NCBI RefSeq assembly: GCF_018449635.1
Contig: NZ_JAAVUV010000001.1
Location: 1 to 64,000, forward strand
Origin: Caballeronia sp. dw_276
Lineage (GTDB): Bacteria; Pseudomonadota; Gammaproteobacteria; Burkholderiales; Burkholderiaceae
Length of the DNA stretch: 64,000 bases
Reading direction: 5' to 3'
This document shows positions 1-64,000 of the stretch, piece after piece. Position 1 is the stretch's first letter; each line of letters opens with the position of its first letter. The position numbers were made by a program, and so were the translations under genes. The notes beneath the pieces were generated by a model that worked only from the letters and a program-made list of their open reading frames with translations, searched no databases and was not told the DNA's origin.

Positions 1-168
1 CAAGACGGAACACGCGAAAGCCTAAGCAGCAGGACCCCCCCCCCCAAATCCCCGTGACACTGTGTCCCAACAACGCACAATCTGTGCTGCCTCAGCAAGA
101 AAAAAGCAGGCCCGCTGGACGCGAAGTCCGGCACCCCCAACCGGCATGGACTTTGCACTACCGGCACC
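1..168. other. Upstream region of fhcB
   Basis: Short non-coding stretch cut by the window edge. It carries an 11-base C run at about 35-45. I see no convincing promoter and no small pqqA-like frame in it. Confidence 0.4.
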
Positions 169-1533
169 ATGCCCCTTTCGTCCGCCCCCACGTCGAACAC
201 CGGAACGCAAGCCATCAGGTCACCCGCCACGCCGGGCGTCCACGACTGGACATGCCCGTTTTGCCCCCTGCTCTGCGATGACATCACGACCATCGTCCAC
301 GATGACGGCACACTCAGCGCCCCCGACACTAATTGCCCTCGCCTCACTAACGCACTCACATGGTTCACAGAAACCCCCGCATCAACCCCATCAATCGATG
401 ACACCGACACCGACCTCGACTCGGCGCTGACCCGCGCCATCGAAATATTGCAAGGCACCAAGCGCCCGCTCTTCGGCGGACTCGCCACCGACGTCGCCGG
501 CGTTCGCGCGCTCTATCCCCTCGCCGCCGATTGCGGCGCGATCCTCGATCATCTGCATGGCGATTCCATGGCGGCATCGAATGCGGCATTGCAGGATCGC
601 GGCGCGTTTCTCACCACACTCTCTGAAGTGCGAGCGCGAGCCGACTTGCTGATCATGTTTCGCAGCACGCCATCGGCGAAATATCCAAGGTTCTACGAAC
701 GCGTGCTTGGCGGCTCGAACCAGCCGCGCAACCTGATTTTCGTCGGTTGCGATGCCGATCCCGCAGCCGGAAATCTGGAGAACGCCAACTCGCATTGCAT
801 CCTCAAAGACGCCGATCCATTCGATCTTCTCGCCATCTGGTCAGCACTGATGGAAGGCCGCGGCGCTGCATCTTTCAGCGATACCAACATGTCCCAGGCA
901 CTCGCGGCGCTGGTGGAACGCGTGAGCGCCGCACGTTACACGGCCGTGATCTACGAACCCGCAGCGCTGCCCGAGCCGCATGCGGCGCTGTTGATAGAGG
1001 CATTGAACCGCATCGTCAAGGCGATCAACCGGACCACACGGGCAGGCACCCTCGCGCTCGGCGGCGACGATGGTGCGTTGACGGTCAATCAAGCCGTGAC
1101 GTGGCTATCGGGCTTTCCCTTGCGCACGCGTGTGTCGATGCTAACGCGTCTACCCGGCGAACCGCCGCTCGATCACGATGCATTGCGTTACGCAACAAAA
1201 CGGCTGCTGGAAACGCGCGAAGTCGATGCGTTGCTGTGGGTCTCGGCGTATCAGCCAGAGCCCTTGCCGCAAGCACTTGCCGATGACATCCCGTTGATCG
1301 TTTTGGGACATCCGGCGATGAGAAATCTGATAGGCAAGCGCTCGGCACCGACGGTATTCATCCCTGTCGCGACGCCGGGCATCAATCATGGCGGCCATGT
1401 TTTTCGTATCGATGGCTCCGTGGTCGCATCACTCACGGCTACGCGAGCGAGCGGACTGCCAACGGTTGCGTTCATTGCTGAGCGCTTGCATAAAGCACTC
1501 GCCACATCAGCCAACGCAGGGAGCCGGCCATGA
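169..1533 (+). CDS. fhcB: Formylmethanofuran dehydrogenase subunit B homolog (Fhc complex)
   Basis: Subunit B of the cytoplasmic formyltransferase/hydrolase complex, which in methylotrophs converts formyl-H4MPT to formate in formaldehyde oxidation. The N-terminus has the Cys-rich motif WTCPFCPLLCDD at about residues 25-36, typical of the FmdB/FwdB molybdopterin-enzyme fold. In methylotrophic bacteria this subunit is thought to be structural rather than redox active. The protein has 454 residues. The start at 169 lacks a clear Shine-Dalgarno sequence, so the first 20 or so residues are uncertain. Its stop overlaps the fhcA start by 4 bp, and it leads a tightly packed fhc operon. Family assignment is firm because fhcA, fhcD and fhcC follow. 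Confidence 0.92.
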   Translation: MPLSSAPTSNTGTQAIRSPATPGVHDWTCPFCPLLCDDITTIVHDDGTLSAPDTNCPRLTNALTWFTETPASTPSIDDTDTDLDSALTRAIEILQGTKRPLFGGLATDVAGVRALYPLAADCGAILDHLHGDSMAASNAALQDRGAFLTTLSEVRARADLLIMFRSTPSAKYPRFYERVLGGSNQPRNLIFVGCDADPAAGNLENANSHCILKDADPFDLLAIWSALMEGRGAASFSDTNMSQALAALVERVSAARYTAVIYEPAALPEPHAALLIEALNRIVKAINRTTRAGTLALGGDDGALTVNQAVTWLSGFPLRTRVSMLTRLPGEPPLDHDALRYATKRLLETREVDALLWVSAYQPEPLPQALADDIPLIVLGHPAMRNLIGKRSAPTVFIPVATPGINHGGHVFRIDGSVVASLTATRASGLPTVAFIAERLHKALATSANAGSRP

Positions 1534-3218
1534 GCTTGACGCGGCTTAGAGGCGGTACGCTCTACGATCCCGCCAACCGCGTCAATGGCGAGCGCCGCGA
1601 CCTGTATATACGCGACGGGCGTATCGTCGCCGAAGAACCCGGCGCCGCGATCGATCACGACTTCGATGCCGAAGGCATGGTCGTGATGGCGGGTGGTATC
1701 GACTTGCATTCGCACATTGGCGGCGGCAAAACCAATCTGTCGCGCTTGCTCTTGCCGGAAGATCATCGCAATTCAGGCGCCGCCGATGAACCAACCGGCG
1801 CCGACGGCCGCTATCTGAAGCTGCCCTCATGCGGCGTTTGCACGCCCGGCACGCTTGCGACCGGGTATCGATATGCGGAGATGGGGTACACCGCCGCGTT
1901 CGAACCGGCGATGATGCCGTCGAACGCACGCCACACGCATCTGGAAATGGGCGACACGCCGATCATCGATCACGGCGCATACGTGATGCTCGGCAACGAC
2001 GAACTGTTCCTGCAACTGCTCGCCGAACGCGACAGCTACGAACGGCTGCGTGATTACGTCGGCTGGACGATGCACGCGAGCAAGGCTCTCGGCGTGAAGG
2101 TGGTCAATCCCGGCGGCATCTCGGCGTTCAAGTTCAACCAGCGATCGTTGAACGTGGACGAACAACATGTTCATTACGGCATTACGCCGCGCGATGTGCT
2201 CCATACGTTGACGCGCGCGTTGACCGACTTGCGCGTGCCCCATCCGCTTCACGTTCATGCAAGCAACCTTGGCGTGCCGGGCAATATCGATTCGACGATC
2301 GCAACCATGGACGCCGCCGATGGCCTGCCGATCCATCTCACACACATCCAGTTTCATAGCTACGGCGTGGATGGACCGCGCAAGTTTTCTTCGGGCGCGA
2401 TCGCAATTGCAGAGGCGGTGAACGCGCGGCCGAACGTGTCCATCGATGTCGGGCAGATTATCTTCGGGCAGACCGTCACCGCTTCCGGCGACACCATGAT
2501 GCAATTCAAAAACGCGCCGCTCGGCAATCCGAAGAAGTGGATTGTCGGCGACATTGAATGCGATGCGGGATGCGGCATCGTGCCATTCAAATACCGCGAG
2601 CAGAGTTATGTGAACGCGCTGCAATGGATCATCGGACTCGAAATCTTTCTGCTGATCGCGGATCCGTGGCGCGTATCGATGACAACCGATCATCCCAACG
2701 GCGGGCCGTTCACGAGCTATCCGCATTTGATTCGCCTGTTAATGGACAAAGGCTTTCGCGACGAGCAACTCGCAACGCTGAATCCGGAAGCGCAAGTCGC
2801 AAGCACATTGCCGGAGCTCAAACGCGAGTTCTCGCTTTACGACATCGCCATCATCACGCGCGCCGGACCGGCGCGTCTGCTCGGGCTCAACGACCGCGGA
2901 CATCTGGGTGTGGGCGCGGCGGCGGATATCGCGGTGTATCGCGAACATGCGAATAAGGAACGCATGTTCACATCGCCGGCTTATGTGTTCAAGGACGGTC
3001 AACTCGTCGCACGCGACGGCACGCTGGTCGCAACCCCAACGGGCGGGATTCATTACGTGTCGCCGGAATTCGATCGCAGCATCGAAAAGACGTTGAAGGC
3101 ATATGCCGCGACGAATCTGGTCGGCAATCCGGCGAATGTCGCCATCAGCGACGACGAAATCTGCGCGTGTTGCCGCGGCGGCCGCTTGCTGCCGGTTGCG
3201 TGCTTGAGCGGGGCCTAG
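1530..3218 (+). CDS. fhcA: Formylmethanofuran dehydrogenase subunit A homolog (Fhc complex hydrolase)
   Basis: Amidohydrolase-fold subunit that hydrolyses the formyl group from the methofuran-type carrier to give formate. The metal-binding HxH motif is seen in GGIDLHSHIGG (His60 and His62), followed by other amidohydrolase-like segments such as HLTHIQFHSYG and MTTDHPNGG. Length is 562 residues, normal for the family. The start ATG at 1530 overlaps the fhcB stop (ATGA), so translation is probably coupled. Fourteen bases separate it from fhcD. The C-terminus has an unusual Cys pair (CACCRGG). Confidence 0.95.
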   Translation: MSLTRLRGGTLYDPANRVNGERRDLYIRDGRIVAEEPGAAIDHDFDAEGMVVMAGGIDLHSHIGGGKTNLSRLLLPEDHRNSGAADEPTGADGRYLKLPSCGVCTPGTLATGYRYAEMGYTAAFEPAMMPSNARHTHLEMGDTPIIDHGAYVMLGNDELFLQLLAERDSYERLRDYVGWTMHASKALGVKVVNPGGISAFKFNQRSLNVDEQHVHYGITPRDVLHTLTRALTDLRVPHPLHVHASNLGVPGNIDSTIATMDAADGLPIHLTHIQFHSYGVDGPRKFSSGAIAIAEAVNARPNVSIDVGQIIFGQTVTASGDTMMQFKNAPLGNPKKWIVGDIECDAGCGIVPFKYREQSYVNALQWIIGLEIFLLIADPWRVSMTTDHPNGGPFTSYPHLIRLLMDKGFRDEQLATLNPEAQVASTLPELKREFSLYDIAIITRAGPARLLGLNDRGHLGVGAAADIAVYREHANKERMFTSPAYVFKDGQLVARDGTLVATPTGGIHYVSPEFDRSIEKTLKAYAATNLVGNPANVAISDDEICACCRGGRLLPVACLSGA

Positions 3219-3231
3219 CGCATACACGGTC

Positions 3232-4173
3232 ATGCAGATCAACGACACGCTCATCGACGACACCTTTGCCGAAGCCTTCCCGATGAAGGCGACGCGCCTC
3301 ATCATCACCGCGCACACGCCGGTCTGGGCGCAGCACGCGGCGCATTCGCTGACAGGCTTCGCGACGTCGGTGATCGGATGCGGTTGCGAGGCGGGTATCG
3401 AGCGCGTTCTGACAGGCGACGAAACGCCCGACGGACGGCCTGGAATCGCCGTCCTGATGTTCGCGGTATCGACAAAAGAGTTGGCCAAGCAAATCGAGCG
3501 GCGCGTCGGCCAATGCGTGCTGACCTGTCCGACCACCGCCGTTTACAGCGGCATCGACCCAACCACAAGCCGCGCGCCGCTTTCGGACAACGCACCGCTT
3601 GGCAGCGGCCTGCGTTTTTTCGGCGATGGCTGGCAAATTTCGAAGATGATCGGCGAGACACGATATTGGCGCGTCCCGGTCATGGATGGCGAGTTCGTCT
3701 GTGAAGAAAGCACGGTCACGGTAAAGGCGGTAGGCGGCGGCAACCTGCTGTTCCTCGCACGCGATACGGACAGCGCGTTGCATGTTGCCGAGACCGCCGT
3801 TGCCGCCATGCGTCGCCTGCCGAATGTAATCATGCCCTTTCCAGGCGGCGTCGTGCGCTCCGGTTCTAAAGTGGGCTCGAAATATGCTGCAGCGCCTGCA
3901 TCGACGAACGATGCGTTCTGCCCGACGCTGACCGGTCTGTCGAGAAAAAGCGAGCTGGATTCTGAAGTGGGGTGCGTGCTGGAGATCGTGATCGACGGCT
4001 TGACCGACGCCGACGTGGGCGCGGCGATGACCGCAGGCATCGCAGCGGCGGTCGAACTCGGGCGCACGGCCGGCGTGCTGCGTATATCGGCGGGAAATTA
4101 TGGCGGCAAACTGGGCCCGTATCACTTCCATCTGCACCAGCTTGCGGCAGACGTGGCCGGGAGGCGCGCATGA
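3232..4173 (+). CDS. fhcD: Formylmethanofuran--tetrahydromethanopterin formyltransferase
   Basis: Transfers the formyl group between H4MPT and the methofuran-type cofactor, as the Ftr subunit of the Fhc complex. The N-terminus reads IDDTFAEAFPMKATR followed by GFATSVIGCGCEAGIER, which is near-diagnostic for Ftr/FhcD. The C-terminus NYGGKLGPYHFHL is also typical. At 313 residues it is slightly longer than the usual 300. The stop TGA overlaps the fhcC start (ATGA at 4170), so coupling is likely. It marks the segment as part of an H4MPT-linked C1 pathway; genes for H4MPT synthesis, mch and mtdB are not in the window. Confidence 0.96.
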   Translation: MQINDTLIDDTFAEAFPMKATRLIITAHTPVWAQHAAHSLTGFATSVIGCGCEAGIERVLTGDETPDGRPGIAVLMFAVSTKELAKQIERRVGQCVLTCPTTAVYSGIDPTTSRAPLSDNAPLGSGLRFFGDGWQISKMIGETRYWRVPVMDGEFVCEESTVTVKAVGGGNLLFLARDTDSALHVAETAVAAMRRLPNVIMPFPGGVVRSGSKVGSKYAAAPASTNDAFCPTLTGLSRKSELDSEVGCVLEIVIDGLTDADVGAAMTAGIAAAVELGRTAGVLRISAGNYGGKLGPYHFHLHQLAADVAGRRA

Positions 4174-4994
4174 CCACGATCACGCTGCGCGTCAGGAATG
4201 CCCCTGGTTTTCGCGTGAATGCAGACCGTTTGCTGCCGACGGCGCTGGCGGCATTGCCAATGGATGAAATCGCGCGTCTCGTGTTGCCCGCAAGCAATGA
4301 AAGCTGCGCGGTCGGCGATATTTTCGATGTCACGCGAATCGAAGGCGAAAACGATGCAGCGCTTGTCATAGAAGGCGATGCGCATTGGCTCGACCGCCTG
4401 GGCGCGAAGATGACGCAGGGTTGTATCGATGTCCATGGATCCGCCGGCGATTACACCGGCTTTCAAATGGCGGGCGGCGTATTGCAAATCGATGGCGACG
4501 CAGGCCATTTCACCGGCTGCGAGATGAAAGGCGGCCGTCTGACGCTCGGCGGCAACGCGGGCGACTTCGCGGCGGGCGCATTGCCGGGCGACATGGAAGG
4601 CATGACCGGCGGCACGCTGACGGTCCACGGCAACGCCGGCGCGCGCCTTGGCGACCGCATGCGCCGCGGCCTGGTGCTGATCGGCGGCGATGCCGGCGAA
4701 TGCGCGGCGTCGCGGCTTGTTGCGGGAACGATCGGCATTGCGGGGAATGTAGGCCCGAATTTCGGCTATGGCATGCGCCGCGGCACGGTGTTGCTCGCCC
4801 AAAAGCCAGACCGGATACCACCCACATTCACCGATGGCGGCCGCGGTTTCGATGTGTTCTGGCGCCTTCTGACGCGTTCGCTCGCGGCGGAACTGGCGCC
4901 GTTCTCGGGTTTTCGGGCGGACACGCTGCCGCGTCGCTATTCAGGCGACCTTGCCGTGGACGGACGCGGAGAAGTGCTGATCGTCGGATCGTGA
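4170..4994 (+). CDS. fhcC: Formylmethanofuran dehydrogenase subunit C homolog (Fhc complex)
   Basis: Fhc complex subunit with a beta-helix built from short Gly-rich repeats. About eight copies of patterns like GSAGDYTGFQMAGG, GDAGHFTGCEMKGG and GNAGDFAAGALPGD run through residues 85-205, as in FmdC/FwdC and the glutamate synthase alpha C-terminal domain. I chose ATG 4170 because it overlaps the fhcD stop and gives the family-like start MTTITLRVRN. A longer in-frame reading from 3972 would run deep into fhcD and is rejected. The protein has 274 residues and closes the fhcBADC set. Confidence 0.95.
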   Translation: MTTITLRVRNAPGFRVNADRLLPTALAALPMDEIARLVLPASNESCAVGDIFDVTRIEGENDAALVIEGDAHWLDRLGAKMTQGCIDVHGSAGDYTGFQMAGGVLQIDGDAGHFTGCEMKGGRLTLGGNAGDFAAGALPGDMEGMTGGTLTVHGNAGARLGDRMRRGLVLIGGDAGECAASRLVAGTIGIAGNVGPNFGYGMRRGTVLLAQKPDRIPPTFTDGGRGFDVFWRLLTRSLAAELAPFSGFRADTLPRRYSGDLAVDGRGEVLIVGS

Positions 4995-5043
4995 CATTCA
5001 GCGTAATGTGAGAGACCCCGGGACCAGGAGCGAAGGAGACGCC

Positions 5044-5610
5044 ATGAATACTGCGCATCCGCATGCGGCGACGCTCGAAACTGGAGCCGGCGTGCAGCGC
5101 TATACCCGCTCGCAGATCGTCCTGCACTGGGTCATTGCGCTCGCGATCTTCGCGATGCTTGGCATTGGTCTCTACATGGTCGCATTGCCGAAGGGCCTGC
5201 CCTTCAAATCGAGCCTGATCAACTTCCATAAATCGCTCGGGATGACCGTTTTCCTGCTTGTGCTGATTCGCATCGTGGTACGTCTGGTCGCAGGCAGGCC
5301 GCCGCTTCCGCCGATGCAAGCGTGGCAACGCGCCGCCGCGAGCATGACGCAGGGTCTTTTATACGTCGCTATGATTGGAATGCCCCTGACCGGTTATCTT
5401 GGTTCGTCGTTCAACAAGTTCGGCACGCGCTTTTGGGGTGTTCCGTTGCCAATGTGGGGCTGGGACGATCCCGGCCTGCGCAAGATCTTCTTCACCATTC
5501 ATGAAGTCTGCGCATGGGCATTGATCGCATTGATCGCATTGCATGTCGCGGGCGCGCTGAAACATCAGCTGATCGATCGCGACGGCCTGATGTCAAAAAT
5601 GCTGCCATGA
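5044..5610 (+). CDS. Cytochrome b561 family protein
   Basis: Di-haem membrane cytochrome b of 188 residues with four hydrophobic segments, roughly at residues 22-45, 60-80, 100-122 and 150-172. The likely haem-ligand His residues sit in ILHWVIA, FHKSLGM, IHEVCAW and LHVAGALKHQ. ATG 5044 is preceded by GAAGGAGA. The family carries electrons between quinones and periplasmic partners. Lying between fhcC (49 bp upstream) and pqqB (25 bp downstream), it may connect a PQQ-dependent dehydrogenase to the respiratory chain, but that role is inferred from position only. Confidence 0.85.
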   Translation: MNTAHPHAATLETGAGVQRYTRSQIVLHWVIALAIFAMLGIGLYMVALPKGLPFKSSLINFHKSLGMTVFLLVLIRIVVRLVAGRPPLPPMQAWQRAAASMTQGLLYVAMIGMPLTGYLGSSFNKFGTRFWGVPLPMWGWDDPGLRKIFFTIHEVCAWALIALIALHVAGALKHQLIDRDGLMSKMLP

Positions 5611-5635
5611 GTTTTTTTATTGAGGAACGCGGCTA

Positions 5636-6556
5636 ATGAAAATCAAGGTGCTGGGTTCATCGGCGGGAGGCGGGTTTCCGCAATGGAACTGCAATTGCCG
5701 CAATTGCGCCGGCGTGCGCAACGGTACGGTCGATGCACAGCGTCGTACGCAGTCATCGATCATTGTCAGCGCGACGGGCGACGACTGGCTGCTCGTGAAT
5801 GCGTCGCCTGATCTGCTCGCGCAGATCGCGGCACATCCGGAGTTGCAACCGGCGCGGCGCGCGCGCGACAGCGGCATTGCGGCGGTCATCACCATGGACG
5901 CCCAGATCGATCATGTCACCGGCCTGCTGATGCTGCGCGAACGCGACACGCCGCTGCCGCTCTATGTCACCGACGCCGTCCTGCAGGACTTGAGCACGGG
6001 CTTGCCGGTTGTATCGATACTTGCGCATTACTGCGGCGTTGAACGCCACACGGTTCCGCTCGACGGGTCGTCATTCAGCATTCCCGCGTTGCCCGGAATT
6101 CGCATCGAAGCATTGCCGTTGTCGAGCAAGGCGCCGCCCTACTCGCCGCATCGCGCGGCGCCGCAACGCGGTGACAATATCGGGCTGACGTTCATAAACG
6201 AGGCCACCGGCAAGCGTGCGTTTTACGCGCCCGGCTTGGGCGCGCTCGAACCGCACGTGCTCGAAGCGATGAACGCCGCCGACCTCCTGCTCGTGGATGG
6301 CACGCTCTGGACGCCAGACGAAATGATCGAACTCGGGCTGTCGAAAAAGACCGCTGCCGACATGGGCCATCTTGCGCAAACGGGTCCGGGCGGCATGATC
6401 GAGGTGCTTGATTCCATCGAACGTGCGGGAGCGCGCAAGGTCCTCATTCACATCAACAACACGAATCCCATCCTGATAGAAGACGGTCCCGAACGGCGGC
6501 GGCTCGCGGAGCACGGCATAGAAATCGCCTTCGACGGCATGGCATTCGATCTTTGA
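5636..6556 (+). CDS. pqqB: PQQ biosynthesis protein PqqB
   Basis: Metallo-beta-lactamase-fold protein of the PQQ pathway, proposed to be an iron-dependent hydroxylase acting on the PqqA-derived Glu-Tyr dipeptide. The N-terminus MKIKVLGSSAGGGFPQWNC with the zinc-site motif CNCRNC (Cys19, 21 and 24) and the segment DAQIDHVTGLL are hallmarks. It has 306 residues, the usual size. It starts 25 bp after the cytochrome b561 gene and is followed after 30 bp by pqqC. Unlike many PQQ operons, no pqqA precedes it. Confidence 0.97.
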   Translation: MKIKVLGSSAGGGFPQWNCNCRNCAGVRNGTVDAQRRTQSSIIVSATGDDWLLVNASPDLLAQIAAHPELQPARRARDSGIAAVITMDAQIDHVTGLLMLRERDTPLPLYVTDAVLQDLSTGLPVVSILAHYCGVERHTVPLDGSSFSIPALPGIRIEALPLSSKAPPYSPHRAAPQRGDNIGLTFINEATGKRAFYAPGLGALEPHVLEAMNAADLLLVDGTLWTPDEMIELGLSKKTAADMGHLAQTGPGGMIEVLDSIERAGARKVLIHINNTNPILIEDGPERRRLAEHGIEIAFDGMAFDL

Positions 6557-6586
6557 ACACGCATTGGCACTTTGCAGGAGAAACAT

Positions 6587-7324
6587 GTGAACGGCCCGAA
6601 TCATGAAGCGAATCGTAAAGGCACCCGAGATGCAAGCAAGACCCCCTGGACGCGCGAAGAGTTCGAAGCACAACTGCGCGCGAAGGGCGCGGCCTATCAC
6701 ATCCATCATCCGTTCAACGTAAAGATGAACGAAGGCGGTTGTTCACGGGAACAGATCCGCGGCTGGGTGGCGAACCGCTTTTATTATCAGATCAACATCC
6801 CGCTGAAAGATGCGGCGGTGATGTCGAACTGTCCTGATCGCGAGACCCGGCGGCGCTGGGTGTTGCGAATTCTCGATCACGATGGCTACGGCGACGACGA
6901 AGGCGGCATCGAAACATGGGCGCGCTTAGGCGATGCTGTCGGTCTGACCCGCGACGAACTCTGGTCGCTGGAGCATGTGGCGCCAGGCGTGAAATTCGCC
7001 GTCGATGCCTACGTCAACTTCGCGCGCCGCGCGCCGTGGCAAGAAGCCGTGTGTTCATCGCTTACAGAAATTTTCGCGCCGCAAATCCACAAGGACCGAC
7101 TCGCGACATGGCCCACGTGTTATCCGTGGATTGAAGCTGACGGCCTCACGTATTTCCGCTCGCGCATTTCATTGGCGCAGCGCGACGTGGAACACGGCCT
7201 GCAAGTCACACTCGATTACTTCAAGACGCGCGAACAGCAGGAACGCGCGCTTGAGATCCTGCAATTCAAACTCGATATCTTGTGGTCGATGCTCGACGCT
7301 ATAGAAAAGGCCTTTCCGCAATGA
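6587..7324 (+). CDS. pqqC: Pyrroloquinoline-quinone synthase PqqC
   Basis: Cofactor-free oxidase that performs the final ring closure and eight-electron oxidation to PQQ. Family signatures include [33 protein letters not shown] and LDHDGYG. I chose the GTG at 6587 because GCAGGAG lies 6-7 bases upstream; an ATG two bases earlier is out of frame, and a TTG at 6572 would lack a ribosome binding site. The resulting 245 residues match the family. Its stop overlaps the pqqD start (ATGA at 7321). Confidence 0.96.
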
Positions 7325-7593
7325 CATCGCCCACGCCTCTGCTGAAGCTCAAGGGAATCTTCCGGCTGCAATGGGAGCCGGCGCAGGACGCGCACGTGCT
7401 GCTCTATCCCGAAGGCATGGTGAAGCTCAATCAAAGCGCCGGCGAAATCCTGAAACGCTGTGACGGCACGCGCGATATCGACACCTTGATTGCCGACTTG
7501 CAGCAAGCGTTCAACACGCAGGATCTCGGCGACGAGGTAAGGTTGTTCATTGCCGAAGCCGGGCGGCGCGGATGGCTGGAGGAAGCGTCATGA
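7321..7593 (+). CDS. pqqD: PQQ biosynthesis peptide chaperone PqqD
   Basis: Small RiPP-recognition protein of 90 residues that holds the PqqA precursor peptide and presents it to PqqE. Recognisable segments are [23 protein letters not shown] and the winged-helix part [16 protein letters not shown]. It overlaps pqqC by 4 bp at the start and pqqE by 4 bp at the end, so the three genes are probably translated as a coupled unit. A separate pqqD implies that a separate PqqA peptide must exist somewhere in the genome. Confidence 0.96.
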
Positions 7594-8768
7594 CCGCCAA
7601 CGTCGTTGCGCCGCCGCTGTGGCTGCTTGCGGAGCTTACATATAGGTGCCCGCTGCATTGTGCGTTCTGCTACAACCCCGTCAACTACACGGACCACAGC
7701 AGCGAACTCACGACCGACCAATGGATCGGCGTGCTTCGTGAAGCGCGCGCGCTTGGCGCCGCGCAACTCGGTTTCTCGGGCGGCGAACCACTGTTGCGCG
7801 ACGACCTCGAAGTACTCGTGCGCGAAGGACGGCAACTTGGTTTCTACACGAACCTGATTACATCGGGTATTCGTCTGACCGACAAACGTCTCGATGCATT
7901 GAAGGACGCCGGGCTCGATCACATCCAGCTGTCGTTCCAGGATTCGACCCAGGAACTCAACGACTTTCTGAGCAGTACCCGCACGTTCGACCTGAAGAAC
8001 CGCGTTGCCAAGTCGATCAAGGCGCATGGTTTCCCAATGGTCCTGAACTGCGTGCTCCACCGATACAACCTGCCGCACGTGGACAAGATCATCGACATGG
8101 CGCTTGAGATGGGCGCCGAATATCTCGAGCTCGCGAACACGCAGTACTACGGCTGGGCGCACGCGAACCGTGCGCAACTGATGCCGACTGCCGAGCAGTT
8201 GAAAGAAGCCGAAGCCGTGGTGGAGCGATACAGAGAGAAAATCGGTCATCGCTGCAAGATCTACTTCGTCGTGCCCGACTACTTCGAGACACGGCCGAAG
8301 AAATGCATGAACGGCTGGGGCTCCGTATTCCTCGGCGTTGCGCCCGACGGCGCCGCGCTGCCCTGCCACACCGCCCGCTCGCTTCCAGGCCTCACCTTCC
8401 CGAACGTCAAGGACACATCCGTACGCGACATTTGGTACGAAAGCGATGCGTTCAATCGCTTTCGCGGTTTCGACTGGATGAAAGAGCCATGCCGAAGTTG
8501 CGAAGAGAAAACCATCGATGCCGGTGGTTGCCGCTGCCAGGCGTATCTGCTGACGGGCGACCCGGCCAACGCGGACCCTGTCTGCGATAAATCACCCCAT
8601 CACGAAACGGTGATCAACGTGGTAAGAAAGGCCGCAGAACAGCGCGAGCCCGAAGAGCATCCGATTGTGTTTCGCAACGACAGTAACTCTCGCCGTCTGG
8701 CGGCATCGAAGGAACGCGGCGAGCCCGAACCTCACGACGTCGCCGATCTTGCGGGAGCACGCAAATGA
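7590..8768 (+). CDS. pqqE: PqqA peptide cyclase PqqE (radical SAM)
   Basis: Radical SAM/SPASM enzyme that forms the C-C bond between Glu and Tyr of PqqA. The radical SAM cluster motif is CPLHCAFC (Cys20, 24 and 27), followed by GFSGGEPLLRDDLE. SPASM-type cysteines appear in the C-terminal third (CMNGWGSVF, LPCHTARS, CRSCEEK, GGCRCQAY). ATG 7590 overlaps the pqqD stop; an in-frame ATG at 7572 lies inside pqqD. It has 392 residues, with a charged C-terminal tail of about 50 residues past the last SPASM Cys. Its stop overlaps the next regulator gene by 4 bp. Confidence 0.97.
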   Translation: MTANVVAPPLWLLAELTYRCPLHCAFCYNPVNYTDHSSELTTDQWIGVLREARALGAAQLGFSGGEPLLRDDLEVLVREGRQLGFYTNLITSGIRLTDKRLDALKDAGLDHIQLSFQDSTQELNDFLSSTRTFDLKNRVAKSIKAHGFPMVLNCVLHRYNLPHVDKIIDMALEMGAEYLELANTQYYGWAHANRAQLMPTAEQLKEAEAVVERYREKIGHRCKIYFVVPDYFETRPKKCMNGWGSVFLGVAPDGAALPCHTARSLPGLTFPNVKDTSVRDIWYESDAFNRFRGFDWMKEPCRSCEEKTIDAGGCRCQAYLLTGDPANADPVCDKSPHHETVINVVRKAAEQREPEEHPIVFRNDSNSRRLAASKERGEPEPHDVADLAGARK

Positions 8769-9481
8769 CCATCGCGGATATCAGTGTTCTTCTCGTCGAT
8801 GACCACGCTGTGGTGCGCGAAGGTTATAGGCGCTTGCTGGAGCTCAGTCCGGACATCAGCGTCGCAGGCGAAGCCGCGGACGCGGCGCAAGCCTACCAGC
8901 GCTTCTGCGCGCTGAAGCCGGACGTGGTTGTCATGGATCTCGCGCTGCCGGGCGCAAGCGGCATTGAAGCAATGCGGCGCATGCTCGCGCGCGAGCCCGA
9001 CGCCCACGTTCTTATCTTCAGCGTGCATGAAGAAACAATCTTCGTCCGGCGCGCGCTCGATGCCGGCGCACGCGGCTACGTGACGAAGGCAAGCGCGCCA
9101 GACGTGCTGGTGGAAGGCGTGCGCGCGGTGGCCGGACGCGCACGCTATCTGAGCCCCGACATCTCGCAGGCGCTCGCGTTGCGCGAGGCTTTCCAGGAAG
9201 GGCCGCCGGGACGGCAATTGTCGGCGCGTGAATTCGAGGTGCTACGGCTGCTAGTGCAGGGCTACACGTTGCCGAACATCGCGGAGAGACTGGGCCTGAG
9301 TCAAAAGACAGTGGCCAACCATCAATCGGTGATTCGTCAGAAATTCGGCGCGGACAACGGCGTGCAACTCGCGCAGATGGCGAATCGCCTGGGCCTTCAT
9401 TTCTCCGACTTCGCCAGTTCCGCAAGCTCGCTCGGGTCCCTTGGATCGCTGGGTTCATTCAGCCCGGGCAATCCGGCCTGA
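8765..9481 (+). CDS. NarL/FixJ-family response regulator coupled to pqqE
   Basis: Response regulator of 238 residues with an N-terminal receiver (Asp58 in VVMDLALPG) and a C-terminal LuxR-type helix-turn-helix at about 160-220 (LSAREFEVLRLLVQGYTLPNIAERLGLSQKTVANH). The start overlaps the pqqE stop (ATGA), so its level should follow PQQ synthesis. NarL-type regulators beside PQQ genes control quinoprotein alcohol oxidation in pseudomonads (AgmR/ErbR), which supports a similar role by inference. The last 25 residues are low complexity (repeated SLGS), encoded in the 85 bp shared with the convergent kinase gene. Confidence 0.9.
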   Translation: MTIADISVLLVDDHAVVREGYRRLLELSPDISVAGEAADAAQAYQRFCALKPDVVVMDLALPGASGIEAMRRMLAREPDAHVLIFSVHEETIFVRRALDAGARGYVTKASAPDVLVEGVRAVAGRARYLSPDISQALALREAFQEGPPGRQLSAREFEVLRLLVQGYTLPNIAERLGLSQKTVANHQSVIRQKFGADNGVQLAQMANRLGLHFSDFASSASSLGSLGSLGSFSPGNPA

Positions 9482-10455
9482 ACCGGCACACGCGCGCAAA
9501 AGAGAAACCCGCTGTCCGGCTGGCTCGCGACATGAAACTCGCCGCCGAGCGCCTCGACGCGTTCACGCATGCCGATCAGGCCCAGGCCCGCGCGCGGTTT
9601 TGTCAGATCGATACCGGGACCGTCGTCCGTCATGGTCACGACAATCTCCCCGTGGCTCGCACGCGTATCGTCTGAAGTCCGAACCAAATAAATCTCCACA
9701 CGCGAACTCCTCGCGAACTTCGACACGTTCGTCAGCCCTTCCTGCACCAGCCGATACAGCGTGATGTTCACCACGTCCGCGAGATTGGCGAAGTCGCCGT
9801 CAACGGTCAGCGTGAACGATGCCTGCGGCAAGCGCTCGCGCCAGCTTTCAACGCAATGTTCGAGCGCGCTGGGCAAGCCGAATTCATCGAGGCCGATGGG
9901 GCGCAAGCGCCGGATCATGCCGCCAATCTGCTTGTAGACGGTGCTCGCGCTTTGCATGACCGCGAGCGACAGCCGATGAACCTCGGGTTCCCCCTGAGTC
10001 GACAGGTCCCGTATGCGCCCTGCATCCAGCGCGATCGCGTTGAGATACTGGCCGAGTTCGTCGTGAAGTTCGCGCGCGAGGTGTCGACGCTCGTTTTCCT
10101 GCGCGCCAATGCTTTCGCTTGCAAGCCGGCGATTGTCAGCAAGCAGTCGTGCCGCCTTCTCTTCAAGCGCGCGGCGATGCAGCAATTCACGCTGCGACTC
10201 GCGATACCGGCGCCACGCGAACCATGCCAGGCCGATAGCGAACACGACCAGGGTGGGTGGAAATTCATCGAGTTGAAAACGCTCGAAGCGGCGCGTCAGG
10301 GAATACGTCAACTCGCCGACTTCAAGGCGCATGCAGATGAGCGCCGCCGTTATTGTCAGCGCAAGCACGCAGACGAGGTCGCGCCATGCTGCCGAGTGAG
10401 ACGGGCGCGCATTGACAAGAGAAGTCGTGGAGTCGGGTTGGGGTTCGGGTCGCAT
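9397..10455 (-). CDS. NarL-type sensor histidine kinase (HisKA_3)
   Basis: Sensor kinase of 352 residues with two membrane segments (about 25-43 and 66-82), a short coiled linker, a HisKA_3 domain with phospho-acceptor His131 in ELHDELGQYL, and an HATPase_c domain (TMTDDGPGIDL and AGLGLIGMRERVEALGG). This class pairs with NarL/LuxR regulators. The convergent regulator next door is the obvious partner, and their 3' ends overlap by 85 bp on opposite strands. With no periplasmic domain of any size, it probably senses in the membrane or through another protein. Confidence 0.9.
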   Translation of the reverse strand: MRPEPQPDSTTSLVNARPSHSAAWRDLVCVLALTITAALICMRLEVGELTYSLTRRFERFQLDEFPPTLVVFAIGLAWFAWRRYRESQRELLHRRALEEKAARLLADNRRLASESIGAQENERRHLARELHDELGQYLNAIALDAGRIRDLSTQGEPEVHRLSLAVMQSASTVYKQIGGMIRRLRPIGLDEFGLPSALEHCVESWRERLPQASFTLTVDGDFANLADVVNITLYRLVQEGLTNVSKFARSSRVEIYLVRTSDDTRASHGEIVVTMTDDGPGIDLTKPRAGLGLIGMRERVEALGGEFHVASQPDSGFLFCARVPVQAGLPGLNEPSDPRDPSELAELAKSEK

Positions 10456-10631
10456 GGCGCTCTCATTCTACTCAGCGCGCGCGTTCGCGTCGCGTCTGTA
10501 AAACAAGGGCTGGGAAAGGTTCCTTACGTAATCGGGAGGTCTTCCCGAACTCATCGGTGGCATCTTGTGGGACGCTTTCATCTACTGCACCGAAGATGCA
10601 AATCGATAACGATAAACGGCAGGAGACAACC
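10456..10631. promoter_or_regulatory. Divergent promoter region between kinase and TonB receptor genes
   Basis: About 175 bp between the divergent starts of the HisKA_3 kinase and the TonB receptor. It must hold both promoters and is the natural place for a regulator site. A Shine-Dalgarno AGGAGA lies just before the receptor ATG. I could not assign exact promoter elements. Confidence 0.4.
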
Positions 10632-12926
10632 ATGAACAAGCTACCCTTCAAGCGGCGCCGGGCACTGCGCTTGTGCTTTGGCGGCGCGCTGGCCGGCCTG
10701 AGCGTGACAAGCTGGGCACAGGAAGCGGCTACGCCCGTGGCGGCATCTGACACGGCGGTGACGCAACTCGCGCCGATCGTCGTGATCGGGACAACGCCGC
10801 TGCTTGGCATCGGAACGCCACTGGAACATGTGCCCGCCAACGTGCAGACCATTCGCGGACGAGACATCGACCAGCAGCATCGCGCCACGCTTACGGACTA
10901 CTTTGCGAGCAACCTCACGAGCGTCGATATCAACGAAGCGCAAGGCAACTCGTCTCAAGTCGATATCAACTATCGTGGCTTTACTGCGTCGCCCTTGCTC
11001 GGCACACCGCAAGGCTTATCGGTTTTCCTCGATGGCGTGCGCGTCAACGAGCCTTTCGGCGACGTCGTCAATTGGGACCTGATACCGCAAGCGGCGATCA
11101 ATACCATCCAGTTGATCCCGGGTTCCAACCCGACCTTCGGTTTGAACACACTCGGCGGCGCGCTCGCGATCACCACAAAAAACGGCCGCAGCAATCCGGG
11201 CGGTGAAGCGGAAATCTCCGCGGGATCATGGGGACGCAAGATCGCGCAGATCCAGCAAGGCGGTGTGATCGGCAGCAACCTCGACTACTACTTCACCGCC
11301 AACGCAACCAACGACGACGGCTGGGCCGACCACAACTCCAGCCGCATGCGTCAGGCGTTCGGCAAACTGCGCTACACCGACGCCGACACCACGCTGTCGC
11401 TGTCCATGGGCGGCGCCGACAACACCCTGCAAGGTTCGCAGACCATTCCGCGCTCGTTCCTGGATAACCGCAAACAGGCCTATACATTCCCCGACCAGAA
11501 CCACAACAGCGTCGGCTACCTGACCTTTTCCGGCGAACATTACTTCACACCGAACGTGCAGTTGAGCGGCAATGTGTACTACCGGCATTATCGGAACACG
11601 AATGTCAGCAGCAACGTGAACGACGACTTCGGCACGGTCGACGACGACGGCGACGTCAACACGCTTCAGGCAACCAACGATCAATCCGTGATCGTCACCG
11701 ACAGCTACGGCGCAAGCCTGCAGATGACCTTGCTCGGCAAGCTCGCCGGTCACGACAACCAGTTCGTCGCGGGCGTGGCGGCGGACTTCGCCAACTCGCA
11801 CTTCACGCAATCGTCGCAGGATGCCGAGTTCACGGATTCACGCGCAACGACAGGCATCGGCGGATTCCAGCCTCAGACCGACGCCGCCACGCGTAATCAG
11901 AACTTCGGCGTGTACATCGAAAACACGTTGTCGATCACGCAGCAATGGTCGCTGACGCTGGCTGGGCGCTACAACTGGTCGAAGTCTGTCATCGGCGATG
12001 AAAGCGGCGTGCAGCCACTGCTCGACGGCAACCATACGTTCTCGCGCTTCAACCCGGCGGTCGGCGTCAACTGGAATCCGACATCCACGTTCACAGCCTA
12101 CGCCACGTATAACGAAGGCATGCGCTCGCCAACGGCTATCGAACTTGCCTGCGCCGATCCGGCGTCGCCATGTTCCTTGCCTAACGACTTCATTGCGGAT
12201 CCGACGCTGCAACCGGTGATATCGAAGACATTCGAAATTGGCGCGCGCGGGCAACTCGGACACGCGACCACGTGGAGTGCGGCGATCTACCGGACCACGC
12301 TCGACAACGACATCCAGTTCGTCAGCAGCAACGGCGCGGCGAGCACGCTCGGTTTCTTCCAGAACGTGGGAAAGACCCAGCGCCAGGGCTTCGAGCTTGC
12401 GGGACGCACACAGTACGGACCGGTTGGCGTGAGCGCGAGCTACAGCTACGTGGACGCAACGTATCGTTCGACGTGGACTGAAAGCAGCGGCAGCAATTCG
12501 AGCGCGGACGACGATGGCAACATCACGGTGCACAAAGGCGACCGCATTCCAGGCATTCCGCAAAATACGGTGAAGCTGCGGCTCGATTACGCGGCCACGC
12601 CCAAGTGGAATGTCGGCAGCAACCTGACGTACCGGGGCAGCATCTTTGCTCGCGGCGATGAAGACAACCAGGATGTGAACGGCAAGATTGCAGGGTATTT
12701 CCTGATCGACCTGGACACGACCTACAACATCACGAAGCAGCTTCAGGTATTCGCGAGCGTGACGAACCTGCTCAACAAGCACTACGCAAGCTTTGCCATC
12801 CTTGGCCAGAATTTCTTCAACGGAGCAAACCATACCTTCGATGGCGCCAACCCCATCAACGAGCAATTCCTGGGGATCGGCGCGCCGCGCGGGGCATGGG
12901 TTGGATTGCGGTACGCGTGGAAATAA
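10632..12926 (+). CDS. TonB-dependent outer-membrane receptor, substrate unknown
   Basis: Outer-membrane receptor of 764 residues with a signal peptide ending near SVTSWAQ (about residue 28), a plug domain (VPANVQTIRGRDI, GGALAITTKNG) and a beta-barrel. ATG 10632 follows AGGAGA; longer in-frame readings lack this. The predicted extracellular part contains acidic stretches DDFGTVDDDGDVN (about 328-340), SADDDGNIT (about 625-633) and GDEDNQDVNGK (about 673-684), which could bind metal ions. It lies next to PQQ genes and a PQQ-associated beta-propeller, so a metal or metallophore needed by a quinoprotein is a reasonable guess. The chain ends LRYAWK rather than in an aromatic residue. Confidence 0.9.
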   Translation: MNKLPFKRRRALRLCFGGALAGLSVTSWAQEAATPVAASDTAVTQLAPIVVIGTTPLLGIGTPLEHVPANVQTIRGRDIDQQHRATLTDYFASNLTSVDINEAQGNSSQVDINYRGFTASPLLGTPQGLSVFLDGVRVNEPFGDVVNWDLIPQAAINTIQLIPGSNPTFGLNTLGGALAITTKNGRSNPGGEAEISAGSWGRKIAQIQQGGVIGSNLDYYFTANATNDDGWADHNSSRMRQAFGKLRYTDADTTLSLSMGGADNTLQGSQTIPRSFLDNRKQAYTFPDQNHNSVGYLTFSGEHYFTPNVQLSGNVYYRHYRNTNVSSNVNDDFGTVDDDGDVNTLQATNDQSVIVTDSYGASLQMTLLGKLAGHDNQFVAGVAADFANSHFTQSSQDAEFTDSRATTGIGGFQPQTDAATRNQNFGVYIENTLSITQQWSLTLAGRYNWSKSVIGDESGVQPLLDGNHTFSRFNPAVGVNWNPTSTFTAYATYNEGMRSPTAIELACADPASPCSLPNDFIADPTLQPVISKTFEIGARGQLGHATTWSAAIYRTTLDNDIQFVSSNGAASTLGFFQNVGKTQRQGFELAGRTQYGPVGVSASYSYVDATYRSTWTESSGSNSSADDDGNITVHKGDRIPGIPQNTVKLRLDYAATPKWNVGSNLTYRGSIFARGDEDNQDVNGKIAGYFLIDLDTTYNITKQLQVFASVTNLLNKHYASFAILGQNFFNGANHTFDGANPINEQFLGIGAPRGAWVGLRYAWK

Positions 12927-12930
12927 GCTG

Positions 12931-12965
12931 AAAAAAGGGGTTGTTCTAGAAGAACCCCTTTTTTA
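12931..12965. terminator. Bidirectional rho-independent terminator
   Basis: A run of A, an 11-bp hairpin (GGGGTTGTTCT / AGAAGAACCCC with one G-G mismatch) and a run of T. It sits exactly between the 3' ends of the convergent TonB receptor and beta-propeller genes and works on paper in both directions. Confidence 0.9.
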
Positions 12966-12971
12966 TTCGAA

Positions 12972-14054
12972 CTACTCGATCGACCCCGAGCTTCGCGGAT
13001 AAGTCACGACACCCCAGGGCAACGGCAAGCCTTCGATCTGCTTGACGGTCTGGTAGCTGCTGCCATCGAGTACATACACCGCGTTAGACCGGCCGCATGC
13101 AAGCAGGACCTTCGATCCGTCCGGCGTAAAACTGAAGTGCCAGCAGCGCTGACCCACGGGCACGTCGCTGATGTGATCGTAAGACGTGGCATCGAAAACC
13201 TGAAGCGTCTTGCCGCGCGCCGCCGCGACCAGCAAGCGCTTGCCCGATGGATCGAACGCAATGCCGTACGGTCCCATTTTGGTGTCGACGGTCTTGATGG
13301 GCTTGAGGCTACGCGCGTCCAGAACGACGAACTTGTTGGTGTTCTCGAGCGTCACCACGTACTGCTTGCCATTGGGGGAGCGTTTGATGCCGCGCGGCCG
13401 TGAACCATGATCGAGCTTGATGCTGCGCATCGGCTTGCCCGTACCTGCGTGATAGACCGACACGGTGTCGTCGCCCTCGTTGGTGACGAGCAGCTCCTTG
13501 CCATCGGCGGAAAATTCGACGCCTTCCGTCTCATGCCCACTTTTGACCGAACGTATGACGCGCAGCGTCTTCAAGTCGACAATCGCGATCTCGGCGGGCG
13601 GACTGTTGGCGTCGTCATCGTCCTTGCCCGCTGCGCCGCCAGGCGCTCCCGATGCTCCCGGAGGGCCTTCGGCTCCCTTCGGCGGACCGCCGCTTTCGCC
13701 AGGTTCATATGTCACATAGGCATACCCGCGATACACCCGCACGAACTCCGGATTCTGGCCGATCTTCGCGCGACGCACGACTTCGCCGGTCGCGGTATCG
13801 ATTTCGGAAAGGTCCGCAGTCTTCTTGTTCGCGACGAGCAGGCGCTTGCCGTCGTCGGTGAGACTCAGGCCGCGCGGGCCATCGTCGCCGACGGCGAAGG
13901 TTTTGGTAAGCGTCATCTGGTCCAGATCGATAACCCCGACGCCCGCCGTTTCGCTCGTCACATAGGCGACCGGCGCGGCGGCCAGCGCAACCCCCGCGCT
14001 CAACGTCGTCACCGATGCAAGCGCCAAGTGCGCCGCCGCTCTCTTGAATTGCAT
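12972..14054 (-). CDS. PQQ-associated YVTN-type beta-propeller protein, exported
   Basis: Periplasmic beta-propeller of 360 residues with a signal peptide (cleavage near GVALAA-AP, about residue 27) and seven YVTN-like blades, for example YVTSETAGVGVIDL, GRSNAVYVLDGSSY and repeated SPNGKQ/DPSGKRLLV motifs. It resembles the family noted for co-occurrence with PQQ-dependent catabolism. Residues 118-153 form a collagen-like Gly/Pro-rich insert that ends in an acidic GKDDDDAN patch, between blades. Its promoter must lie in 14055-14209. Function in the family is not established; scaffolding or cofactor/metal delivery to a quinoprotein is possible. Confidence 0.85.
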   Translation of the reverse strand: MQFKRAAAHLALASVTTLSAGVALAAAPVAYVTSETAGVGVIDLDQMTLTKTFAVGDDGPRGLSLTDDGKRLLVANKKTADLSEIDTATGEVVRRAKIGQNPEFVRVYRGYAYVTYEPGESGGPPKGAEGPPGASGAPGGAAGKDDDDANSPPAEIAIVDLKTLRVIRSVKSGHETEGVEFSADGKELLVTNEGDDTVSVYHAGTGKPMRSIKLDHGSRPRGIKRSPNGKQYVVTLENTNKFVVLDARSLKPIKTVDTKMGPYGIAFDPSGKRLLVAAARGKTLQVFDATSYDHISDVPVGQRCWHFSFTPDGSKVLLACGRSNAVYVLDGSSYQTVKQIEGLPLPWGVVTYPRSSGSIE

Positions 14055-14209
14055 GATCGTCTCCGCGTGTTTTTTATTGGTTCGTCGCTTGAGTAGTCTG
14101 GGACGTGCCGATGCGTTCGCATCGCCGGCGACATGGTCAACTTAGCCCATCGGGCGGCCGCTTGACAATGGATGAGGGCGGGAGATTCTCCCGAAAGCGG
14201 TTCAGAGGC

Positions 14210-14761
14210 TCAGCGGGTGGCGTCGGCGTCGTCTGCAAGACGATCGACCAGCCCTTTCATGCCGCGGCGCCACGACAAATCCGTGTTGCCCCGGATATCG
14301 ACTGAACGCTGGAATACGGCTTTGCCTGTTGCGACATCTTCCACGCGCAGATTGATATTGATGATCAGGTTGCTGACTTTCTGCACCCAGCACACGCCGA
14401 CGCGCTCCACGTTGAGCTTGCGGCCGATCTGCAGTTCGCAACCGTTGCAAGCGTTCAAATCCTGCGCGCCGGAAAGCTTGGCGATCATGTCGCTGGCGCC
14501 GGCGTTGTCAGCTACCCGAAAGAGCTGGCGATCGCTCAATTGCGCGCGCAAGTCGTTGCTGATGAGGCCAAGACGCGCTTGCTGCGTGCGGTTGGTATCG
14601 GCGTCGTTGTAGGACGCGTTGTCGTCAATCAGCGTGCAGTCCATCACCGCGATCGACCGTTGCGCGGCCGCCGCCTGCGCTGTCTGCGACGCATATGAGA
14701 GCGCCGCCACGAGAATGACACACAGTGCTACACGATCAAATCCCCTTTGCAATTGCAGCAT
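14210..14761 (-). CDS. Exported DUF3280-like protein of the PQQ neighbourhood
   Basis: Secreted protein of 183 residues beginning MLQLQRGFDRVALCVILVAAL with a signal peptide cut near AQAAA. I chose ATG 14761 because GGAGG lies nine bases upstream; the longer frame adds 42 residues ahead of the signal. The mature part starts RSIAVMDCTLIDDN and contains a Cys pair motif NACNGCE and the pattern VGVCWVQKVSNLIININL, as in a family (DUF2380/DUF3280) often found beside quinoprotein alcohol dehydrogenase genes. Its biochemical role is unknown. Confidence 0.75.
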   Translation of the reverse strand: MLQLQRGFDRVALCVILVAALSYASQTAQAAAAQRSIAVMDCTLIDDNASYNDADTNRTQQARLGLISNDLRAQLSDRQLFRVADNAGASDMIAKLSGAQDLNACNGCELQIGRKLNVERVGVCWVQKVSNLIININLRVEDVATGKAVFQRSVDIRGNTDLSWRRGMKGLVDRLADDADATR

Positions 14762-14935
14762 GATGGCAGGCCTCCATGTGCCGGCTTCATGCGGCAACCC
14801 GGTCTTTGCATGCAAGTAACACGCCTGTTCAAGCCGAGCGTGTCTTGCGTTCATCGCCGACAAGGAAAGATTCGGAACCCTTATCAATGCGAATGGAGCA
14901 CCTCAGGCAAAACCGCCTGAAGCGCCGGTGGAACA

Positions 14936-15505
14936 TCAGCTCACGTACCCAAGATGCTCGGCCAGGATCACCGAGCCGATCGCGACCAGAATCAAACCGC
15001 CCGCAACTTCTGCACGCTGTCCGACCGCGCGGCCCAGAAAGCGCCCCACCATCACACCGATAGTCACCATGATCAGCGTCGCAAGTCCAATGGTTGCGGC
15101 CGTCGAGAAAATATTCACATCGATAAAGGCGAGTCCCGCCCCCACCGCCATGGCATCGATACTCGTCGCAAAGCCAGTTGCGGCCAGCAGCCAGAAACTA
15201 TGACGCACGGGCTTTTCGGCTTCGGGCGTAGGCGTGCTGAACCCGGAGCGGATCATGCGGAGTCCGAGCACGAGCAACAGGCCGAAGGCAATCCAGTGAT
15301 CCCACGACATGACGTACGGCGCCGCCGCCTTGCCGAGCGCCCAGCCAACCAGCGGCGTGATCGCCTCGATGACACCGAAGATCAGGCCTGTGCGCAATGC
15401 CTCGCGCATGCGCGGACGCTTGAGCGTAGCGCCTTTGCCCACGGCTGCGGCGAAGGCGTCCGTCGACATGGCAAAGGCGAGCAGGAGGGTGGAAGCGATA
15501 TTCAT
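14936..15505 (-). CDS. mntP: Manganese efflux pump MntP
   Basis: Inner-membrane Mn2+ exporter of 189 residues with six hydrophobic helices and the paired motifs [16 protein letters not shown] (near the N-terminus) and [18 protein letters not shown] (middle), which carry the Asp residues typical of MntP. ATG 15505 gives the canonical start [20 protein letters not shown] yybP-ykoY-type riboswitch lies in its leader, which independently supports Mn2+ control. Its position beside the PQQ/metal genes may be coincidental or may reflect metal balance. Confidence 0.95.
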
Positions 15506-15541
15506 GGGGCAATGATCATGTACGGGTCGGGACAGGAACAT

Positions 15542-15583
15542 GCGATGTAACGCCGAGCCCGACCGGTCGCGGCGTTACATCGA
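15542..15583 (-). promoter_or_regulatory. Expression-platform hairpin of the mntP leader
   Basis: A perfect 13-bp inverted repeat, CGATGTAACGCCG at 15543-15555 and its complement at 15570-15582, with a 14-base loop. It lies between the riboswitch aptamer and the mntP start. The aptamer-proximal arm overlaps the conserved 3' part of the aptamer, so it may be the alternate pairing that controls translation or elongation. No T-run follows it. Confidence 0.7.
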
Positions 15584-15692
15584 TGGTCTTGCCAACCAGA
15601 ATACATTTTGGTTGCTCATGCCATGGTTCGATCGAACCAAGCATGTTGACATGAGCGCTTCCAATGGCTGGAAGCCGGCTACTCCCCAAGGA
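15576..15692 (-). ncRNA. yybP-ykoY family manganese riboswitch
   Basis: Read on the minus strand, the mntP leader contains TTGGGGAGTAGCC near 15689-15677, then ATGTCAACATGC, GAGCAACC and finally GGCAAGACCATCGATGTAACG. These are the conserved elements of proteobacterial yybP-ykoY aptamers upstream of mntP. Bound Mn2+ is known to turn on export genes in this family. Edges are approximate because I cannot run a covariance model. Confidence 0.88.
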
Positions 15693-15967
15693 CTGACAAA
15701 GGCTATCACGTTCGAAATGTATTTGTAATCTTTCACATTTGATTAGCGCGAAAATTTTATTGCACTTGTTCATCAGGCACGACCGATGCGGAACCGCCCT
15801 GTTGACCATCCAGGCGATCCGTCGTGCTCCCGCCGATACAATGCGGCCAGAACACCAGATTGGCGCCCTCGACCCGACATTCCCGCGATGCCTAATCCGA
15901 TTTCCATGCCTCCGCCCGATACCGCGCGCAGCCGAAAATTTCCCGCGTGGCGGGCAAGGCGTGTGTC
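15693..15967. promoter_or_regulatory. Divergent promoter region of mntP and the diguanylate cyclase gene
   Basis: AT-richer stretch around 15700-15770 is the likely promoter zone for the mntP riboswitch transcript. Toward the other gene there is a short frame at 15888-15971 that ends in an ATGA overlap with the cyclase start; see the separate entry. Confidence 0.4.
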
Positions 15968-15971
15968 ATGA
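15888..15971 (+). CDS. Possible 27-residue leader peptide before the GGDEF gene
   Basis: Short frame starting MPNPISMPPPDTARSR whose stop TGA overlaps the ATG at 15968 of the diguanylate cyclase gene. This is the arrangement used for translational coupling. There is no strong Shine-Dalgarno sequence before it, and it could simply be an open frame by chance or the original N-terminus displaced by a frameshift. Evidence is limited to position and overlap. Confidence 0.25.
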   Translation: MPNPISMPPPDTARSRKFPAWRARRVS

Positions 15972-17533
15972 GATCCGGTGCGCCTCGTGCAGCAGCTCGG
16001 CGAATGCGCCGCGCCCGGTACAGATGGACGGCGCTCAGCCTGGCGAATTCCCTGTCGCGCTTTCCGCTTCTCGCCGGCTTTGCCGGCACGGCGGTCGCGG
16101 TTTTGATGGCCGGCTTGTCCCTTGCCACGCTGTATCAGGGCCGCGAAGAGGCCCTCAGCCACGCGCAGGAGACATCGGCGAATCTGGTTTCGATCATTGG
16201 TGGCGACATTGCCCGTAACGTCGAAATTTACGATCTTTCGCTTCGTGCCGTGGTCGACGGCGCGCAGGACACCGCCGTCATGGCGCTTCCGCTCGACCTG
16301 CGCCGCCGGATTCTGTTCGACCGCGCAACCACCGCGGCGTACATAGGCGGCGGTTACGTGATCGATGCGCATGGCCGCGCCATCGTCAAGAACAACGCCA
16401 CGGCCGTGCCCGCCGAAACGTTCGCCGAGCGTGAATACTTCCGCGCCCATCAGCAGAATCCATCGGTCGGGCTGTTTTTCTCGCATCCTTACATGACGCA
16501 CGCAAACGGCGCGGCGATTGGGATGAGCCGGCGCATCAACGCGCCCGACGGATCATTTGCGGGCATCGCGCTGCTGACCGTGAACCTTCAATATTTCCGC
16601 TCGCTGCTGGACAAGATCGAGGTCGGGCCGAAGGGATCGATTTTCATTGTTCAGGATGACGGCGCGATGATCGTGCGCAAACCCTTTCTCGACAATGACC
16701 TCAGCCGCAACGTTTCCGGTTCGGCCTCTTTTGCCCGCATGACGCGCACGCGCTCGGGTTCGTACGTGGCGAAATCGCCAGTGGACGGCGTCGAGCGCAT
16801 CTACACCTTTGCGCACGTGCCGGGCACACCGTTCATCGTGGGCGTGGCGCCGGCGCAGGACGACGTGCTCGACACGTGGCGCGCGCGCAGCAGCGGGGTG
16901 GGCGTCCTGACGCTGCTGTTCGGCCTGAGTTTTATCGCGTTGTCATGGCTTTTGGCGCTGTCGTTGCGCGAACGGGCGCGAGCGCAGGAAGAACTCGTGC
17001 GGCTCGCGGGCACCGACGCGCTGACCGGCCTGCCGAACCGGCGCGCCTTCGACGAACGCATGGACGAGGAATGGCGGCGCGCGCGGCGAAGCAATACGGC
17101 GGTATCGGTATTGTTCATCGATGTGGATTATTTCAAGGCGTACAACGATAACTACGGCCACGCCGTTGGCGACGACGCGCTGGCGGCAGTTGCGGAGTGC
17201 ATCGCACTGTCGGTGCGGCGTCCCGGCGACATTCCCGCACGATACGGCGGCGAAGAGTTCGTGGTCCTCCTTCCCGACACCCAGATCGACGGCGCGCTTC
17301 ACATTGCCGAGACCATCCGCACGCGTATCAGGACGCGTTCGATTGCGCATCGGGGGAGTGTGATCGGGCGCCTGACGGTAAGTATTGGCTGCGCGACCGC
17401 CGCGCCGCCAGGTCTGGGCGGCGCCTACGGGCTGCTCAGCGCCGCCGACCAGCAACTCTACGAAGCCAAGGCCGCAGGCCGCGATTGCGTCCGTCCGATG
17501 ACGCTCGCGAACGTCGAAATCGCCCAGTCCTGA
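15968..17533 (+). CDS. Membrane diguanylate cyclase with periplasmic dCache-like sensor
   Basis: Makes c-di-GMP. The protein of about 521 residues has a first membrane helix near residues 33-53, a large periplasmic sensor of the Cache/PAS type (YIGGGYVIDAHGR, GPKGSIFIVQDDG), a second helix near 305-325 and a GGDEF domain. The active site is GGEEF (about 427-431), and an I-site RxxD (RPGD) lies five residues ahead, so product inhibition is likely. I preferred ATG 15968 (AAGG eight bases upstream) over GTG 15947. No phosphodiesterase lies nearby. Confidence 0.9.
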   Translation: MRSGAPRAAARRMRRARYRWTALSLANSLSRFPLLAGFAGTAVAVLMAGLSLATLYQGREEALSHAQETSANLVSIIGGDIARNVEIYDLSLRAVVDGAQDTAVMALPLDLRRRILFDRATTAAYIGGGYVIDAHGRAIVKNNATAVPAETFAEREYFRAHQQNPSVGLFFSHPYMTHANGAAIGMSRRINAPDGSFAGIALLTVNLQYFRSLLDKIEVGPKGSIFIVQDDGAMIVRKPFLDNDLSRNVSGSASFARMTRTRSGSYVAKSPVDGVERIYTFAHVPGTPFIVGVAPAQDDVLDTWRARSSGVGVLTLLFGLSFIALSWLLALSLRERARAQEELVRLAGTDALTGLPNRRAFDERMDEEWRRARRSNTAVSVLFIDVDYFKAYNDNYGHAVGDDALAAVAECIALSVRRPGDIPARYGGEEFVVLLPDTQIDGALHIAETIRTRIRTRSIAHRGSVIGRLTVSIGCATAAPPGLGGAYGLLSAADQQLYEAKAAGRDCVRPMTLANVEIAQS

Positions 17534-17658
17534 AGCGGGGCGCACGCGGCGCGCCTATTGGGATTCATCAGCGTAATTCGCCATTTCAACCAAGCACATG
17601 ATTTGCAAGGATTTTTTCCATCGGTATAATGCGACCTTCTCTCCGATGGCATCCTTCC

Positions 17659-18246
17659 ATGAGCCGACTACTCTTCTTGCTGACGTTGACCCTCGGTCTA
17701 TCGCTCGGTGCAATGCAAGGCGCCGCGGCTCAGGAACGCAGCATGGAGACGACTGCGGCCGTCATGGACCAGACCCTCGCCGCAAGCGAAGCCGACGCCG
17801 ACGCCCAGGCCAAGCATCAGGTTTCTCGTCTCATCTCGCAGAAATTCGGTGTTGCGCGCGCGAAAGCCGAACAGATTTCGACGGCGGTCATGTCGGCGGC
17901 ATCGAAATATTCGCTTCCTCCCGCGCTGTTGCTCGCGATCATCTCGATCGAATCCCGTTTCAAGGAAAACGCGCGCGGCGCAAATGGCGCCACGGGATTG
18001 ATGCAAGTCGTGCCGTCGGCGCATAAGAAACTGGTGCGCAATATCGACCTGACGGAAGCCGATGCGAACATCGAAGCCGGGTCGGCGATCCTCCACGGTT
18101 ACGTGCAGTCAGCACGCGGCGACGTGGATGCCGCCCTGAAAAGCTACGGCGGATCGAAAGCGTATGCAGAGAAAGTCAGTCTTCAGGTCAAGAAAATCTC
18201 GTCCCAGTTCGACACCGAACCCGCCGGCGCTCAAGCAGGCTATTGA
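17659..18246 (+). CDS. Lytic transglycosylase, SLT family
   Basis: Exported murein hydrolase of 195 residues with a signal peptide (MSRLLFLLTLTLGLSLGAMQGAAAQ) and a C-terminal SLT domain. Catalytic Glu98 is in ISIESRFKENARG, followed by GATGLMQVVPSAHK and ALKSYGG, the standard soluble-Slt motifs. ATG 17659 gives a clean signal peptide; the longer frame from 17629 adds ten unsupported residues. It stands alone 125 bp after the diguanylate cyclase gene. Confidence 0.9.
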   Translation: MSRLLFLLTLTLGLSLGAMQGAAAQERSMETTAAVMDQTLAASEADADAQAKHQVSRLISQKFGVARAKAEQISTAVMSAASKYSLPPALLLAIISIESRFKENARGANGATGLMQVVPSAHKKLVRNIDLTEADANIEAGSAILHGYVQSARGDVDAALKSYGGSKAYAEKVSLQVKKISSQFDTEPAGAQAGY

Positions 18247-18347
18247 GAGCAGCAGGCCGCTGCCGCCGCCCGTGCGCCATGTGGCAAGTCTCGCAAGTCC
18301 TCAGCGAATTCTATTGATCATCGGCGGCGCCGCATTGAGACGCGGTG

Positions 18348-20597
18348 TCATCCGTGCACGAGTTCGCGCAATTCATCGATATTGAACGGCTTCGCGAGAA
18401 TCGTCACGCCTGTGTGCCGCGCGCGCTCGAATTCATCGGCGTAACCGGTCATCAGCACGATTCTCTGCGCGGGCCATGTGCCACGCACTTTCTCCGCCAG
18501 GTCGATGCCGTTGAGCCGCCCAGGCATCTGAATATCCGATAACACCAGGTCGAAGCGTCCGCCTTCGTTGAGGACGTCGAAGGCTTTGTCGGCGGTGAGT
18601 TCGTGACGGACGTCGCAGCCAAACGTGGCGAGCACGGCTGCGACGCCCGCGGCAACTTCTTCGTTGTCCTCTACCAGCAAGACCGAGCCTGGACTCAGGG
18701 CCGCATCTTGCCGCGGCAATGCCGGGCCCTCGCTGTGCGTTTCCGCGTTGTCCAGCGGCATCCGCGGTGCGATGATCCAGCGCGGCAAGTACAGGCGCAC
18801 CGTCGTGCCCCGTCCAGGAACACTGTCGAGCCGCGCGGTCCCGCCTGCCTGCTCGCAAGCCGCCAGCACCTGCGCCAATCCAAGACCCGTGCCCGCGCCA
18901 CTCAGCTTGGTCGTGAAAAGCGGTTCGAACGCGCGGCGGGCGGTGACTTCATTCATGCCTTCGCCACTGTCGGTGAAGGCCAGGAGTGCGTATTCGCCAT
19001 CGGCGAGAGCGTTGTCGGCGGTGACGCGCACGTTCTGGCAGCGGATCGCGAGACGACCGCCATGCGGCATGGCATCGCGGGCATTGACCGCTATGTTGAT
19101 GATCGCGAATTCCAGTTCCGTGGCGTCCGCGCGCACGCCCCACATGTCGGGCGAAACCTGCACCTTGACCTGGATCTTCTCGCCCACCGCGGTTTCGATC
19201 AGCCCGGCCACGGCGGGCAGCCACGTAGTCAGATCGATGGCTTCCTGCTTGAGCGGTTGCTTGCGTGCGACGCTGAGCAAACGCCGGGCGAGCGCTTCGG
19301 CGCCGGCGGTCGCGCGTTCCACCGCCAGCACTTCCCTTTCCAGTCCGTTGAAATTCTTGCGGCGAGCCAATTCCATATTCGCCGATACCACCATCAGCAA
19401 GTTATTGAAGTCGTGCGCCACGTTTGCCACCAGATTGCCGAGCGCGCCCATGCGCCGCAGTTGCCGGCTCGAAGCTTCCGCCGAAAGGCGCATGGCGACT
19501 TCCGCCTGCCAGCGTTCCCACGCGGATTGCTGCGCACGCAACTGGCGCAGGGAAAACAGCACCAGTACCCATACCGCGATACACGGCACGGCCGTGATCA
19601 CCGCAATCAGCGCGTAGTGCTTGCGCCAGTTCGCTGAAATGACGGCCGTTGGGAAACCGCTCGCAACGTAAAGCGGGTAATCGCCCACACGGCGGAAAGC
19701 CAGGACGCGCTCGACCCCGTCCACGCTCGAATTCAGCCGCACGCGTCCGAACAATTCGTTGCTGCGCATGGCGGACGTGAACGCGGAATTTCGCGCGTGC
19801 GAAATGCTCGGTGGACCTGGCGGTTCGCGCACGAGAATGCCGCCGTCGCGCCGGTAAAGACCCACGGTCACGCCCGGATCGCCGTTGGAAAGATCGTTGT
19901 AAAAGCTTGAGAAATAGTCGCGTTTCAGCGCAATCGATACCAAGCCGAGAAAGTGTCCGTCGTTCGAACTCCGCCCCACGCTGGTTGTGAACACATCGCT
20001 TTGCGCGACCTTGCCGATAAGCGGAAGCGAAAAATACGGATCAGGACGAATGGCGCGGCCGGTGACAAAATCATCGCGCGAGGCGATGGAAACCGTCGGA
20101 ACCGGATAGAAGCGGTTGCTCGCCAGCATGTCGCCCGCTACGCCGAAAACCGTAATCCCGGCGACGTGGGAGAAAGATTCGCCGATCTCGCTCAGGCGTT
20201 CATGGATCGGTTTCTCATTTGCGCGGATGCGGGCGTCGTTGCTATTGCCGAGCATTTCCACCACGCGCGTCGACATCTGGCGGTTCAGGTCGAGCACTTT
20301 GCTCGCATGTTCGTCGGCGACGCGCGCAATGCGATCGGCGATATCGTCGGCATCCTCCATGCGGCGCTGGTAATCGTAATAACCGTAGCCAAGCAGGAAA
20401 GCGACCGGAAACAGAATCGATGCCGCCAGCACCATCAGCAAGATCCGCCGCGTTCCGGCGAAATTGCGCAAGGGCAGAGGCAAGTCGAGTGCCGCGGAAT
20501 CCGACGAATGCAAGGCGCGATGTCTCCAATCGGGGTAGCCCGGTGATCCGGACGAGCAAGCGGCGCGTAACGCGAATGCCACGTCCGGCCGGATCAT
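18348..20597 (-). CDS. Hybrid sensor histidine kinase with C-terminal receiver
   Basis: Protein of 749 residues: a membrane helix at about 50-72, a periplasmic double-Cache sensor at about 80-320, a second helix at about 328-350, a HisKA domain with His395 in NVAHDFNNLL, HATPase_c (NARDAMPHGG, GAGTGLGLAQV) and a receiver at about 628-745 with phospho-acceptor Asp in LVLSDIQMPG. The VAHDFNNLL type is common in hybrid kinases of this order. The sensor is of the same kind as in the diguanylate cyclase nearby, so both could read similar small molecules. No obvious partner regulator is adjacent. Confidence 0.9.
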   Translation of the reverse strand: MIRPDVAFALRAACSSGSPGYPDWRHRALHSSDSAALDLPLPLRNFAGTRRILLMVLAASILFPVAFLLGYGYYDYQRRMEDADDIADRIARVADEHASKVLDLNRQMSTRVVEMLGNSNDARIRANEKPIHERLSEIGESFSHVAGITVFGVAGDMLASNRFYPVPTVSIASRDDFVTGRAIRPDPYFSLPLIGKVAQSDVFTTSVGRSSNDGHFLGLVSIALKRDYFSSFYNDLSNGDPGVTVGLYRRDGGILVREPPGPPSISHARNSAFTSAMRSNELFGRVRLNSSVDGVERVLAFRRVGDYPLYVASGFPTAVISANWRKHYALIAVITAVPCIAVWVLVLFSLRQLRAQQSAWERWQAEVAMRLSAEASSRQLRRMGALGNLVANVAHDFNNLLMVVSANMELARRKNFNGLEREVLAVERATAGAEALARRLLSVARKQPLKQEAIDLTTWLPAVAGLIETAVGEKIQVKVQVSPDMWGVRADATELEFAIINIAVNARDAMPHGGRLAIRCQNVRVTADNALADGEYALLAFTDSGEGMNEVTARRAFEPLFTTKLSGAGTGLGLAQVLAACEQAGGTARLDSVPGRGTTVRLYLPRWIIAPRMPLDNAETHSEGPALPRQDAALSPGSVLLVEDNEEVAAGVAAVLATFGCDVRHELTADKAFDVLNEGGRFDLVLSDIQMPGRLNGIDLAEKVRGTWPAQRIVLMTGYADEFERARHTGVTILAKPFNIDELRELVHG

Positions 20598-20735
20598 TTA
20601 CGTCCCCAAAGCCGGTAGGCAAAACAGGCCGGGATCAGCTGATCGCGTGCGGGGCAAGGCTTCGCGTGCTTTGCATTATGTGCCGGAAATAAGAAGGGCG
20701 TGTGCGGATGGACGACGCGCCGGCGCGCCTTGGAC

Positions 20736-20771
20736 GAAAGAAAGCCGGCTGCATCTATCGATGCAACCGGC
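20736..20771 (-). terminator. Rho-independent terminator after the Gly-rich gene
   Basis: On the minus strand, an 11-bp stem (GCCGGTTGCAT / ATGCAGCCGGC with one T-G pair) is followed by TTTCTTTC. It lies about 25 bp past the 3' end of the Gly-rich protein gene. Confidence 0.75.
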
Positions 20772-20794
20772 CATCTTCCGGTTGAACTGACTGC

Positions 20795-21154
20795 TTATTG
20801 CGGTTTCGACATGGCGCCGCCGTTCGGCGCTGCGACGTTGCCGTTGTTGTTCGTGCTGCTGCCGTTGGCTTTCATGTTCGGTGCGTTGCCGGTTCCCGTA
20901 CCCACGCCGCCGCCCGTTGCAGTGGTGCCTGGCGCCGTGGCCATGCCCGCGCCGTTTGCGCCACCGGAGTTGGCGCCGCCCATGCCGCCTCCACCGCCCA
21001 CGCCCGCGCCATTACCACCGGCGCCTCCCGCAGCGCCACCGCCGCCACCGGCACCGCCGCCCGCCCCGCCGCCACCGCCTGCTTGCGCATAGACGCCGCC
21101 CGACAGGCCAAGGACAAGGGCCGACACCAGAATCTTCTTCGATATATGTTTCAT
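20795..21154 (-). CDS. Extremely glycine-rich exported small protein
   Basis: Protein of 119 residues with a clear signal peptide (MKHISKKILVSALVLGLSGGVYAQ). The mature part is almost entirely Gly, Ala, Asn, Thr and Ser, with long Gly runs at 26-60 and a less repetitive tail ending AAPNGGAMSKPQ. An upstream AGGAGG-like site (CTAGGAGGTTGC on the minus strand) supports expression, and its own terminator follows. No enzyme motif is visible. It could be a surface or matrix protein or a stress-induced structural protein; the function is unknown. Confidence 0.75.
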   Translation of the reverse strand: MKHISKKILVSALVLGLSGGVYAQAGGGGGAGGGAGGGGGAAGGAGGNGAGVGGGGGMGGANSGGANGAGMATAPGTTATGGGVGTGTGNAPNMKANGSSTNNNGNVAAPNGGAMSKPQ

Positions 21155-21253
21155 TGCAACCTCCTAGATATTCCGTTGATTGCGTTGCGAAGGACAAAGT
21201 CGCAACGCCCGCTCTTCCTACACTGCAAGCGGCGTGCCGCTCAAGCGGATATC

Positions 21254-21286
21254 GGAGGCCCGGTAAGCCTTGCCAGACGGGCCTCC
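21254..21286. repeat. Inverted repeat in the Gly-rich gene leader region
   Basis: A perfect 9-bp inverted repeat, GGAGGCCCG at 21254-21262 and CGGGCCTCC at 21278-21286, with a 15-base loop. It sits about 100 bp upstream of the Gly-rich gene start, with no T-run, so it is not a typical terminator. It might be part of a leader RNA structure or a regulator site. Confidence 0.45.
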
Positions 21287-21360
21287 GGGTGTTTACGGAT
21301 TACGCAGCACTTGTGACCTCGGCGTGCATGGACAAGGCATTGTCAACGGGCTTTCCCGGG

Positions 21361-21397
21361 GCTAAAAAGAAAAAACCGGGCTTCTCGCCCGGTTTCG
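21361..21397 (-). terminator. Rho-independent terminator after the Gly-zipper protein gene
   Basis: On the minus strand, AAACCGGGC, a GAGAA-type loop and GCCCGGTTT are followed by TTTTCTTTTT. It lies about 20 bp beyond the stop of the 21419 gene. Confidence 0.85.
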
Positions 21398-21418
21398 GTC
21401 CAGCATGATTCGCTCGTA

Positions 21419-21751
21419 TTACCAGCCTTGTTGCTGATAATAGCCACGCGGGGGCGGCGGAGCGCACGGCACATAGGCGCCGCGATAACTGTCGTAGCAC
21501 GATCCCGGCGGCGGGCCTGGTTGCGCATAAACCGGCTGATAAGCAGGTTGCGCGTAGACCGGCTGAGCATACACAGGTGCCGCGTACACCGGCTGGGGCG
21601 CAACCGCGGACCCTACCAACGCACCAATCACCGCGCCGCCCAATAAAGCACCCACCACGGCGCCACCGTCTCCGCGCCCACCGTGCGCGGACGCTTGACC
21701 TGCAACGGTGAGACTACCGGCCATCAACAACACTGCAGCTACGCGTTTCAT
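21419..21751 (-). CDS. Exported Gly-zipper protein with YAQPVYAQP repeats
   Basis: Protein of 110 residues. A signal peptide (MKRVAAVLLMAGSLTVAGQASA) is followed by a glycine-zipper segment GGAVVGALLGGAVIGALVGSAVA (about 29-51) that could insert in a membrane, then a Tyr/Pro/Gln-rich repeat (YAAPVYAQPVYAQPAYQPVYAQP) and a Pro-rich tail ending YYQQQGW. Similar small proteins are common in Burkholderia and are annotated as hypothetical or surface-associated. It is transcribed alone, with its own terminator. Confidence 0.8.
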   Translation of the reverse strand: MKRVAAVLLMAGSLTVAGQASAHGGRGDGGAVVGALLGGAVIGALVGSAVAPQPVYAAPVYAQPVYAQPAYQPVYAQPGPPPGSCYDSYRGAYVPCAPPPPRGYYQQQGW

Positions 21752-21877
21752 TTGAGTTCTCCATTCCCGTGTTCGGGACTATGGAAACGATCTTATGCGG
21801 GTAGCGAAGAAATAACTGATGCAGTTGGTAACGGATCATTTCAGCAGATACATATTAGTCCGCTGGTCTTGAACGGC

Positions 21878-22627
21878 TTAGGTTTCAGTCGATGCCCGCC
21901 GCAGCGCCCGCTCGACCGCGCCGGTCTCGCCCTGCGGCACGAAAATATACCCTTGTCCCCATACGGTTTGCACGTAGCGCGGATCAGAGGGATCGGCTTC
22001 AAGCAAGCGCCGCAAGCGCCAGATGGATACATCGAGGCTGCGATCCCTATAGCTTCCCGCCTGCCCGCGCAGCTTTTCGTTCAGCTGCGCGCGCGTGAGC
22101 ACGACCATCTCGTTCTTGACGAAGATCTTGAGCGTCGCGAATTCGCCCGATCGCAGCGGCACGCGCTGGCCGTTATGGCGCAACTCGCGCGCGGCGAAAT
22201 CGACCTCATAAGGACCAAACCGGTATGGCGGCCGATCTTCAGGCGCCCCTGGCGACGCCGCGTCGCGCCGTCGAAGGACCGTCCGGATGCGCGCAAGCAG
22301 TTCGCGTGGATCGAAGGGTTTGGCGAGGTAATCGTCGGCGCCAAGCTCCAGGCCGATCACCCGGTCGATCACGTCGGAACGCGCGGTCAGGAAGATCACG
22401 GGAATATCATCGCCGGATGCACGCAGTTCGCGCAGCGCGCTGATGCCATCCTGCTCGGGCATCATCACGTCGAGCACGACAATGGATGGCCGCTCGGCGT
22501 CGAGGCGGCGCTTCAGGCCCGTACCGTCGTGCATCACCGATACCGCCAGGCCGTGGCCTTGCAGATATTCGCGCACGAGATCGCGCACTACAGGGTCGTC
22601 GTCGACGAGAAGAACGTGTTGGGTCAT
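21878..22627 (-). CDS. OmpR-family response regulator without adjacent kinase
   Basis: Regulator of 249 residues: a receiver (Asp in SIVVLDVMMPEQDG, Lys in DDYLAKPFDP) and an OmpR winged helix (SLDVSIWRLRRLLEADPSDPRYVQTVWGQGYIF). ATG 22627 gives the standard start MTQHVLLVDDDPVVRD; the longer frame upstream is unsupported. It is clearly paralogous to the regulator transcribed divergently at 22877, sharing long identical stretches such as ERPSIVVLD, GDDIPVIF and LGADDYL. It has no kinase gene of its own nearby. Confidence 0.9.
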   Translation of the reverse strand: MTQHVLLVDDDPVVRDLVREYLQGHGLAVSVMHDGTGLKRRLDAERPSIVVLDVMMPEQDGISALRELRASGDDIPVIFLTARSDVIDRVIGLELGADDYLAKPFDPRELLARIRTVLRRRDAASPGAPEDRPPYRFGPYEVDFAARELRHNGQRVPLRSGEFATLKIFVKNEMVVLTRAQLNEKLRGQAGSYRDRSLDVSIWRLRRLLEADPSDPRYVQTVWGQGYIFVPQGETGAVERALRRASTET

Positions 22628-22876
22628 GCGATGAATTTTAAGACGCGCAACATGACTTTCGCGACAGGGATTCCTTTCCGCGCCTTTCATCGGATTGCAC
22701 GGGGGGTGGGCCGGCGTCCGGCTCACGCCAGATTGTCGAGCCGCGCCGCCAAAGGGTCCGCGCGGGCGGCGCATCAGAAACTGCCATATCCCCAGGCCTT
22801 GTCGCGTAAGAATCCGTAACCATGCCGGTGTCATGGAAAGGCCGCATCCTTACCCTGCACAGCTAAAATTTCCAGC
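22628..22876. promoter_or_regulatory. Divergent promoter region between two paralogous OmpR regulators
   Basis: About 250 bp between divergent starts. Both regulator promoters must lie here, so auto- and cross-regulation are possible. I found no clear direct repeat that I would assign as an operator. Confidence 0.35.
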
Positions 22877-23617
22877 ATGACTACATCGGTATTGATCGTC
22901 GACGACGACCCGGCAGTGTGCGACCTGCTGAGCCGCTTCCTGACCACGCGCGGGCTCGACGTCACCGTCCTGCACGACGGCACCGCCTTGCGCCGGAGGC
23001 TGGAACTCGAGCGGCCGTCCATTGTGGTTCTCGACATCATGATGCCCGGCGTCGACGGCCTTACCGCCTTGCGCCAGGTGCGCGCCGCCGGCGACGACAT
23101 TCCGGTGATCTTCGTCACCGCGCGCGACAGCGTGACGGAAAAAGTGGAAGGCCTCGAGCTCGGCGCCGACGATTACCTTTCCAAACCTTTCGATCCGCGG
23201 GAACTGCTTGCGCGTATCGACACGGTCTTGCGGCGGCGCGCGCCGGCTTCCTCGGCGCGTCCCGAAACCCGCGCCAGCGAGCGTTTCGGCCGCTTCGAAC
23301 TCGACTTCGTCACGCGCGCGCTGGTGAGCGGGACCGAGCGCATCCCGTTGCGCGACAGCGAATTCGCGTTGCTCAAGGTGCTGGTCAAGCATCCGTACAA
23401 GGTGCTGTCGCGGGTGCTGATTCACGATCTCGTGCATCGAGACGATGCCACCTTCAGCGACCGCAGCCTGGACGTTCCCATCTGGCGCCTGCGCAGGATT
23501 ATCGAAGAAGATCCGGCTAGTCCGCGTCACGTGCAGACCGTGCGTGGCCAAGGCTACGTGTTCATTCCCGATCCCGACGGAGTCCGCGACCGCCCCGATC
23601 GTGCAGCGCCCGTATGA
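22877..23617 (+). CDS. OmpR-family response regulator of a two-gene system
   Basis: Regulator of 246 residues with a receiver (Asp in IVVLDIMMPGVDG, Lys in DDYLSKPFDP) and an OmpR-type DNA-binding domain (SLDVPIWRLRRIIEEDPASPRHVQTVRGQGYVF). The last codons overlap the start of the sensor kinase gene by 4 bp, so the two form a coupled pair. It is a close paralog of the divergent regulator at 21878-22627, and the gene pair probably arose by duplication. Confidence 0.92.
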   Translation: MTTSVLIVDDDPAVCDLLSRFLTTRGLDVTVLHDGTALRRRLELERPSIVVLDIMMPGVDGLTALRQVRAAGDDIPVIFVTARDSVTEKVEGLELGADDYLSKPFDPRELLARIDTVLRRRAPASSARPETRASERFGRFELDFVTRALVSGTERIPLRDSEFALLKVLVKHPYKVLSRVLIHDLVHRDDATFSDRSLDVPIWRLRRIIEEDPASPRHVQTVRGQGYVFIPDPDGVRDRPDRAAPV

Positions 23618-24987
23618 AATTCTCCGGCAAATTTGCGCGCGGCTATTCTGGCCGGACCAACCCGTTCAATTCGCTGTTCGGGCGCATGGCGCTCATTTCG
23701 CTGGTCGTGCTCTTTGCCGTGCAGGCTTGCTGGTTCGCGGTGCTGACCGTGCAGCGTCCTCATCACGATGCCGAAGGTTACGCGCGCGGCCTCACGCTCG
23801 TGCTGGCCGCCGCGAACGACGACGCGCGCCAGGGCGTGCGCATCGCGCCCGCGCTGAACGCCAAACTCGTATTGGCTGCGAATCTTCCTGACGGCGTCTC
23901 GCTGCGCGAACCGGATCATGGTCCGATCGTGCATTTGCTGCGGGAGTTGAGAAATATACTGCCGCGCGGCGCCCAGATCGCCGTCGACGGCCCGAATCAT
24001 TCGCCGCGTCTGTGGGTGCGCTATCCCGACAATCCTAACTGGATCGTCACGCCGGTGGACTTGCCCGAAGCGGCGCCCATTCTCGTCGAATCCGTGGGCA
24101 TGCTGCTGGCGGCCGTGATCCTTTCGCTGGTGGCCGCATGGCAGTTGCAGCGGCCTTTGTCGCGCGTCGCGCAAAGCGCGCGGCAGTTCGGCACGGGCGA
24201 GCGCCCGGTGCCTGTCGAGGAGCGCGGACCGCGAGAATTGCGCGACCTGATCCGCGCGTTCAACCAGATGATGCGGCAGATCAACGACGCCGATGACGAA
24301 AAAGCCGTGATGCTTGCCGGCATCGCGCATGATCTGAAGGCGCCGCTCACGCGACTGAAATTGCGGGCGAGCGTGCTGGTGGATGACGACGCAGAGCGCG
24401 CCCATTTCATCCGCGATATCGATTCGCTGACGCGTATCGTGCAGCAGTTTCTGGAGTTCGCGGCAAGCACGCCGTCAGTGGGACCGGCGGTTGGCGTCGA
24501 TGGCTTTCTCGCGGAACAGTTCGCGCAGGACGAGGCCGGCGACGACGCGTTGTTCCGGCTGGAATTGCTGGCGGGCGAGGGATTCCGGTTGCCGCGGACA
24601 TCCCTTGACCGGCTGGTGACCAATCTTGTCGATAACGCGCTGGAGCACGGCGCGCCACCCGTCGATATCGGCACGGCCCGGCGCGGCAACGAGTGGTTGA
24701 TCACGGTGCGCGACTACGGCGACGGCATTCCGCCAGAGCGTCTCTCCGACGCCCGCAAGCCTTTCGTGCGCCTCGATCCTGCGCGCGCCGGAGACGGCCA
24801 TTGCGGACTCGGCCTGGCGATAGTCGGCCGGTTGGCACGCGAACTCGGCGGCAGATGCGAAATTGGCAACGCGCCGGAGCACGGCTTGATCGTGCGGATC
24901 GTGGTTCCTGTTGTGTCCAGCTATTCAGGCGCGGGCGGCGCGGCGTCTCAAACCACGCGCGCGCCGCAACCCGTCATGGCTTCCTGA
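23614..24987 (+). CDS. EnvZ-like sensor histidine kinase
   Basis: Kinase of 457 residues. Two membrane helices (about 26-46 and 153-175) flank a periplasmic domain of about 105 residues, followed by a HAMP domain, HisKA with the motif AGIAHDLKAPLTRLK and HATPase_c (NLVDNALEHG, DYGDGIPPE, GLGLAIVGRLA). This is the architecture of EnvZ-type sensors paired with OmpR-type regulators. It overlaps its regulator gene at the start and the downstream hybrid kinase gene by 14 bp at the 3' ends. Confidence 0.92.
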   Translation: MKFSGKFARGYSGRTNPFNSLFGRMALISLVVLFAVQACWFAVLTVQRPHHDAEGYARGLTLVLAAANDDARQGVRIAPALNAKLVLAANLPDGVSLREPDHGPIVHLLRELRNILPRGAQIAVDGPNHSPRLWVRYPDNPNWIVTPVDLPEAAPILVESVGMLLAAVILSLVAAWQLQRPLSRVAQSARQFGTGERPVPVEERGPRELRDLIRAFNQMMRQINDADDEKAVMLAGIAHDLKAPLTRLKLRASVLVDDDAERAHFIRDIDSLTRIVQQFLEFAASTPSVGPAVGVDGFLAEQFAQDEAGDDALFRLELLAGEGFRLPRTSLDRLVTNLVDNALEHGAPPVDIGTARRGNEWLITVRDYGDGIPPERLSDARKPFVRLDPARAGDGHCGLGLAIVGRLARELGGRCEIGNAPEHGLIVRIVVPVVSSYSGAGGAASQTTRAPQPVMAS

Positions 24988-27199
24988 AGACGGCCTGTTC
25001 GAGCTGATCGAAGTTGAAGGGCTTTGGCAACAAGGTCGCGTCGCTCAGATCATCGCCCAGTTCCGCCGCGATGCCCGCACCATAACCCGATGCCAGCACC
25101 ACCCGCACGCGCGGCTGCAGGCGCTTGGCCGCGCGCGCCAGATCGAGGCCCGACATACCCGGCATGCGGACATCGGTGAGCAGGACGTCGAATGTCTGGC
25201 TGCCGATCAGGTCCAGCGCAGCCTGGGCGCTTTCCACTGCGTGGACCTGGGCCTCGAGCAGTTCCAGCAACTCGCGCGTGGCTTCGCGCGTGTTGACATC
25301 GTCTTCCACGATCAGCACGCGCAGCGGACCCGCCGGGTCTTCCGCGCTCTCCGCCTTCTCCGCTTCGGGTTCGCTTGCTTCGGCGCGCAGCATCGAACGT
25401 ACTTTGCGTGCGAGCGCGTCCCGCCTGTACGGCTTGCTGATCAGCGCGACGCCGGGATCGAGCCGGCCTCCATGGACAATTGCGTTTTCCGTATAGCCGG
25501 ACGTAAACAGCACTTCCAGCGAAGGCAGCATTTCACGCGCGCGCCGCGCCATGTCGACGCTGCGCAGCGGTCCGGGCATCACCACATCGCTGAAAAGCAA
25601 GTCGATGTGAACGCCGCTTTCGAGCACGTTCAGCGCGCTTTGGGCATCGGCGGATTTCAGGACGTTGTAGCCGAGTTCGGTCAAGGTATCGACGACTGTT
25701 GCGCGAACGTTCGGATCGTCTTCCACGACCAGGATCGTTTCCGTTCCACCGATCACCGGCTCGTGCGATGTCTCCACGCGGTGCGCTTCTTCTTCCATCG
25801 ATCGGGGAAGGTAAAGCTTTACCGTCGTGCCCTCGCCGGGTTCGCTGTAGAGCTTGATGTGGCCGCCGGTCTGTTTCATGAAACCGTAGGCCATGCTCAG
25901 GCCCAGTCCCGTACCGCGGCCTTCCGGCTTGGTCGTAAAGAACGGCTCGAAGGCCTGCGCCAGCACCTCGGGCGCCATGCCGGTGCCGGTATCGGACACG
26001 GCGATCATCACGTACTGGCCGCTCTTCACGTCGTCGTAATGACGGGTGTACTCGTCGTCGAGCATGGCGTTGCCGGCTTCTATGGTCAGGCGGCCGGCGC
26101 CGTCCATTGCATCGCGTGCGTTGATGGCCAGGTTCACGATCACGTTCTGCAGATGGTTCGGATCGGCAAGCGTGTTCCAGAGCCCGCCCGACACGACGGT
26201 TTCCAGTTCGATGGTTTCGCCGAGCACCCGGCGCAGCATGTCGTCGGAACTGCGCAACAAGCGCGCGATGTCGAGCGCCACCGGCTCCAGCGGTTGGCGG
26301 CGCGCGAATGCAAGCAACTGCGACGCGAGCTTCGCGCCACGCTCGACTGCTTCGTGCGCGCTGGCAAGCCGCCGCGTCAACGTCTCGTTGCCGCCGGCAT
26401 CCTGCGCCGCAAGTTGCAAATTCCCGCCAATGACTTGCAGCACGTTGTTGAAGTCGTGCGCCACCCCGCCGGTCAGCTTGCCGACCGCGTCCATTTTCTG
26501 CGACTGGGCGAGTACCGCTGCCGTCTCGCGACGTTCGGCTTCGCTTGCGCGCAGCGCGGCCGCGGCTTCATCGATACGCTGTTCCAGCGTCTCCTTATGC
26601 CGCTCCAACGCTTCGGAAAGGCGCTTTTGTTCCTGCAACGCCGTATCGAGCGAACGCAGGTTGAGCACGCGTTCAGTGATATCGCGGGAAATCGATACGA
26701 GCCATTCCACGCCCGCCGGACCCTTCACCGGTGAAACCGTGACCTCCCAGTATTTCGGCGTGCCTTTTGCCGTCGGGCAAAGCGCTTCGAAGCGCGAATG
26801 CCGGCCTTGCAGCGCGTTGTCGATGGCATCGCTCAACAAGACGCGCGACTCCGCCGGCCAGAGCGAAACCCACGACTTGCCTTTGAACGGCGCGAAGTCG
26901 TCGATTTCCATCAGGCAAATGCCGTTCGCGTTCATGAACTCGAGCGTGCCGTCTGGCTTCAGGATCTTGATGCAATCGGTGCTGCCGTTCAGCACGCTGA
27001 GGAAAAACGGGTCGGAATCCGGGGCTGGCGTGTTGTCCGTGTCTGCGTCTAGGACGGATTCCGGCTCTGCAGGCTGAGGCCCAAGCGGGAAACCGAAAGG
27101 TATGTCGGTGCGGGCTACGGGTTCTGGCGTCGGGAAGCAGTGCGCACCCGTGTCGTCGAGACGTGCAATCGCGGGATCGGGGCTAACTGGGTCGGTCAT
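24974..27199 (-). CDS. PAS hybrid histidine kinase with two receiver domains
   Basis: Soluble hybrid kinase of about 741 residues, starting MTDPVSPDPAIARLDD at ATG 27199 (a longer frame to 27286 exists; choice uncertain). In order: a disordered N-terminus, a PAS domain at about 60-180 (FFLSVLNGSTDCIKILKPDGTLEFMNANG), a coiled coil, HisKA with GGVAHDFNNVLQV, HATPase_c (NARDAMDGAG, GRGTGLGLSMAYG) and two receivers with VEDDPNVRA...LLFSDVVMPG and VEDDVNTREA...LLTDVRMPGMSG. No membrane helix is predicted. Its 3' end overlaps the convergent EnvZ-like kinase gene by 14 bp. Confidence 0.9.
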   Translation of the reverse strand: MTDPVSPDPAIARLDDTGAHCFPTPEPVARTDIPFGFPLGPQPAEPESVLDADTDNTPAPDSDPFFLSVLNGSTDCIKILKPDGTLEFMNANGICLMEIDDFAPFKGKSWVSLWPAESRVLLSDAIDNALQGRHSRFEALCPTAKGTPKYWEVTVSPVKGPAGVEWLVSISRDITERVLNLRSLDTALQEQKRLSEALERHKETLEQRIDEAAAALRASEAERRETAAVLAQSQKMDAVGKLTGGVAHDFNNVLQVIGGNLQLAAQDAGGNETLTRRLASAHEAVERGAKLASQLLAFARRQPLEPVALDIARLLRSSDDMLRRVLGETIELETVVSGGLWNTLADPNHLQNVIVNLAINARDAMDGAGRLTIEAGNAMLDDEYTRHYDDVKSGQYVMIAVSDTGTGMAPEVLAQAFEPFFTTKPEGRGTGLGLSMAYGFMKQTGGHIKLYSEPGEGTTVKLYLPRSMEEEAHRVETSHEPVIGGTETILVVEDDPNVRATVVDTLTELGYNVLKSADAQSALNVLESGVHIDLLFSDVVMPGPLRSVDMARRAREMLPSLEVLFTSGYTENAIVHGGRLDPGVALISKPYRRDALARKVRSMLRAEASEPEAEKAESAEDPAGPLRVLIVEDDVNTREATRELLELLEAQVHAVESAQAALDLIGSQTFDVLLTDVRMPGMSGLDLARAAKRLQPRVRVVLASGYGAGIAAELGDDLSDATLLPKPFNFDQLEQAVFRKP

Positions 27200-27700
27200 G
27201 AATCGGGCGCAGGCGAGGAATACGGCGATGACAGCGCGATGCAAGAACGAATCACTGCGCTGAGCGTGATCGGTATTTGCAAGCAAGCATTGCGCCAGAC
27301 AGGGCGCTATTGATGCATGACCGGTAAAGGCTTTACAGCAGGCGCTTCAATGCAAGCCGGTCGTCTGCATTTCATCTGCGGCGTGTAAAAAGCGTTGCGC
27401 AGGACTGTAGTTCTTGCTCGATTTTTCGTGGAGGGCGGCTTGCCGCGACGGTCTTGACGAGGCATCGACGCCGGAGGATGTTATGCATTTCCCTGATGGC
27501 ACTTGACTTGACGCCGCCCGGTTCGCTTGCTGCTCAGGCGATTTGCAGTTGCGAACCCCGGCGCGCGCGCTTCTTGCTGACCCTGTTGCTCCCTGCGAGG
27601 CATAACATTGCGGGGCCTGATCTCATGACCGGCACATCCGATGTTCGGCCTGTCATGCATAACTGGCCGCGTCCACGCGATGCGACATCTGGAGACACCC
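27200..27700. other. 500-bp intergenic region before egtD
   Basis: No convincing gene. A short inverted pair, GTTATGCAT near 27480 and ATGCATAAC near 27655, lies within it, and a Shine-Dalgarno GGAGACACCC precedes the egtD ATG. The open frame at 27454 that crosses into egtD is a shadow. Confidence 0.5.
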
Positions 27701-28690
27701 ATGCCTTTGGCAACGACCCACGCTGCTCATCTACCGCGTTTTTCATCGGCATTCGCCGCCGCCGTTCACGATGGCCTCACGCACTCGCCACAAAAAGAAT
27801 TGCCCTCGATGTATCTGTACGACGAAGTCGGTTCCGCGCTCTTCGAGGTCATCACCGCGCTGCCCGAATACGGCGTGACGCGCGCGGAGGAGCGCGTGCT
27901 GATGGCGCACGCGGCGGAAATCGTCGCTGAGCTGCCGCGCAATATGACCGTTGCCGAGCTGGGAAGCGGCAGCGGGCGCAAGACGCGACGCATTCTGGAA
28001 GCGTTATCGAAGAAACGGCCGAACGGCGCGACCGAATACTGCCCGATTGAAATCTCGCCTGCCGCGTTGCAATTGTGCAAGCGGGAACTTGGCGATATCG
28101 AGCGTGTATCGATAGTCGGATACGAGCGCGACTACCTTTCCGGACTCGCCGAAGTCAGCGCGAACCGGCGCGATGGCGAGGCATTGCTCGTGCTGTTCCT
28201 GGGCAGCACCATCGGTAACTTTTCGCGGCTGGCCGCAACGCGTTTCCTGAAATCGATACGCGGCATGCTCAAACCCGGCGATGCGTTGCTTCTCGGCATG
28301 GATTTGCTCAAGCCGCTGGAAACGCTGATCGCCGCGTATGACGATCCGATTGGCGTCACGGCCGCGTTCAACCTCAACTTGCTTGCACGAATCAACCGCG
28401 AACTGGACGCCGATATTCCGCTGGATGCGTTCAAACACGTAGCGCGCTTCAATCCCGACGCTCGGAGCATTGAAATGCATTTGCTGGCGACGCGGCCGGT
28501 CAAGGCGACGATCCGTGCCGCCGAACTGACCGTGGAGTTTCGCGAAGGCGAAACGATCTGGACGGAAAGCAGCCATAAGTACAGCGCCGATGAAGTGGGG
28601 CCGTTGGCATCGGACGCGGGGTTCAGGTGCGCACGCCAGTGGACGGACAAAGAATGGGGGTTTGCGGAGAGTTTGCTGGTGGCGGGATAA
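27701..28690 (+). CDS. egtD: L-histidine N-alpha-methyltransferase (ergothioneine pathway)
   Basis: SAM-dependent enzyme that trimethylates histidine to hercynine, the first step in ergothioneine synthesis. It has 329 residues, usual for EgtD. Motifs include YLYDEVGSALFEVITALPEYGVTRAEERVL, AELGSGSGRKTR (SAM site), CPIEISPAALQ and LLVLFLGSTIGNF. ATG 27701 has GGAG upstream and gives the family start; the longer frame adds 20 residues. No egtB lies next to it, which is unusual; a separate methyltransferase gene follows after 64 bp. Confidence 0.93.
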   Translation: MPLATTHAAHLPRFSSAFAAAVHDGLTHSPQKELPSMYLYDEVGSALFEVITALPEYGVTRAEERVLMAHAAEIVAELPRNMTVAELGSGSGRKTRRILEALSKKRPNGATEYCPIEISPAALQLCKRELGDIERVSIVGYERDYLSGLAEVSANRRDGEALLVLFLGSTIGNFSRLAATRFLKSIRGMLKPGDALLLGMDLLKPLETLIAAYDDPIGVTAAFNLNLLARINRELDADIPLDAFKHVARFNPDARSIEMHLLATRPVKATIRAAELTVEFREGETIWTESSHKYSADEVGPLASDAGFRCARQWTDKEWGFAESLLVAG

Positions 28691-28754
28691 GCATTGATCC
28701 ACCTCGCCGCCTGTGGCATTTTGAGAACCGCGCACGTTTTTGTACGGCCTCAAA

Positions 28755-29483
28755 ATGACACAAAACATCTACGACGACCCATCTTTCTTCGATGCCTATA
28801 GCAAGATGGGCCGCTCGCTGCACGGTCTCGCCGGCGCAGCCGAATGGCCTGCACTTCGCGCTCTTCTCCCTGAACTGCGCGGCCTGAAAGTGGTGGATCT
28901 GGGCTGCGGTTACGGCTGGTTTTGTCGATGGGCGCAGGAGCAAGGCGCGTTATCCGTTCTCGGACTCGATGTCTCGGAGAAAATGCTCGAACGCGCGAGA
29001 TCGCTATCCGGCGCCTCCGCGATCACCTACGCCAAAGCCGATCTTGAACAGCTCGATATCCCACCGGCCAGCTTCGATCTCGCTTATAGCTCGCTCGCGT
29101 TTCATTACATCGAGGACTTGCGTGGTTTGCTGGATAAGATCCACCGGGCGCTCGTGCCCGGCGCGAGCCTGATCTTTTCGATCGAACATCCAATCTACAT
29201 GGCGCCGCGCAATCCGGATTGGCTGATCGATGCCGCTGGCCGCAAATCATGGCCCCTGGATAATTACCAGCACGAAGGCCCGCGCGTCACGAACTGGCTC
29301 GCCGATGGCGTGGTAAAGCAGCATCGGACCATGGGAACGCTGTTGAATCAGCTGATAGCGGCGGGATTCGCCATCGCTCATGTGCAGGAATGGGGACCGA
29401 CGGATGCGGAGGTGGCCGAGCGGCCTGAACTGGCGGAAGAACGGGAACGCCCGATGATGTTGCTGGTGTCCGCGCGCCGCTGA
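28755..29483 (+). CDS. Class I SAM-dependent methyltransferase
   Basis: Methyltransferase of 242 residues with the glycine-rich motif VVDLGCGYGWFCRWAQEQGA and the second acidic motif LGLDVSEKMLERAR; the topology and the motif DLAYSSLAFHYIEDL resemble the UbiE/COQ5 and small-molecule methyltransferase group. The substrate is not evident. ATG 28755 gives a start MTQNIYDDPSFFDAYSKM. It may be co-transcribed with egtD, 64 bp upstream. Confidence 0.82.
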   Translation: MTQNIYDDPSFFDAYSKMGRSLHGLAGAAEWPALRALLPELRGLKVVDLGCGYGWFCRWAQEQGALSVLGLDVSEKMLERARSLSGASAITYAKADLEQLDIPPASFDLAYSSLAFHYIEDLRGLLDKIHRALVPGASLIFSIEHPIYMAPRNPDWLIDAAGRKSWPLDNYQHEGPRVTNWLADGVVKQHRTMGTLLNQLIAAGFAIAHVQEWGPTDAEVAERPELAEERERPMMLLVSARR

Positions 29484-29498
29484 GCGCGGACCAAAACC

Positions 29499-29795
29499 TC
29501 AATGCTGCTCGAAGCGCTCAAACCGCTTTTCGATGTACCGCTCTTCGCTCATCAAATCCGTGACGCGCGCATGCGGCGGTCCGCGGCGCAGCCACTCGAG
29601 CATCAGATCGACCTGATTTGCAGGCCCCTGGATCATCGCTTCGACGGAACCATCTTCGAGATTCGCCACCCAGCCCCGCACGCCGAGCGAATGCGCGCGC
29701 CGCAACGTCGCGTGACGAAAACCAACGCCCTGCACCACGCCCTTCACACGCACGTAATACGTTTCTATTCGAGTATCCAGATCCGGACTCGGCAT
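29499..29795 (-). CDS. Acylphosphatase
   Basis: Small enzyme of 98 residues that hydrolyses acyl phosphates. It carries the acylphosphatase signature VVQGVGFRHATLRRAHSLGVRGWVANLEDGSVEA with the catalytic Arg (GFR) and Asn (VAN). AGGAGA precedes ATG 29795. It is transcribed toward the methyltransferase gene and follows the signalling operon by 115 bp, probably as an independent unit. Confidence 0.93.
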   Translation of the reverse strand: MPSPDLDTRIETYYVRVKGVVQGVGFRHATLRRAHSLGVRGWVANLEDGSVEAMIQGPANQVDLMLEWLRRGPPHARVTDLMSEERYIEKRFERFEQH

Positions 29796-29910
29796 GTTCG
29801 CTTCTCCTGATTGATGCGCCAACTGAGGCATGAACTTTCGGGCGGCCATGAATTGGCCGACACCCATCAGGCAGCATTCTAGACAAGCCGGGCAAAACCG
29901 GCAGCGCGCG

Positions 29911-31068
29911 CTATCCCAACCGGAACGGCTGCGCGGTTTCCCCGGCAGTGCTGCTCGCGCGCCGCGCCACCGCTTCGCGCGGCACAGTGACTTCGAATAC
30001 GGTGCCGTTTTCGGCATCGGAGCGCACGACCACACGGCCGCCGTGCATCTGCGCAATCTCGCGCGTGATGTAAAGCCCGAGCCCCAGTCCGCCCGTCTCC
30101 TGCTGCGGCCGGCCCGACCGGTACGGCGCAAAAATCGTCGGCAAGACATCCACGGGAATCTCTCCGGCGTTTTGCACCATGATCGTCACTTCGTCGGCGG
30201 TTTCTCCGTTGAGCCGCACATGAATTGGCGAACTTTCGCGCCCATGCGTCAGCGCGTTGCCAATGAGATTCGAAAACACTTGCGACAGCAAATCGCCATC
30301 GCCCTGAAGGAGCGTGTCGCCTTCGCGGAAAATGAAGATGCGCCCCTTGCCCACGCGCGCCTCGTATTCCTCGACGATATTCTTCGCCAGCGTCAGCAAC
30401 TCCACCGCCCGCGGCTGCAGCGTCACACGTCCGCCACGCAAGCGCGCGAGATTGAGCAACTGGTCGACCATGCGCACCATCCGCATGCCGCTGCTCTTGA
30501 TGCGCGTGCCTATATTCGCGACGTTTTCATCGGGGACGAAGCGCGCCAGATATTCCGCCGATGCAATCACTGCCGACAACGGCGTGCGCAAATCATGGCC
30601 GAGCACGGCCATGAGCATTTCGTTGGCATCGAGCAGTTGCTGGACGGTTGCAAGCTGCGTGGCCAACTGCTGCTTCTGCTTCTCGATCTGGATGAACACA
30701 TCCACTTTCGAATTGAGAATGCGCGAGTCGTATGGCTTGTACAGAAAATCCACCGCGCCGGCTTCGTAACCACGGAACGTGCGCCCGGTGTCTTGCGCTG
30801 TCGCAGTCAGGAAGATGATCGGCACGTGCGCGGTGCGCGGGCTGCCGCGCATCAGTTCGGCCAGTTCGAAGCCATCCATGCCGGGCATGTTGACATCGAG
30901 AATGGCGAGCGCGACTTCGTGCTTGAGCAGCAATTCGAGCGCGGCGGGTCCCGAGCTGGCGGCGAGCACGGAAATGTCCGGCCGCGCCAGCGAGGCTTCG
31001 AGCGCGGTGATGTTGTTCTGCACATCGTCAACGATCAGAACGTAGATCGGTTGCCTGTTGAGTTCCAT
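29911..31068 (-). CDS. Receiver-histidine kinase of the CheR/CheB signalling operon
   Basis: Protein of 385 residues with an N-terminal receiver (Asp58 in LAILDVNMPGMDGFELA), a short coil, HisKA with His158 in LGHDLRTPLSAVI and HATPase_c (GGLGLGLYITREIAQMHGG). It has no membrane segment. As the last gene of an operon of hybrid kinase, CheR, CheB and this protein, it would be the output or relay element: its receiver could accept phosphate from the giant kinase. The gap to cheB is 42 bp. Confidence 0.9.
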   Translation of the reverse strand: MELNRQPIYVLIVDDVQNNITALEASLARPDISVLAASSGPAALELLLKHEVALAILDVNMPGMDGFELAELMRGSPRTAHVPIIFLTATAQDTGRTFRGYEAGAVDFLYKPYDSRILNSKVDVFIQIEKQKQQLATQLATVQQLLDANEMLMAVLGHDLRTPLSAVIASAEYLARFVPDENVANIGTRIKSSGMRMVRMVDQLLNLARLRGGRVTLQPRAVELLTLAKNIVEEYEARVGKGRIFIFREGDTLLQGDGDLLSQVFSNLIGNALTHGRESSPIHVRLNGETADEVTIMVQNAGEIPVDVLPTIFAPYRSGRPQQETGGLGLGLYITREIAQMHGGRVVVRSDAENGTVFEVTVPREAVARRASSTAGETAQPFRLG

Positions 31069-31110
31069 TAGCGGAGTTCCATTAGCGTGTCAGCTCCAAG
31101 TCAACCTGGT

Positions 31111-31719
31111 TCACGTCGCAGATCCTTGTCCAATGCCGCGCAAGCGCGCGGCCATGGCGTCAATTGTAAGAACATCGTGCACGCCAACGCGAGCGATGGC
31201 GCCCCGCGGCATCGCATCCGATCCCGCCGTCTCCGGGTCCTGCACCCAGCAACGGCCGCCAGCACGTTCGATCGCTTCAAGGCCGCGGGCGCCGTCGTCG
31301 TTCGCGCCCGAAAGCACGATGCCAAGCAGCGCATCGCCGAAACACAGCGCCGCCGATTCGAACAGCACATCCACCGATGGCCGCGAAAACCGCACGGGTG
31401 GATCGACGGAAAGCGAGATCGTGCCATCCGGTTCGACCAGCATGTGATAACCCGGCGGCGCGAGATAAATCGTGCCGCCGGCGATCGTGGCTTTGTCGTC
31501 GGGTTCGACGACCGGCAAGCGGCATCGCGCGGCAAACAGCTCCGGCAACAGGCTCGGCGAGTCGGCGCGCACATGAACCACGACTAGCACGGCCGGCCGG
31601 AAGCCTGCTGGCAGCGCGGGCAGCAACTGGCTCAACGCCTCCACGCCGCCCGCGGACGCACCTATGACGATAGCGTCGATCGCGGCCAGCGGACTGAAAG
31701 ACTCTTCCGGTGCTTTCAT
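31111..31719 (-). CDS. Stand-alone CheB-type methylesterase
   Basis: Protein of 202 residues consisting only of a CheB methylesterase domain; the usual N-terminal receiver is missing. The active-site elements are present: GASAGGVEAL with the catalytic Ser, VVVHVRAD with the His and LSGANDDGARGL with the Asp. ATG 31719 lies 2 bp after the cheR stop. It would demethylate glutamates placed by the adjacent CheR, but no chemoreceptor, CheA or CheW is encoded in the window. The target protein is unknown. Confidence 0.9.
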   Translation of the reverse strand: MKAPEESFSPLAAIDAIVIGASAGGVEALSQLLPALPAGFRPAVLVVVHVRADSPSLLPELFAARCRLPVVEPDDKATIAGGTIYLAPPGYHMLVEPDGTISLSVDPPVRFSRPSVDVLFESAALCFGDALLGIVLSGANDDGARGLEAIERAGGRCWVQDPETAGSDAMPRGAIARVGVHDVLTIDAMAARLRGIGQGSAT

Positions 31720-31721
31720 GG

Positions 31722-32564
31722 TCAAACCTTCTGATACAGGCGCTCGCGCGCATCGAAGTCGGCGAAGCTGTCCGCGTGTTTCGAAAAACGGATGCTTTCC
31801 TTGCTGCCCAGCCCCAGAAAACCGCGCCGCACGAGCGAATCGCTGAACAGGCCCAACGCGCGATCCTGCAATGCGCGATCGAAATAGATCAGCACGTTGC
31901 GGCACGACACGAGATGCGCCTCAAGGAACACGCTGTCGGTGGCCAGACTGTGATCGGCGAAAACCACGCGCGACTTGAGCGTCTGCGAGAATTTCGCCGC
32001 ACCGTAAGCTGCATGATAGTAGTCCGAGAGCGAACGCTTGCCTCCGGCCGCCAGATAATTCTGGCTGAAACCCGCCAGCCGATCCAGCGGGTAGATGCCG
32101 CTTTCTGCCTGCCTGAGCGCCCCTGCGTTGATATCTGTTGCGTACAAAACCGTACGGTCCGCGATATTTTCTTCCGCGAAAAGAATGGCAAGCGACCAGA
32201 GTTCCTCGCCGGTGCTGCATCCCGCCACCCAGACCTTGATGGACGGATAGGTTTGCAGGATCGGCACGACCTGTTCGCGAATCGCGCGAAAGTATGCAGG
32301 GTCGCGAAACATCTCGCTGACCTGCACCGTGAGGTACTGGAACAAACGCGAGAACAGGGTGGGATCGCGGAGAATGCGTTCCTGCAATTGCGAAAGCGTG
32401 GGATATCCCAGGTCGATCAAGGCCTGCCCCAGGCGCCGCCGCAGCGAACTCACCGAGTAATGCCGGAAATCGTGCTGGTACTTCAGATAGACGGCTTCCA
32501 GCAGCAGCTTCAACTCGATGTCGAAGATGGCTTCGTCGGCGTTTTTCGGGGTCCGGTTAGGCAT
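31722..32564 (-). CDS. CheR-type methyltransferase
   Basis: Glutamate O-methyltransferase of 280 residues with an N-terminal helical domain (YQHDFRHYSVSSLRRRLG) and a SAM-binding domain (VAGCSTGEELWSLAI, YATDINAGALRQAE, VSCRNVLIYF). ATG 32564, with a GGCGGA ribosome site, starts 11 bp after the giant kinase stop. There is no tetratricopeptide or other tail. Together with the CheB next to it, it is a split version of the CheB-CheR-kinase fusions known in other bacteria. Confidence 0.92.
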   Translation of the reverse strand: MPNRTPKNADEAIFDIELKLLLEAVYLKYQHDFRHYSVSSLRRRLGQALIDLGYPTLSQLQERILRDPTLFSRLFQYLTVQVSEMFRDPAYFRAIREQVVPILQTYPSIKVWVAGCSTGEELWSLAILFAEENIADRTVLYATDINAGALRQAESGIYPLDRLAGFSQNYLAAGGKRSLSDYYHAAYGAAKFSQTLKSRVVFADHSLATDSVFLEAHLVSCRNVLIYFDRALQDRALGLFSDSLVRRGFLGLGSKESIRFSKHADSFADFDARERLYQKV

Positions 32565-32575
32565 CTCGATTCCGC

Positions 32576-35500
32576 CTACCGTTGCCGCAGCCAGACGCGA
32601 CACAGCGAAACCAGCTTGTCGACATCGATAGGCTTCGAAATGTAATCGTCCGCGCCCGCTTCCAGGCACTTCTGGCGATCGCTCGCCATGGCTTTTGCCG
32701 TCAGCGCGATGATCGGCAGGCGCGCGTGTTCCGGATCCTTGCGGATCTCGGTCATGGCGGTGAAGCCGTCCATCTCCGGCATCATGATGTCCATCAGCAC
32801 CAGATCGATATCCGGATGACGCGCGAGCGCATCCAGCGCCTCGCGGCCATTGCGCGCAATTTCGAGCTTCGCGCCGAGCGGTTCGATCACGTGCGACAAC
32901 GCGAAGATATTGCGGACGTCGTCTTCGGCGAGAAGGATCGTGCGGCCCTCGAACACGTCGTCACGCTGACGCGCCGCGCGCAACATGCGTTGTTGTTCGG
33001 GCGGCAACGCGCTTTCCACGCTGTGGAGGAACAGCGTGACTTCATCGACCAGGCGCTCCGGCGACTTTGCGCCCTTGATGATGATCGACTTGGAATAGCG
33101 GCGCAGGCGCTGCTCTTCGTCGGGCGACAGCACGCGCCCCGTGTACACGATCACCGGCGGCGACGCATGTTCCTGCGACGTCGACACACGTTCCAGCAAG
33201 TCGTAACCGGAGCCGTCGGGCAGCGCCAGATCCATCACGACGCAATCAAACGTGCCGCGATTGATCTCGTCGATGGCTTCCGCGATCGTCCCTGCTTCCA
33301 CGATCTCCACGGTCGCGCTTTGCAGCAATGCGTGGATGCTCTGGCGCAGCGCGGGATCGTCCTCGACCACCAGCACGCGCCGCGTGCCTTGCGCCGAACG
33401 CGCTTCGAGCTTGCGGATCGCGCCCGCGAGCGTTTCGCGCGCGCTCGGTTTCAGCGTGTAGCCGATCGCGCCGAGATGCAGCGCGACATCGGCGTGATCC
33501 GTCGATGAAACCACGTGAATCGGAATATGCCGCGTCAACGGGTCGTGTTTGAGCCATTCGAGCACGGTCAGGCCTGACTGATCGGGCAGGCCGACATCGA
33601 GCAGAATGCCGTTGGGTTGCAACTCGCGCGCGAGTTCCACGCCATGCGTCGCAGTCGTTGCGTGGACGAAGTCGAACTCGAGTTCATGTGCGAGGTCGTG
33701 CAGGATGTGCGCGAAACGCAAGTCGTCCTCGATCGCCAAAATCACGCGATCGGGGCGTTTGCGGTTGGCGCGGTCATCGGCGATAGGTTGCGGCACGTGA
33801 TGGCTCGCGACCGGTGCGCGCCACAACGAGGGATCGGAAACATTCGATGCCGCCTGCGCCACCAGATGCGCCGGCGCGTGACTTTGCACGGGCGCTTCTT
33901 CGGTTTCGACCAACGCTTCGGACGCTTCCGCGGGCTCACTCATATGGCCGATCACATCGAGTTTCGCCGTAACCGTGCCTTCGCGAATACTCAACGGCAG
34001 CGTGACGGAAAAGACGCTGCCTTTGCCCGGCTCGCTCGCCACACTCACGGAGCCGCCGAGCAAGCGCGAGAATTCCCGCGATATCGACAAACCCAGCCCG
34101 CTGCCGCCGTATTTGCGGCTGGTGGTGCCATCGGCTTGCTGGAATGCCTGGAAGATCAGGTCCTGCTTGTCGCGAGGAATGCCAATGCCCGTATCGCGGA
34201 CATCGAAACGCAACGCGTTGTCGTCGTTATCTGCTTTATGCACCGAAACCGTTACCTGCCCACGCTCGGTGAACTTGAACGCATTCGAGAGCAGGTTGCG
34301 CAGCACTTGCTGCAGGCGCTGATTGTCTGTGACGAAATACTCCGGCACGCCCTCGGCGCGCTCCGTCACGAGTTTCAGTCCCTTGGAATCCGCGACCGGC
34401 ATGAACGATTGACGCAAAGACTGCAGCATTCCGTCGATCGCAACCGGCGCGAACTGCACATCCATTTGCCCCGCTTCCACCTTCGACAAATCCAGGATGT
34501 CGTTGATCAGCGAAAGCAGATCGCTGTTCGACGAATGAATGGTTGCCGCGTAGCGCACTTGTTCGTCGCTGAGATTGCCGTGCTTGTTGTCCTGCAAGAG
34601 CTTGGCGAGGATCAGCGAACTGTTCAGCGGCGTGCGCAACTCGTGCGACATGTTCGCGAGGAACTCGGACTTGTACTGGCTCGCGCGTTCGAGCGCCAGC
34701 GCGTTCGCCTCGAGCTCCTTCTGCGCGCGCACGAGTTCGGCCTTTTGCCGTTCGAGACTGTGCGTATGCTCTTCCAGCCGCACGTTGGTTTGCTCGAGAT
34801 CGGCCTGCTGCGTCTCCAGCCGCGCCTGTGTTTCCATCAGCGCCCGACCGCGTTCCTCGAGTTCTTCATTCGATACTCGCAGCTCTTCCTGCTGGACCTG
34901 CAATTCCTCGCTCTGGCGCTGCGTTTCTTCGAGCAGCTCGACCATGCGCGTCCTGTACTGCGCCGAGCGCAGCGCCATGCCCATCGCCTCCGATGCATTT
35001 TCGAGCAACTCGCGGGTATCGCTGAAGGAATTTTCCTCGCCGATGAATCCCAGCTCCAGCACGCCGGTCACGTCGCCGTCGGCCATCATGGGCGCGACCA
35101 CGGAATGGCTCGCAGGCGCCGATCCCAGCGCCGAGCCAACCTTCAGAAATTCCGCCGATGCCCCCGTAACTTCGATTACGCGCTTTTCATCGAGCACCTG
35201 GCCGGTCAGGCCCTGTCCTCGCGTGATCCGTTGCGGCACTGCGCTGTCCGCGGGCAACGCCCAGGCCGCGATACGCACGAGCGCGTCGCCTTCGCGGGCA
35301 TACAGCACGCCGACGCGCGCGCCCACATACGGCACGAGCGAACGAAGGATGCCTTCGCCAATCGAAGCGGGGGTGAGATCGCCGCGCATCTGCAGTCCGA
35401 TCTCGACTTCGCCCTGCTTCAGCCACGCGCTGCGTTGCAGGTTCAGCCGCGTTTTGATATAGAGATGCCCCACGCCGGCAAGCACGAACATCACGATCAC

Positions 35501-35776
35501 ACCGATAACCCGGTTGATCTGCAACACGAACGTGGTAACAACGGCGTCGCCGGTCGTGATGTAGAAACCCAGCACCGTCAGCACGGAAGCTGCGCCCGCG
35601 GTCAGGAACGGCACGTTCGGACGGTCGACCCACATGCACAGCGCAACCGGCAGCATGTAGAACACCCAGATGGCGATTCTCAGCGGTGTAAGCCAGTCGA
35701 CCGCAAACACGATCATCAGCATCGAGACGATCGCGAAGTAGAGCCATACGGAGCGGTTTCGGCTGTCTATATGCAT
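32576..35776 (-). CDS. Giant hybrid histidine kinase: membrane, GAF, HK and three receivers
   Basis: Kinase of 1066 residues. Approximate order: four membrane helices (10-105), GAF (130-275), a Glu/Gln-rich coiled coil (275-375), HisKA with [13 protein letters not shown] (about 385), HATPase_c ([18 protein letters not shown]), then three receivers at about 695-805 ([11 protein letters not shown]), 815-925 ([12 protein letters not shown]) and 945-1060 ([14 protein letters not shown]). The operon reads hybrid kinase, CheR, CheB, receiver-kinase with gaps of 11, 2 and 42 bp. The coiled coil is the most likely adjustable element for CheR/CheB methylation, which is a hypothesis. Confidence 0.92.
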
Positions 35777-35934
35777 TGGCGATTGAATTTTGTTGAGATT
35801 TTGTCAGGCGCCGAAAAGGCAGCACCGGACCATAGCACGACCCGCCAGCCCTTGTCATATATGGGCTTGCGGCCGATCAGGACGCTTCGGAAGACGCGCA
35901 ACTGTTACCTTTCAAGACAGATTTAGAGGAAAAA
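35777..35934. promoter_or_regulatory. Divergent promoter region of signalling operon and hpnA
   Basis: About 158 bp between divergent starts. It includes a Shine-Dalgarno TAGAGGAAAAA just before the hpnA ATG. The AT-rich section around 35770-35800 is a plausible promoter for the kinase operon. Confidence 0.4.
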
Positions 35935-36969
35935 ATGACTGACCCAGTACATGGTCGCAACGCTCACGTGTCCAACGGACTTGTGCTTGTCACGGGTGCG
36001 TCCGGGTTTGTCGGATCGGCGGTTGCGCGACTGGCGCGGGAGCGCGGCTACGATGTCCGCGTTGTCATACGCAAGACCAGTTCCCGGCAGAATCTTGAAG
36101 GCCTCGACGCAGAAGTCGTCTTCGGCGACATGCGCGACGAAGCGTCAATGCGCGCCGCCATGAAGGGCGTGCGCTACCTCATGCACGTGGCCGCCGACTA
36201 CCGGATCTGGGCGCGCGACCCGGGCGAGATCGAGCGCGCGAACCTCGAAGGCACCGAGGCCACCATGCGCGCGGCGCTCGCCGAAGGCGTCGAAAGGATC
36301 GTGTACACGAGCAGCGTCGCGACGCTGAAGGTGAATCCGTCGGGCGATATCGTTGATGAAACCAAGCCCGCACAAGCACATCAGACGATCGGCGCGTACA
36401 AACGCAGCAAGGTTCTGGCCGAGCGGGCGGTCGAGCGCATGGTCGCGAACGACGGCTTGCCGGCGGTGATCGTGAATCCGTCCACGCCGATCGGCCCGCG
36501 CGACGTCAAGCCGACACCGACCGGGCGAATCATCGTGGAAGCGGCGACGGGCAAGATCCCGGCTTTCGTGGATACCGGCCTGAACCTCGTGCATGTGGAC
36601 GATGTCGCGAACGGTCACTTTCTCGCGCTTGAACGCGGCGTGATTGGCGAGCGCTACATTCTGGGCGGCGAGAACCTATCCCTTCAACAAATGCTCGCCG
36701 ATATTGCCGGTCTGGCCGGACGCAAGCCACCGACCATCAAGTTGCCGCGCGGTCCGTTGTATCCGCTCGCGGCCGGCGCTGAACTGTTCGCGAAGTTCAG
36801 CGGCAAGGAGCCGTTTGTCACTATCGACGGATTGCGGATGTCGAAGAACAAGATGTACTTCACGTCGGCGAAAGCGGAACGCGAACTCGGATATAGCGCC
36901 CGGCCCTATGGCGAAGGCCTGAGTCACGCGCTCGACTGGTTCCGCGAAAACGGTTATCTGAACCGCTGA
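35935..36969 (+). CDS. hpnA: Hopanoid-associated sugar epimerase HpnA
   Basis: NAD-dependent epimerase/dehydratase fold of 344 residues, with the nucleotide motif VTGASGFVGSAVARLARERG and the extended-SDR YxxxK in IGAYKRSKVLAE, preceded by YTSSVATL. The family is linked to hopanoid (bacteriohopane polyol) gene clusters and probably alters the polyol sugar, though its direct reaction is not proved. The start is supported by a GAGGAAAA site. It is the first hopanoid gene met from the left; hpnB, ispH-hpnH, hpnM-like and hpnN follow. Confidence 0.88.
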   Translation: MTDPVHGRNAHVSNGLVLVTGASGFVGSAVARLARERGYDVRVVIRKTSSRQNLEGLDAEVVFGDMRDEASMRAAMKGVRYLMHVAADYRIWARDPGEIERANLEGTEATMRAALAEGVERIVYTSSVATLKVNPSGDIVDETKPAQAHQTIGAYKRSKVLAERAVERMVANDGLPAVIVNPSTPIGPRDVKPTPTGRIIVEAATGKIPAFVDTGLNLVHVDDVANGHFLALERGVIGERYILGGENLSLQQMLADIAGLAGRKPPTIKLPRGPLYPLAAGAELFAKFSGKEPFVTIDGLRMSKNKMYFTSAKAERELGYSARPYGEGLSHALDWFRENGYLNR

Positions 36970-37096
36970 TCGCCACCGCGACCAGCTGCGTTTTAAGCGC
37001 GCCAACACGCATTTTGTTACAACACGTGGCGCGCCGCAGAGTACGCAGCGGTTAAAATCGCAGGTTCGATGCAAGGCAAGAAAAGGCATACACCGC

Positions 37097-37594
37097 ATGA
37101 ACTTAACCGACCAGCTCGGCGCGCTGGAATCAAGCCTCGATGAACTGATTCTGGCCGCTTCTTCCCCTTCCGCCTCTTTTGCTCCTGAATCCGGCTCCGC
37201 TTCTGATTCCGCCGCAGCCAACGCAACCGCTGCAACCGCCACGGCCGATGACGCGCCCGCAATCGACGCCAAGCCCACGCTGAACGTGTCGCGTCCCGAG
37301 CAGAACGTGATTGAGATGAGCATCGGCGGGAAGACCGTGGCGTTGAGTCCCGAAGGCGTGTCGCAGTTGATCGAGGAACTGTCGAACGCGCGCGCTTCGA
37401 TGACCGTCGACCAGCCAAAAGGATTGCCGCCCGGCTGGCGTTATGTCGCGACAAAAAACCCGGTGATGGCCACGCAGCGCTATCCGAATGGCGACCGCCT
37501 GCTGGTGTTGCGGCACACAGGCCACGGCTGGGTGCCGTTCTCGTTCTCGCCGGATATGGTGATCGAGTTGTACGCCATGCTGACCCAACGGTAA
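37097..37594 (+). CDS. Conserved hypothetical protein near hopanoid genes
   Basis: Protein of 165 residues with a disordered Ala/Ser/Thr-rich segment (about 25-60) and a conserved-looking C-terminal half: VSRPEQNVIEMSIGGKTVALSPEGVSQLIEELSNARASM and PPGWRYVATKNPVMATQRYPNGDRLLVLRHTGHGWVPFSF. No signal peptide or membrane helix. I do not recognise a named family; the well-preserved frame between hpnA and hpnB suggests a real gene. Confidence 0.7.
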   Translation: MNLTDQLGALESSLDELILAASSPSASFAPESGSASDSAAANATAATATADDAPAIDAKPTLNVSRPEQNVIEMSIGGKTVALSPEGVSQLIEELSNARASMTVDQPKGLPPGWRYVATKNPVMATQRYPNGDRLLVLRHTGHGWVPFSFSPDMVIELYAMLTQR

Positions 37595-37642
37595 TCAGCG
37601 CGGGCCGCGGTCGCATGCACCCGGCCCACGTGATTCAAGACC

Positions 37643-38830
37643 TCAAGGCGCCTGGACCCGCGCCTTCCACTGCCCGCCTTTCCCACTCCAGAACCGCACC
37701 GCCGATCCCACCGTCGCGCTGACATAGAACAGCGCGACCAGCGGCAGCAGCGGCGCCCACAGGATCGAGCGACGGTAATAACGCAGCATTGGCGCGTACG
37801 CACAGCACATTGCAATCCAAGCAAGCCACGCCGGCCAGCCTTTTGCGCCCATGGAAAGCGCAATGACAGGCGGCGCAAGATAGATCACACACATGCCGAT
37901 CAGTGTGCCCGCGAGCAACAGCGCCGAGTAGCGAAGCTGCGTGAATGCCGTGCGCGCGATCATGTTCCAGACTTCGCGCCAGTCGTCATAGGGACGCAAC
38001 GATTCGCTGTCGGCGGCGAGATCCAGACGGATCGGGCGCGCCGCATTCACGCCATTGCGAAACTTGATGCGCGAAGCAAGGCTGCAATCATCGATCAGCT
38101 CGCCGCGTATGGATTCGATTCCCCCGGCCTCCACCAGCGCCGCACGCCGGACCATCATGCAGCCGCCCGCCGCGCCTGCCGTGCGGCTTTGCGCGTTGTT
38201 GACCCACGAAAACGGGTATAGCTTCGCGAAGAAAAACACGAACGCCGGGATCAACGCTTTTTCCCACGTGGAATCGCAGCGCAGACGCACCATCAGCGAG
38301 ACGAGATCGCGGTCTTCCAGAATCGCCCGCGCGACGAGCTGCGACGCTGCGTTGGCGGGATGCTGGATATCGGCGTCGGTCAGCAACAGGTAGTCGGCCG
38401 GCAAGCCCAGCTTGTCGATAGCGCCGATCCCCTGCGATTGCGCCCATACCTTGCCTGACCAGCCCGTTGGCAACGGCGCGGCTGTCAGCACGGTCAGGCG
38501 GTCTTCCAACCCCAGATCGCGCGCGGCGGCCTGCGCCGCGTCAGCGGTGCCGTCGGTGCTGTGGTCATCGACAACAATCAGATGAAACGAGCCCGCGTAA
38601 TCCTGGGCAAGCAAAGACGCCACTGCGCGGCCGATTACATCGGCTTCGTTGCGCGCCGGCACGACCGCGACCACCGCGGGCCAGGCGCCACGGCGTGCAA
38701 TTTCAGCCTGTCCCACGGCGTGGACGGTGCTTTCGCTCAAGCGCTCGATGGCTTGGGCGCGCCAGAAACCGCCGCGGGCAAACAGCAGGACAATCCAGAT
38801 GAGAAGGGACAACCAGGCAATCAAGAGCAT
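37643..38830 (-). CDS. hpnB: Hopanoid biosynthesis glycosyltransferase HpnB
   Basis: Family 2 glycosyltransferase of 395 residues attached to the membrane: an N-terminal helix (about 1-20), GT-A domain motifs VAVVPARNEADVIGRAV, VVDDHSTDGT, TDADIQHP and the C-terminal motif region, and three or more helices near 300-385. The length and the NEADVIG/DDHSTDG layout fit HpnB of hopanoid clusters, which is thought to modify the polyol side chain. It is on the opposite strand to hpnA and ispH-hpnH, so it has its own promoter. Confidence 0.85.
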   Translation of the reverse strand: MLLIAWLSLLIWIVLLFARGGFWRAQAIERLSESTVHAVGQAEIARRGAWPAVVAVVPARNEADVIGRAVASLLAQDYAGSFHLIVVDDHSTDGTADAAQAAARDLGLEDRLTVLTAAPLPTGWSGKVWAQSQGIGAIDKLGLPADYLLLTDADIQHPANAASQLVARAILEDRDLVSLMVRLRCDSTWEKALIPAFVFFFAKLYPFSWVNNAQSRTAGAAGGCMMVRRAALVEAGGIESIRGELIDDCSLASRIKFRNGVNAARPIRLDLAADSESLRPYDDWREVWNMIARTAFTQLRYSALLLAGTLIGMCVIYLAPPVIALSMGAKGWPAWLAWIAMCCAYAPMLRYYRRSILWAPLLPLVALFYVSATVGSAVRFWSGKGGQWKARVQAP

Positions 38831-39653
38831 CGTCAGTTCGGTTCTACAGATTCACAACGGGTTGAATAAAAGCAATACCGCCGGCGTCCGGCGGAGCGCT
38901 CCGACAGGGCGCAACTGTACGCTCAAACGCTTATGCAGGCTCGGTGAAAGGGTTGCCGACGGGCTCGCCAACGGGCTTGCCGGGAGGCGTCCATATCATG
39001 CAGCAAGCATGCATGGTCGCAGCGCTTCGTGTCGATATGCCATTCGGCCAACGCGACGTTTTGGAACGCGTACGCGCATTTGATTCGCTCAAAAAAGCCA
39101 CTACGCGCCGTCTGCGGCTCGCATCGATGTAAATTTTGTTGGCTAGGCGCAACGACCGGCGCCTGATAATTCGGCCATCGTAAATCAAAAATACGATACA
39201 AATCAGTCACTCGCGTACGGTGGCGAACCGGGTCCGAGTCGCGCGCTAGATTGAACTGCTCGCTGTCGCAACGCGGTCACGCTGCGCTAAATGGCCCTTT
39301 ATTGCTGGATTTACCACGATTAATCGCGCAACCGACTTCAGGCGTTCGACGCATGAAGCCCGCCGCATCCATGCAAATGCAGCGGCCATCAGTTTACGGC
39401 ATCGCCGTGCGCGAAAGAATTCGACCCTGCCGCGCGAAGTGGAACGACCCTGTAACAAGCATCCAAAAAGCGAACGCGTTAGAATACGCGGTCAAGTTCG
39501 GCCTTAAAGTTGAAACGAATGGTCTATTTTTAGGCAATTGTTTCGTGAAGCTTTTCGGAGAAGCTTTAATTTTGCTTACAACAAATCGACCGGATTTGAT
39601 CGAAGCTTAGCCGGTTCCATTCGAAACCCGCGCCAGTCGGAGTTCGCCCGAAT
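38831..39653. other. 823-bp intergenic region before ispH-hpnH
   Basis: I see no convincing gene here; short frames such as the one at 39251-39610 are not protein-like. It contains an inverted repeat ATCGTA/TACGAT at 39177-39197 and, toward ispH, an AT-rich promoter-like section at about 39480-39600 with a 9-bp hairpin followed by TAATTTT (39548-39573). This is the longest gene-free stretch in the window. Confidence 0.5.
39548..39573 (+). terminator. Terminator-like hairpin in the ispH leader
   Basis: AAGCTTTTCGGAGAAGCTT can fold into a 9-bp stem with one T-G pair and is followed by TAATTTT. It lies about 80 bp before the ispH start, where an attenuator or 5' leader structure would sit. The T-run is short, so it may be a weak or regulated terminator. 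Confidence 0.4.
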
Positions 39654-40622
39654 ATGCGTATTATCCTTGCTCAACCCCGCGGCTTTTGTGCGGGTGTGGT
39701 CCGTGCGATCGAGATTGTCGATCGCGCTTTAGAACGACATGGCGCGCCCGTCTACGTGCGCCATGAGATCGTCCACAATCGGCATGTTGTCGACAATCTG
39801 CGTAGCAAGGGTGCGCGTTTCGTCGAGGAACTCGATGAAGTGCCGCACGGCGCCGTCGCCATTTTCAGCGCACACGGCGTCGCGCAAACGGTAGAAGCGG
39901 ACGCGCAGGCGCGCGGCCTGGATGTTCTCGATGCAACCTGCCCGCTCGTCACCAAGGTTCACGTGCAAGGCCGGCAATATGTCGCGCAGGGCCGCACGCT
40001 GATATTGATTGGACACGCGGGGCATCCGGAAGTGGAAGGCACGATCGGCCAGATTCCCGGCACCGTGGTATTGGTACAGAGCGAGGCGGAAGTCGCCACG
40101 CTCTCGCTGCCGGTGGACGAGCCAGTTGCATACGTCACGCAAACCACATTGTCCGTGGACGACACACGCGGCATTATCGACGCGCTGCATCGGCGTTTCA
40201 GTGACATCGTCGGGCCGGATACGCGTGACATTTGCTACGCCACGCAAAACCGGCAGGCCGCAGTCCGCGAACTCAGCACGCAAGTGGACGTGCTGCTCGT
40301 GGTCGGCGCCACGAATAGTTCGAACTCGAACCGCCTGTGCGAGATCGGCGCCGAAACCGGCGTGCCGAGCTACTTGGTCGCGGACGGTTCGGAAGTGAAG
40401 GCCGAATGGTTTGCGGGCGCGCAGGCGGTCGGCATCACGGCTGGCGCGTCGGCGCCGGAAGAAATGGTCAAACACGTAATTGATGCACTGCGCGCGCTGG
40501 GCCCTGTTGAAGTGACGACAATGTCCGGCCGCGAAGAAAAAGTTGAATTCAAACTCCCCGCGAAGCTGACGAAGCCGCTTGCAGTGGCAACGGCTTCCGC
40601 TGGCGCCCTTCGCGAAGATTAA
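39654..40622 (+). CDS. ispH: 4-hydroxy-3-methylbut-2-enyl diphosphate reductase
   Basis: Fe-S enzyme of the last step of the MEP isoprenoid pathway, making IPP and DMAPP. Length is 322 residues. The first cluster Cys is Cys12 in [14 protein letters not shown]; others are in [11 protein letters not shown] and [10 protein letters not shown]. Other motifs are HEIVHN and FSAHGV. In Burkholderiales a copy of ispH commonly precedes hpnH and is thought to supply hopanoid precursor. A separate housekeeping copy probably exists. The gap to hpnH is 13 bp, so they form one operon. Confidence 0.93.
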
Positions 40623-40635
40623 GGAGCACACGCAA

Positions 40636-41793
40636 TTGTCTATTCCGATGCTGCAAAAAGTCCGGGTTGGCGCATACATCGCGCGCCAGCATTTCATGCG
40701 CAACAAGCGTTATCCGCTCGCGTTGATGCTCGAGCCGCTGTTTCGCTGCAATCTTGCTTGTAATGGTTGCGGCAAGATCGATTATCCGGATCCCATCCTG
40801 AATCAGCGTATTTCCATGGAAGACTGCCTCGCCGCCGTAGATGAATGCGGCGCGCCGGTAGTTTCCATTGCCGGCGGCGAACCGCTGCTGCACAAGGAAA
40901 TGCCGCAGATCGTGAAGGGCATCATCGCGCGCAAGAAGTTCGTGTACTTGTGCACGAACGCGCTGCTGATGGAAAAGAAGATGGACGACTACGAGCCGAA
41001 TCCGTACTTCGTCTGGTCGGTTCACCTCGACGGCGACAAGCAGGCGCATGACCATTCGGTCTCGCAAGACGGCGTGTACGACAAGGCAGTCGCGGCCATC
41101 AAGGAAGCGAAGCGTCGTGGTTTCCGCGTGAACATCAACTGCACGTTGTTCAACGACGCCGATCCGGAACGCGTGGCGAATTTCTTCGATACGCTCGGCC
41201 CCATGGGCGTGGACGGCATCACGGTCTCACCGGGTTATGCGTATGAACGCGCGCCGGACCAGCAACACTTCCTGAATCGCGAAAAGACGAAGACCTTGTT
41301 CCGCGACATTTTCAAGCGCGGCGACAACGGCAAGCGCTGGTCTTTCAGCCAGTCGAGCATGTTCCTCGACTTCCTGGCCGGCAATCAGACGTACGAATGC
41401 ACGCCTTGGGGCAACCCGGCGCGTACCGTGTTCGGCTGGCAGCGTCCGTGCTATCTGCTCGGCGAAGGTTATGTAAAGACCTTCAAGGAACTGATGGAAA
41501 CCACCGAGTGGGACAAATACGGCACGGGCAAGTACGAAAAATGCGCCGACTGCATGGTTCATTGCGGCTTTGAAGCAACCGCCGTGATGGACACGGTTGC
41601 GCATCCGCTGAAGGCAGCACGCGTGGCGTTGCGCGGTCCGCGTACCGAAGGCGCGTACGCGAAAGACTTGCCGGTCGATAATCAGCGCCCGGCGGAGTTT
41701 GTTTTCTCGAAGCACGTCGAGATCAAGCTTGAAGAAATCGGTCGCGCGAAGACCAACAAGGGCGGCAAGCAAACAACGACGGCTGCGGCCTGA
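40636..41793 (+). CDS. hpnH: Adenosyl-hopene transferase HpnH (radical SAM)
   Basis: B12-type radical SAM enzyme that adds adenosine to diploptene as the first step of hopanoid side-chain extension. It has 385 residues. The cluster motif is FRCNLACNGCGK (Cys38, 42 and 45), with the family N-terminus SIPMLQKVRVGAYI. The start is a TTG at 40636, chosen because AAGGAG lies nine bases upstream and HpnH proteins usually begin (M)SIP. It directly follows ispH by 13 bp. A signature of extended hopanoids. Confidence 0.95.
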   Translation: MSIPMLQKVRVGAYIARQHFMRNKRYPLALMLEPLFRCNLACNGCGKIDYPDPILNQRISMEDCLAAVDECGAPVVSIAGGEPLLHKEMPQIVKGIIARKKFVYLCTNALLMEKKMDDYEPNPYFVWSVHLDGDKQAHDHSVSQDGVYDKAVAAIKEAKRRGFRVNINCTLFNDADPERVANFFDTLGPMGVDGITVSPGYAYERAPDQQHFLNREKTKTLFRDIFKRGDNGKRWSFSQSSMFLDFLAGNQTYECTPWGNPARTVFGWQRPCYLLGEGYVKTFKELMETTEWDKYGTGKYEKCADCMVHCGFEATAVMDTVAHPLKAARVALRGPRTEGAYAKDLPVDNQRPAEFVFSKHVEIKLEEIGRAKTNKGGKQTTTAAA

Positions 41794-41969
41794 GTTTCTC
41801 AGCGTGTTGTGTTTCCGCGGCCGGTTTGTCCGGCTGCTGGAACTGCAGGAAAAAGGACGGGTGGATAGCGTTGCGTTGAGCGGCGTATTCCATCCGTTCT
41901 TGTTTTCAAGACGCGCTTTCGGCGAGCCCGTGTAGCATCGCGTGTTTTCAGGCAAACAAGCAGGATGCT

Positions 41970-42221
41970 ATGGCCGACTTCAACGTAATGATCAATCTCG
42001 GCAAAGCCGACCTCGACGACTATCTGCTTCTTGCGAAGGCACTGCGCAAATCAGGCTTCAGCGAGACGAAGGCCGCGCAAGTGGCAGCGGATTATCGGCT
42101 GCTGCCGGCTTCGTTTCGATATTCGAGCACTACTGAAGACATGATCGCAGTCAGAGAGAAGGCGCTGAAATCCGCAAAGAACGTTTCGTCGGCAGCGATG
42201 GTGCTTGTGTCGGAGTGCTGA
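41970..42221 (+). CDS. Small hypothetical protein after hpnH
   Basis: Protein of 83 residues, starting MADFNVMINLGKADLDDYLLLAKALRKSGFSETKAAQVAADYRLL. Charged and probably helical at the N-terminus, no signal or membrane segment. A ribosome site GCAGGA lies six bases before the ATG and a strong terminator follows the stop after about 65 bp. I do not recognise a family, and it could be a short regulator or a hopanoid-cluster accessory protein. Confidence 0.55.
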   Translation: MADFNVMINLGKADLDDYLLLAKALRKSGFSETKAAQVAADYRLLPASFRYSSTTEDMIAVREKALKSAKNVSSAAMVLVSEC

Positions 42222-42286
42222 GAGCGTCAAGCGAAACTTGGTGCGCATAAAGTTTGGTCCCTGCCAAGTGGTGTCAACCTAAGGAT

Positions 42287-42324
42287 AAAAAAAACGCAGC
42301 CGGCTTTCGCCGGCTGCGTTTTTT
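42287..42324. terminator. Strong bidirectional terminator
   Basis: An A-run, a perfect 11-bp stem (ACGCAGCCGGC / GCCGGCTGCGT) with a four-base TTTC loop, then a T-run. It lies between the small gene ending at 42221 and the convergent hpnM gene ending at 42342, and terminates in both directions on paper. Confidence 0.92.
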
Positions 42325-42341
42325 GCTTCACCTCGCCAACG

Positions 42342-42968
42342 TTATTCCGCCGTCCGTGCGTTGTGCGTGGTCAGGAACTTGATCAAGCCGTCCACGCCGC
42401 CCTTTTGCAACTGTCCGGCGAATTGCGTCTGATATACCTGGATCAGCCACGCACCCATCATGTCGATGTCGTAGATCTTCCAGCCGTCCGGCGTCTTTTC
42501 CAGCCGATACCGCACCGGATTGTCCCCTCCCGTGGAATACACATGTGACTGGACAACAGCGTCTTTGCCACCGGCATCGAGCGTGGGGGAATCGAACTTG
42601 AACTTGACGTCTTCATCGCGTAATTGCGAAAGCGAGGACGTGTACGTGCGCACCAGCAGCGTCTGGAATTGATCGTAGAGTTGTTTTTGCTGTTCCGGCG
42701 TCGCGGTGCTCCACGCTTTCCCAACAGCAATGCGCGTGGTGCGCTGGAAGTCCGTCGCCGGCACGAAGCGCGTCTGCACCAGTTGCGTGATCTTGGCCAT
42801 GTCGCCACCACGAGCCTGGGGATCGGCCTTCATCGCGTTGACCGTTCCTTCTACAGCGCCTTTCACCACTGCGTCAGGACTTGTTTGCGCGAAAGATGCG
42901 CTGGAAAAAAGCGCCGCCGAAACAGCCAGGGCGACAAAAGCAACACGAGCGGGCAAATAGCGTTTCAT
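42342..42968 (-). CDS. hpnM: MlaC/HpnM-like periplasmic phospholipid or hopanoid carrier
   Basis: Exported protein of 208 residues with a signal peptide (MKRYLPARVAFVALAVSAALFSSASFAQ) and a toluene-tolerance/MlaC fold (VKGAVEGTVNAMKAD, FVPATDFQRTTRIAVGKAWSTATPEQQKQLYDQFQTLLVRTYTSSL). MlaC-like proteins bind lipids in the periplasm. Because it is isolated from any mlaFED operon and lies among hopanoid genes, the HpnM role (hopanoid transport with HpnN) is the likely one. ATG 42968 is chosen for the signal peptide. Confidence 0.82.
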   Translation of the reverse strand: MKRYLPARVAFVALAVSAALFSSASFAQTSPDAVVKGAVEGTVNAMKADPQARGGDMAKITQLVQTRFVPATDFQRTTRIAVGKAWSTATPEQQKQLYDQFQTLLVRTYTSSLSQLRDEDVKFKFDSPTLDAGGKDAVVQSHVYSTGGDNPVRYRLEKTPDGWKIYDIDMMGAWLIQVYQTQFAGQLQKGGVDGLIKFLTTHNARTAE

Positions 42969-43095
42969 ACGACCGATAGTTCGAGTATTGGAGGGCGATG
43001 TCCAGTTGGTAGCGAAGGTCATCTGCGTGACGATCTTCGCATTGGCCTGGACTCGATGCATCGTCAGTATATCGACCGGCGTACCGGCCGACAGT

Positions 43096-43524
43096 TCATG
43101 GAAGTTTCGAGCCCGCTTCCTGGCGGCGCATCGGCATTGCATCGATAGTCGATATCAACTCCCGCGCCGAAATCGGACGCGGCGAATCGATTTTCACGCC
43201 GCCATCCTTGCCGACCAGCAAGGCCCGGAAACCTTGCTGCCCGACGCCGAAACGCTGCCTGAGCGCACTGGCGTTTTCGCTCGCGCCTTTGACTGTGCCG
43301 CCAATCACCTCGATCAGCGCCAGATCGCGCTCCCCGAACCCCGCACCCGTTTCTGCAATGGCCGCGCGCTGAGCGGCAAGATCCGCGGATTGTGAGTCCG
43401 CGGCGAAGATGACGAGCAGGCGATCGTGCCACGTGTGTTGATCGATGGAAACGGAAGTGGCCGCGAACGCAAAGTGGCTTGCAAAAGCTGCAGCGAAAAC
43501 AGGTGCTAACAGGGAAAGTTTCAT
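43096..43524 (-). CDS. Exported DUF4174-domain protein
   Basis: Secreted protein of 142 residues with a signal peptide (MKLSLLAPVFAAAFASHFAFA) and a single domain beginning QHTWHDRLLVIFAADSQSADLAAQRA and containing GVGQQGFRALLVGKDGGVKIDSPRPISARELISTIDAMPMRRQE, characteristic of the DUF4174 thioredoxin-like family. Its function is not known. It lies 127 bp upstream of hpnM on the same strand and could be co-transcribed. Confidence 0.8.
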   Translation of the reverse strand: MKLSLLAPVFAAAFASHFAFAATSVSIDQHTWHDRLLVIFAADSQSADLAAQRAAIAETGAGFGERDLALIEVIGGTVKGASENASALRQRFGVGQQGFRALLVGKDGGVKIDSPRPISARELISTIDAMPMRRQEAGSKLP

Positions 43525-43585
43525 GGCGGCGCCTCCTGATGCTTCATATTACGGCTCGCGCGGAAACTGCGCTGACAGACCTGGC

Positions 43586-45223
43586 TTACCTTCCCGCCGG
43601 CAATTGCGACCGCAACTCCTTACGCATCACCTTGCCGGTCGGCGTCATAGGCAGCGCATCGACAAAACGAATCTCGCGCGGATATTCATGCGCCGCAAGC
43701 CGCGTCCTCACGTGTTGCTGAAGTTCGCGCACGAGCGTTTCGTCAGCCACAAACCCCGCGTTCAGCACGATGAACGCCATCACGATTTCCGTGCGGGCGG
43801 CATCGGGCGCACCGATCACCGCCGCCATGCTCACCGCCGGATGCCGAAGCAAACAATCTTCAATAGGCGCCGGCCCGATGCGGTATCCCGCGCTGGTGAT
43901 CACGTCGTCGTTGCGCCCGACAAAGCGGATAAAACCATCAGCGTCGCAAAGACCGAGGTCGCCGGTGAGCAGGAACGGGCCGCGGAATTTATCGCGCGTG
44001 GCCGGCTCGTTGTTCCAGTAGCGCAGGAACATGACCGGGTCCGGCGACTTGATCGCAATATTGCCGGGCGTGCCGGGTGCGAGTTCGGCGCCGTTGTCGT
44101 CGACGATCGTCACCCGATGTCCCGGCGCGCTGCGCCCGATCGCGCCCGGGCGGGGCTCGAACAAGCTCGCGCACGATGACACCACCACGTTGCATTCCGT
44201 CTGCCCATAGAACTCGTTGATGGTCACGCCGAGCGCAGCGCGTCCCCACGCAATCAGTTCTTCTCCGAGTGATTCGCCGCCGCTTGCCACCGCGCGCAGC
44301 CGCAATTTCCACTGCTCGGGATGGGCAACCGAGCGCATCATCTTGAGCGCGGTCGGCGGAAGGAACGTGTGTGTGACGCCATGGCGCGCCATCAGGTCGA
44401 ACGCGGCGGGTCCATCGAATTTTTCGAAACGGCGCGCGAGCACCGCGACGCCGTGATGCCACGATGGCAGCAGTACATCGAACAAACCGCCAATCCACGC
44501 CCAATCCGCGGGCGTCCACATCAGCTTCGCGTTCGCCGGAAACAGGCCTTGCGACATTTCCACGCCCGGCAAATGACCCAGCAACACGCGATGCGCAAGC
44601 AATGCGCCCTTGGGTTTGCCCGTCGTCCCGGACGTATAGATGATGGCGGCGGGGTCATCGGCGGCGGTATCTACGGGCGTAAATGCGTCCGGTTCCGCGC
44701 GCAACGTCTCCCAGAACATATGGGCGTATTCGGGTGCGTGTTCGTCGTGCTCTCCGCGTACGTAATACGCGGCCTTCAGGTCCGGCAGCGTGTCGCGGAT
44801 CTGCTCGAGTTTCTGGAAGCCTGCGTGATCCGTAATGAGCGCGGCGGCGCCGCTATCCGCGAGCCGATATTGGATCGCATCCACGCCAAACAGCGCGAAC
44901 AAAGGCACCGCGATGCAACCCGCCTTGTAGATCGCCAAATGCGCGATGGCCGTTTCCGGCGATTGCGGCAGAAAAATCCCGACGCGATCGCCACGTTTCA
45001 AGCCCGCGCGCGTCAAGGCGTTGGCGAATTGATTGGACAGCGTTTTGAGTTCATCGAAGGTAAAACGCGTTTGTTCGCCATCGCGCGTTTCGTAGATGAG
45101 CGCAAGACGCCCCGAGCCGTCGGCCCATTTATCGCAGACGTCCACGCCAATGTTGTATTGCGCAGGCACCTGCCACGAGAACGCGGCGTTCAGGGTTTCG
45201 TACGAATCGGCTGCGGGAAGCAT
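43586..45223 (-). CDS. AMP-dependent acyl-CoA synthetase
   Basis: Adenylate-forming enzyme of 545 residues that activates a carboxylic acid to its CoA thioester. Motifs in order: IIYTSGTTGKPKGALL (phosphate loop), EFYGQTECNVV, LTGDLGLCDADGFI and PMTPTGKVMRKELR with the catalytic Lys near the C-terminus. It resembles the acetyl/medium-chain group (AcsA/ACSM type). It lies 24 bp after the SDR gene in a presumed TetR-controlled operon. The substrate could be a branched or terpenoid acid but cannot be read from sequence. Confidence 0.88.
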   Translation of the reverse strand: MLPAADSYETLNAAFSWQVPAQYNIGVDVCDKWADGSGRLALIYETRDGEQTRFTFDELKTLSNQFANALTRAGLKRGDRVGIFLPQSPETAIAHLAIYKAGCIAVPLFALFGVDAIQYRLADSGAAALITDHAGFQKLEQIRDTLPDLKAAYYVRGEHDEHAPEYAHMFWETLRAEPDAFTPVDTAADDPAAIIYTSGTTGKPKGALLAHRVLLGHLPGVEMSQGLFPANAKLMWTPADWAWIGGLFDVLLPSWHHGVAVLARRFEKFDGPAAFDLMARHGVTHTFLPPTALKMMRSVAHPEQWKLRLRAVASGGESLGEELIAWGRAALGVTINEFYGQTECNVVVSSCASLFEPRPGAIGRSAPGHRVTIVDDNGAELAPGTPGNIAIKSPDPVMFLRYWNNEPATRDKFRGPFLLTGDLGLCDADGFIRFVGRNDDVITSAGYRIGPAPIEDCLLRHPAVSMAAVIGAPDAARTEIVMAFIVLNAGFVADETLVRELQQHVRTRLAAHEYPREIRFVDALPMTPTGKVMRKELRSQLPAGR

Positions 45224-45247
45224 CGTTTCTTCCTTGATTTTTGGAGG

Positions 45248-46144
45248 TTATTCGCTGGCTTGTTGCAGGCCGGAGGGCGGCTGGTAGCGCGAAAAACCGT
45301 TGAACTCGAGCGTACGCTCGGACGCGGCCAATGGCCACGAATGGCGGGCATTGGGCACGCCGCCATCGACGCGAATCACCGAGCCGCTGATAAACGCCGA
45401 CGCCTCCGATAACAAAAACACCGCCGCGGCCGCAAGTTCGGATTCCGTACCAAAGCGCTGCAATGGCACCTTGTGCTTGAGTTCGCGCAGCAACGCGCGA
45501 TAACGCTCGTCATAGCTGTCCATTCCCGCCGATGCAATCCATCCAGGCGCCACGGCATTCACGCGAACGCCCGCGTAACCCCATTCGCACGCGGCGGTTT
45601 CGGTGAGATTCCAGACACCGGCGCGCGCCGCGCCTGAGTGCCCCATGCCGGGCATGCCGCCCCAGATATCGGCGAGCATGTTGACGATCGCGCCGCCGTA
45701 TTCGCGCATGTATTGCGTGAAGCATTCGCGCGACATCAGGAAGGTGCCATGCAGGTTGTTGCGCACGACGGCGTCCCACCCGTTAAGCGAAATCTTGTCG
45801 AGCGGCGCCGGGAACTGGCCGCCCGCGCAATTGAAGAGACCATCGAGTTGCTTGAAGTCGGCGAGCGCGGCCGCCACGACTTGCTTGACGCTGGTTTCAT
45901 CGCGGATGTCGCAGGCGTAGCAGCCGATGCGGCCTACGCTTTCCGGGTAATCCGCCGCGAGTTCGTCGCGAACAGCTTCGAGTTTTGCAAGCGTTCGCCC
46001 GACCAGCACGACCGATGCCCCAAGCGATACCAGCTCATGCGCCGTGCATCGGCCGAGCCCGCTGCCGCCGCCAGTGACCAGGACGACCTTGTTCTCGAAG
46101 AGGCCGGGGCGGAAGACGGAGCGGTATCGATGAATGGATTGCAT
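45248..46144 (-). CDS. Short-chain dehydrogenase/reductase with altered active site
   Basis: SDR-fold protein of 298 residues with the cofactor motif VTGGGSGLG and the NAG-like motif FNCAGGQ. Where classical SDRs have YxxxK, this one reads HSGAARAGV: at the expected Tyr is Ser170 and at the Lys is Arg174, so catalysis cannot follow the usual Tyr-Lys route. The 2,4-dienoyl-CoA reductase group also lacks the Tyr, so it may act on an unsaturated acyl-CoA, consistent with the acyl-CoA synthetase gene 24 bp downstream. Control is probably by the divergent TetR. Confidence 0.85.
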   Translation of the reverse strand: MQSIHRYRSVFRPGLFENKVVLVTGGGSGLGRCTAHELVSLGASVVLVGRTLAKLEAVRDELAADYPESVGRIGCYACDIRDETSVKQVVAAALADFKQLDGLFNCAGGQFPAPLDKISLNGWDAVVRNNLHGTFLMSRECFTQYMREYGGAIVNMLADIWGGMPGMGHSGAARAGVWNLTETAACEWGYAGVRVNAVAPGWIASAGMDSYDERYRALLRELKHKVPLQRFGTESELAAAAVFLLSEASAFISGSVIRVDGGVPNARHSWPLAASERTLEFNGFSRYQPPSGLQQASE

Positions 46145-46169
46145 GTCGGATTCGCCAGAAGAGATGCGG

Positions 46170-46184
46170 TTGAGTAAAACTCAA
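46170..46184. promoter_or_regulatory. TetR operator-like palindrome 1
   Basis: TTGAGTAAAACTCAA: perfect arms TTGAG/CTCAA around five bases. It is 25 bp upstream of the SDR start, where a TetR repressor would block transcription. A near-identical copy lies at 46246. Confidence 0.75.
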
Positions 46185-46245
46185 ATTTCTGTTGTACGTC
46201 AAGCTGGGATATACCTTTGACTCTCACAGCCATGCATCTTAGAAA

Positions 46246-46260
46246 TTGAGCTAAACTCAA
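46246..46260. promoter_or_regulatory. TetR operator-like palindrome 2
   Basis: TTGAGCTAAACTCAA: same TTGAG/CTCAA arms and spacing as the first site, 76 bp away center to center, and 25 bp upstream of the tetR start. Two such sites in a divergent control region point to shared repression of both transcripts. Confidence 0.75.
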
Positions 46261-46284
46261 ATTACTTACAAATCTTCCACCAAT

Positions 46285-46998
46285 ATGACTCCGTCCAAAG
46301 CCCTCCCCGCCCGGCGCGCGCCATCGAGCGTGAAATCCGAGCAACGGATGAGGGACATCCTCGTCGTTGCGCGGGAAGTGTTTTCGGAGCGTGGATATTC
46401 GTCGGCGACGACGATTGAAATGGCGCGGCGGTTGGGGGTATCGGAGGCGACGGTTTTCACGTATTTCTCCGGCAAACGCGATCTGTGCGTGCGCGTGATC
46501 TGCGACTGGTATGACGAGATCATCGCTGAGATCGAAGCCACGTTGCCGCACATCACCGGGACACGCGCGAAGTTTTTCTTCCTGATCCGCACGCATTTGT
46601 ACCGGCTGATGATCGACGGGCCGGGGCTTTGCGCACTGATCCTTTCGGAAGGACGCGCCAAGGACGACACTTTCGGCAGCGAAATACTGCAACTTCAGCG
46701 GCGCTACACTGCGCCGCTCATGCAGGTGCTGGCGGAGGGCGTCACCGCAGGGGATATTCGCGCCGACATGCCGCTCAGCCTGCTGCGATCGAGCATCTAC
46801 GGCCCGATGGAACACGTCCTGTGGGACGCAATCAGCAAGAAATCGGTCGATATAGAAGAGACCTCGAACCGCCTCGCGCAACTCTTATGGCAAGGCCTTC
46901 AGCCACCGAACCCGAGTGTGGCCGCGCTGGACCAATTGCAGCGCGATATGGCCACAGCACTGCGGCAATACGACCAGGCCGTTGCATCGAAAAAATGA
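46285..46998 (+). CDS. TetR-family transcriptional regulator
   Basis: Repressor of 237 residues with an N-terminal HTH at about 25-65 (ILVVAREVFSERGYSSATTIEMARRLGVSEATVFTYFSGKRDL) and a variable ligand-binding domain. It is divergent from the SDR/acyl-CoA synthetase genes, and the shared intergenic region holds two identical-pattern palindromes. The ligand might be an acyl-CoA or its acid, as for FadR/PaaR-type TetR proteins; this is an inference from the operon. Confidence 0.9.
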   Translation: MTPSKALPARRAPSSVKSEQRMRDILVVAREVFSERGYSSATTIEMARRLGVSEATVFTYFSGKRDLCVRVICDWYDEIIAEIEATLPHITGTRAKFFFLIRTHLYRLMIDGPGLCALILSEGRAKDDTFGSEILQLQRRYTAPLMQVLAEGVTAGDIRADMPLSLLRSSIYGPMEHVLWDAISKKSVDIEETSNRLAQLLWQGLQPPNPSVAALDQLQRDMATALRQYDQAVASKK

Positions 46999-47333
46999 CG
47001 CTCCGCCGTCGATTCCGGCCGCATTAACACCGGTTTTCTCCCTCTTCCCGCTAATTCTCCAGACAAGACCGCACTTTGTTTGCGCGGACTTGGTCCGTCG
47101 GTCACTCGTTAAGTTCATTTTATTCAATTGAAAACGATTGTTACTTATGTAATGATACCGATTCGCATTTACACAATCGCCTACTTAGGTTGCATCTATC
47201 GCTCAAGCGTGATGCCGGCCGGTGGTTGCTTGTCTGCTCCAAACCCGTCATAAACGCGTCGCCGTCAATCGCGACCTTCCATTCACGGCTCGCGCCACGC
47301 GCGGCCATTAACCATTTAGTACCGGGGATGCAC
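46999..47333. promoter_or_regulatory. Upstream region of the siderophore receptor gene
   Basis: About 335 bp of leader. The AT-rich 47105-47170 part is the likely promoter zone and holds the Fur-box-like site listed separately. GGGG six bases before ATG 47334 is the chosen ribosome site. Confidence 0.5.
47151..47169. promoter_or_regulatory. Fur-box-like site
   Basis: AATGATACCGATTCGCATT matches the AATGATAATNATTCTCATT-type iron box in most positions. It lies about 180 bp before the receptor start, in the AT-rich promoter zone. It supports iron repression of the receptor and the dioxygenase gene. Confidence 0.6.
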
Positions 47334-49562
47334 ATGTTGAGGAAGACACCGCTTGCCGCCGCGATCATGAGCTTCGTGGCTGTACCCGCTGCCGCACCGC
47401 TTTTCGCCTACGCGCAAACCGCACCGAGCGCTCAGGTTCAGACGCCGGCACAAGCCCAGCCTGCAGCCGTTACGCCCGCTGAAAATGCAACGTTGCCGCC
47501 GGTCCAGGTGACGGGGCAAGCGGATACATCGAACGATTTCCAGCCGGAAAAATCGAGCGTCGGCGCAAAGGTGCCGACCGCGTTGCGCGATATTCCGCAA
47601 GCAGCCGTGGTCGTCCCCAAGTCCGTGCTGCAATCGCAGGCCGCAACGTCTTTCTCCGATGCCCTTCGCAACGTGCCCGGCGTGACCATCGGCGCGGCGG
47701 AAGGCGGCCAGATCGGCAACAACATCAACTTGCGCGGGTTCTCGGCGCGCACGGATATTTACCTGGATGGTTTCCGCGATCGTGGCCAGTACTATCGCGA
47801 TACGTTCGATCTTGAATCCATCGATGTGTTGTACGGCCCGTCATCGCTGTATTTCGGGCGCGGCTCCACGGGCGGCGTGATCAACCAGGTGAGCAAGCAA
47901 GCGGGACTGAAAGCGCACGCATCGGTTTCGGCAATGGTCGGCACGAGCGACCGTTATCGCGGCACGTTCGACATCAACCAGCCGATCTCCAGCACGTCGG
48001 CCATCCGCGTGAACGGGTTCGGCCAGGATCTCGGCTCGACGCGCGACGTGATGAAAAGCAAGGACTACGGCTTTGCACCGACGGCGACCTTCGGTATAGG
48101 CACGCCCACGGAAATCACGTTGTCAGCGCTGATCCAGCACAATCGCGATCAGCCCGATTACGGCATTCCCCCGGTGAACGGCGCGCCCGTTCCGGTCAGC
48201 AAGAGCCAGTTCTACGGCTTTGTAGGCGACCGCACGATGCAGGACGTACAGACAGTTTCGGCGCGTATCAAGCATCGTTTCAGCGATGACCTCACGCTGC
48301 GCAACCAGACGCAATTCAGCCACTACAGCACCGAAGCACGCGCAACAAATGCGGCCGCCGTGCTGACCGGACCGCTGGGAACGTCGCCGGCGCTCGCGAA
48401 CGGCAATTTCACGTCGCTGCCGCTTTCGTCGCTGTTCGTGAGGCTGCAGGGCAAGGACCGCAACATCAACGATCATTCGGTCTACAACACGACCGATATC
48501 GACTACAAGTTCAATACGGGCTTCCTCAAGCACGAAGTGATCGCGGGCGTGGACCTGAGCCACGAGACCTACAGCAACCAGTCGTTTACCGCGACCACGC
48601 CGGGCTTGCCGTCGAATACCATCGCGATCGTGCCGCTGCTTAATCCGCAATACACCGAGCGTCCGGCCAACACGAAGGAAGTCGCAACGAACCTGGTTGA
48701 ATCGAGCGCGAACGGCATCGGCATTTATGCCAACGATACGGTGTCGATCGGTCAGTACTGGAAGGTCGTGGGCGGCGTGCGCTGGGACCGGTACGAGGCG
48801 TCGATCAAGAACACCATCAACGCGCCTTCGTACGGCACGCAAACCAATTTCTTCACGAGCGTGCGCGGCGGGATCATTTTCCAGCCGACCGAGTGGCAGT
48901 CGTACTACGTGTCGTACGGTACGTCGTTCAACCCGTCGCTGGAAGCGCTGACGCTCACGAACAACCAGCAGAACACGCCGCCGGAATCGAACCGGTCGTA
49001 CGAAGTCGGCACGAAATGGGATTTGCTCAACGGCGGTTTGTCGGTGACGCAGTCGCTTTTCAATATCGATAAAACCAATGCCCGCACGCTTCAGGCCGAC
49101 GGCAGCTATACGCTCGACGGCGACGTCCGCGTGCGTGGTTACCAGCTCGGACTTGCAGGTCACATCACGAACAAGTGGCAGGTTTTCGGCGGTTATACGT
49201 ACATGGACGGCGAGGTTGTGAAGGCGCTGGACAATACGAACGGCAAGACGCTCGCCAACACGCCGCGCAACATGATCACGTTGTGGACGACCTACGACCT
49301 CACGCCGCAATGGACGTTTGGCGGCGGCCCGGTCTATACGTCGGCGCGATACGCGGCCAGCAACGACTTCGTGCAGGTGCCCGCATACACGCGCTGGGAC
49401 GCGATGGCCGCATATCACCAGAAGCGTTACGACATCCAGATCAACGTGCAGAACCTGACCAACAAGCATTACTACGATGCGTTGATTCCATCGGATGGCG
49501 GCCGCGCGGTGCCGGGTTACGGCCGCACGTTCCTCGCGACGCTAAACTACCGGTTCTATTGA
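47334..49562 (+). CDS. TonB-dependent siderophore receptor (Fiu-like)
   Basis: Outer-membrane receptor of 742 residues, with signal peptide (LRKTPLAAAIMSFVAVPAAAPLFAYAQ), plug (LRDIPQAAVVVPKSVLQSQ, GVTIGAAEGGQIGNNINLRGF, DIYLDGFRDRGQYYRDTFDLESIDVLYGPSSLYFGRGSTGGVINQVSK) and a barrel ending in YRFY with the usual terminal aromatic. The plug is of the catecholate (Fiu/FepA) type. ATG 47334 follows GGGG. A Fur-box-like site and the downstream piuC gene support iron-siderophore uptake. Confidence 0.92.
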   Translation: MLRKTPLAAAIMSFVAVPAAAPLFAYAQTAPSAQVQTPAQAQPAAVTPAENATLPPVQVTGQADTSNDFQPEKSSVGAKVPTALRDIPQAAVVVPKSVLQSQAATSFSDALRNVPGVTIGAAEGGQIGNNINLRGFSARTDIYLDGFRDRGQYYRDTFDLESIDVLYGPSSLYFGRGSTGGVINQVSKQAGLKAHASVSAMVGTSDRYRGTFDINQPISSTSAIRVNGFGQDLGSTRDVMKSKDYGFAPTATFGIGTPTEITLSALIQHNRDQPDYGIPPVNGAPVPVSKSQFYGFVGDRTMQDVQTVSARIKHRFSDDLTLRNQTQFSHYSTEARATNAAAVLTGPLGTSPALANGNFTSLPLSSLFVRLQGKDRNINDHSVYNTTDIDYKFNTGFLKHEVIAGVDLSHETYSNQSFTATTPGLPSNTIAIVPLLNPQYTERPANTKEVATNLVESSANGIGIYANDTVSIGQYWKVVGGVRWDRYEASIKNTINAPSYGTQTNFFTSVRGGIIFQPTEWQSYYVSYGTSFNPSLEALTLTNNQQNTPPESNRSYEVGTKWDLLNGGLSVTQSLFNIDKTNARTLQADGSYTLDGDVRVRGYQLGLAGHITNKWQVFGGYTYMDGEVVKALDNTNGKTLANTPRNMITLWTTYDLTPQWTFGGGPVYTSARYAASNDFVQVPAYTRWDAMAAYHQKRYDIQINVQNLTNKHYYDALIPSDGGRAVPGYGRTFLATLNYRFY

Positions 49563-49599
49563 TTCCATCGGTCAGGCGCGGCGGCGCTGCATATAAATC

Positions 49600-50283
49600 A
49601 TGATCCTTTCGATACCCAACGTTCTCAGCCCCGAGGACGCCGCCGCGATGCGCCAGCGGCTCGATGCATCCGATGCCTGGGTGGACGGCCGCGCAACGGC
49701 CGGCTACCAGGGCGCGCCGGTCAAGCGCAATCAGCAGATTGCGCAGGAAGCACCGATTGCGTTCGAGCTCGGCGACAAGATCATTGCGTCGCTCGAGCGG
49801 CATCCGTTGTTTATCAGCGCGGTGCTTCCGAACAAGGTTTATCCGCCGCTTTTCAACCGGTATGAGGGCGGGATGCACTTCGGCAGTCATGTCGATGGCG
49901 CCATCCGTCTCGTGCCCGGCCATGGGACGCGAGTGCGCACGGACGTGTCCATCACGGTTTTCCTCACGCCGCCCGATGAATATGACGGCGGCGAACTGGT
50001 GATCGAGGACACGTACGGCGTGCAGGAAGTAAAGTTGCCGGCGGGATACGCGATTGTTTATCCGGCGACGAGTTTGCATCAGGTCCGGCCGGTGACGCGG
50101 GGAATGCGAGTCGCGAGTTTCTTCTGGGCGCAAAGCCTGGTTCGCGACGACACGCGGCGCAGTTTGCTATTCGATATGGATACGGCGATTCAACGGCTCA
50201 ACGCCGAAAATGCCGACGATGCCGCCCGGCGCACGCTCGTGGGGTGTTATCACAATCTGTTGAGGATCTGGAGCGAGACTTGA
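49600..50283 (+). CDS. piuC: Fe2+/2-oxoglutarate dioxygenase PiuC
   Basis: PKHD-type hydroxylase of 227 residues with the iron-binding His-X-Asp in MHFGSHVDGAIRL, the distal His in TSLHQVRPVTRGMRVASFFWAQSLVRD and the family N-terminus MILSIPNVLSPEDA. It accompanies TonB siderophore receptors in iron-regulated operons, where it is proposed to process or modify the siderophore. It starts 37 bp after the receptor gene, so the two are probably co-transcribed. Confidence 0.93.
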   Translation: MILSIPNVLSPEDAAAMRQRLDASDAWVDGRATAGYQGAPVKRNQQIAQEAPIAFELGDKIIASLERHPLFISAVLPNKVYPPLFNRYEGGMHFGSHVDGAIRLVPGHGTRVRTDVSITVFLTPPDEYDGGELVIEDTYGVQEVKLPAGYAIVYPATSLHQVRPVTRGMRVASFFWAQSLVRDDTRRSLLFDMDTAIQRLNAENADDAARRTLVGCYHNLLRIWSET

Positions 50284-50335
50284 GCGGATGCCAGGAGAGC
50301 TGCGCATAGCTCGATCCCGTCGAGATTCCCCACGG

Positions 50336-50370
50336 CAGTTAAGTCAATGACCATTCTTTGTCATTAACTG
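50336..50370. repeat. Imperfect inverted repeat after piuC
   Basis: CAGTT...AATGAC cattcttt GTCATTAACTG: an inner 6-bp stem and an outer 5-bp stem with a five-base bulge on one arm. There is no T-run after it, so it may be a weak terminator, a leader structure for hpnN or an operator. Confidence 0.4.
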
Positions 50371-50532
50371 TAGTCTTCAGAAACGCGCGTTAATCTCCCC
50401 GCCCGCGCCCTTCCCTGCTGCCCGCTCCTTACGACCGGTATACTCACGCGTCGCCCAAAGTCGCCTGAAAGGCGCCTTCCGCACTTTTTCCCACAAGAAT
50501 CACCGAACAAGCCCTTCGAGGCATCCGTCTTC

Positions 50533-53145
50533 ATGCTCACGCCTCTTATCGCGCGTCTCGTCACCTTGTCCATCCGCCGGCCGGCGTGGATTATCGTTTT
50601 GTCGCTGTTGGCCGCGATTTTCAGCGGCTATTACGTGCTGCATCACTTCAAGATCAGCACCGACATCAGCCAGCTGATCGAGACGGAACCCGACTGGGCG
50701 GCGCGCAGCCACGCCATCGACGCCGCCTTCCCGCAGCGCGGTTCCACCGTGCTCGTGGTGGTCGAAGCACAAGCGCCGGAATTCGCCGATGCCGCCGCCA
50801 ATGAGCTCACAGCCGCGTTGAACAAGGACACCAAGAAGTTCACGGCCGTCTCGCAACCCTCGGGCGGCGATTTCTTCGAGCACAACGGCCTACTGTATCT
50901 TTCCGCCGATAAAGTCGCCGACACCACCCAGCAACTCGTCAAGGCGCGCCCGCTGATCAACGCGCTGGCCCACGATCCCACGCTGACGGGCCTCGCCGGC
51001 ACGCTCAACACCAGCCTGAACATTCCGCTGCAACTCGGCCAGGTGACGCTCGGCCAGATGGCGAAGCTGCTTGGACAAAGCGCCAACGTGCTCGATAAAG
51101 TCGTCGCCAATCAGCCGGCGGTGTTCTCGTGGCGCAATCTCGTCGATACCTCCGCCACTCAACCGGCGCGCGCTTTCGTCACCGTGCAGCCCGTGGTCGA
51201 CTACAACGCGCTGGAACCCGGCGCGAGCGGTTCGAACGCGATCCGTGCGACGGCCGCCGACCTGAAGTTGTCGGAGAAATATGGCGCGGCCGTGCGGCTT
51301 ACCGGCGAACAGCCCCTTTCCGATGAAGAATTTGCATCGCTGAAAGATGGCGCCGTGTTGAACGGCATCCTGACGTTCATCGTCGTGCTGGTGATTCTCT
51401 GGCTTGCACTGCGCTCGGGAAAGATGATCGTCGCCGTGTTCATCACGCTGTTCGTCGGGCTCGCGATCACGGCGGCGCTCGGCCTCCTGATGGTCCACGC
51501 GCTCAACCTGATTTCGGTCGCGTTCATGGTGCTGTTCGTCGGGCTCGGGGTCGACTTCGGCATCCAGTTCGGCGTGCGGTATCGCGAGGAACGCTTCAAG
51601 GACGACCGGCTCGATGTCGCGCTCGTCAGCACCGCGCGGCACGTCGGCGTGCCTTTGACGCTCGCCGCCGCAGCCACAGCCGCCAGCTTTTTCTCGTTTT
51701 TGCCGACTGCGTATCGCGGTGTATCGGAGCTCGGGCAGATCGCGGGCGTCGGCATGCTGGTCGCATATTTCACGAACATGACGCTGCTGCCCGCGCTGAT
51801 CAAGGTGTTCGGGCCACCGGGCGAAGCGGGTTCGCCGGGCTTTCCGAAGCTTGCGCCCGTTGATGAATATCTTGCGCGCAACCGCAAGCCGGTGTTGATC
51901 GGCACGCTGATCGTGGTGATCGGCGCGCTGCCGCTCTTGATGCATCTGCGTTTCGACTTCAATCCGCTGAACCTGAAAGACCCGAAAACCGAGTCGATGG
52001 CCACGCTGATCTCACTCAAGGACGCCCCTCAGGCGGCCGTGAACGATGTCAAAGTGCTGGCGCCATCGCTGGAGGAAGCGGACAAAATAGCCGCCAAACT
52101 GGCCAAATTGCCGGAAGTCGAGCGCGCGACGACGCTGTCGTCGCTGATTCCCGCCGATCAGCCGAAAAAGCTCGAGTTGATCTCGGCGGCAGCGGCGCAG
52201 CTTCTCCCGGCGTTGAACCAGCGTGTCGCCGAACCGGCCAACGACGCCGTGCGGCTTGCATCGCTCAAGCGTTTGTCGAACTCGCTGGAACTCGCCGCCG
52301 ACGAACACCCCGGCGCTGGCGAAAACGAAGCGCGACGCCTCGCCGCAACACTGAAAAAGCTCGCCGCCGCCGATGCCGCCACGCGCGATCGCGCCGAACA
52401 CGCCATGTCGGAACCGCTTCGCATCGCGCTTGGCCAGATGCGCGCGTTGCTGCAGCCGTCGCCCATCACGCAGGATTCGCTGCCGAAGTCGATGACCGAA
52501 GGCTGGCTCGCCGCGGACGGCCACGCGCTCGTGGAGGCATCGCCGAAAGCGCTGGAAGGCAAGAATCGCGACGACGACCAGATGCTCGCCCGCTTCGCCA
52601 ACGCCGTCCAGAAGGCCGAGCCGAACGCCATCGGCGGCCCTATTTCGGTGCTCCATTCGGCCAACACGATCATCAAGGCTTTCGAGCAGGCGGCGGTGTT
52701 GTCGCTGATCGCAATCACGATTTTGCTGTGGATCACGTTGCGTCGAGTGGGCGACGTTTTGAGAACTTTGATACCTTTGCTGGTTTCCGCCGTGGTCACG
52801 CTGGAGTTGTGCGTCGTGTTCGACATGCCGCTGAACTTCGCGAACATCATTGCGTTGCCGCTAATGCTGGGTATTGGCGTGGCGTTCAAGATCTATTTCG
52901 TGATGGCGTGGCGCTCGGGGCAGACCGGTTTGCTGCATTCCAGCCTCACGCACGCCGTGATGTTCAGCGCCGCGACCACGGCAACGGCGTTCGGCAGTTT
53001 ATGGTTCTCGCATCATCCGGGCACGTCGAGCATGGGTCGCCTGCTGGTTTTGGCGCTATTTACGACGTTGATTGGCGCAGTGGTATTTCAGCCGGTTCTA
53101 ATGGGCAAACCCCGGGTGCAGCGCAAAGGCGCCGACACTCTTTAA
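50533..53145 (+). CDS. hpnN: Hopanoid-associated RND transporter HpnN
   Basis: RND-superfamily inner-membrane protein of 870 residues. It has the N-terminal helix ([21 protein letters not shown]), a first periplasmic domain, a helix block at about 280-430 ([38 protein letters not shown]), a second periplasmic domain and a C-terminal helix block ([31 protein letters not shown]). This pattern is HpnN, required to move hopanoids to the outer membrane. It is followed by mlaA after 37 bp. Confidence 0.92.
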
Positions 53146-53182
53146 TTCGTACGATCACCAGCAAGATCCAAGGAAACGACTC

Positions 53183-54130
53183 ATGACGATGGCAATCACG
53201 CCACGCGCCGCCCGCAACTTGCGCGCTTTGTCCGGCGGCGCGGCACTCGCCGCCGCTTTGTTGCTGGCGGGCTGCGCGACCGGTCCCGACCGAAAACCGG
53301 GCGATCCGCTCGAGCCGATGAACCGCGAGATTTTCAAGTTCAACGACGCCGCCGATAAATACGTCGCACGCCCCATCGCCGAGGGTTACGTGAAGGTCAC
53401 GCCAAGCCCGCTGCGCACGGCGATCAGCAATTTCTTCTCGAATATCGGCGACATTGGCAACTTCGCGAACAACCTGCTGCAACTGCGGATCACGGACGCA
53501 ACCGAGGATCTGATGCGCTTCGCGTTCAACTCGACGTTCGGTATTGGCGGGTTGATCGACTGGGCGACGCTGGCCGGTTTGCCGAAGCACAACCAGGACT
53601 TCGGCTTGACGCTCGGGCATTACGGCGTGCCGTCAGGGCCGTACCTTGTGTTGCCGCTGCTCGGACCGAGTTCGGTGCGCGATTCCACGAGCTGGATCGC
53701 GGGTTATCCGCTCAACCCCGGCACGTACCTGGCCGCCGGTCCAAACGCTGCATTGTTCGGCGTGCGTTTCATGAGCGCGCGGGCCGATCTGCTGGGCGCG
53801 ACCGACATCCTGTCGCAAGCGGCGCTGGATAAATACGCGTTCGTGCGCGATGCCTACACGCAGCGTCGCCAGTATTTGCTGACGGGCGCGGCGAACGCCA
53901 CACTGCCTGATTATGGCGATGAAAGCGGCGCGACCGCCGTGCCGCCGGAAGGCGCGAGTGCGACGACCGCGCCGGCGCAGCCGGGCGCAGGCGGCAGCAG
54001 CAAGTCGCAAGGCCTGCCGGACTATTCGGACCCGGCGGCGCCCTCGGCCAAGCCGGCCACGCCCGCTACCGGTGCGCAGAAAAGCAGCGACGAAAGCGTG
54101 CCGCAATACGAAGATCCCGCAGCGAAGTAA
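53183..54130 (+). CDS. mlaA: MlaA/VacJ family lipoprotein
   Basis: Outer-membrane lipoprotein of 315 residues with lipobox LLAGC (Cys31) and the MlaA core: DPLEPMNREIFKFNDAADKYVARPIAEGY, FFSNIGDIGNFANNLLQ, FNSTFGIGGLIDWATLAGLPKHNQDFG. MlaA works with OmpC and MlaC to remove surface phospholipids; here it follows hpnN, as in hopanoid clusters, and may act with HpnM/HpnN. The last 80 residues are low-complexity Ser/Ala/Pro/Gly. Confidence 0.92.
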   Translation: MTMAITPRAARNLRALSGGAALAAALLLAGCATGPDRKPGDPLEPMNREIFKFNDAADKYVARPIAEGYVKVTPSPLRTAISNFFSNIGDIGNFANNLLQLRITDATEDLMRFAFNSTFGIGGLIDWATLAGLPKHNQDFGLTLGHYGVPSGPYLVLPLLGPSSVRDSTSWIAGYPLNPGTYLAAGPNAALFGVRFMSARADLLGATDILSQAALDKYAFVRDAYTQRRQYLLTGAANATLPDYGDESGATAVPPEGASATTAPAQPGAGGSSKSQGLPDYSDPAAPSAKPATPATGAQKSSDESVPQYEDPAAK

Positions 54131-54147
54131 TCGTGCTGCTCTGAACT

Positions 54148-54186
54148 CGCGATACAGCCATCAAGCTGTATCGCGGGCGCGTTTTT
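54148..54186 (+). terminator. Terminator after hpnN-mlaA
   Basis: An 11-bp stem, CGCGATACAGC / GCTGTATCGCG with a six-base loop, then GGCGCGTTTTTC. It lies just after the mlaA stop and overlaps the end of the convergent dctA gene. Confidence 0.7.
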
Positions 54187-55498
54187 CTTCGCGGGCGACC
54201 AAAGCCGGCGATGACGCTTCACCCAGCCGCGGCATTCCGAGCTGCGCGCGCAACATCCCGCGATCCAGCTCCTTCTCCCATGCCGCGACCACGATCGTCG
54301 CCACGCCGTTGCCCACAATATTGGTCAGCGCCCGGCATTCCGACATGAACCGGTCGATGCCGAGTATCAGCACCATGGCGGTCACCGGCACGGTCGGCAC
54401 GACCGAAAGACTCGCCGCCAGCGTGATGAATCCCGCGCCGGTCACGCCCGTCGATCCCTTCGATGTCAGCATGGTCACCGCCAGCAACGTGACTTCCTGC
54501 ATGACGGTCATGTGGGTATTCGTCGCCTGCGCGAGAAACAGCACGGCGAGCGTCATGTAGATATTGGTGCCATCGAGATTGAACGAATAGCCGGTCGGCA
54601 CGACCAGCCCGACGATCCCGCGCGAGCATCCAAGCCGCTCCAGCTTCTCCATCAACTGCGGCAACGCGGCTTCCGATGTCGATGTTCCCAGCACGATCAA
54701 CAACTCGTCCCTGATATATGCCAGGAAACGAAACAGGCTGAAACCACACAACTTCGCGACCAGCCCCAATCCACACGTCACAAACAAGAACGCCGTCAGA
54801 TAGAACGTGCCGATGAGTTTCATCATCGGCAGGAGGGATTCAATGCCGTATCGGCCGATGGTGAACGCCATTGCCCCGAACGCGCCGATGGGCGCGAGGC
54901 TCGTGATCACGTGGACGATCTTGAAGAACGCTTTCGACAATGCCTCGATCAAGCCGATCACCGGCTTCGCCGGTTCGCCCATCACGGCGAGCGCGGAGCC
55001 GAACAACATCGCGATCAGCAGCACCGGCAGGATGTCGCCCTGCGTGAACGCGCCTACGAACGTGTCCGGGATGATATGCATCAGAAAGCCGGTCAGCCCT
55101 TCGCCGTGCTCGGCTTTCGCCGCATATCCGGCGATGGAGCTTGCATCGAGTGTCGATGGATCGACGTTGAAGCCCTTGCCCGGCTGCAGGACGTGCGCAG
55201 CGAGCAGGCCAATCGCCAACGCAATGGTCGATACAACCTCGAAGTAGATCAGCGCCTTGCCGCCCACGCGTCCGACTTTGCGCATATCGTGCATGCTCGC
55301 AATGCCCGTCACCACCGTGCAGAAAATCACCGGGCTGATGATCATGCGCACGAGCTTGATGAAGGCGTCGCCGAGCGGTTTCATCGCGATGCCGTCGGCC
55401 GGAAGAAAATGGCCGAGCAGGATGCCCGTGATGATTGCGGCGATCACCTGAACGTAGAGCACTTTGTAGAAAGGCTTTTTACGCGGTTTGAGATTCAT
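54161..55498 (-). CDS. dctA: C4-dicarboxylate transporter DctA
   Basis: Sodium/proton-coupled dicarboxylate symporter of 445 residues, with about eight helices and family motifs [83 protein letters not shown] and [23 protein letters not shown] 55498 has a GGAGGAG ribosome site. It is the last gene of a presumed operon (hydrolase, leuC, leuD, dctA), 100 bp after leuD, under the divergent LysR. So it probably brings in the dicarboxylate that the pathway uses. Confidence 0.95.
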
Positions 55499-55598
55499 GT
55501 CTCCTCCTTGGTTGAGGCAAAGCGCGTCCCCGCCGCCTTTGGCATGCGCCAAAAGCGGTCAGAATCGCGTCGTTTTGAATGCGGCCGGGGCCGCGCGG

Positions 55599-56216
55599 CT
55601 ACATCACGGCAGCCCAGGGATAGCGCTCGAAGTGGCGCTTTTCGAATGCTTCGATATCGGCGAGTTGCGTGAGCGTCAGGTCTATGGTGTCCATGCCTTC
55701 GATCACCATGCGTTTGTGTCTTGCGCCCAGCGGGAATGCGAAGACCTTGCCGCTGGTTGTCGATGTCACGGTTTGCGCTTCGAGATCGATCTTTAGTTCG
55801 GATTCCGGATCATTCAAGGATTCACGCAGCAGGACATCTACCGCTTCGCGGTCGAGTTGCACGAGAAGCAGGCGATTGTTCATCGCGTTCGAGTAGAAGA
55901 TTTCAGCGAAACTCGGCGCGATGACCGCATCGAAACCATATTGCTGAAGGCCCCAGACCGCGTGTTCACGGCTCGATCCACAACCGAAATTCGATCCGCC
56001 AATCAGGATGCGCGCGCCTTTGTATTGCGCTTGATTCAGCACGCAAGCGTCGATTGGGTCGCCGTGTTCATCGAAGCGAAGGTCGTAGAGAAGACCGTGG
56101 CTCAAACCCGCTTTATCGATGATCCGAAGAAACTGCTTCGGCATGATCTGATCGGTATCGAGATTTTCGATGGGCAACGGGGCCGCGCTGCCCTCGATGA
56201 TTGCCAGCTTAGTCAT
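55599..56216 (-). CDS. Isopropylmalate isomerase small-subunit paralog (LeuD-type)
   Basis: Small subunit of an aconitase-family hydro-lyase, 205 residues, with the LeuD motifs PIENLDTDQIMPKQFL and GGSNFGCGSSREHAVWGLQQYGFDAVIAPSFAEIFYSNAMNN. ATG 56216 gives the family start; its start overlaps the leuC-type gene by 8 bp. The neighbours are not leucine genes (no leuA or leuB), and it is flanked by dctA and a dehalogenase-like hydrolase. So I read it as a paralog used for another hydroxy-acid; a leucine role is not excluded. Confidence 0.85.
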   Translation of the reverse strand: MTKLAIIEGSAAPLPIENLDTDQIMPKQFLRIIDKAGLSHGLLYDLRFDEHGDPIDACVLNQAQYKGARILIGGSNFGCGSSREHAVWGLQQYGFDAVIAPSFAEIFYSNAMNNRLLLVQLDREAVDVLLRESLNDPESELKIDLEAQTVTSTTSGKVFAFPLGARHKRMVIEGMDTIDLTLTQLADIEAFEKRHFERYPWAAVM

Positions 56217-57630
56217 GGCGGTTCTCCAGCGTGCGGACATCGGTGATCTTTCCGGTCAGCGCCGCGGCGGCGGCCATTGCGGGGCTCATCAAATGCGTGA
56301 GGCCGCCGCGTCCCTGCCGGCCCTCGAAATTGCGATTCGTCGTCGATGCACAGCGTTCGCCTGCTTGCAGGAAGTCGTCGTTCATCGCGAGACACATCGA
56401 GCAACCCGGCTCGCGCCATTCGAAGCCGGCGCTCTTCAAGGTATCCGCAATGCCTTCCGCTTCGGCTTGACGACGCACTGAACCCGAGCCCGGCACGACC
56501 ATCGCGCGCACGCCTGGGGCGACCTTTTGCCCGCGAACAATCGCCGCAACGATGCGCAAATCCTCGATCCGCCCATTCGTACACGAGCCGATAAACACGC
56601 GGTCGATCGGCGTTCCGGCTATCGGTTGATTGGCTTCGAGGCCGATGTATTCCAGCGCGCGGCGTAACGCGGCGGCGGCTTCGGGCGTGGACTGGGACGC
56701 GGCATCGGGGACAAGTGCGTCTACGCGCATCGCCTGATCGGGGCTCGTGCCCCACGTGACGAAGGGCGCAATGTCACTTGCATTGAAAGTGTGTTCGGCG
56801 TCGAAGGTCGCGCCGTCGTCGGACTTTAGCTGCGTCCAGTCGGCAAGCGCGGCTTGCCACGCGGTTTCATCGAGCGACTTGGCGTGCGCGCGGACGTAGT
56901 CGAACGTGGTTTGATCCGGCGCGATCAACGCCGCCCGCGCGCCTGCTTCCACCGTCATGTTGCACAAGGTCATGCGCGCCTCGGCAGAGAGCGCGCGAAT
57001 CGTCGAGCCGGCAAATTCCACGGCGAAACCCCGCGCGCCCTGAGCGCCGATCTGGCTGATGACCCAGATGATCACGTCCTTCGATGACGTGCCGTAAGGC
57101 AACGCGCCGTCGATTGTGATGCGCATTGTCTTCGCCACGCGATACACGAGCGTCTGCGTCGCGAGCACGTGCTCGACCTCCGACGTGCCGATGCCAAACC
57201 CCAGCGCGCCGAGTGCGCCGTAGGTCGTCGTGTGGCTGTCGCCGCACAGCACGGCCATGCCCGGGCGGATCAGGCCGAGTTCCGGCGCGACGATGTGCTC
57301 GATGCCCTGCAGCGGATCGTTCGCGGCGAAGAGGCGAATGCCGGCGTTGTCGCAATTGCGCGCGAGGTTATCGGCTTGCAGGAGGGACGCGGCGTCGCGG
57401 ATTACGCGCGGCGATTCGGCGTGGGTCGGAATGATGTGGCTCACCACCGCGAGTTGCTGCTTTGGGCGGCGCACGGGACGGTTTTTATCGGCGAGACCGC
57501 TGAACGCTTGCGGACTGGTGTACTCGTTCATCAGATGCAGATCGACGTAAAGCAGGACGTTCTGGTCATCGATATGCGAAACCGTGTGCGAATCGACGAG
57601 CTTTTTATAGAAGGTTGTGGGGATCGACAT
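56209..57630 (-). CDS. Isopropylmalate isomerase large-subunit paralog (LeuC-type)
   Basis: Large subunit of 473 residues carrying the [4Fe-4S] cluster: Cys motifs GSCTNGRIEDLR and GCSMCLAMNDD, plus GDSHTTTYGALGALGFGIGTSEVEHVLATQTL. The N-terminus (SIPTTFYKKLVDSHTVSHIDDQNVLLYVDLHLMNEYTSPQAF) differs from the housekeeping LeuC of this order, supporting a divergent paralog. It starts 8 bp after the hydrolase stop. Its TAA stop overlaps leuD. Aconitase relatives of this type hydrate citraconate, mesaconate or dimethylmaleate, so a methylated dicarboxylate is possible. Confidence 0.87.
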   Translation of the reverse strand: MSIPTTFYKKLVDSHTVSHIDDQNVLLYVDLHLMNEYTSPQAFSGLADKNRPVRRPKQQLAVVSHIIPTHAESPRVIRDAASLLQADNLARNCDNAGIRLFAANDPLQGIEHIVAPELGLIRPGMAVLCGDSHTTTYGALGALGFGIGTSEVEHVLATQTLVYRVAKTMRITIDGALPYGTSSKDVIIWVISQIGAQGARGFAVEFAGSTIRALSAEARMTLCNMTVEAGARAALIAPDQTTFDYVRAHAKSLDETAWQAALADWTQLKSDDGATFDAEHTFNASDIAPFVTWGTSPDQAMRVDALVPDAASQSTPEAAAALRRALEYIGLEANQPIAGTPIDRVFIGSCTNGRIEDLRIVAAIVRGQKVAPGVRAMVVPGSGSVRRQAEAEGIADTLKSAGFEWREPGCSMCLAMNDDFLQAGERCASTTNRNFEGRQGRGGLTHLMSPAMAAAAALTGKITDVRTLENRHD

Positions 57631-57638
57631 GGCTGGCT

Positions 57639-58520
57639 CTACGCTTTGAAAAACGGCAACGCGCATTCGATCAACAACTCGGGCGCTTCTTCGGGGATGT
57701 AATGGCCGCATGGCAGCGCGTGGCCGGCGACTTTGTCGGAGAACGATTTCCATTCGGCGACCGGGTCGAAGCACTTTTCGATCACGCCTTCCGCGCCCCA
57801 GAGCGCCAGGAATTCGCATGCGATTTTCTGCCCTTTGGCCAGCGTCTCGCGATCGTGCTCGAGATCGATCGTCACGCTCGCCCGATAGTCCTCGCAGATG
57901 CCGTGCGCGGTGCCGGGGAGCTGGAGGCATCGAAGATATTCGGCGTATGCCTCTGGCGTGAACGGTTTCAACCCCGCGCTGCGAGCGCCGATGGTCTGCT
58001 TCAGGTAAAGGTCGGCGTCGGCGTTGATCAGTGTTTCGGGGAACGGCGCCGGGCGCACGAGGAAGAACCAGTGCCAGTAGGCGCGCGCAAAATCGAACGA
58101 GGTCTTTTCGTACATTGCGAGGGTCGGCGCGACGTCGAGCGTGAGAAGTTTCGTCACCGCGTCCGGATGGTCCAGCGCCATGCGCACGGCGACGCGGCCG
58201 CCGCGATCGTGGCCCAGCACCGCGAAGGTTCCATGGCCGAGCGTACGCATCAGCTCGACCTGATCCTGCGCAAGCCGGCGCTTCGAGTAATTGCTGTGAT
58301 CGGGCAGACCTTCGGGTTTGTCGCTGTCGCCGTAACCGCGCAGATCCGTGATCACGAGTGTGAAGTGCTCGGCAAGCATGGGCGCGACCTTGTGCCAGAT
58401 CGCATGCGTTTGCGGATGGCCGTGCAGCAGCAACAAAGCGGGACCGGCGCCGCCCGTGATTGCCTTGATTTTGACGCCATCGACTGTCGCCGATACGTCC
58501 TTGAATTGATCGAACATCAT
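57639..58520 (-). CDS. Haloacetate dehalogenase-like alpha/beta hydrolase
   Basis: Protein of 293 residues with an alpha/beta hydrolase fold. The residues that define fluoroacetate dehalogenases are present: HGHPQTHAIW, DLRGYGDSDKP, the nucleophile Asp105 in GHDRGGRVAVRM (with Arg106 and Arg109) and AYWHWFFL; the catalytic His is in PCGHYIPEEAPE. It could hydrolyse a haloacid or a related ester or lactone. It is first in the operon before leuC/leuD/dctA and divergent from a LysR gene, 92 bp apart. Confidence 0.85.
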   Translation of the reverse strand: MMFDQFKDVSATVDGVKIKAITGGAGPALLLLHGHPQTHAIWHKVAPMLAEHFTLVITDLRGYGDSDKPEGLPDHSNYSKRRLAQDQVELMRTLGHGTFAVLGHDRGGRVAVRMALDHPDAVTKLLTLDVAPTLAMYEKTSFDFARAYWHWFFLVRPAPFPETLINADADLYLKQTIGARSAGLKPFTPEAYAEYLRCLQLPGTAHGICEDYRASVTIDLEHDRETLAKGQKIACEFLALWGAEGVIEKCFDPVAEWKSFSDKVAGHALPCGHYIPEEAPELLIECALPFFKA

Positions 58521-58612
58521 TGTCTCCAGCAGTTTTATGAAGTTTAATTGATGCGTCAGCCGATACAGTTTCTATTCAGGCAATCCAGACTTAACTTTTA
58601 GGAACGAATCCG
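58521..58612. promoter_or_regulatory. Divergent control region of LysR gene and hydrolase operon
   Basis: 92 bp, AT-rich (for instance AGTTTTATGAAGTTTAATTGATGCG), between divergent starts. This is the expected place for a LysR-type binding site that controls both directions. I could not fix an exact T-N11-A site. Confidence 0.45.
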
Positions 58613-59527
58613 ATGGACGGTTTTTCCGACCTCAACCTGTTCACGCTGGTGGCGCGACACCGAAATCTGGCTGCGGCGGCGCGCGATCTCGGTGTGACGC
58701 CGCCATCGATCAGCAAGCGGCTTGCGCAACTCGAACGACGCCTGGGGGTGCGGCTGTTGAACCGGACGACGCGGCGCGTCAGCCTTACGCCCGAAGGCGA
58801 GTTGTATTTGGCGAACGGCTCGCGCATCCTCGATGAACTTGCCGAGCTAGAACAGCTCGTCACGAAAAGCCGTGGCGAACCGACCGGGTTGCTGCGCGTG
58901 AATGCATCGTTTGGGTTTGGACGCAGACGCGTGGCGCCGGCGGTATCGAAGTTCATCGCGCGGTATCCGGCGATCAAGATCCAGCTGCATTTGTCGGACA
59001 AGCCGGCGAATTTGCAGGAGGAAGGGTTTGATCTGGGCATCCGTTTCGGCGATGTCCCCGACGCACGCATCAATGCCCGCCTGCTCGTGAAGAATCGGCG
59101 GGTCGTGTGTGCGTCGCCGGAATATGTAAAGGAGTTCGGCGCGCCCGTGATGCCGCACGATTTGACGCGGCACGCGTGCCTGGTGCTGCGGGAGAATGAA
59201 TCGGCCTATGGCACGTGGCACTTCACGCGCGGGAAAAAGGCAGAGACGGTCAAGGTAGACGGACCATTGAGCAGTAACGACGGCAGCGCAGTGCTGGAAT
59301 GGGCGCTCGAAGGACGCGGCATCGCCGTGCGCTCGCAATGGGAAACGGAGGCTTTAGTTCAGGATGGAAAACTCGTGGTGCTGCTGAACGACTGGACGCT
59401 GCCCAACGCGGATATTCATGCCATCTACCTAGAACGGCACGAGTTGTCCGCGAAGCTCAGGACGTTTGTGGAGTTTCTGGGGGAGGAGTTGCGAGGATTT
59501 CGAATTGATAATCGTGGTGCTGATTAA
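58613..59527 (+). CDS. LysR-family regulator, DmlR-like
   Basis: Regulator of 304 residues with an N-terminal winged HTH at about 1-60 (NLFTLVARHRNLAAAARDLGVTPPSISKRLAQLERRLGVRLLNRTTRRVSLTPEGE) and a C-terminal ligand domain (GFDLGIRFGDVPDARINARLL). The effector domain resembles DmlR, which controls D-malate use. It is divergent from the hydrolase-leuC-leuD-dctA genes and most likely activates them in response to a dicarboxylate. The effector is not known. Confidence 0.9.
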   Translation: MDGFSDLNLFTLVARHRNLAAAARDLGVTPPSISKRLAQLERRLGVRLLNRTTRRVSLTPEGELYLANGSRILDELAELEQLVTKSRGEPTGLLRVNASFGFGRRRVAPAVSKFIARYPAIKIQLHLSDKPANLQEEGFDLGIRFGDVPDARINARLLVKNRRVVCASPEYVKEFGAPVMPHDLTRHACLVLRENESAYGTWHFTRGKKAETVKVDGPLSSNDGSAVLEWALEGRGIAVRSQWETEALVQDGKLVVLLNDWTLPNADIHAIYLERHELSAKLRTFVEFLGEELRGFRIDNRGAD

Positions 59528-59574
59528 ACGCGAATAATTAAGGCGTTATTACAACGCTTAATTATTCGCGTTTT
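59526..59574 (+). terminator. Long hairpin terminator after the LysR gene
   Basis: Inverted arms AACGCGAATAATTAAGGCGTT and AACGCTTAATTATTCGCGTT (one base different in length) with a five-base loop, followed by TTTT. The stem is about 20 bp. It overlaps the LysR stop and separates it from the convergent 59586 gene, whose end is 12 bp away. Confidence 0.75.
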
Positions 59575-59585
59575 AAAGGCGCTGA

Positions 59586-59864
59586 TTACGCAGCGCGCTC
59601 GAAAGCGGGTTGTGCATGGGCATTCCATTCATCGACTTTTGCCGGGTCGGGATGTGCGTGCCACCGTGCGTCGATTTCCGTCATGCCATAGGCCAGCGCA
59701 AACTTCCGGGCATCCAGCGCACACGCGAAGTGCCCCAGAATACCGCTCGCGCGCTGAAGGCCATCGAGTTCCCTGACAATCAGCATGGCGGCATACGTAC
59801 CATCGTCGTAGGCCGCCATGGGAATCAGAACAACATTCTTGTAAGCGATCTCACCGTCGCGCAT
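59586..59864 (-). CDS. Small hypothetical protein (92 aa)
   Basis: Protein of 92 residues starting MRDGEIAYKNVVLIPMAAYDDGTYAAMLIVRELDGLQRASGILGHFACALDARKFALAYGMTEIDARWHAHPDPAKVDEWNAHAQPAF. It seems a compact soluble domain; similar frames occur as hypothetical proteins in Burkholderia. No signal or membrane segment. Function unknown. Confidence 0.65.
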   Translation of the reverse strand: MRDGEIAYKNVVLIPMAAYDDGTYAAMLIVRELDGLQRASGILGHFACALDARKFALAYGMTEIDARWHAHPDPAKVDEWNAHAQPAFERAA

Positions 59865-60251
59865 GTCGGACTCCTCTCAGTTCACGATCCCACCGTCCAA
59901 GGTTCTGGGCCGGACCGATACGTAAATTTGTGTTTAGGCATTATCGATAAACAAAATAACCGAGTCATCAGGATTTGCCCTATTTCGAAATTTCTTAATA
60001 GATTCGAGCGGTTTTAACAGCGGTTCTGATGCAGTTCCGAGCTTCATTCAGAATGCGCTTCGTTAATCGATGTGCGCCTGCTGTTATCGAAGACGAATGA
60101 GAGTCCGGTTTATTGCAGTGCGACGAGCGTTTGCCTCGCATTTCTTGCGGCGCTTTTTTATCCTGGCGTATGCTGGCTTTGACGTTAACTGGACGATGTG
60201 GCCGCGTCGAGGCATGCGTGCCATCCTGACAACCGACTTTTTGGGGGACTT
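59865..60251. other. AT-richer intergenic region
   Basis: About 390 bp with lower GC than its surroundings (for example AAATTTGTGTTTAGGCATTA). I see no gene. It provides promoters for the divergent small genes at 59864 (minus) and 60252 (plus), and its base composition suggests acquired or non-coding DNA. Confidence 0.45.
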
Positions 60252-60554
60252 GTGAAAATCGAATCGACCGAATGGTTTCCGTTGAGTGACTTTGCACCCG
60301 TTCGCGATGGCTGGTACGAGGTTCAGCTCGCCAGTGGCGAAACCGCGTTTGCGAAGTTCGGCGCGGATGAGTGGACGGAAAAGCCGTTGCTGGTTTTTAC
60401 CCACTGGCGCGGACTGGTTGCGGATCCAAGCGCCGCCCAAGAAACGGAAAATATCAGCGCGGAAGTCGTCGCGGCCGAGGGCGTGAGAGCGGTTTGGGAC
60501 AAGTTCTTCCCAGGGTCGGGGGAAGAACAACATAAGCCGTTGGGAGCCGGGTAA
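60252..60554 (+). CDS. Small hypothetical protein (100 aa)
   Basis: Protein of 100 residues from GTG 60252, which has GGGGGA five bases upstream. The sequence begins KIESTEWFPLSDFAPVRDGWYEVQLASGETAFAKFGADEWTEKPLLVFTHWRGL, a small beta-rich acidic domain. No known motif. An in-frame extension to 60198 lacks a good ribosome site. Confidence 0.6.
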   Translation: MKIESTEWFPLSDFAPVRDGWYEVQLASGETAFAKFGADEWTEKPLLVFTHWRGLVADPSAAQETENISAEVVAAEGVRAVWDKFFPGSGEEQHKPLGAG

Positions 60555-60656
60555 CCGGAAATCGGGTCGTCTTTGCTTTTAGTGCACGAGAGTACGGCAC
60601 GCCGCGTGTGACAATCAGCCTTCTCCATTCTCACAACCACATCGCGGCGGCTACAC

Positions 60657-61001
60657 ATGAACAAGAAAGTGACCTATCTGGTCAGCATCTTTATCGGCAG
60701 TCCGACGCAGCAGCACGCAAAGATCAAGGATATCGCCGTGCAATTGTCGGGCGGCGACTACGAGTTCTTGCATCTTCATCAGATGGGCGCTTTTCTTGTG
60801 CTCAACACCGACCGGGATGCGCGGGATTTATCGAGTTCATTTGCGCGTGCCACCGCAGCCGATGACCGCGTGTTCATTTGCGAGATTGGTCAGGACTGGC
60901 ACACACAAGGTCTGAACAAAGCGATGTTCTGGCTGCAGAACCATCTTTCTACCAAGACACAAGCGCCTGCTGCGAAGAAAGGGAACCCGTTCGGCGACTG
61001 A
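60657..61001 (+). CDS. Small hypothetical protein (114 aa)
   Basis: Protein of 114 residues starting MNKKVTYLVSIFIGSPTQQHAKIKDIAVQLSGGDYEFLHLHQMGAFLVLNTDRDARDL, with a lysine-rich C-terminal tail ending AKKGNPFGD. Likely soluble, possibly alpha/beta. Its stop directly abuts the stop of the convergent LysR gene, with zero spacing. Function unknown. Confidence 0.65.
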   Translation: MNKKVTYLVSIFIGSPTQQHAKIKDIAVQLSGGDYEFLHLHQMGAFLVLNTDRDARDLSSSFARATAADDRVFICEIGQDWHTQGLNKAMFWLQNHLSTKTQAPAAKKGNPFGD

Positions 61002-61904
61002 TCACGGCCACCGGCCCCAGAACGCATCCGAACCGCTGCATTCCGTACGAATGAAATCGGTCAGCAGTTTGACTCGGGCAATGTCCCGCGTATCGGCGTG
61101 TGACACCAGCCAATAGGAACGGCTGAGCGCGATTTCATCGGGCAGTATGCGCACGAGCGCCGGCTCGTTGCGCGCGATAAAACACGGCAGCACGCCGATC
61201 CCCGCGCCGCCGCTTACGGCGGCCGCCTGACTGATCACATTCGAGATCCGCACCGACGGCATCAACGCCGTCGATATCTGCGATAAATAATCGAGCTCCG
61301 TGCTCCACATCAGGTCGTCGATATACCCAATCCACCGATGCTTGAAGATGTCCTGAAAGGTATTGATGGGCGCGTGTGAAGCAAGGTATTCGCTCGATCC
61401 AAAAACGCCCAGCGCGTAATCATTGAGCCGATGCGCATAAACGCGGCCACGGGTCGGCCGCGTCATGGTCACTGCAATGTCCGCCTCGCGCTTCGACAAG
61501 CTGAACATGCGCGGATTTGCGACCAGCTCGATCTCGAGATCCGGATGCGCGGCCGTGAGTTTTGCGAGCCTCGGCGCCAGAAAATATGTGCCGAAACCCT
61601 CGGGCGTTCCCACACGAACGGTGCCGGTCAAACCGCCTGAAGGATCATCGAGACGCGCGTTGATACGCATCGCAAGACTTTCCATGGCCTCGGCATCGGT
61701 CATCAACCGTTCGCCTTCGGGCGTCAGTAGAAACCCGACCGAACTGCGCTCGAACAAGGTCACGCCAATGCTCGCCTCAAGCGATGCAACCCGCCTGCTC
61801 AACGTGGAATGATCGACGCCCATTTGCTGCGCCGCGATAGTCAGGCGTCCTGCGCGGGCGATTGCGAGGAAGGCTTGAAGGGCGTCCCAGTCGAACTTTC
61901 GCAT
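61002..61904 (-). CDS. LysR-family transcriptional regulator
   Basis: Regulator of 300 residues with a winged HTH at about 5-65 (DWDALQAFLAIARAGRLTIAAQQMGVDHSTLSRRVASLEASIGVTLFERSSVGFLLTPEGE) and a periplasmic-binding-like effector domain. ATG 61904 is the family start; the longer frame is unsupported. It is divergent from the oxidoreductase/transporter genes at 62022 and probably controls them. Its 3' end abuts the 60657 gene. Confidence 0.9.
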   Translation of the reverse strand: MRKFDWDALQAFLAIARAGRLTIAAQQMGVDHSTLSRRVASLEASIGVTLFERSSVGFLLTPEGERLMTDAEAMESLAMRINARLDDPSGGLTGTVRVGTPEGFGTYFLAPRLAKLTAAHPDLEIELVANPRMFSLSKREADIAVTMTRPTRGRVYAHRLNDYALGVFGSSEYLASHAPINTFQDIFKHRWIGYIDDLMWSTELDYLSQISTALMPSVRISNVISQAAAVSGGAGIGVLPCFIARNEPALVRILPDEIALSRSYWLVSHADTRDIARVKLLTDFIRTECSGSDAFWGRWP

Positions 61905-62021
61905 GGGGATTTTTGCACAGCGCGGTTGTGGAATTGCCCATTCTATTGCAAAAAGCATGCTGCTATCTTTGGTTCAAGGACGCTTCAAACGCCTCTCGAA
62001 CATCACAACAAAGGAGACAGC
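61905..62021. promoter_or_regulatory. Divergent control region of LysR and oxidoreductase gene
   Basis: 117 bp between divergent starts; it includes the AT-rich TTGCCCATTCTATTGCAAAAAG, a plausible LysR or -35 zone, and AAAGGAGA just before ATG 62022. Confidence 0.45.
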
Positions 62022-63401
62022 ATGTCGCTTATCGCGAAACTCGAAGCACGCGCTCAGGCGGGCCGACCGGTTCGTGTCGGACTGATCGGCGCAGGCAAAT
62101 TCGGCTCGATGTACCTCTCGCAGGCGCCGCGCACGCCGGGCATTCATCTGGTTGGTATCGCGGATATTTCGCCTGAACGCGCGCGCAACGCGATGCATCG
62201 CGTAGGTTGGGAAGAAGCGCGCTATTCCGCTGCTTCGTGGTCCGAAGCATTGCGTAGCGGCTCGACGTTCATCACCGATGACGCCGACGCCATGATCGCA
62301 AGCGATCACGTGGACATCGTGATCGATGCAACCGGCAGCCCCGCCGCCGGCATTCATCACGCGTTGCTGTGCTGCAAATACAAAAAGCACATTGTGATGG
62401 TCAACGTCGAAGCCGACGTCCTCGCCGGCCCGCTGCTGGCACGACGCGCGGCCGAAGCCGGCATCATCTATTCGATGGCATCCGGCGATCAGCCCGCGTT
62501 GATCGCGGAACTCGTGGACTGGGCACGCACGATCGGATTCGAAGTGATCTGCGCCGGCAAAGGCACGAAGTATCTGCCGGCCTATCATCAGTCCACGCCG
62601 GACACCGTGTGGGGATATTACGGCTTCACCGAGGAACAGGTCGGGTCCGGCGACTTCAACGCGCAGATGTTCAACTCGTTTCTGGATGGCACGAAGTCGG
62701 CGCTGGAGATGGCGGCGGTATCGAATGCATGCGACTTGCGTCCGCCTTCCGATGGCCTCGCGTTCCCGGCATGCGGCGTCGATGACCTTCCGAATCTGTT
62801 GAAGCCCGCATCCGAAGGCGGGATTCTTCCGCATCGAGGCAGCGTGGAAGTGGTGTCGTCGCTGGAACGCGATGGCCGGCCCGTCTTCCGCGACCTGCGA
62901 TGGGGCGTGTATGCGGTCTTCGAAGCGCCATCGGATTACGTGCGCGACTGCTTTGCGCAATATGGCCTCAAGACCGATAGCAGTGGACGCTTCGCGGCCA
63001 TGTACAAGCCTTATCACTTGATTGGACTGGAGCTGGGCGTATCGATAGCGAGCATTGCCGTGCGCGGTGAAGCAACGGGCGCGACGACCGGCTTTCACGG
63101 CGATGTCGCGGCCACCGCGAAGCGCGACTTACGCGCGGGCGAACGGCTCGATGGCGAAGGCGGCCACACCGTCTACGGCAAGCTGATGCCCGCAACGGAT
63201 TCGCTGATGCAAGGTGCATTGCCCATCGGCCTGGCGCACAACATGGTGCTGCAACGGCCCGTTGCCGCGGGTCAGCCCGTTCGCTGGACCGATGTCGCTT
63301 TCGACGCCAACAAGGAAGCCGTGAAAGTGCGCCTGGAGATGGAAGCGATGTTCAGGAAGGAACTCGGCGTGGAGGTGGCAGCGGCCAAGCTTGCATCGTA
63401 A
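62022..63401 (+). CDS. NAD(P)-binding oxidoreductase with C-terminal SAF-like domain
   Basis: Protein of 459 residues. An N-terminal Rossmann domain (PVRVGLIGAGKFGSMYLSQAPR, VGIADISPERARN, VDIVIDATGSPAAGIHHAL) of the homoserine dehydrogenase/Gfo-Idh type leads to a middle domain with GKGTKYLPAYHQSTPDTVWG and a C-terminal SAF-like part (AKRDLRAGERLDGEGGHTVYGKL, RPVAAGQPVRWTDVAFD). ATG 62022 follows AAGGAGA. Relatives of this layout act on sugar acids. It lies directly before an anion-type MFS transporter and is divergent from a LysR gene, fitting a catabolic role. Substrate unknown. Confidence 0.8.
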   Translation: MSLIAKLEARAQAGRPVRVGLIGAGKFGSMYLSQAPRTPGIHLVGIADISPERARNAMHRVGWEEARYSAASWSEALRSGSTFITDDADAMIASDHVDIVIDATGSPAAGIHHALLCCKYKKHIVMVNVEADVLAGPLLARRAAEAGIIYSMASGDQPALIAELVDWARTIGFEVICAGKGTKYLPAYHQSTPDTVWGYYGFTEEQVGSGDFNAQMFNSFLDGTKSALEMAAVSNACDLRPPSDGLAFPACGVDDLPNLLKPASEGGILPHRGSVEVVSSLERDGRPVFRDLRWGVYAVFEAPSDYVRDCFAQYGLKTDSSGRFAAMYKPYHLIGLELGVSIASIAVRGEATGATTGFHGDVAATAKRDLRAGERLDGEGGHTVYGKLMPATDSLMQGALPIGLAHNMVLQRPVAAGQPVRWTDVAFDANKEAVKVRLEMEAMFRKELGVEVAAAKLAS

Positions 63402-63477
63402 GCACCCCTGATTTGCGCGGGCGATGTCCCGCGCACTTCGCTCTCTATAACGCCCGCCAAAGGGCGACGGAGGAGAC

Positions 63478-64000
63478 ATGAGCCATATCAGCGACACCAT
63501 CCTGGTCACGCCATCGGCGCGCACCGACGTCTACCGCAAGATCAGCTGGCGCATCATGCCGTTCATTGTGCTGTGCTATCTGTGCGGGTATCTCGATCGC
63601 GTGAACGTGGGTTTTGCGAAGCTGCAGATGCTCAGCGCGCTGAATATGAGCGATGCAGTGTACGGCCTTGGCGCGGGCATTTTCTTTATCGGCTATTTCA
63701 TCTTCGAAGTCCCGAGCAACCTGATCCTGCACAGGGTTGGCGCGCGGCTATGGATCGCGCGAATCATGATCACGTGGGCGATCATTTCGGCCGCAACGTT
63801 GCTGGTCAAGACGCCGATGCAGTTCTACACCGCGCGGTTTTTCCTGGGCGTGGCGGAAGCCGGGTTCTCGCCGGGCATCATGCTGTACCTGACGTACTGG
63901 TTCCCCGCGCGAAAACGCGGCTTTGCGCTCGGCGTGTATTACATCGCGATCCCGCTATCGGGCGTAGTGGGTGGTCCGTTGTCGGGATGGGTTCTGACGC
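63478..64000 (+). CDS. MFS transporter, anion:cation symporter family (partial, window end)
   Basis: Start of a 12-helix transporter cut at the window edge. The 174 residues present contain VLCYLCGYLDRVNVGFAKLQM, FFIGYFIFEVPSNLI and the helix 4-5 motif FLGVAEAGFSPGIMLYLTYWFPARKRG, typical of the phthalate/tartrate/glucarate symporter family. ATG 63478 follows GGAGGAGAC. It probably imports the sugar acid or aromatic acid used by the upstream oxidoreductase. Confidence 0.9.
   Translation, partial: MSHISDTILVTPSARTDVYRKISWRIMPFIVLCYLCGYLDRVNVGFAKLQMLSALNMSDAVYGLGAGIFFIGYFIFEVPSNLILHRVGARLWIARIMITWAIISAATLLVKTPMQFYTARFFLGVAEAGFSPGIMLYLTYWFPARKRGFALGVYYIAIPLSGVVGGPLSGWVLT

Follow-up and report, generated by a model that had tools for sequence, protein, structure and literature searches.

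In Methylorubrum extorquens, La uptake requires the TonB-dependent receptor LutH and the Lut ABC transporter LutAEF, and La-dependent growth slows when the exported proteins LutB and LutG are lost (PMC7391723). In Pseudomonas putida at low La, growth requires PedA1A2BC, and an importer of this type was remarked to be present in all lanthanide-quinoprotein producers then known (PMC6839425). We searched the literature and found no uptake system described for the Burkholderia, Paraburkholderia and Caballeronia group. Here, we analyzed a window of 64,000 nucleotides from a Caballeronia genome with C. sordidicola and Burkholderia sp. Leaf177 as near relatives; the window encodes a TonB-dependent receptor, a beta-propeller and a DUF3280 protein near PQQ biosynthesis genes.

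Like the Lut system, this locus combines a TonB receptor with exported proteins in a genome that encodes XoxF, and two loci with LutE-type ABC genes (L160 and L165) encode a receptor of the same clade together with the propeller and DUF3280. However, we found no LutE above cut-off here, and the likeness to LutH runs through these shared lut loci rather than through the sequence of LutH itself. We therefore did not file the host system as Lut, because the ABC ATPase was sought without success and orthology to LutH is only putative. With the Ped system of P. putida (PedA1A2BC and PedH), the locus shares a YVTN propeller, PedA2 in that case, tied to a lanthanide quinoprotein (PMC6839425); none of the characterised receptors has a homologue in P. 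putida, whereas here the ABC components are absent and the propeller falls below the TIGR03866 cut-off. The XoxF3 clusters of Acidobacteria and Gemmatimonadetes resemble this locus in gene content, since xoxF occurs there with a TonB receptor gene and one for a PQQ-associated propeller (PMC10875860), but they encode another XoxF clade and include an NRAMP gene.

The receptor locus and its genomic setting

XoxF5 is the sole methanol/ethanol-type quinoprotein of the host genome (TIGR03075 above cut-off). Its best structural matches were XoxF (E 1e-265), and it carries the motif DEWDYD, with the extra Asp of lanthanide enzymes, in place of the DEWDYA of Ca-type MxaF. The xoxF5 gene is on contig C66 and the receptor gene on the window contig. 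When mapped onto a close relative, the C66 end falls ~1 kb from the window start, and a methanol-oxidation island thus probably has one of its ends in the window. In the same relative, xoxF and the receptor gene are on a single contig, separated by 39 kb that hold H4MPT-synthesis and Calvin-cycle genes (encoded proteins read by eye). Calvin-cycle genes, for an apparent CbbX, small RuBisCO subunit and transketolase, were seen at L227:5811-14198 in the same island as XoxF5. The presence of these genes in the island suggests that methanol carbon is fixed as CO2.

Table 1. Features of the receptor locus, with positions in the window
Feature	Position	Strand	Remarks
Formylmethanofuran dehydrogenase/formyltransferase genes	169..4994	+	H4MPT-linked C1 oxidation; profile matches
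pqqB, pqqC, pqqD, pqqE	5636..8768	+	PQQ biosynthesis; profile matches
LuxR-type response regulator	8765..9481	+	3' of pqqE; partner of the kinase; Response_reg and GerE
Histidine kinase	9397..10455	-	Divergent from receptor, 176 bp gap; HisKA_3 and HATPase_c
TonB-dependent receptor, 764 aa	10632..12926	+	Pfam Plug and TonB barrel; clade tied to lanthanide quinoproteins and lut/ped clusters
Inverted repeat with A/T tails	12931..12964		Receptor/propeller gap; read from sequence, missing from the consensus scan
Exported YVTN-type beta-propeller, seven-bladed type	12972..14054	-	Related to TIGR03866 (PedA2/Lut propeller), under its cut-off
Acidic patch DDDD	13611..13622	-	Propeller residues 145-148; end of a variable Gly/Pro-rich insert
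DUF3280 exported protein	14210..14761	-	PF11684; invariant CxxC; LpoB/PelC/TolB-N/CsgG fold group
mntP	14936-15541	-	Upstream of DUF3280/propeller, same strand
Mn riboswitch RF00080	15522-15699	-	In front of mntP; Rfam match; few Caballeronia loci only

An earlier note on this DNA had placed the receptor, propeller and DUF3280 genes directly beside the PQQ genes and treated them as one module. All three genes were confirmed at the positions given, but a regulator and a kinase (8765-10455) separate pqqE from the receptor gene. Furthermore, the propeller and DUF3280 genes are on the opposite strand and convergent with the receptor gene, so the three genes form two transcription units rather than a single operon. 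The inverted repeat between the units is, as read from its sequence, a probable bidirectional terminator. Of the 80 related loci that we compared, 68 have pqqE alongside the receptor, 56 the regulator, 53 the propeller, 27 DUF3280 and 4 mntP.

A kinase gene also adjoins receptor homologues in three other loci (L160, L173 and L188). The kinase of the window probably regulates the receptor, and we infer that the adjacent two-component system controls the receptor system. In Burkholderia and some Paraburkholderia, the receptor adjoins a different quinoprotein dehydrogenase together with pqqBCDE instead. PQQ neighbours were missing from receptor loci L060, L069, L098, L109, L117, L123 and L124; in two of these, both from Paraburkholderia (L117:12770-14469 and L123:12788-14487), apparent tonB-exbB-exbD genes follow the receptor and replace the PQQ genes.

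The receptor clade and its association with lanthanide enzymes

In a receptor tree with several long outgroup branches, 18 homologues formed a clade with 100/100 support, and the receptors encoded in lut loci belonged to it. The earlier note had held that clustering with siderophore or B12 receptors would refute its reading; BtuB, FhuA, FepA and FecA, as well as PqqU, all fell outside this clade. The AlphaFold model of the receptor (pLDDT 79) matched PqqU with PQQ best in the PDB (TM 0.74/0.84), then FoxA, FhuE, FhuA and others. When the family of a LutE-positive genome (G357) was searched for a LutH-like receptor, the TonB matches reached only 23-25%.

We then compared the distribution of the receptor with that of lanthanide-related proteins. 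The receptor was found in 64 of 200 Burkholderiaceae genomes and XoxF5 in 36, of which 35 also had the receptor; the lone exception has stop codons in xoxF. In a wider sample of 399 Pseudomonadota genomes, the receptor profile matched 37 and the LutE/PedB ABC ATPase model (TIGR03864) matched 56. LutE was present in 26 of the 37 receptor genomes and absent from 11, compared with 30 of the 362 others (Fisher p 5e-17, shared ancestry ignored), and the receptor and LutE lay at most 12 kb apart in 19 of the 26 genomes with both. Two alphaproteobacterial lut clusters (L160 and L165) hold a member of the receptor clade, the propeller, DUF3280 and ABC genes together. The lanthanide-type second Asp was found in 29/29 quinoprotein dehydrogenases within 12 kb of a receptor versus 14/20 distant ones, a weak comparison (Fisher p 0.003, ancestry uncorrected).

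Metal delivery to a lanthanide quinoprotein, as put forward in the earlier note, thus gains strong genomic support from the XoxF5-only island, the 35/36 co-occurrence, the co-localisation with LutE/PedB and the presence of all three proteins in two lut clusters; that the substrate is a lanthanide is what we infer from this context. The reasoning from Asp-rich receptor loops with EF-hand-like spacing did not survive. The Asp-rich stretches are present at the residues given, but a PROSITE-like EF-hand pattern had zero matches in them. Among the homologues compared (82 close, 16 distant), the loop at residues 328-345 varied in length and composition, one Asp was kept at residues 626-628, and G[DN]E was conserved at residues 675-677, where it resembles a strand motif of siderophore receptors. 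An EF-hand metal site in these loops was rejected for the absent pattern and the poor conservation.

Probable periplasmic partners and the absent ABC importer

The propeller scored 139.4 bits against TIGR03866, short of the curated cut-off of 287.3, and 49 bits against the YncE model; propellers of lut clusters scored 319-523 bits against TIGR03866. Its DDDD patch, pointed out in the earlier note, was borne out: at least three consecutive D/E residues were present in 49 of 51 homologues even though the insert is otherwise hypervariable, and lut propellers carry NEDD or similar at this site. The acidic patch may bind metal. The DUF3280 protein matched PF11684 with 129.9 bits (E 1.1e-37), above the gathering cut-off of 30.1. 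Its model (pLDDT 85.5) was nearest in Foldseek to GNA1162, LpoB, the TolB N-terminal domain, PelC and CsgG (E 1e-6 to 1e-3), and these folds suggest that the protein is no enzyme but an assembly or partner domain of the periplasm or envelope. The DUF3280 proteins of L160 and L165 are 36 and 29% identical to that of the host and share the CxxC and VQK/VEK-SN motifs.

TIGR03864 (LutE) had no match above cut-off in the host genome. Nor did it have one in any of the 64 genomes with a close (at least 60%) receptor in the 200-genome family sample; the 8 genomes of this sample in which it passed the cut-off were exactly the 8 with a 35%-identical receptor. What is new is that LutE exceeded the cut-off in no sampled close-receptor genome, so the system resembles Lut but lacks the ABC importer known from it. 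A non-homologous importer could take the place of LutE.

The best explanation, and in our judgement a likely one, is that the protein at 10632..12926 serves as uptake receptor for a lanthanide or lanthanide chelate and works with periplasmic partners. The receptor would carry the lanthanide, probably as a small chelate, over the outer membrane for periplasmic XoxF5, and the propeller and DUF3280 protein would be its periplasmic partners, probably as metal-binding or assembly factors. Points that speak against this reading are the 11 receptor genomes that lack LutE, the receptor loci devoid of PQQ neighbours, the 23-25% TonB matches in the G357 family, the Ideonella homologue close to copper genes and the PqqU fold match. 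As the usual inner-membrane importer is missing, with no LutEF/PedBC detectable, the enzyme may receive its metal without cytoplasmic entry, and delivery may be wholly periplasmic. More tentatively, and with considerable doubt, we suggest that lanthanide supply in Burkholderia, Paraburkholderia and Caballeronia bypasses the cytoplasm altogether: the metal would pass from the receptor into the periplasm and, by way of the acidic-patch propeller and/or the DUF3280 protein, to the quinoprotein, a route that replaces the Lut/Ped ABC importer. A lanthanide system in these genera would add a large group of soil- and plant-associated bacteria to those that acquire rare earths. An importer-free system would also challenge the remark that every producer then known has a PedA1A2BC-type importer (PMC6839425), and would provide a natural case in which to test the need for any cytoplasmic import of lanthanides.

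Alternative readings of the locus

As the main alternative, the receptor might be a PqqU-like PQQ transporter that recovers secreted PQQ, with the propeller as the counterpart of YncE. Both systems have a TonB receptor adjoining a beta-propeller (pqqU and yncE are divergent neighbours in E. coli), and PqqU is both the nearest E. coli receptor, at 24% identity, and the best fold match. The pqq genes adjoin the receptor in most of the 80 loci, and pqqU-pqq synteny occurs in four Burkholderiales genomes (PMC12124388). However, at least two of the three residues of the PqqU signature, Y99 (aromatic), R304 and R365 (PMC12124388), are missing. Y99 aligns to L123 of the receptor, a position that is never aromatic in the family, and R365 aligns to D397 or a gap; R304 aligns to Y320 or V342, an ambiguous assignment given the nearby R321 and R318, the latter being almost invariant in the family. 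The receptor reached 123 bits against the PqqU model NF041535, whose cut-off is 1200, and signature, model score and tree together led us to reject PqqU membership. Moreover, the host synthesises its own PQQ, the receptor clade accompanies LutE in other genomes, and the propeller scored far higher with the PedA2/Lut model than with that of YncE. We therefore regard PQQ recovery as unlikely.

An ordinary receptor for a siderophore or another metal chelate (iron or copper), placed beside C1 genes by position and acting outside lanthanide metabolism, appears quite improbable. The siderophore-receptor model TIGR01783 did match, and the Ideonella homologue (L188) has methanobactin-type copper genes in its vicinity. 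Yet the score of 162 bits falls short of the curated cut-off of 223.5, FhuA, FepA and FecA lie apart from the receptor clade, no siderophore synthesis genes were seen among the neighbours examined, and the receptor is strongly associated with XoxF5 and LutE. The Mn riboswitch and mntP upstream of DUF3280 and the propeller, on the same strand, raise the further idea that the two exported proteins serve manganese homeostasis, co-transcribed with mntP and unrelated to the receptor. We consider this highly improbable, as mntP accompanies the receptor in just 4 of the 80 loci against 53 for the propeller and 27 for DUF3280; on the same count, mntP and its riboswitch were rejected as parts of the module.

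Two homologues were observed on plasmids. In the methanotroph Candidatus Methylocalor cossyra, a 40% homologue (L187:14938-17181) is plasmid-borne and lies amid transposases. A plasmid of Ideonella dechloratans (L188:11821-14145 and 17452-21906) carries a 37% homologue, a divergent kinase/regulator and a second TonB receptor. This homologue is close to methanobactin-type MbnP/MbnM copper genes, a context which hints that some members of the clade serve another metal.
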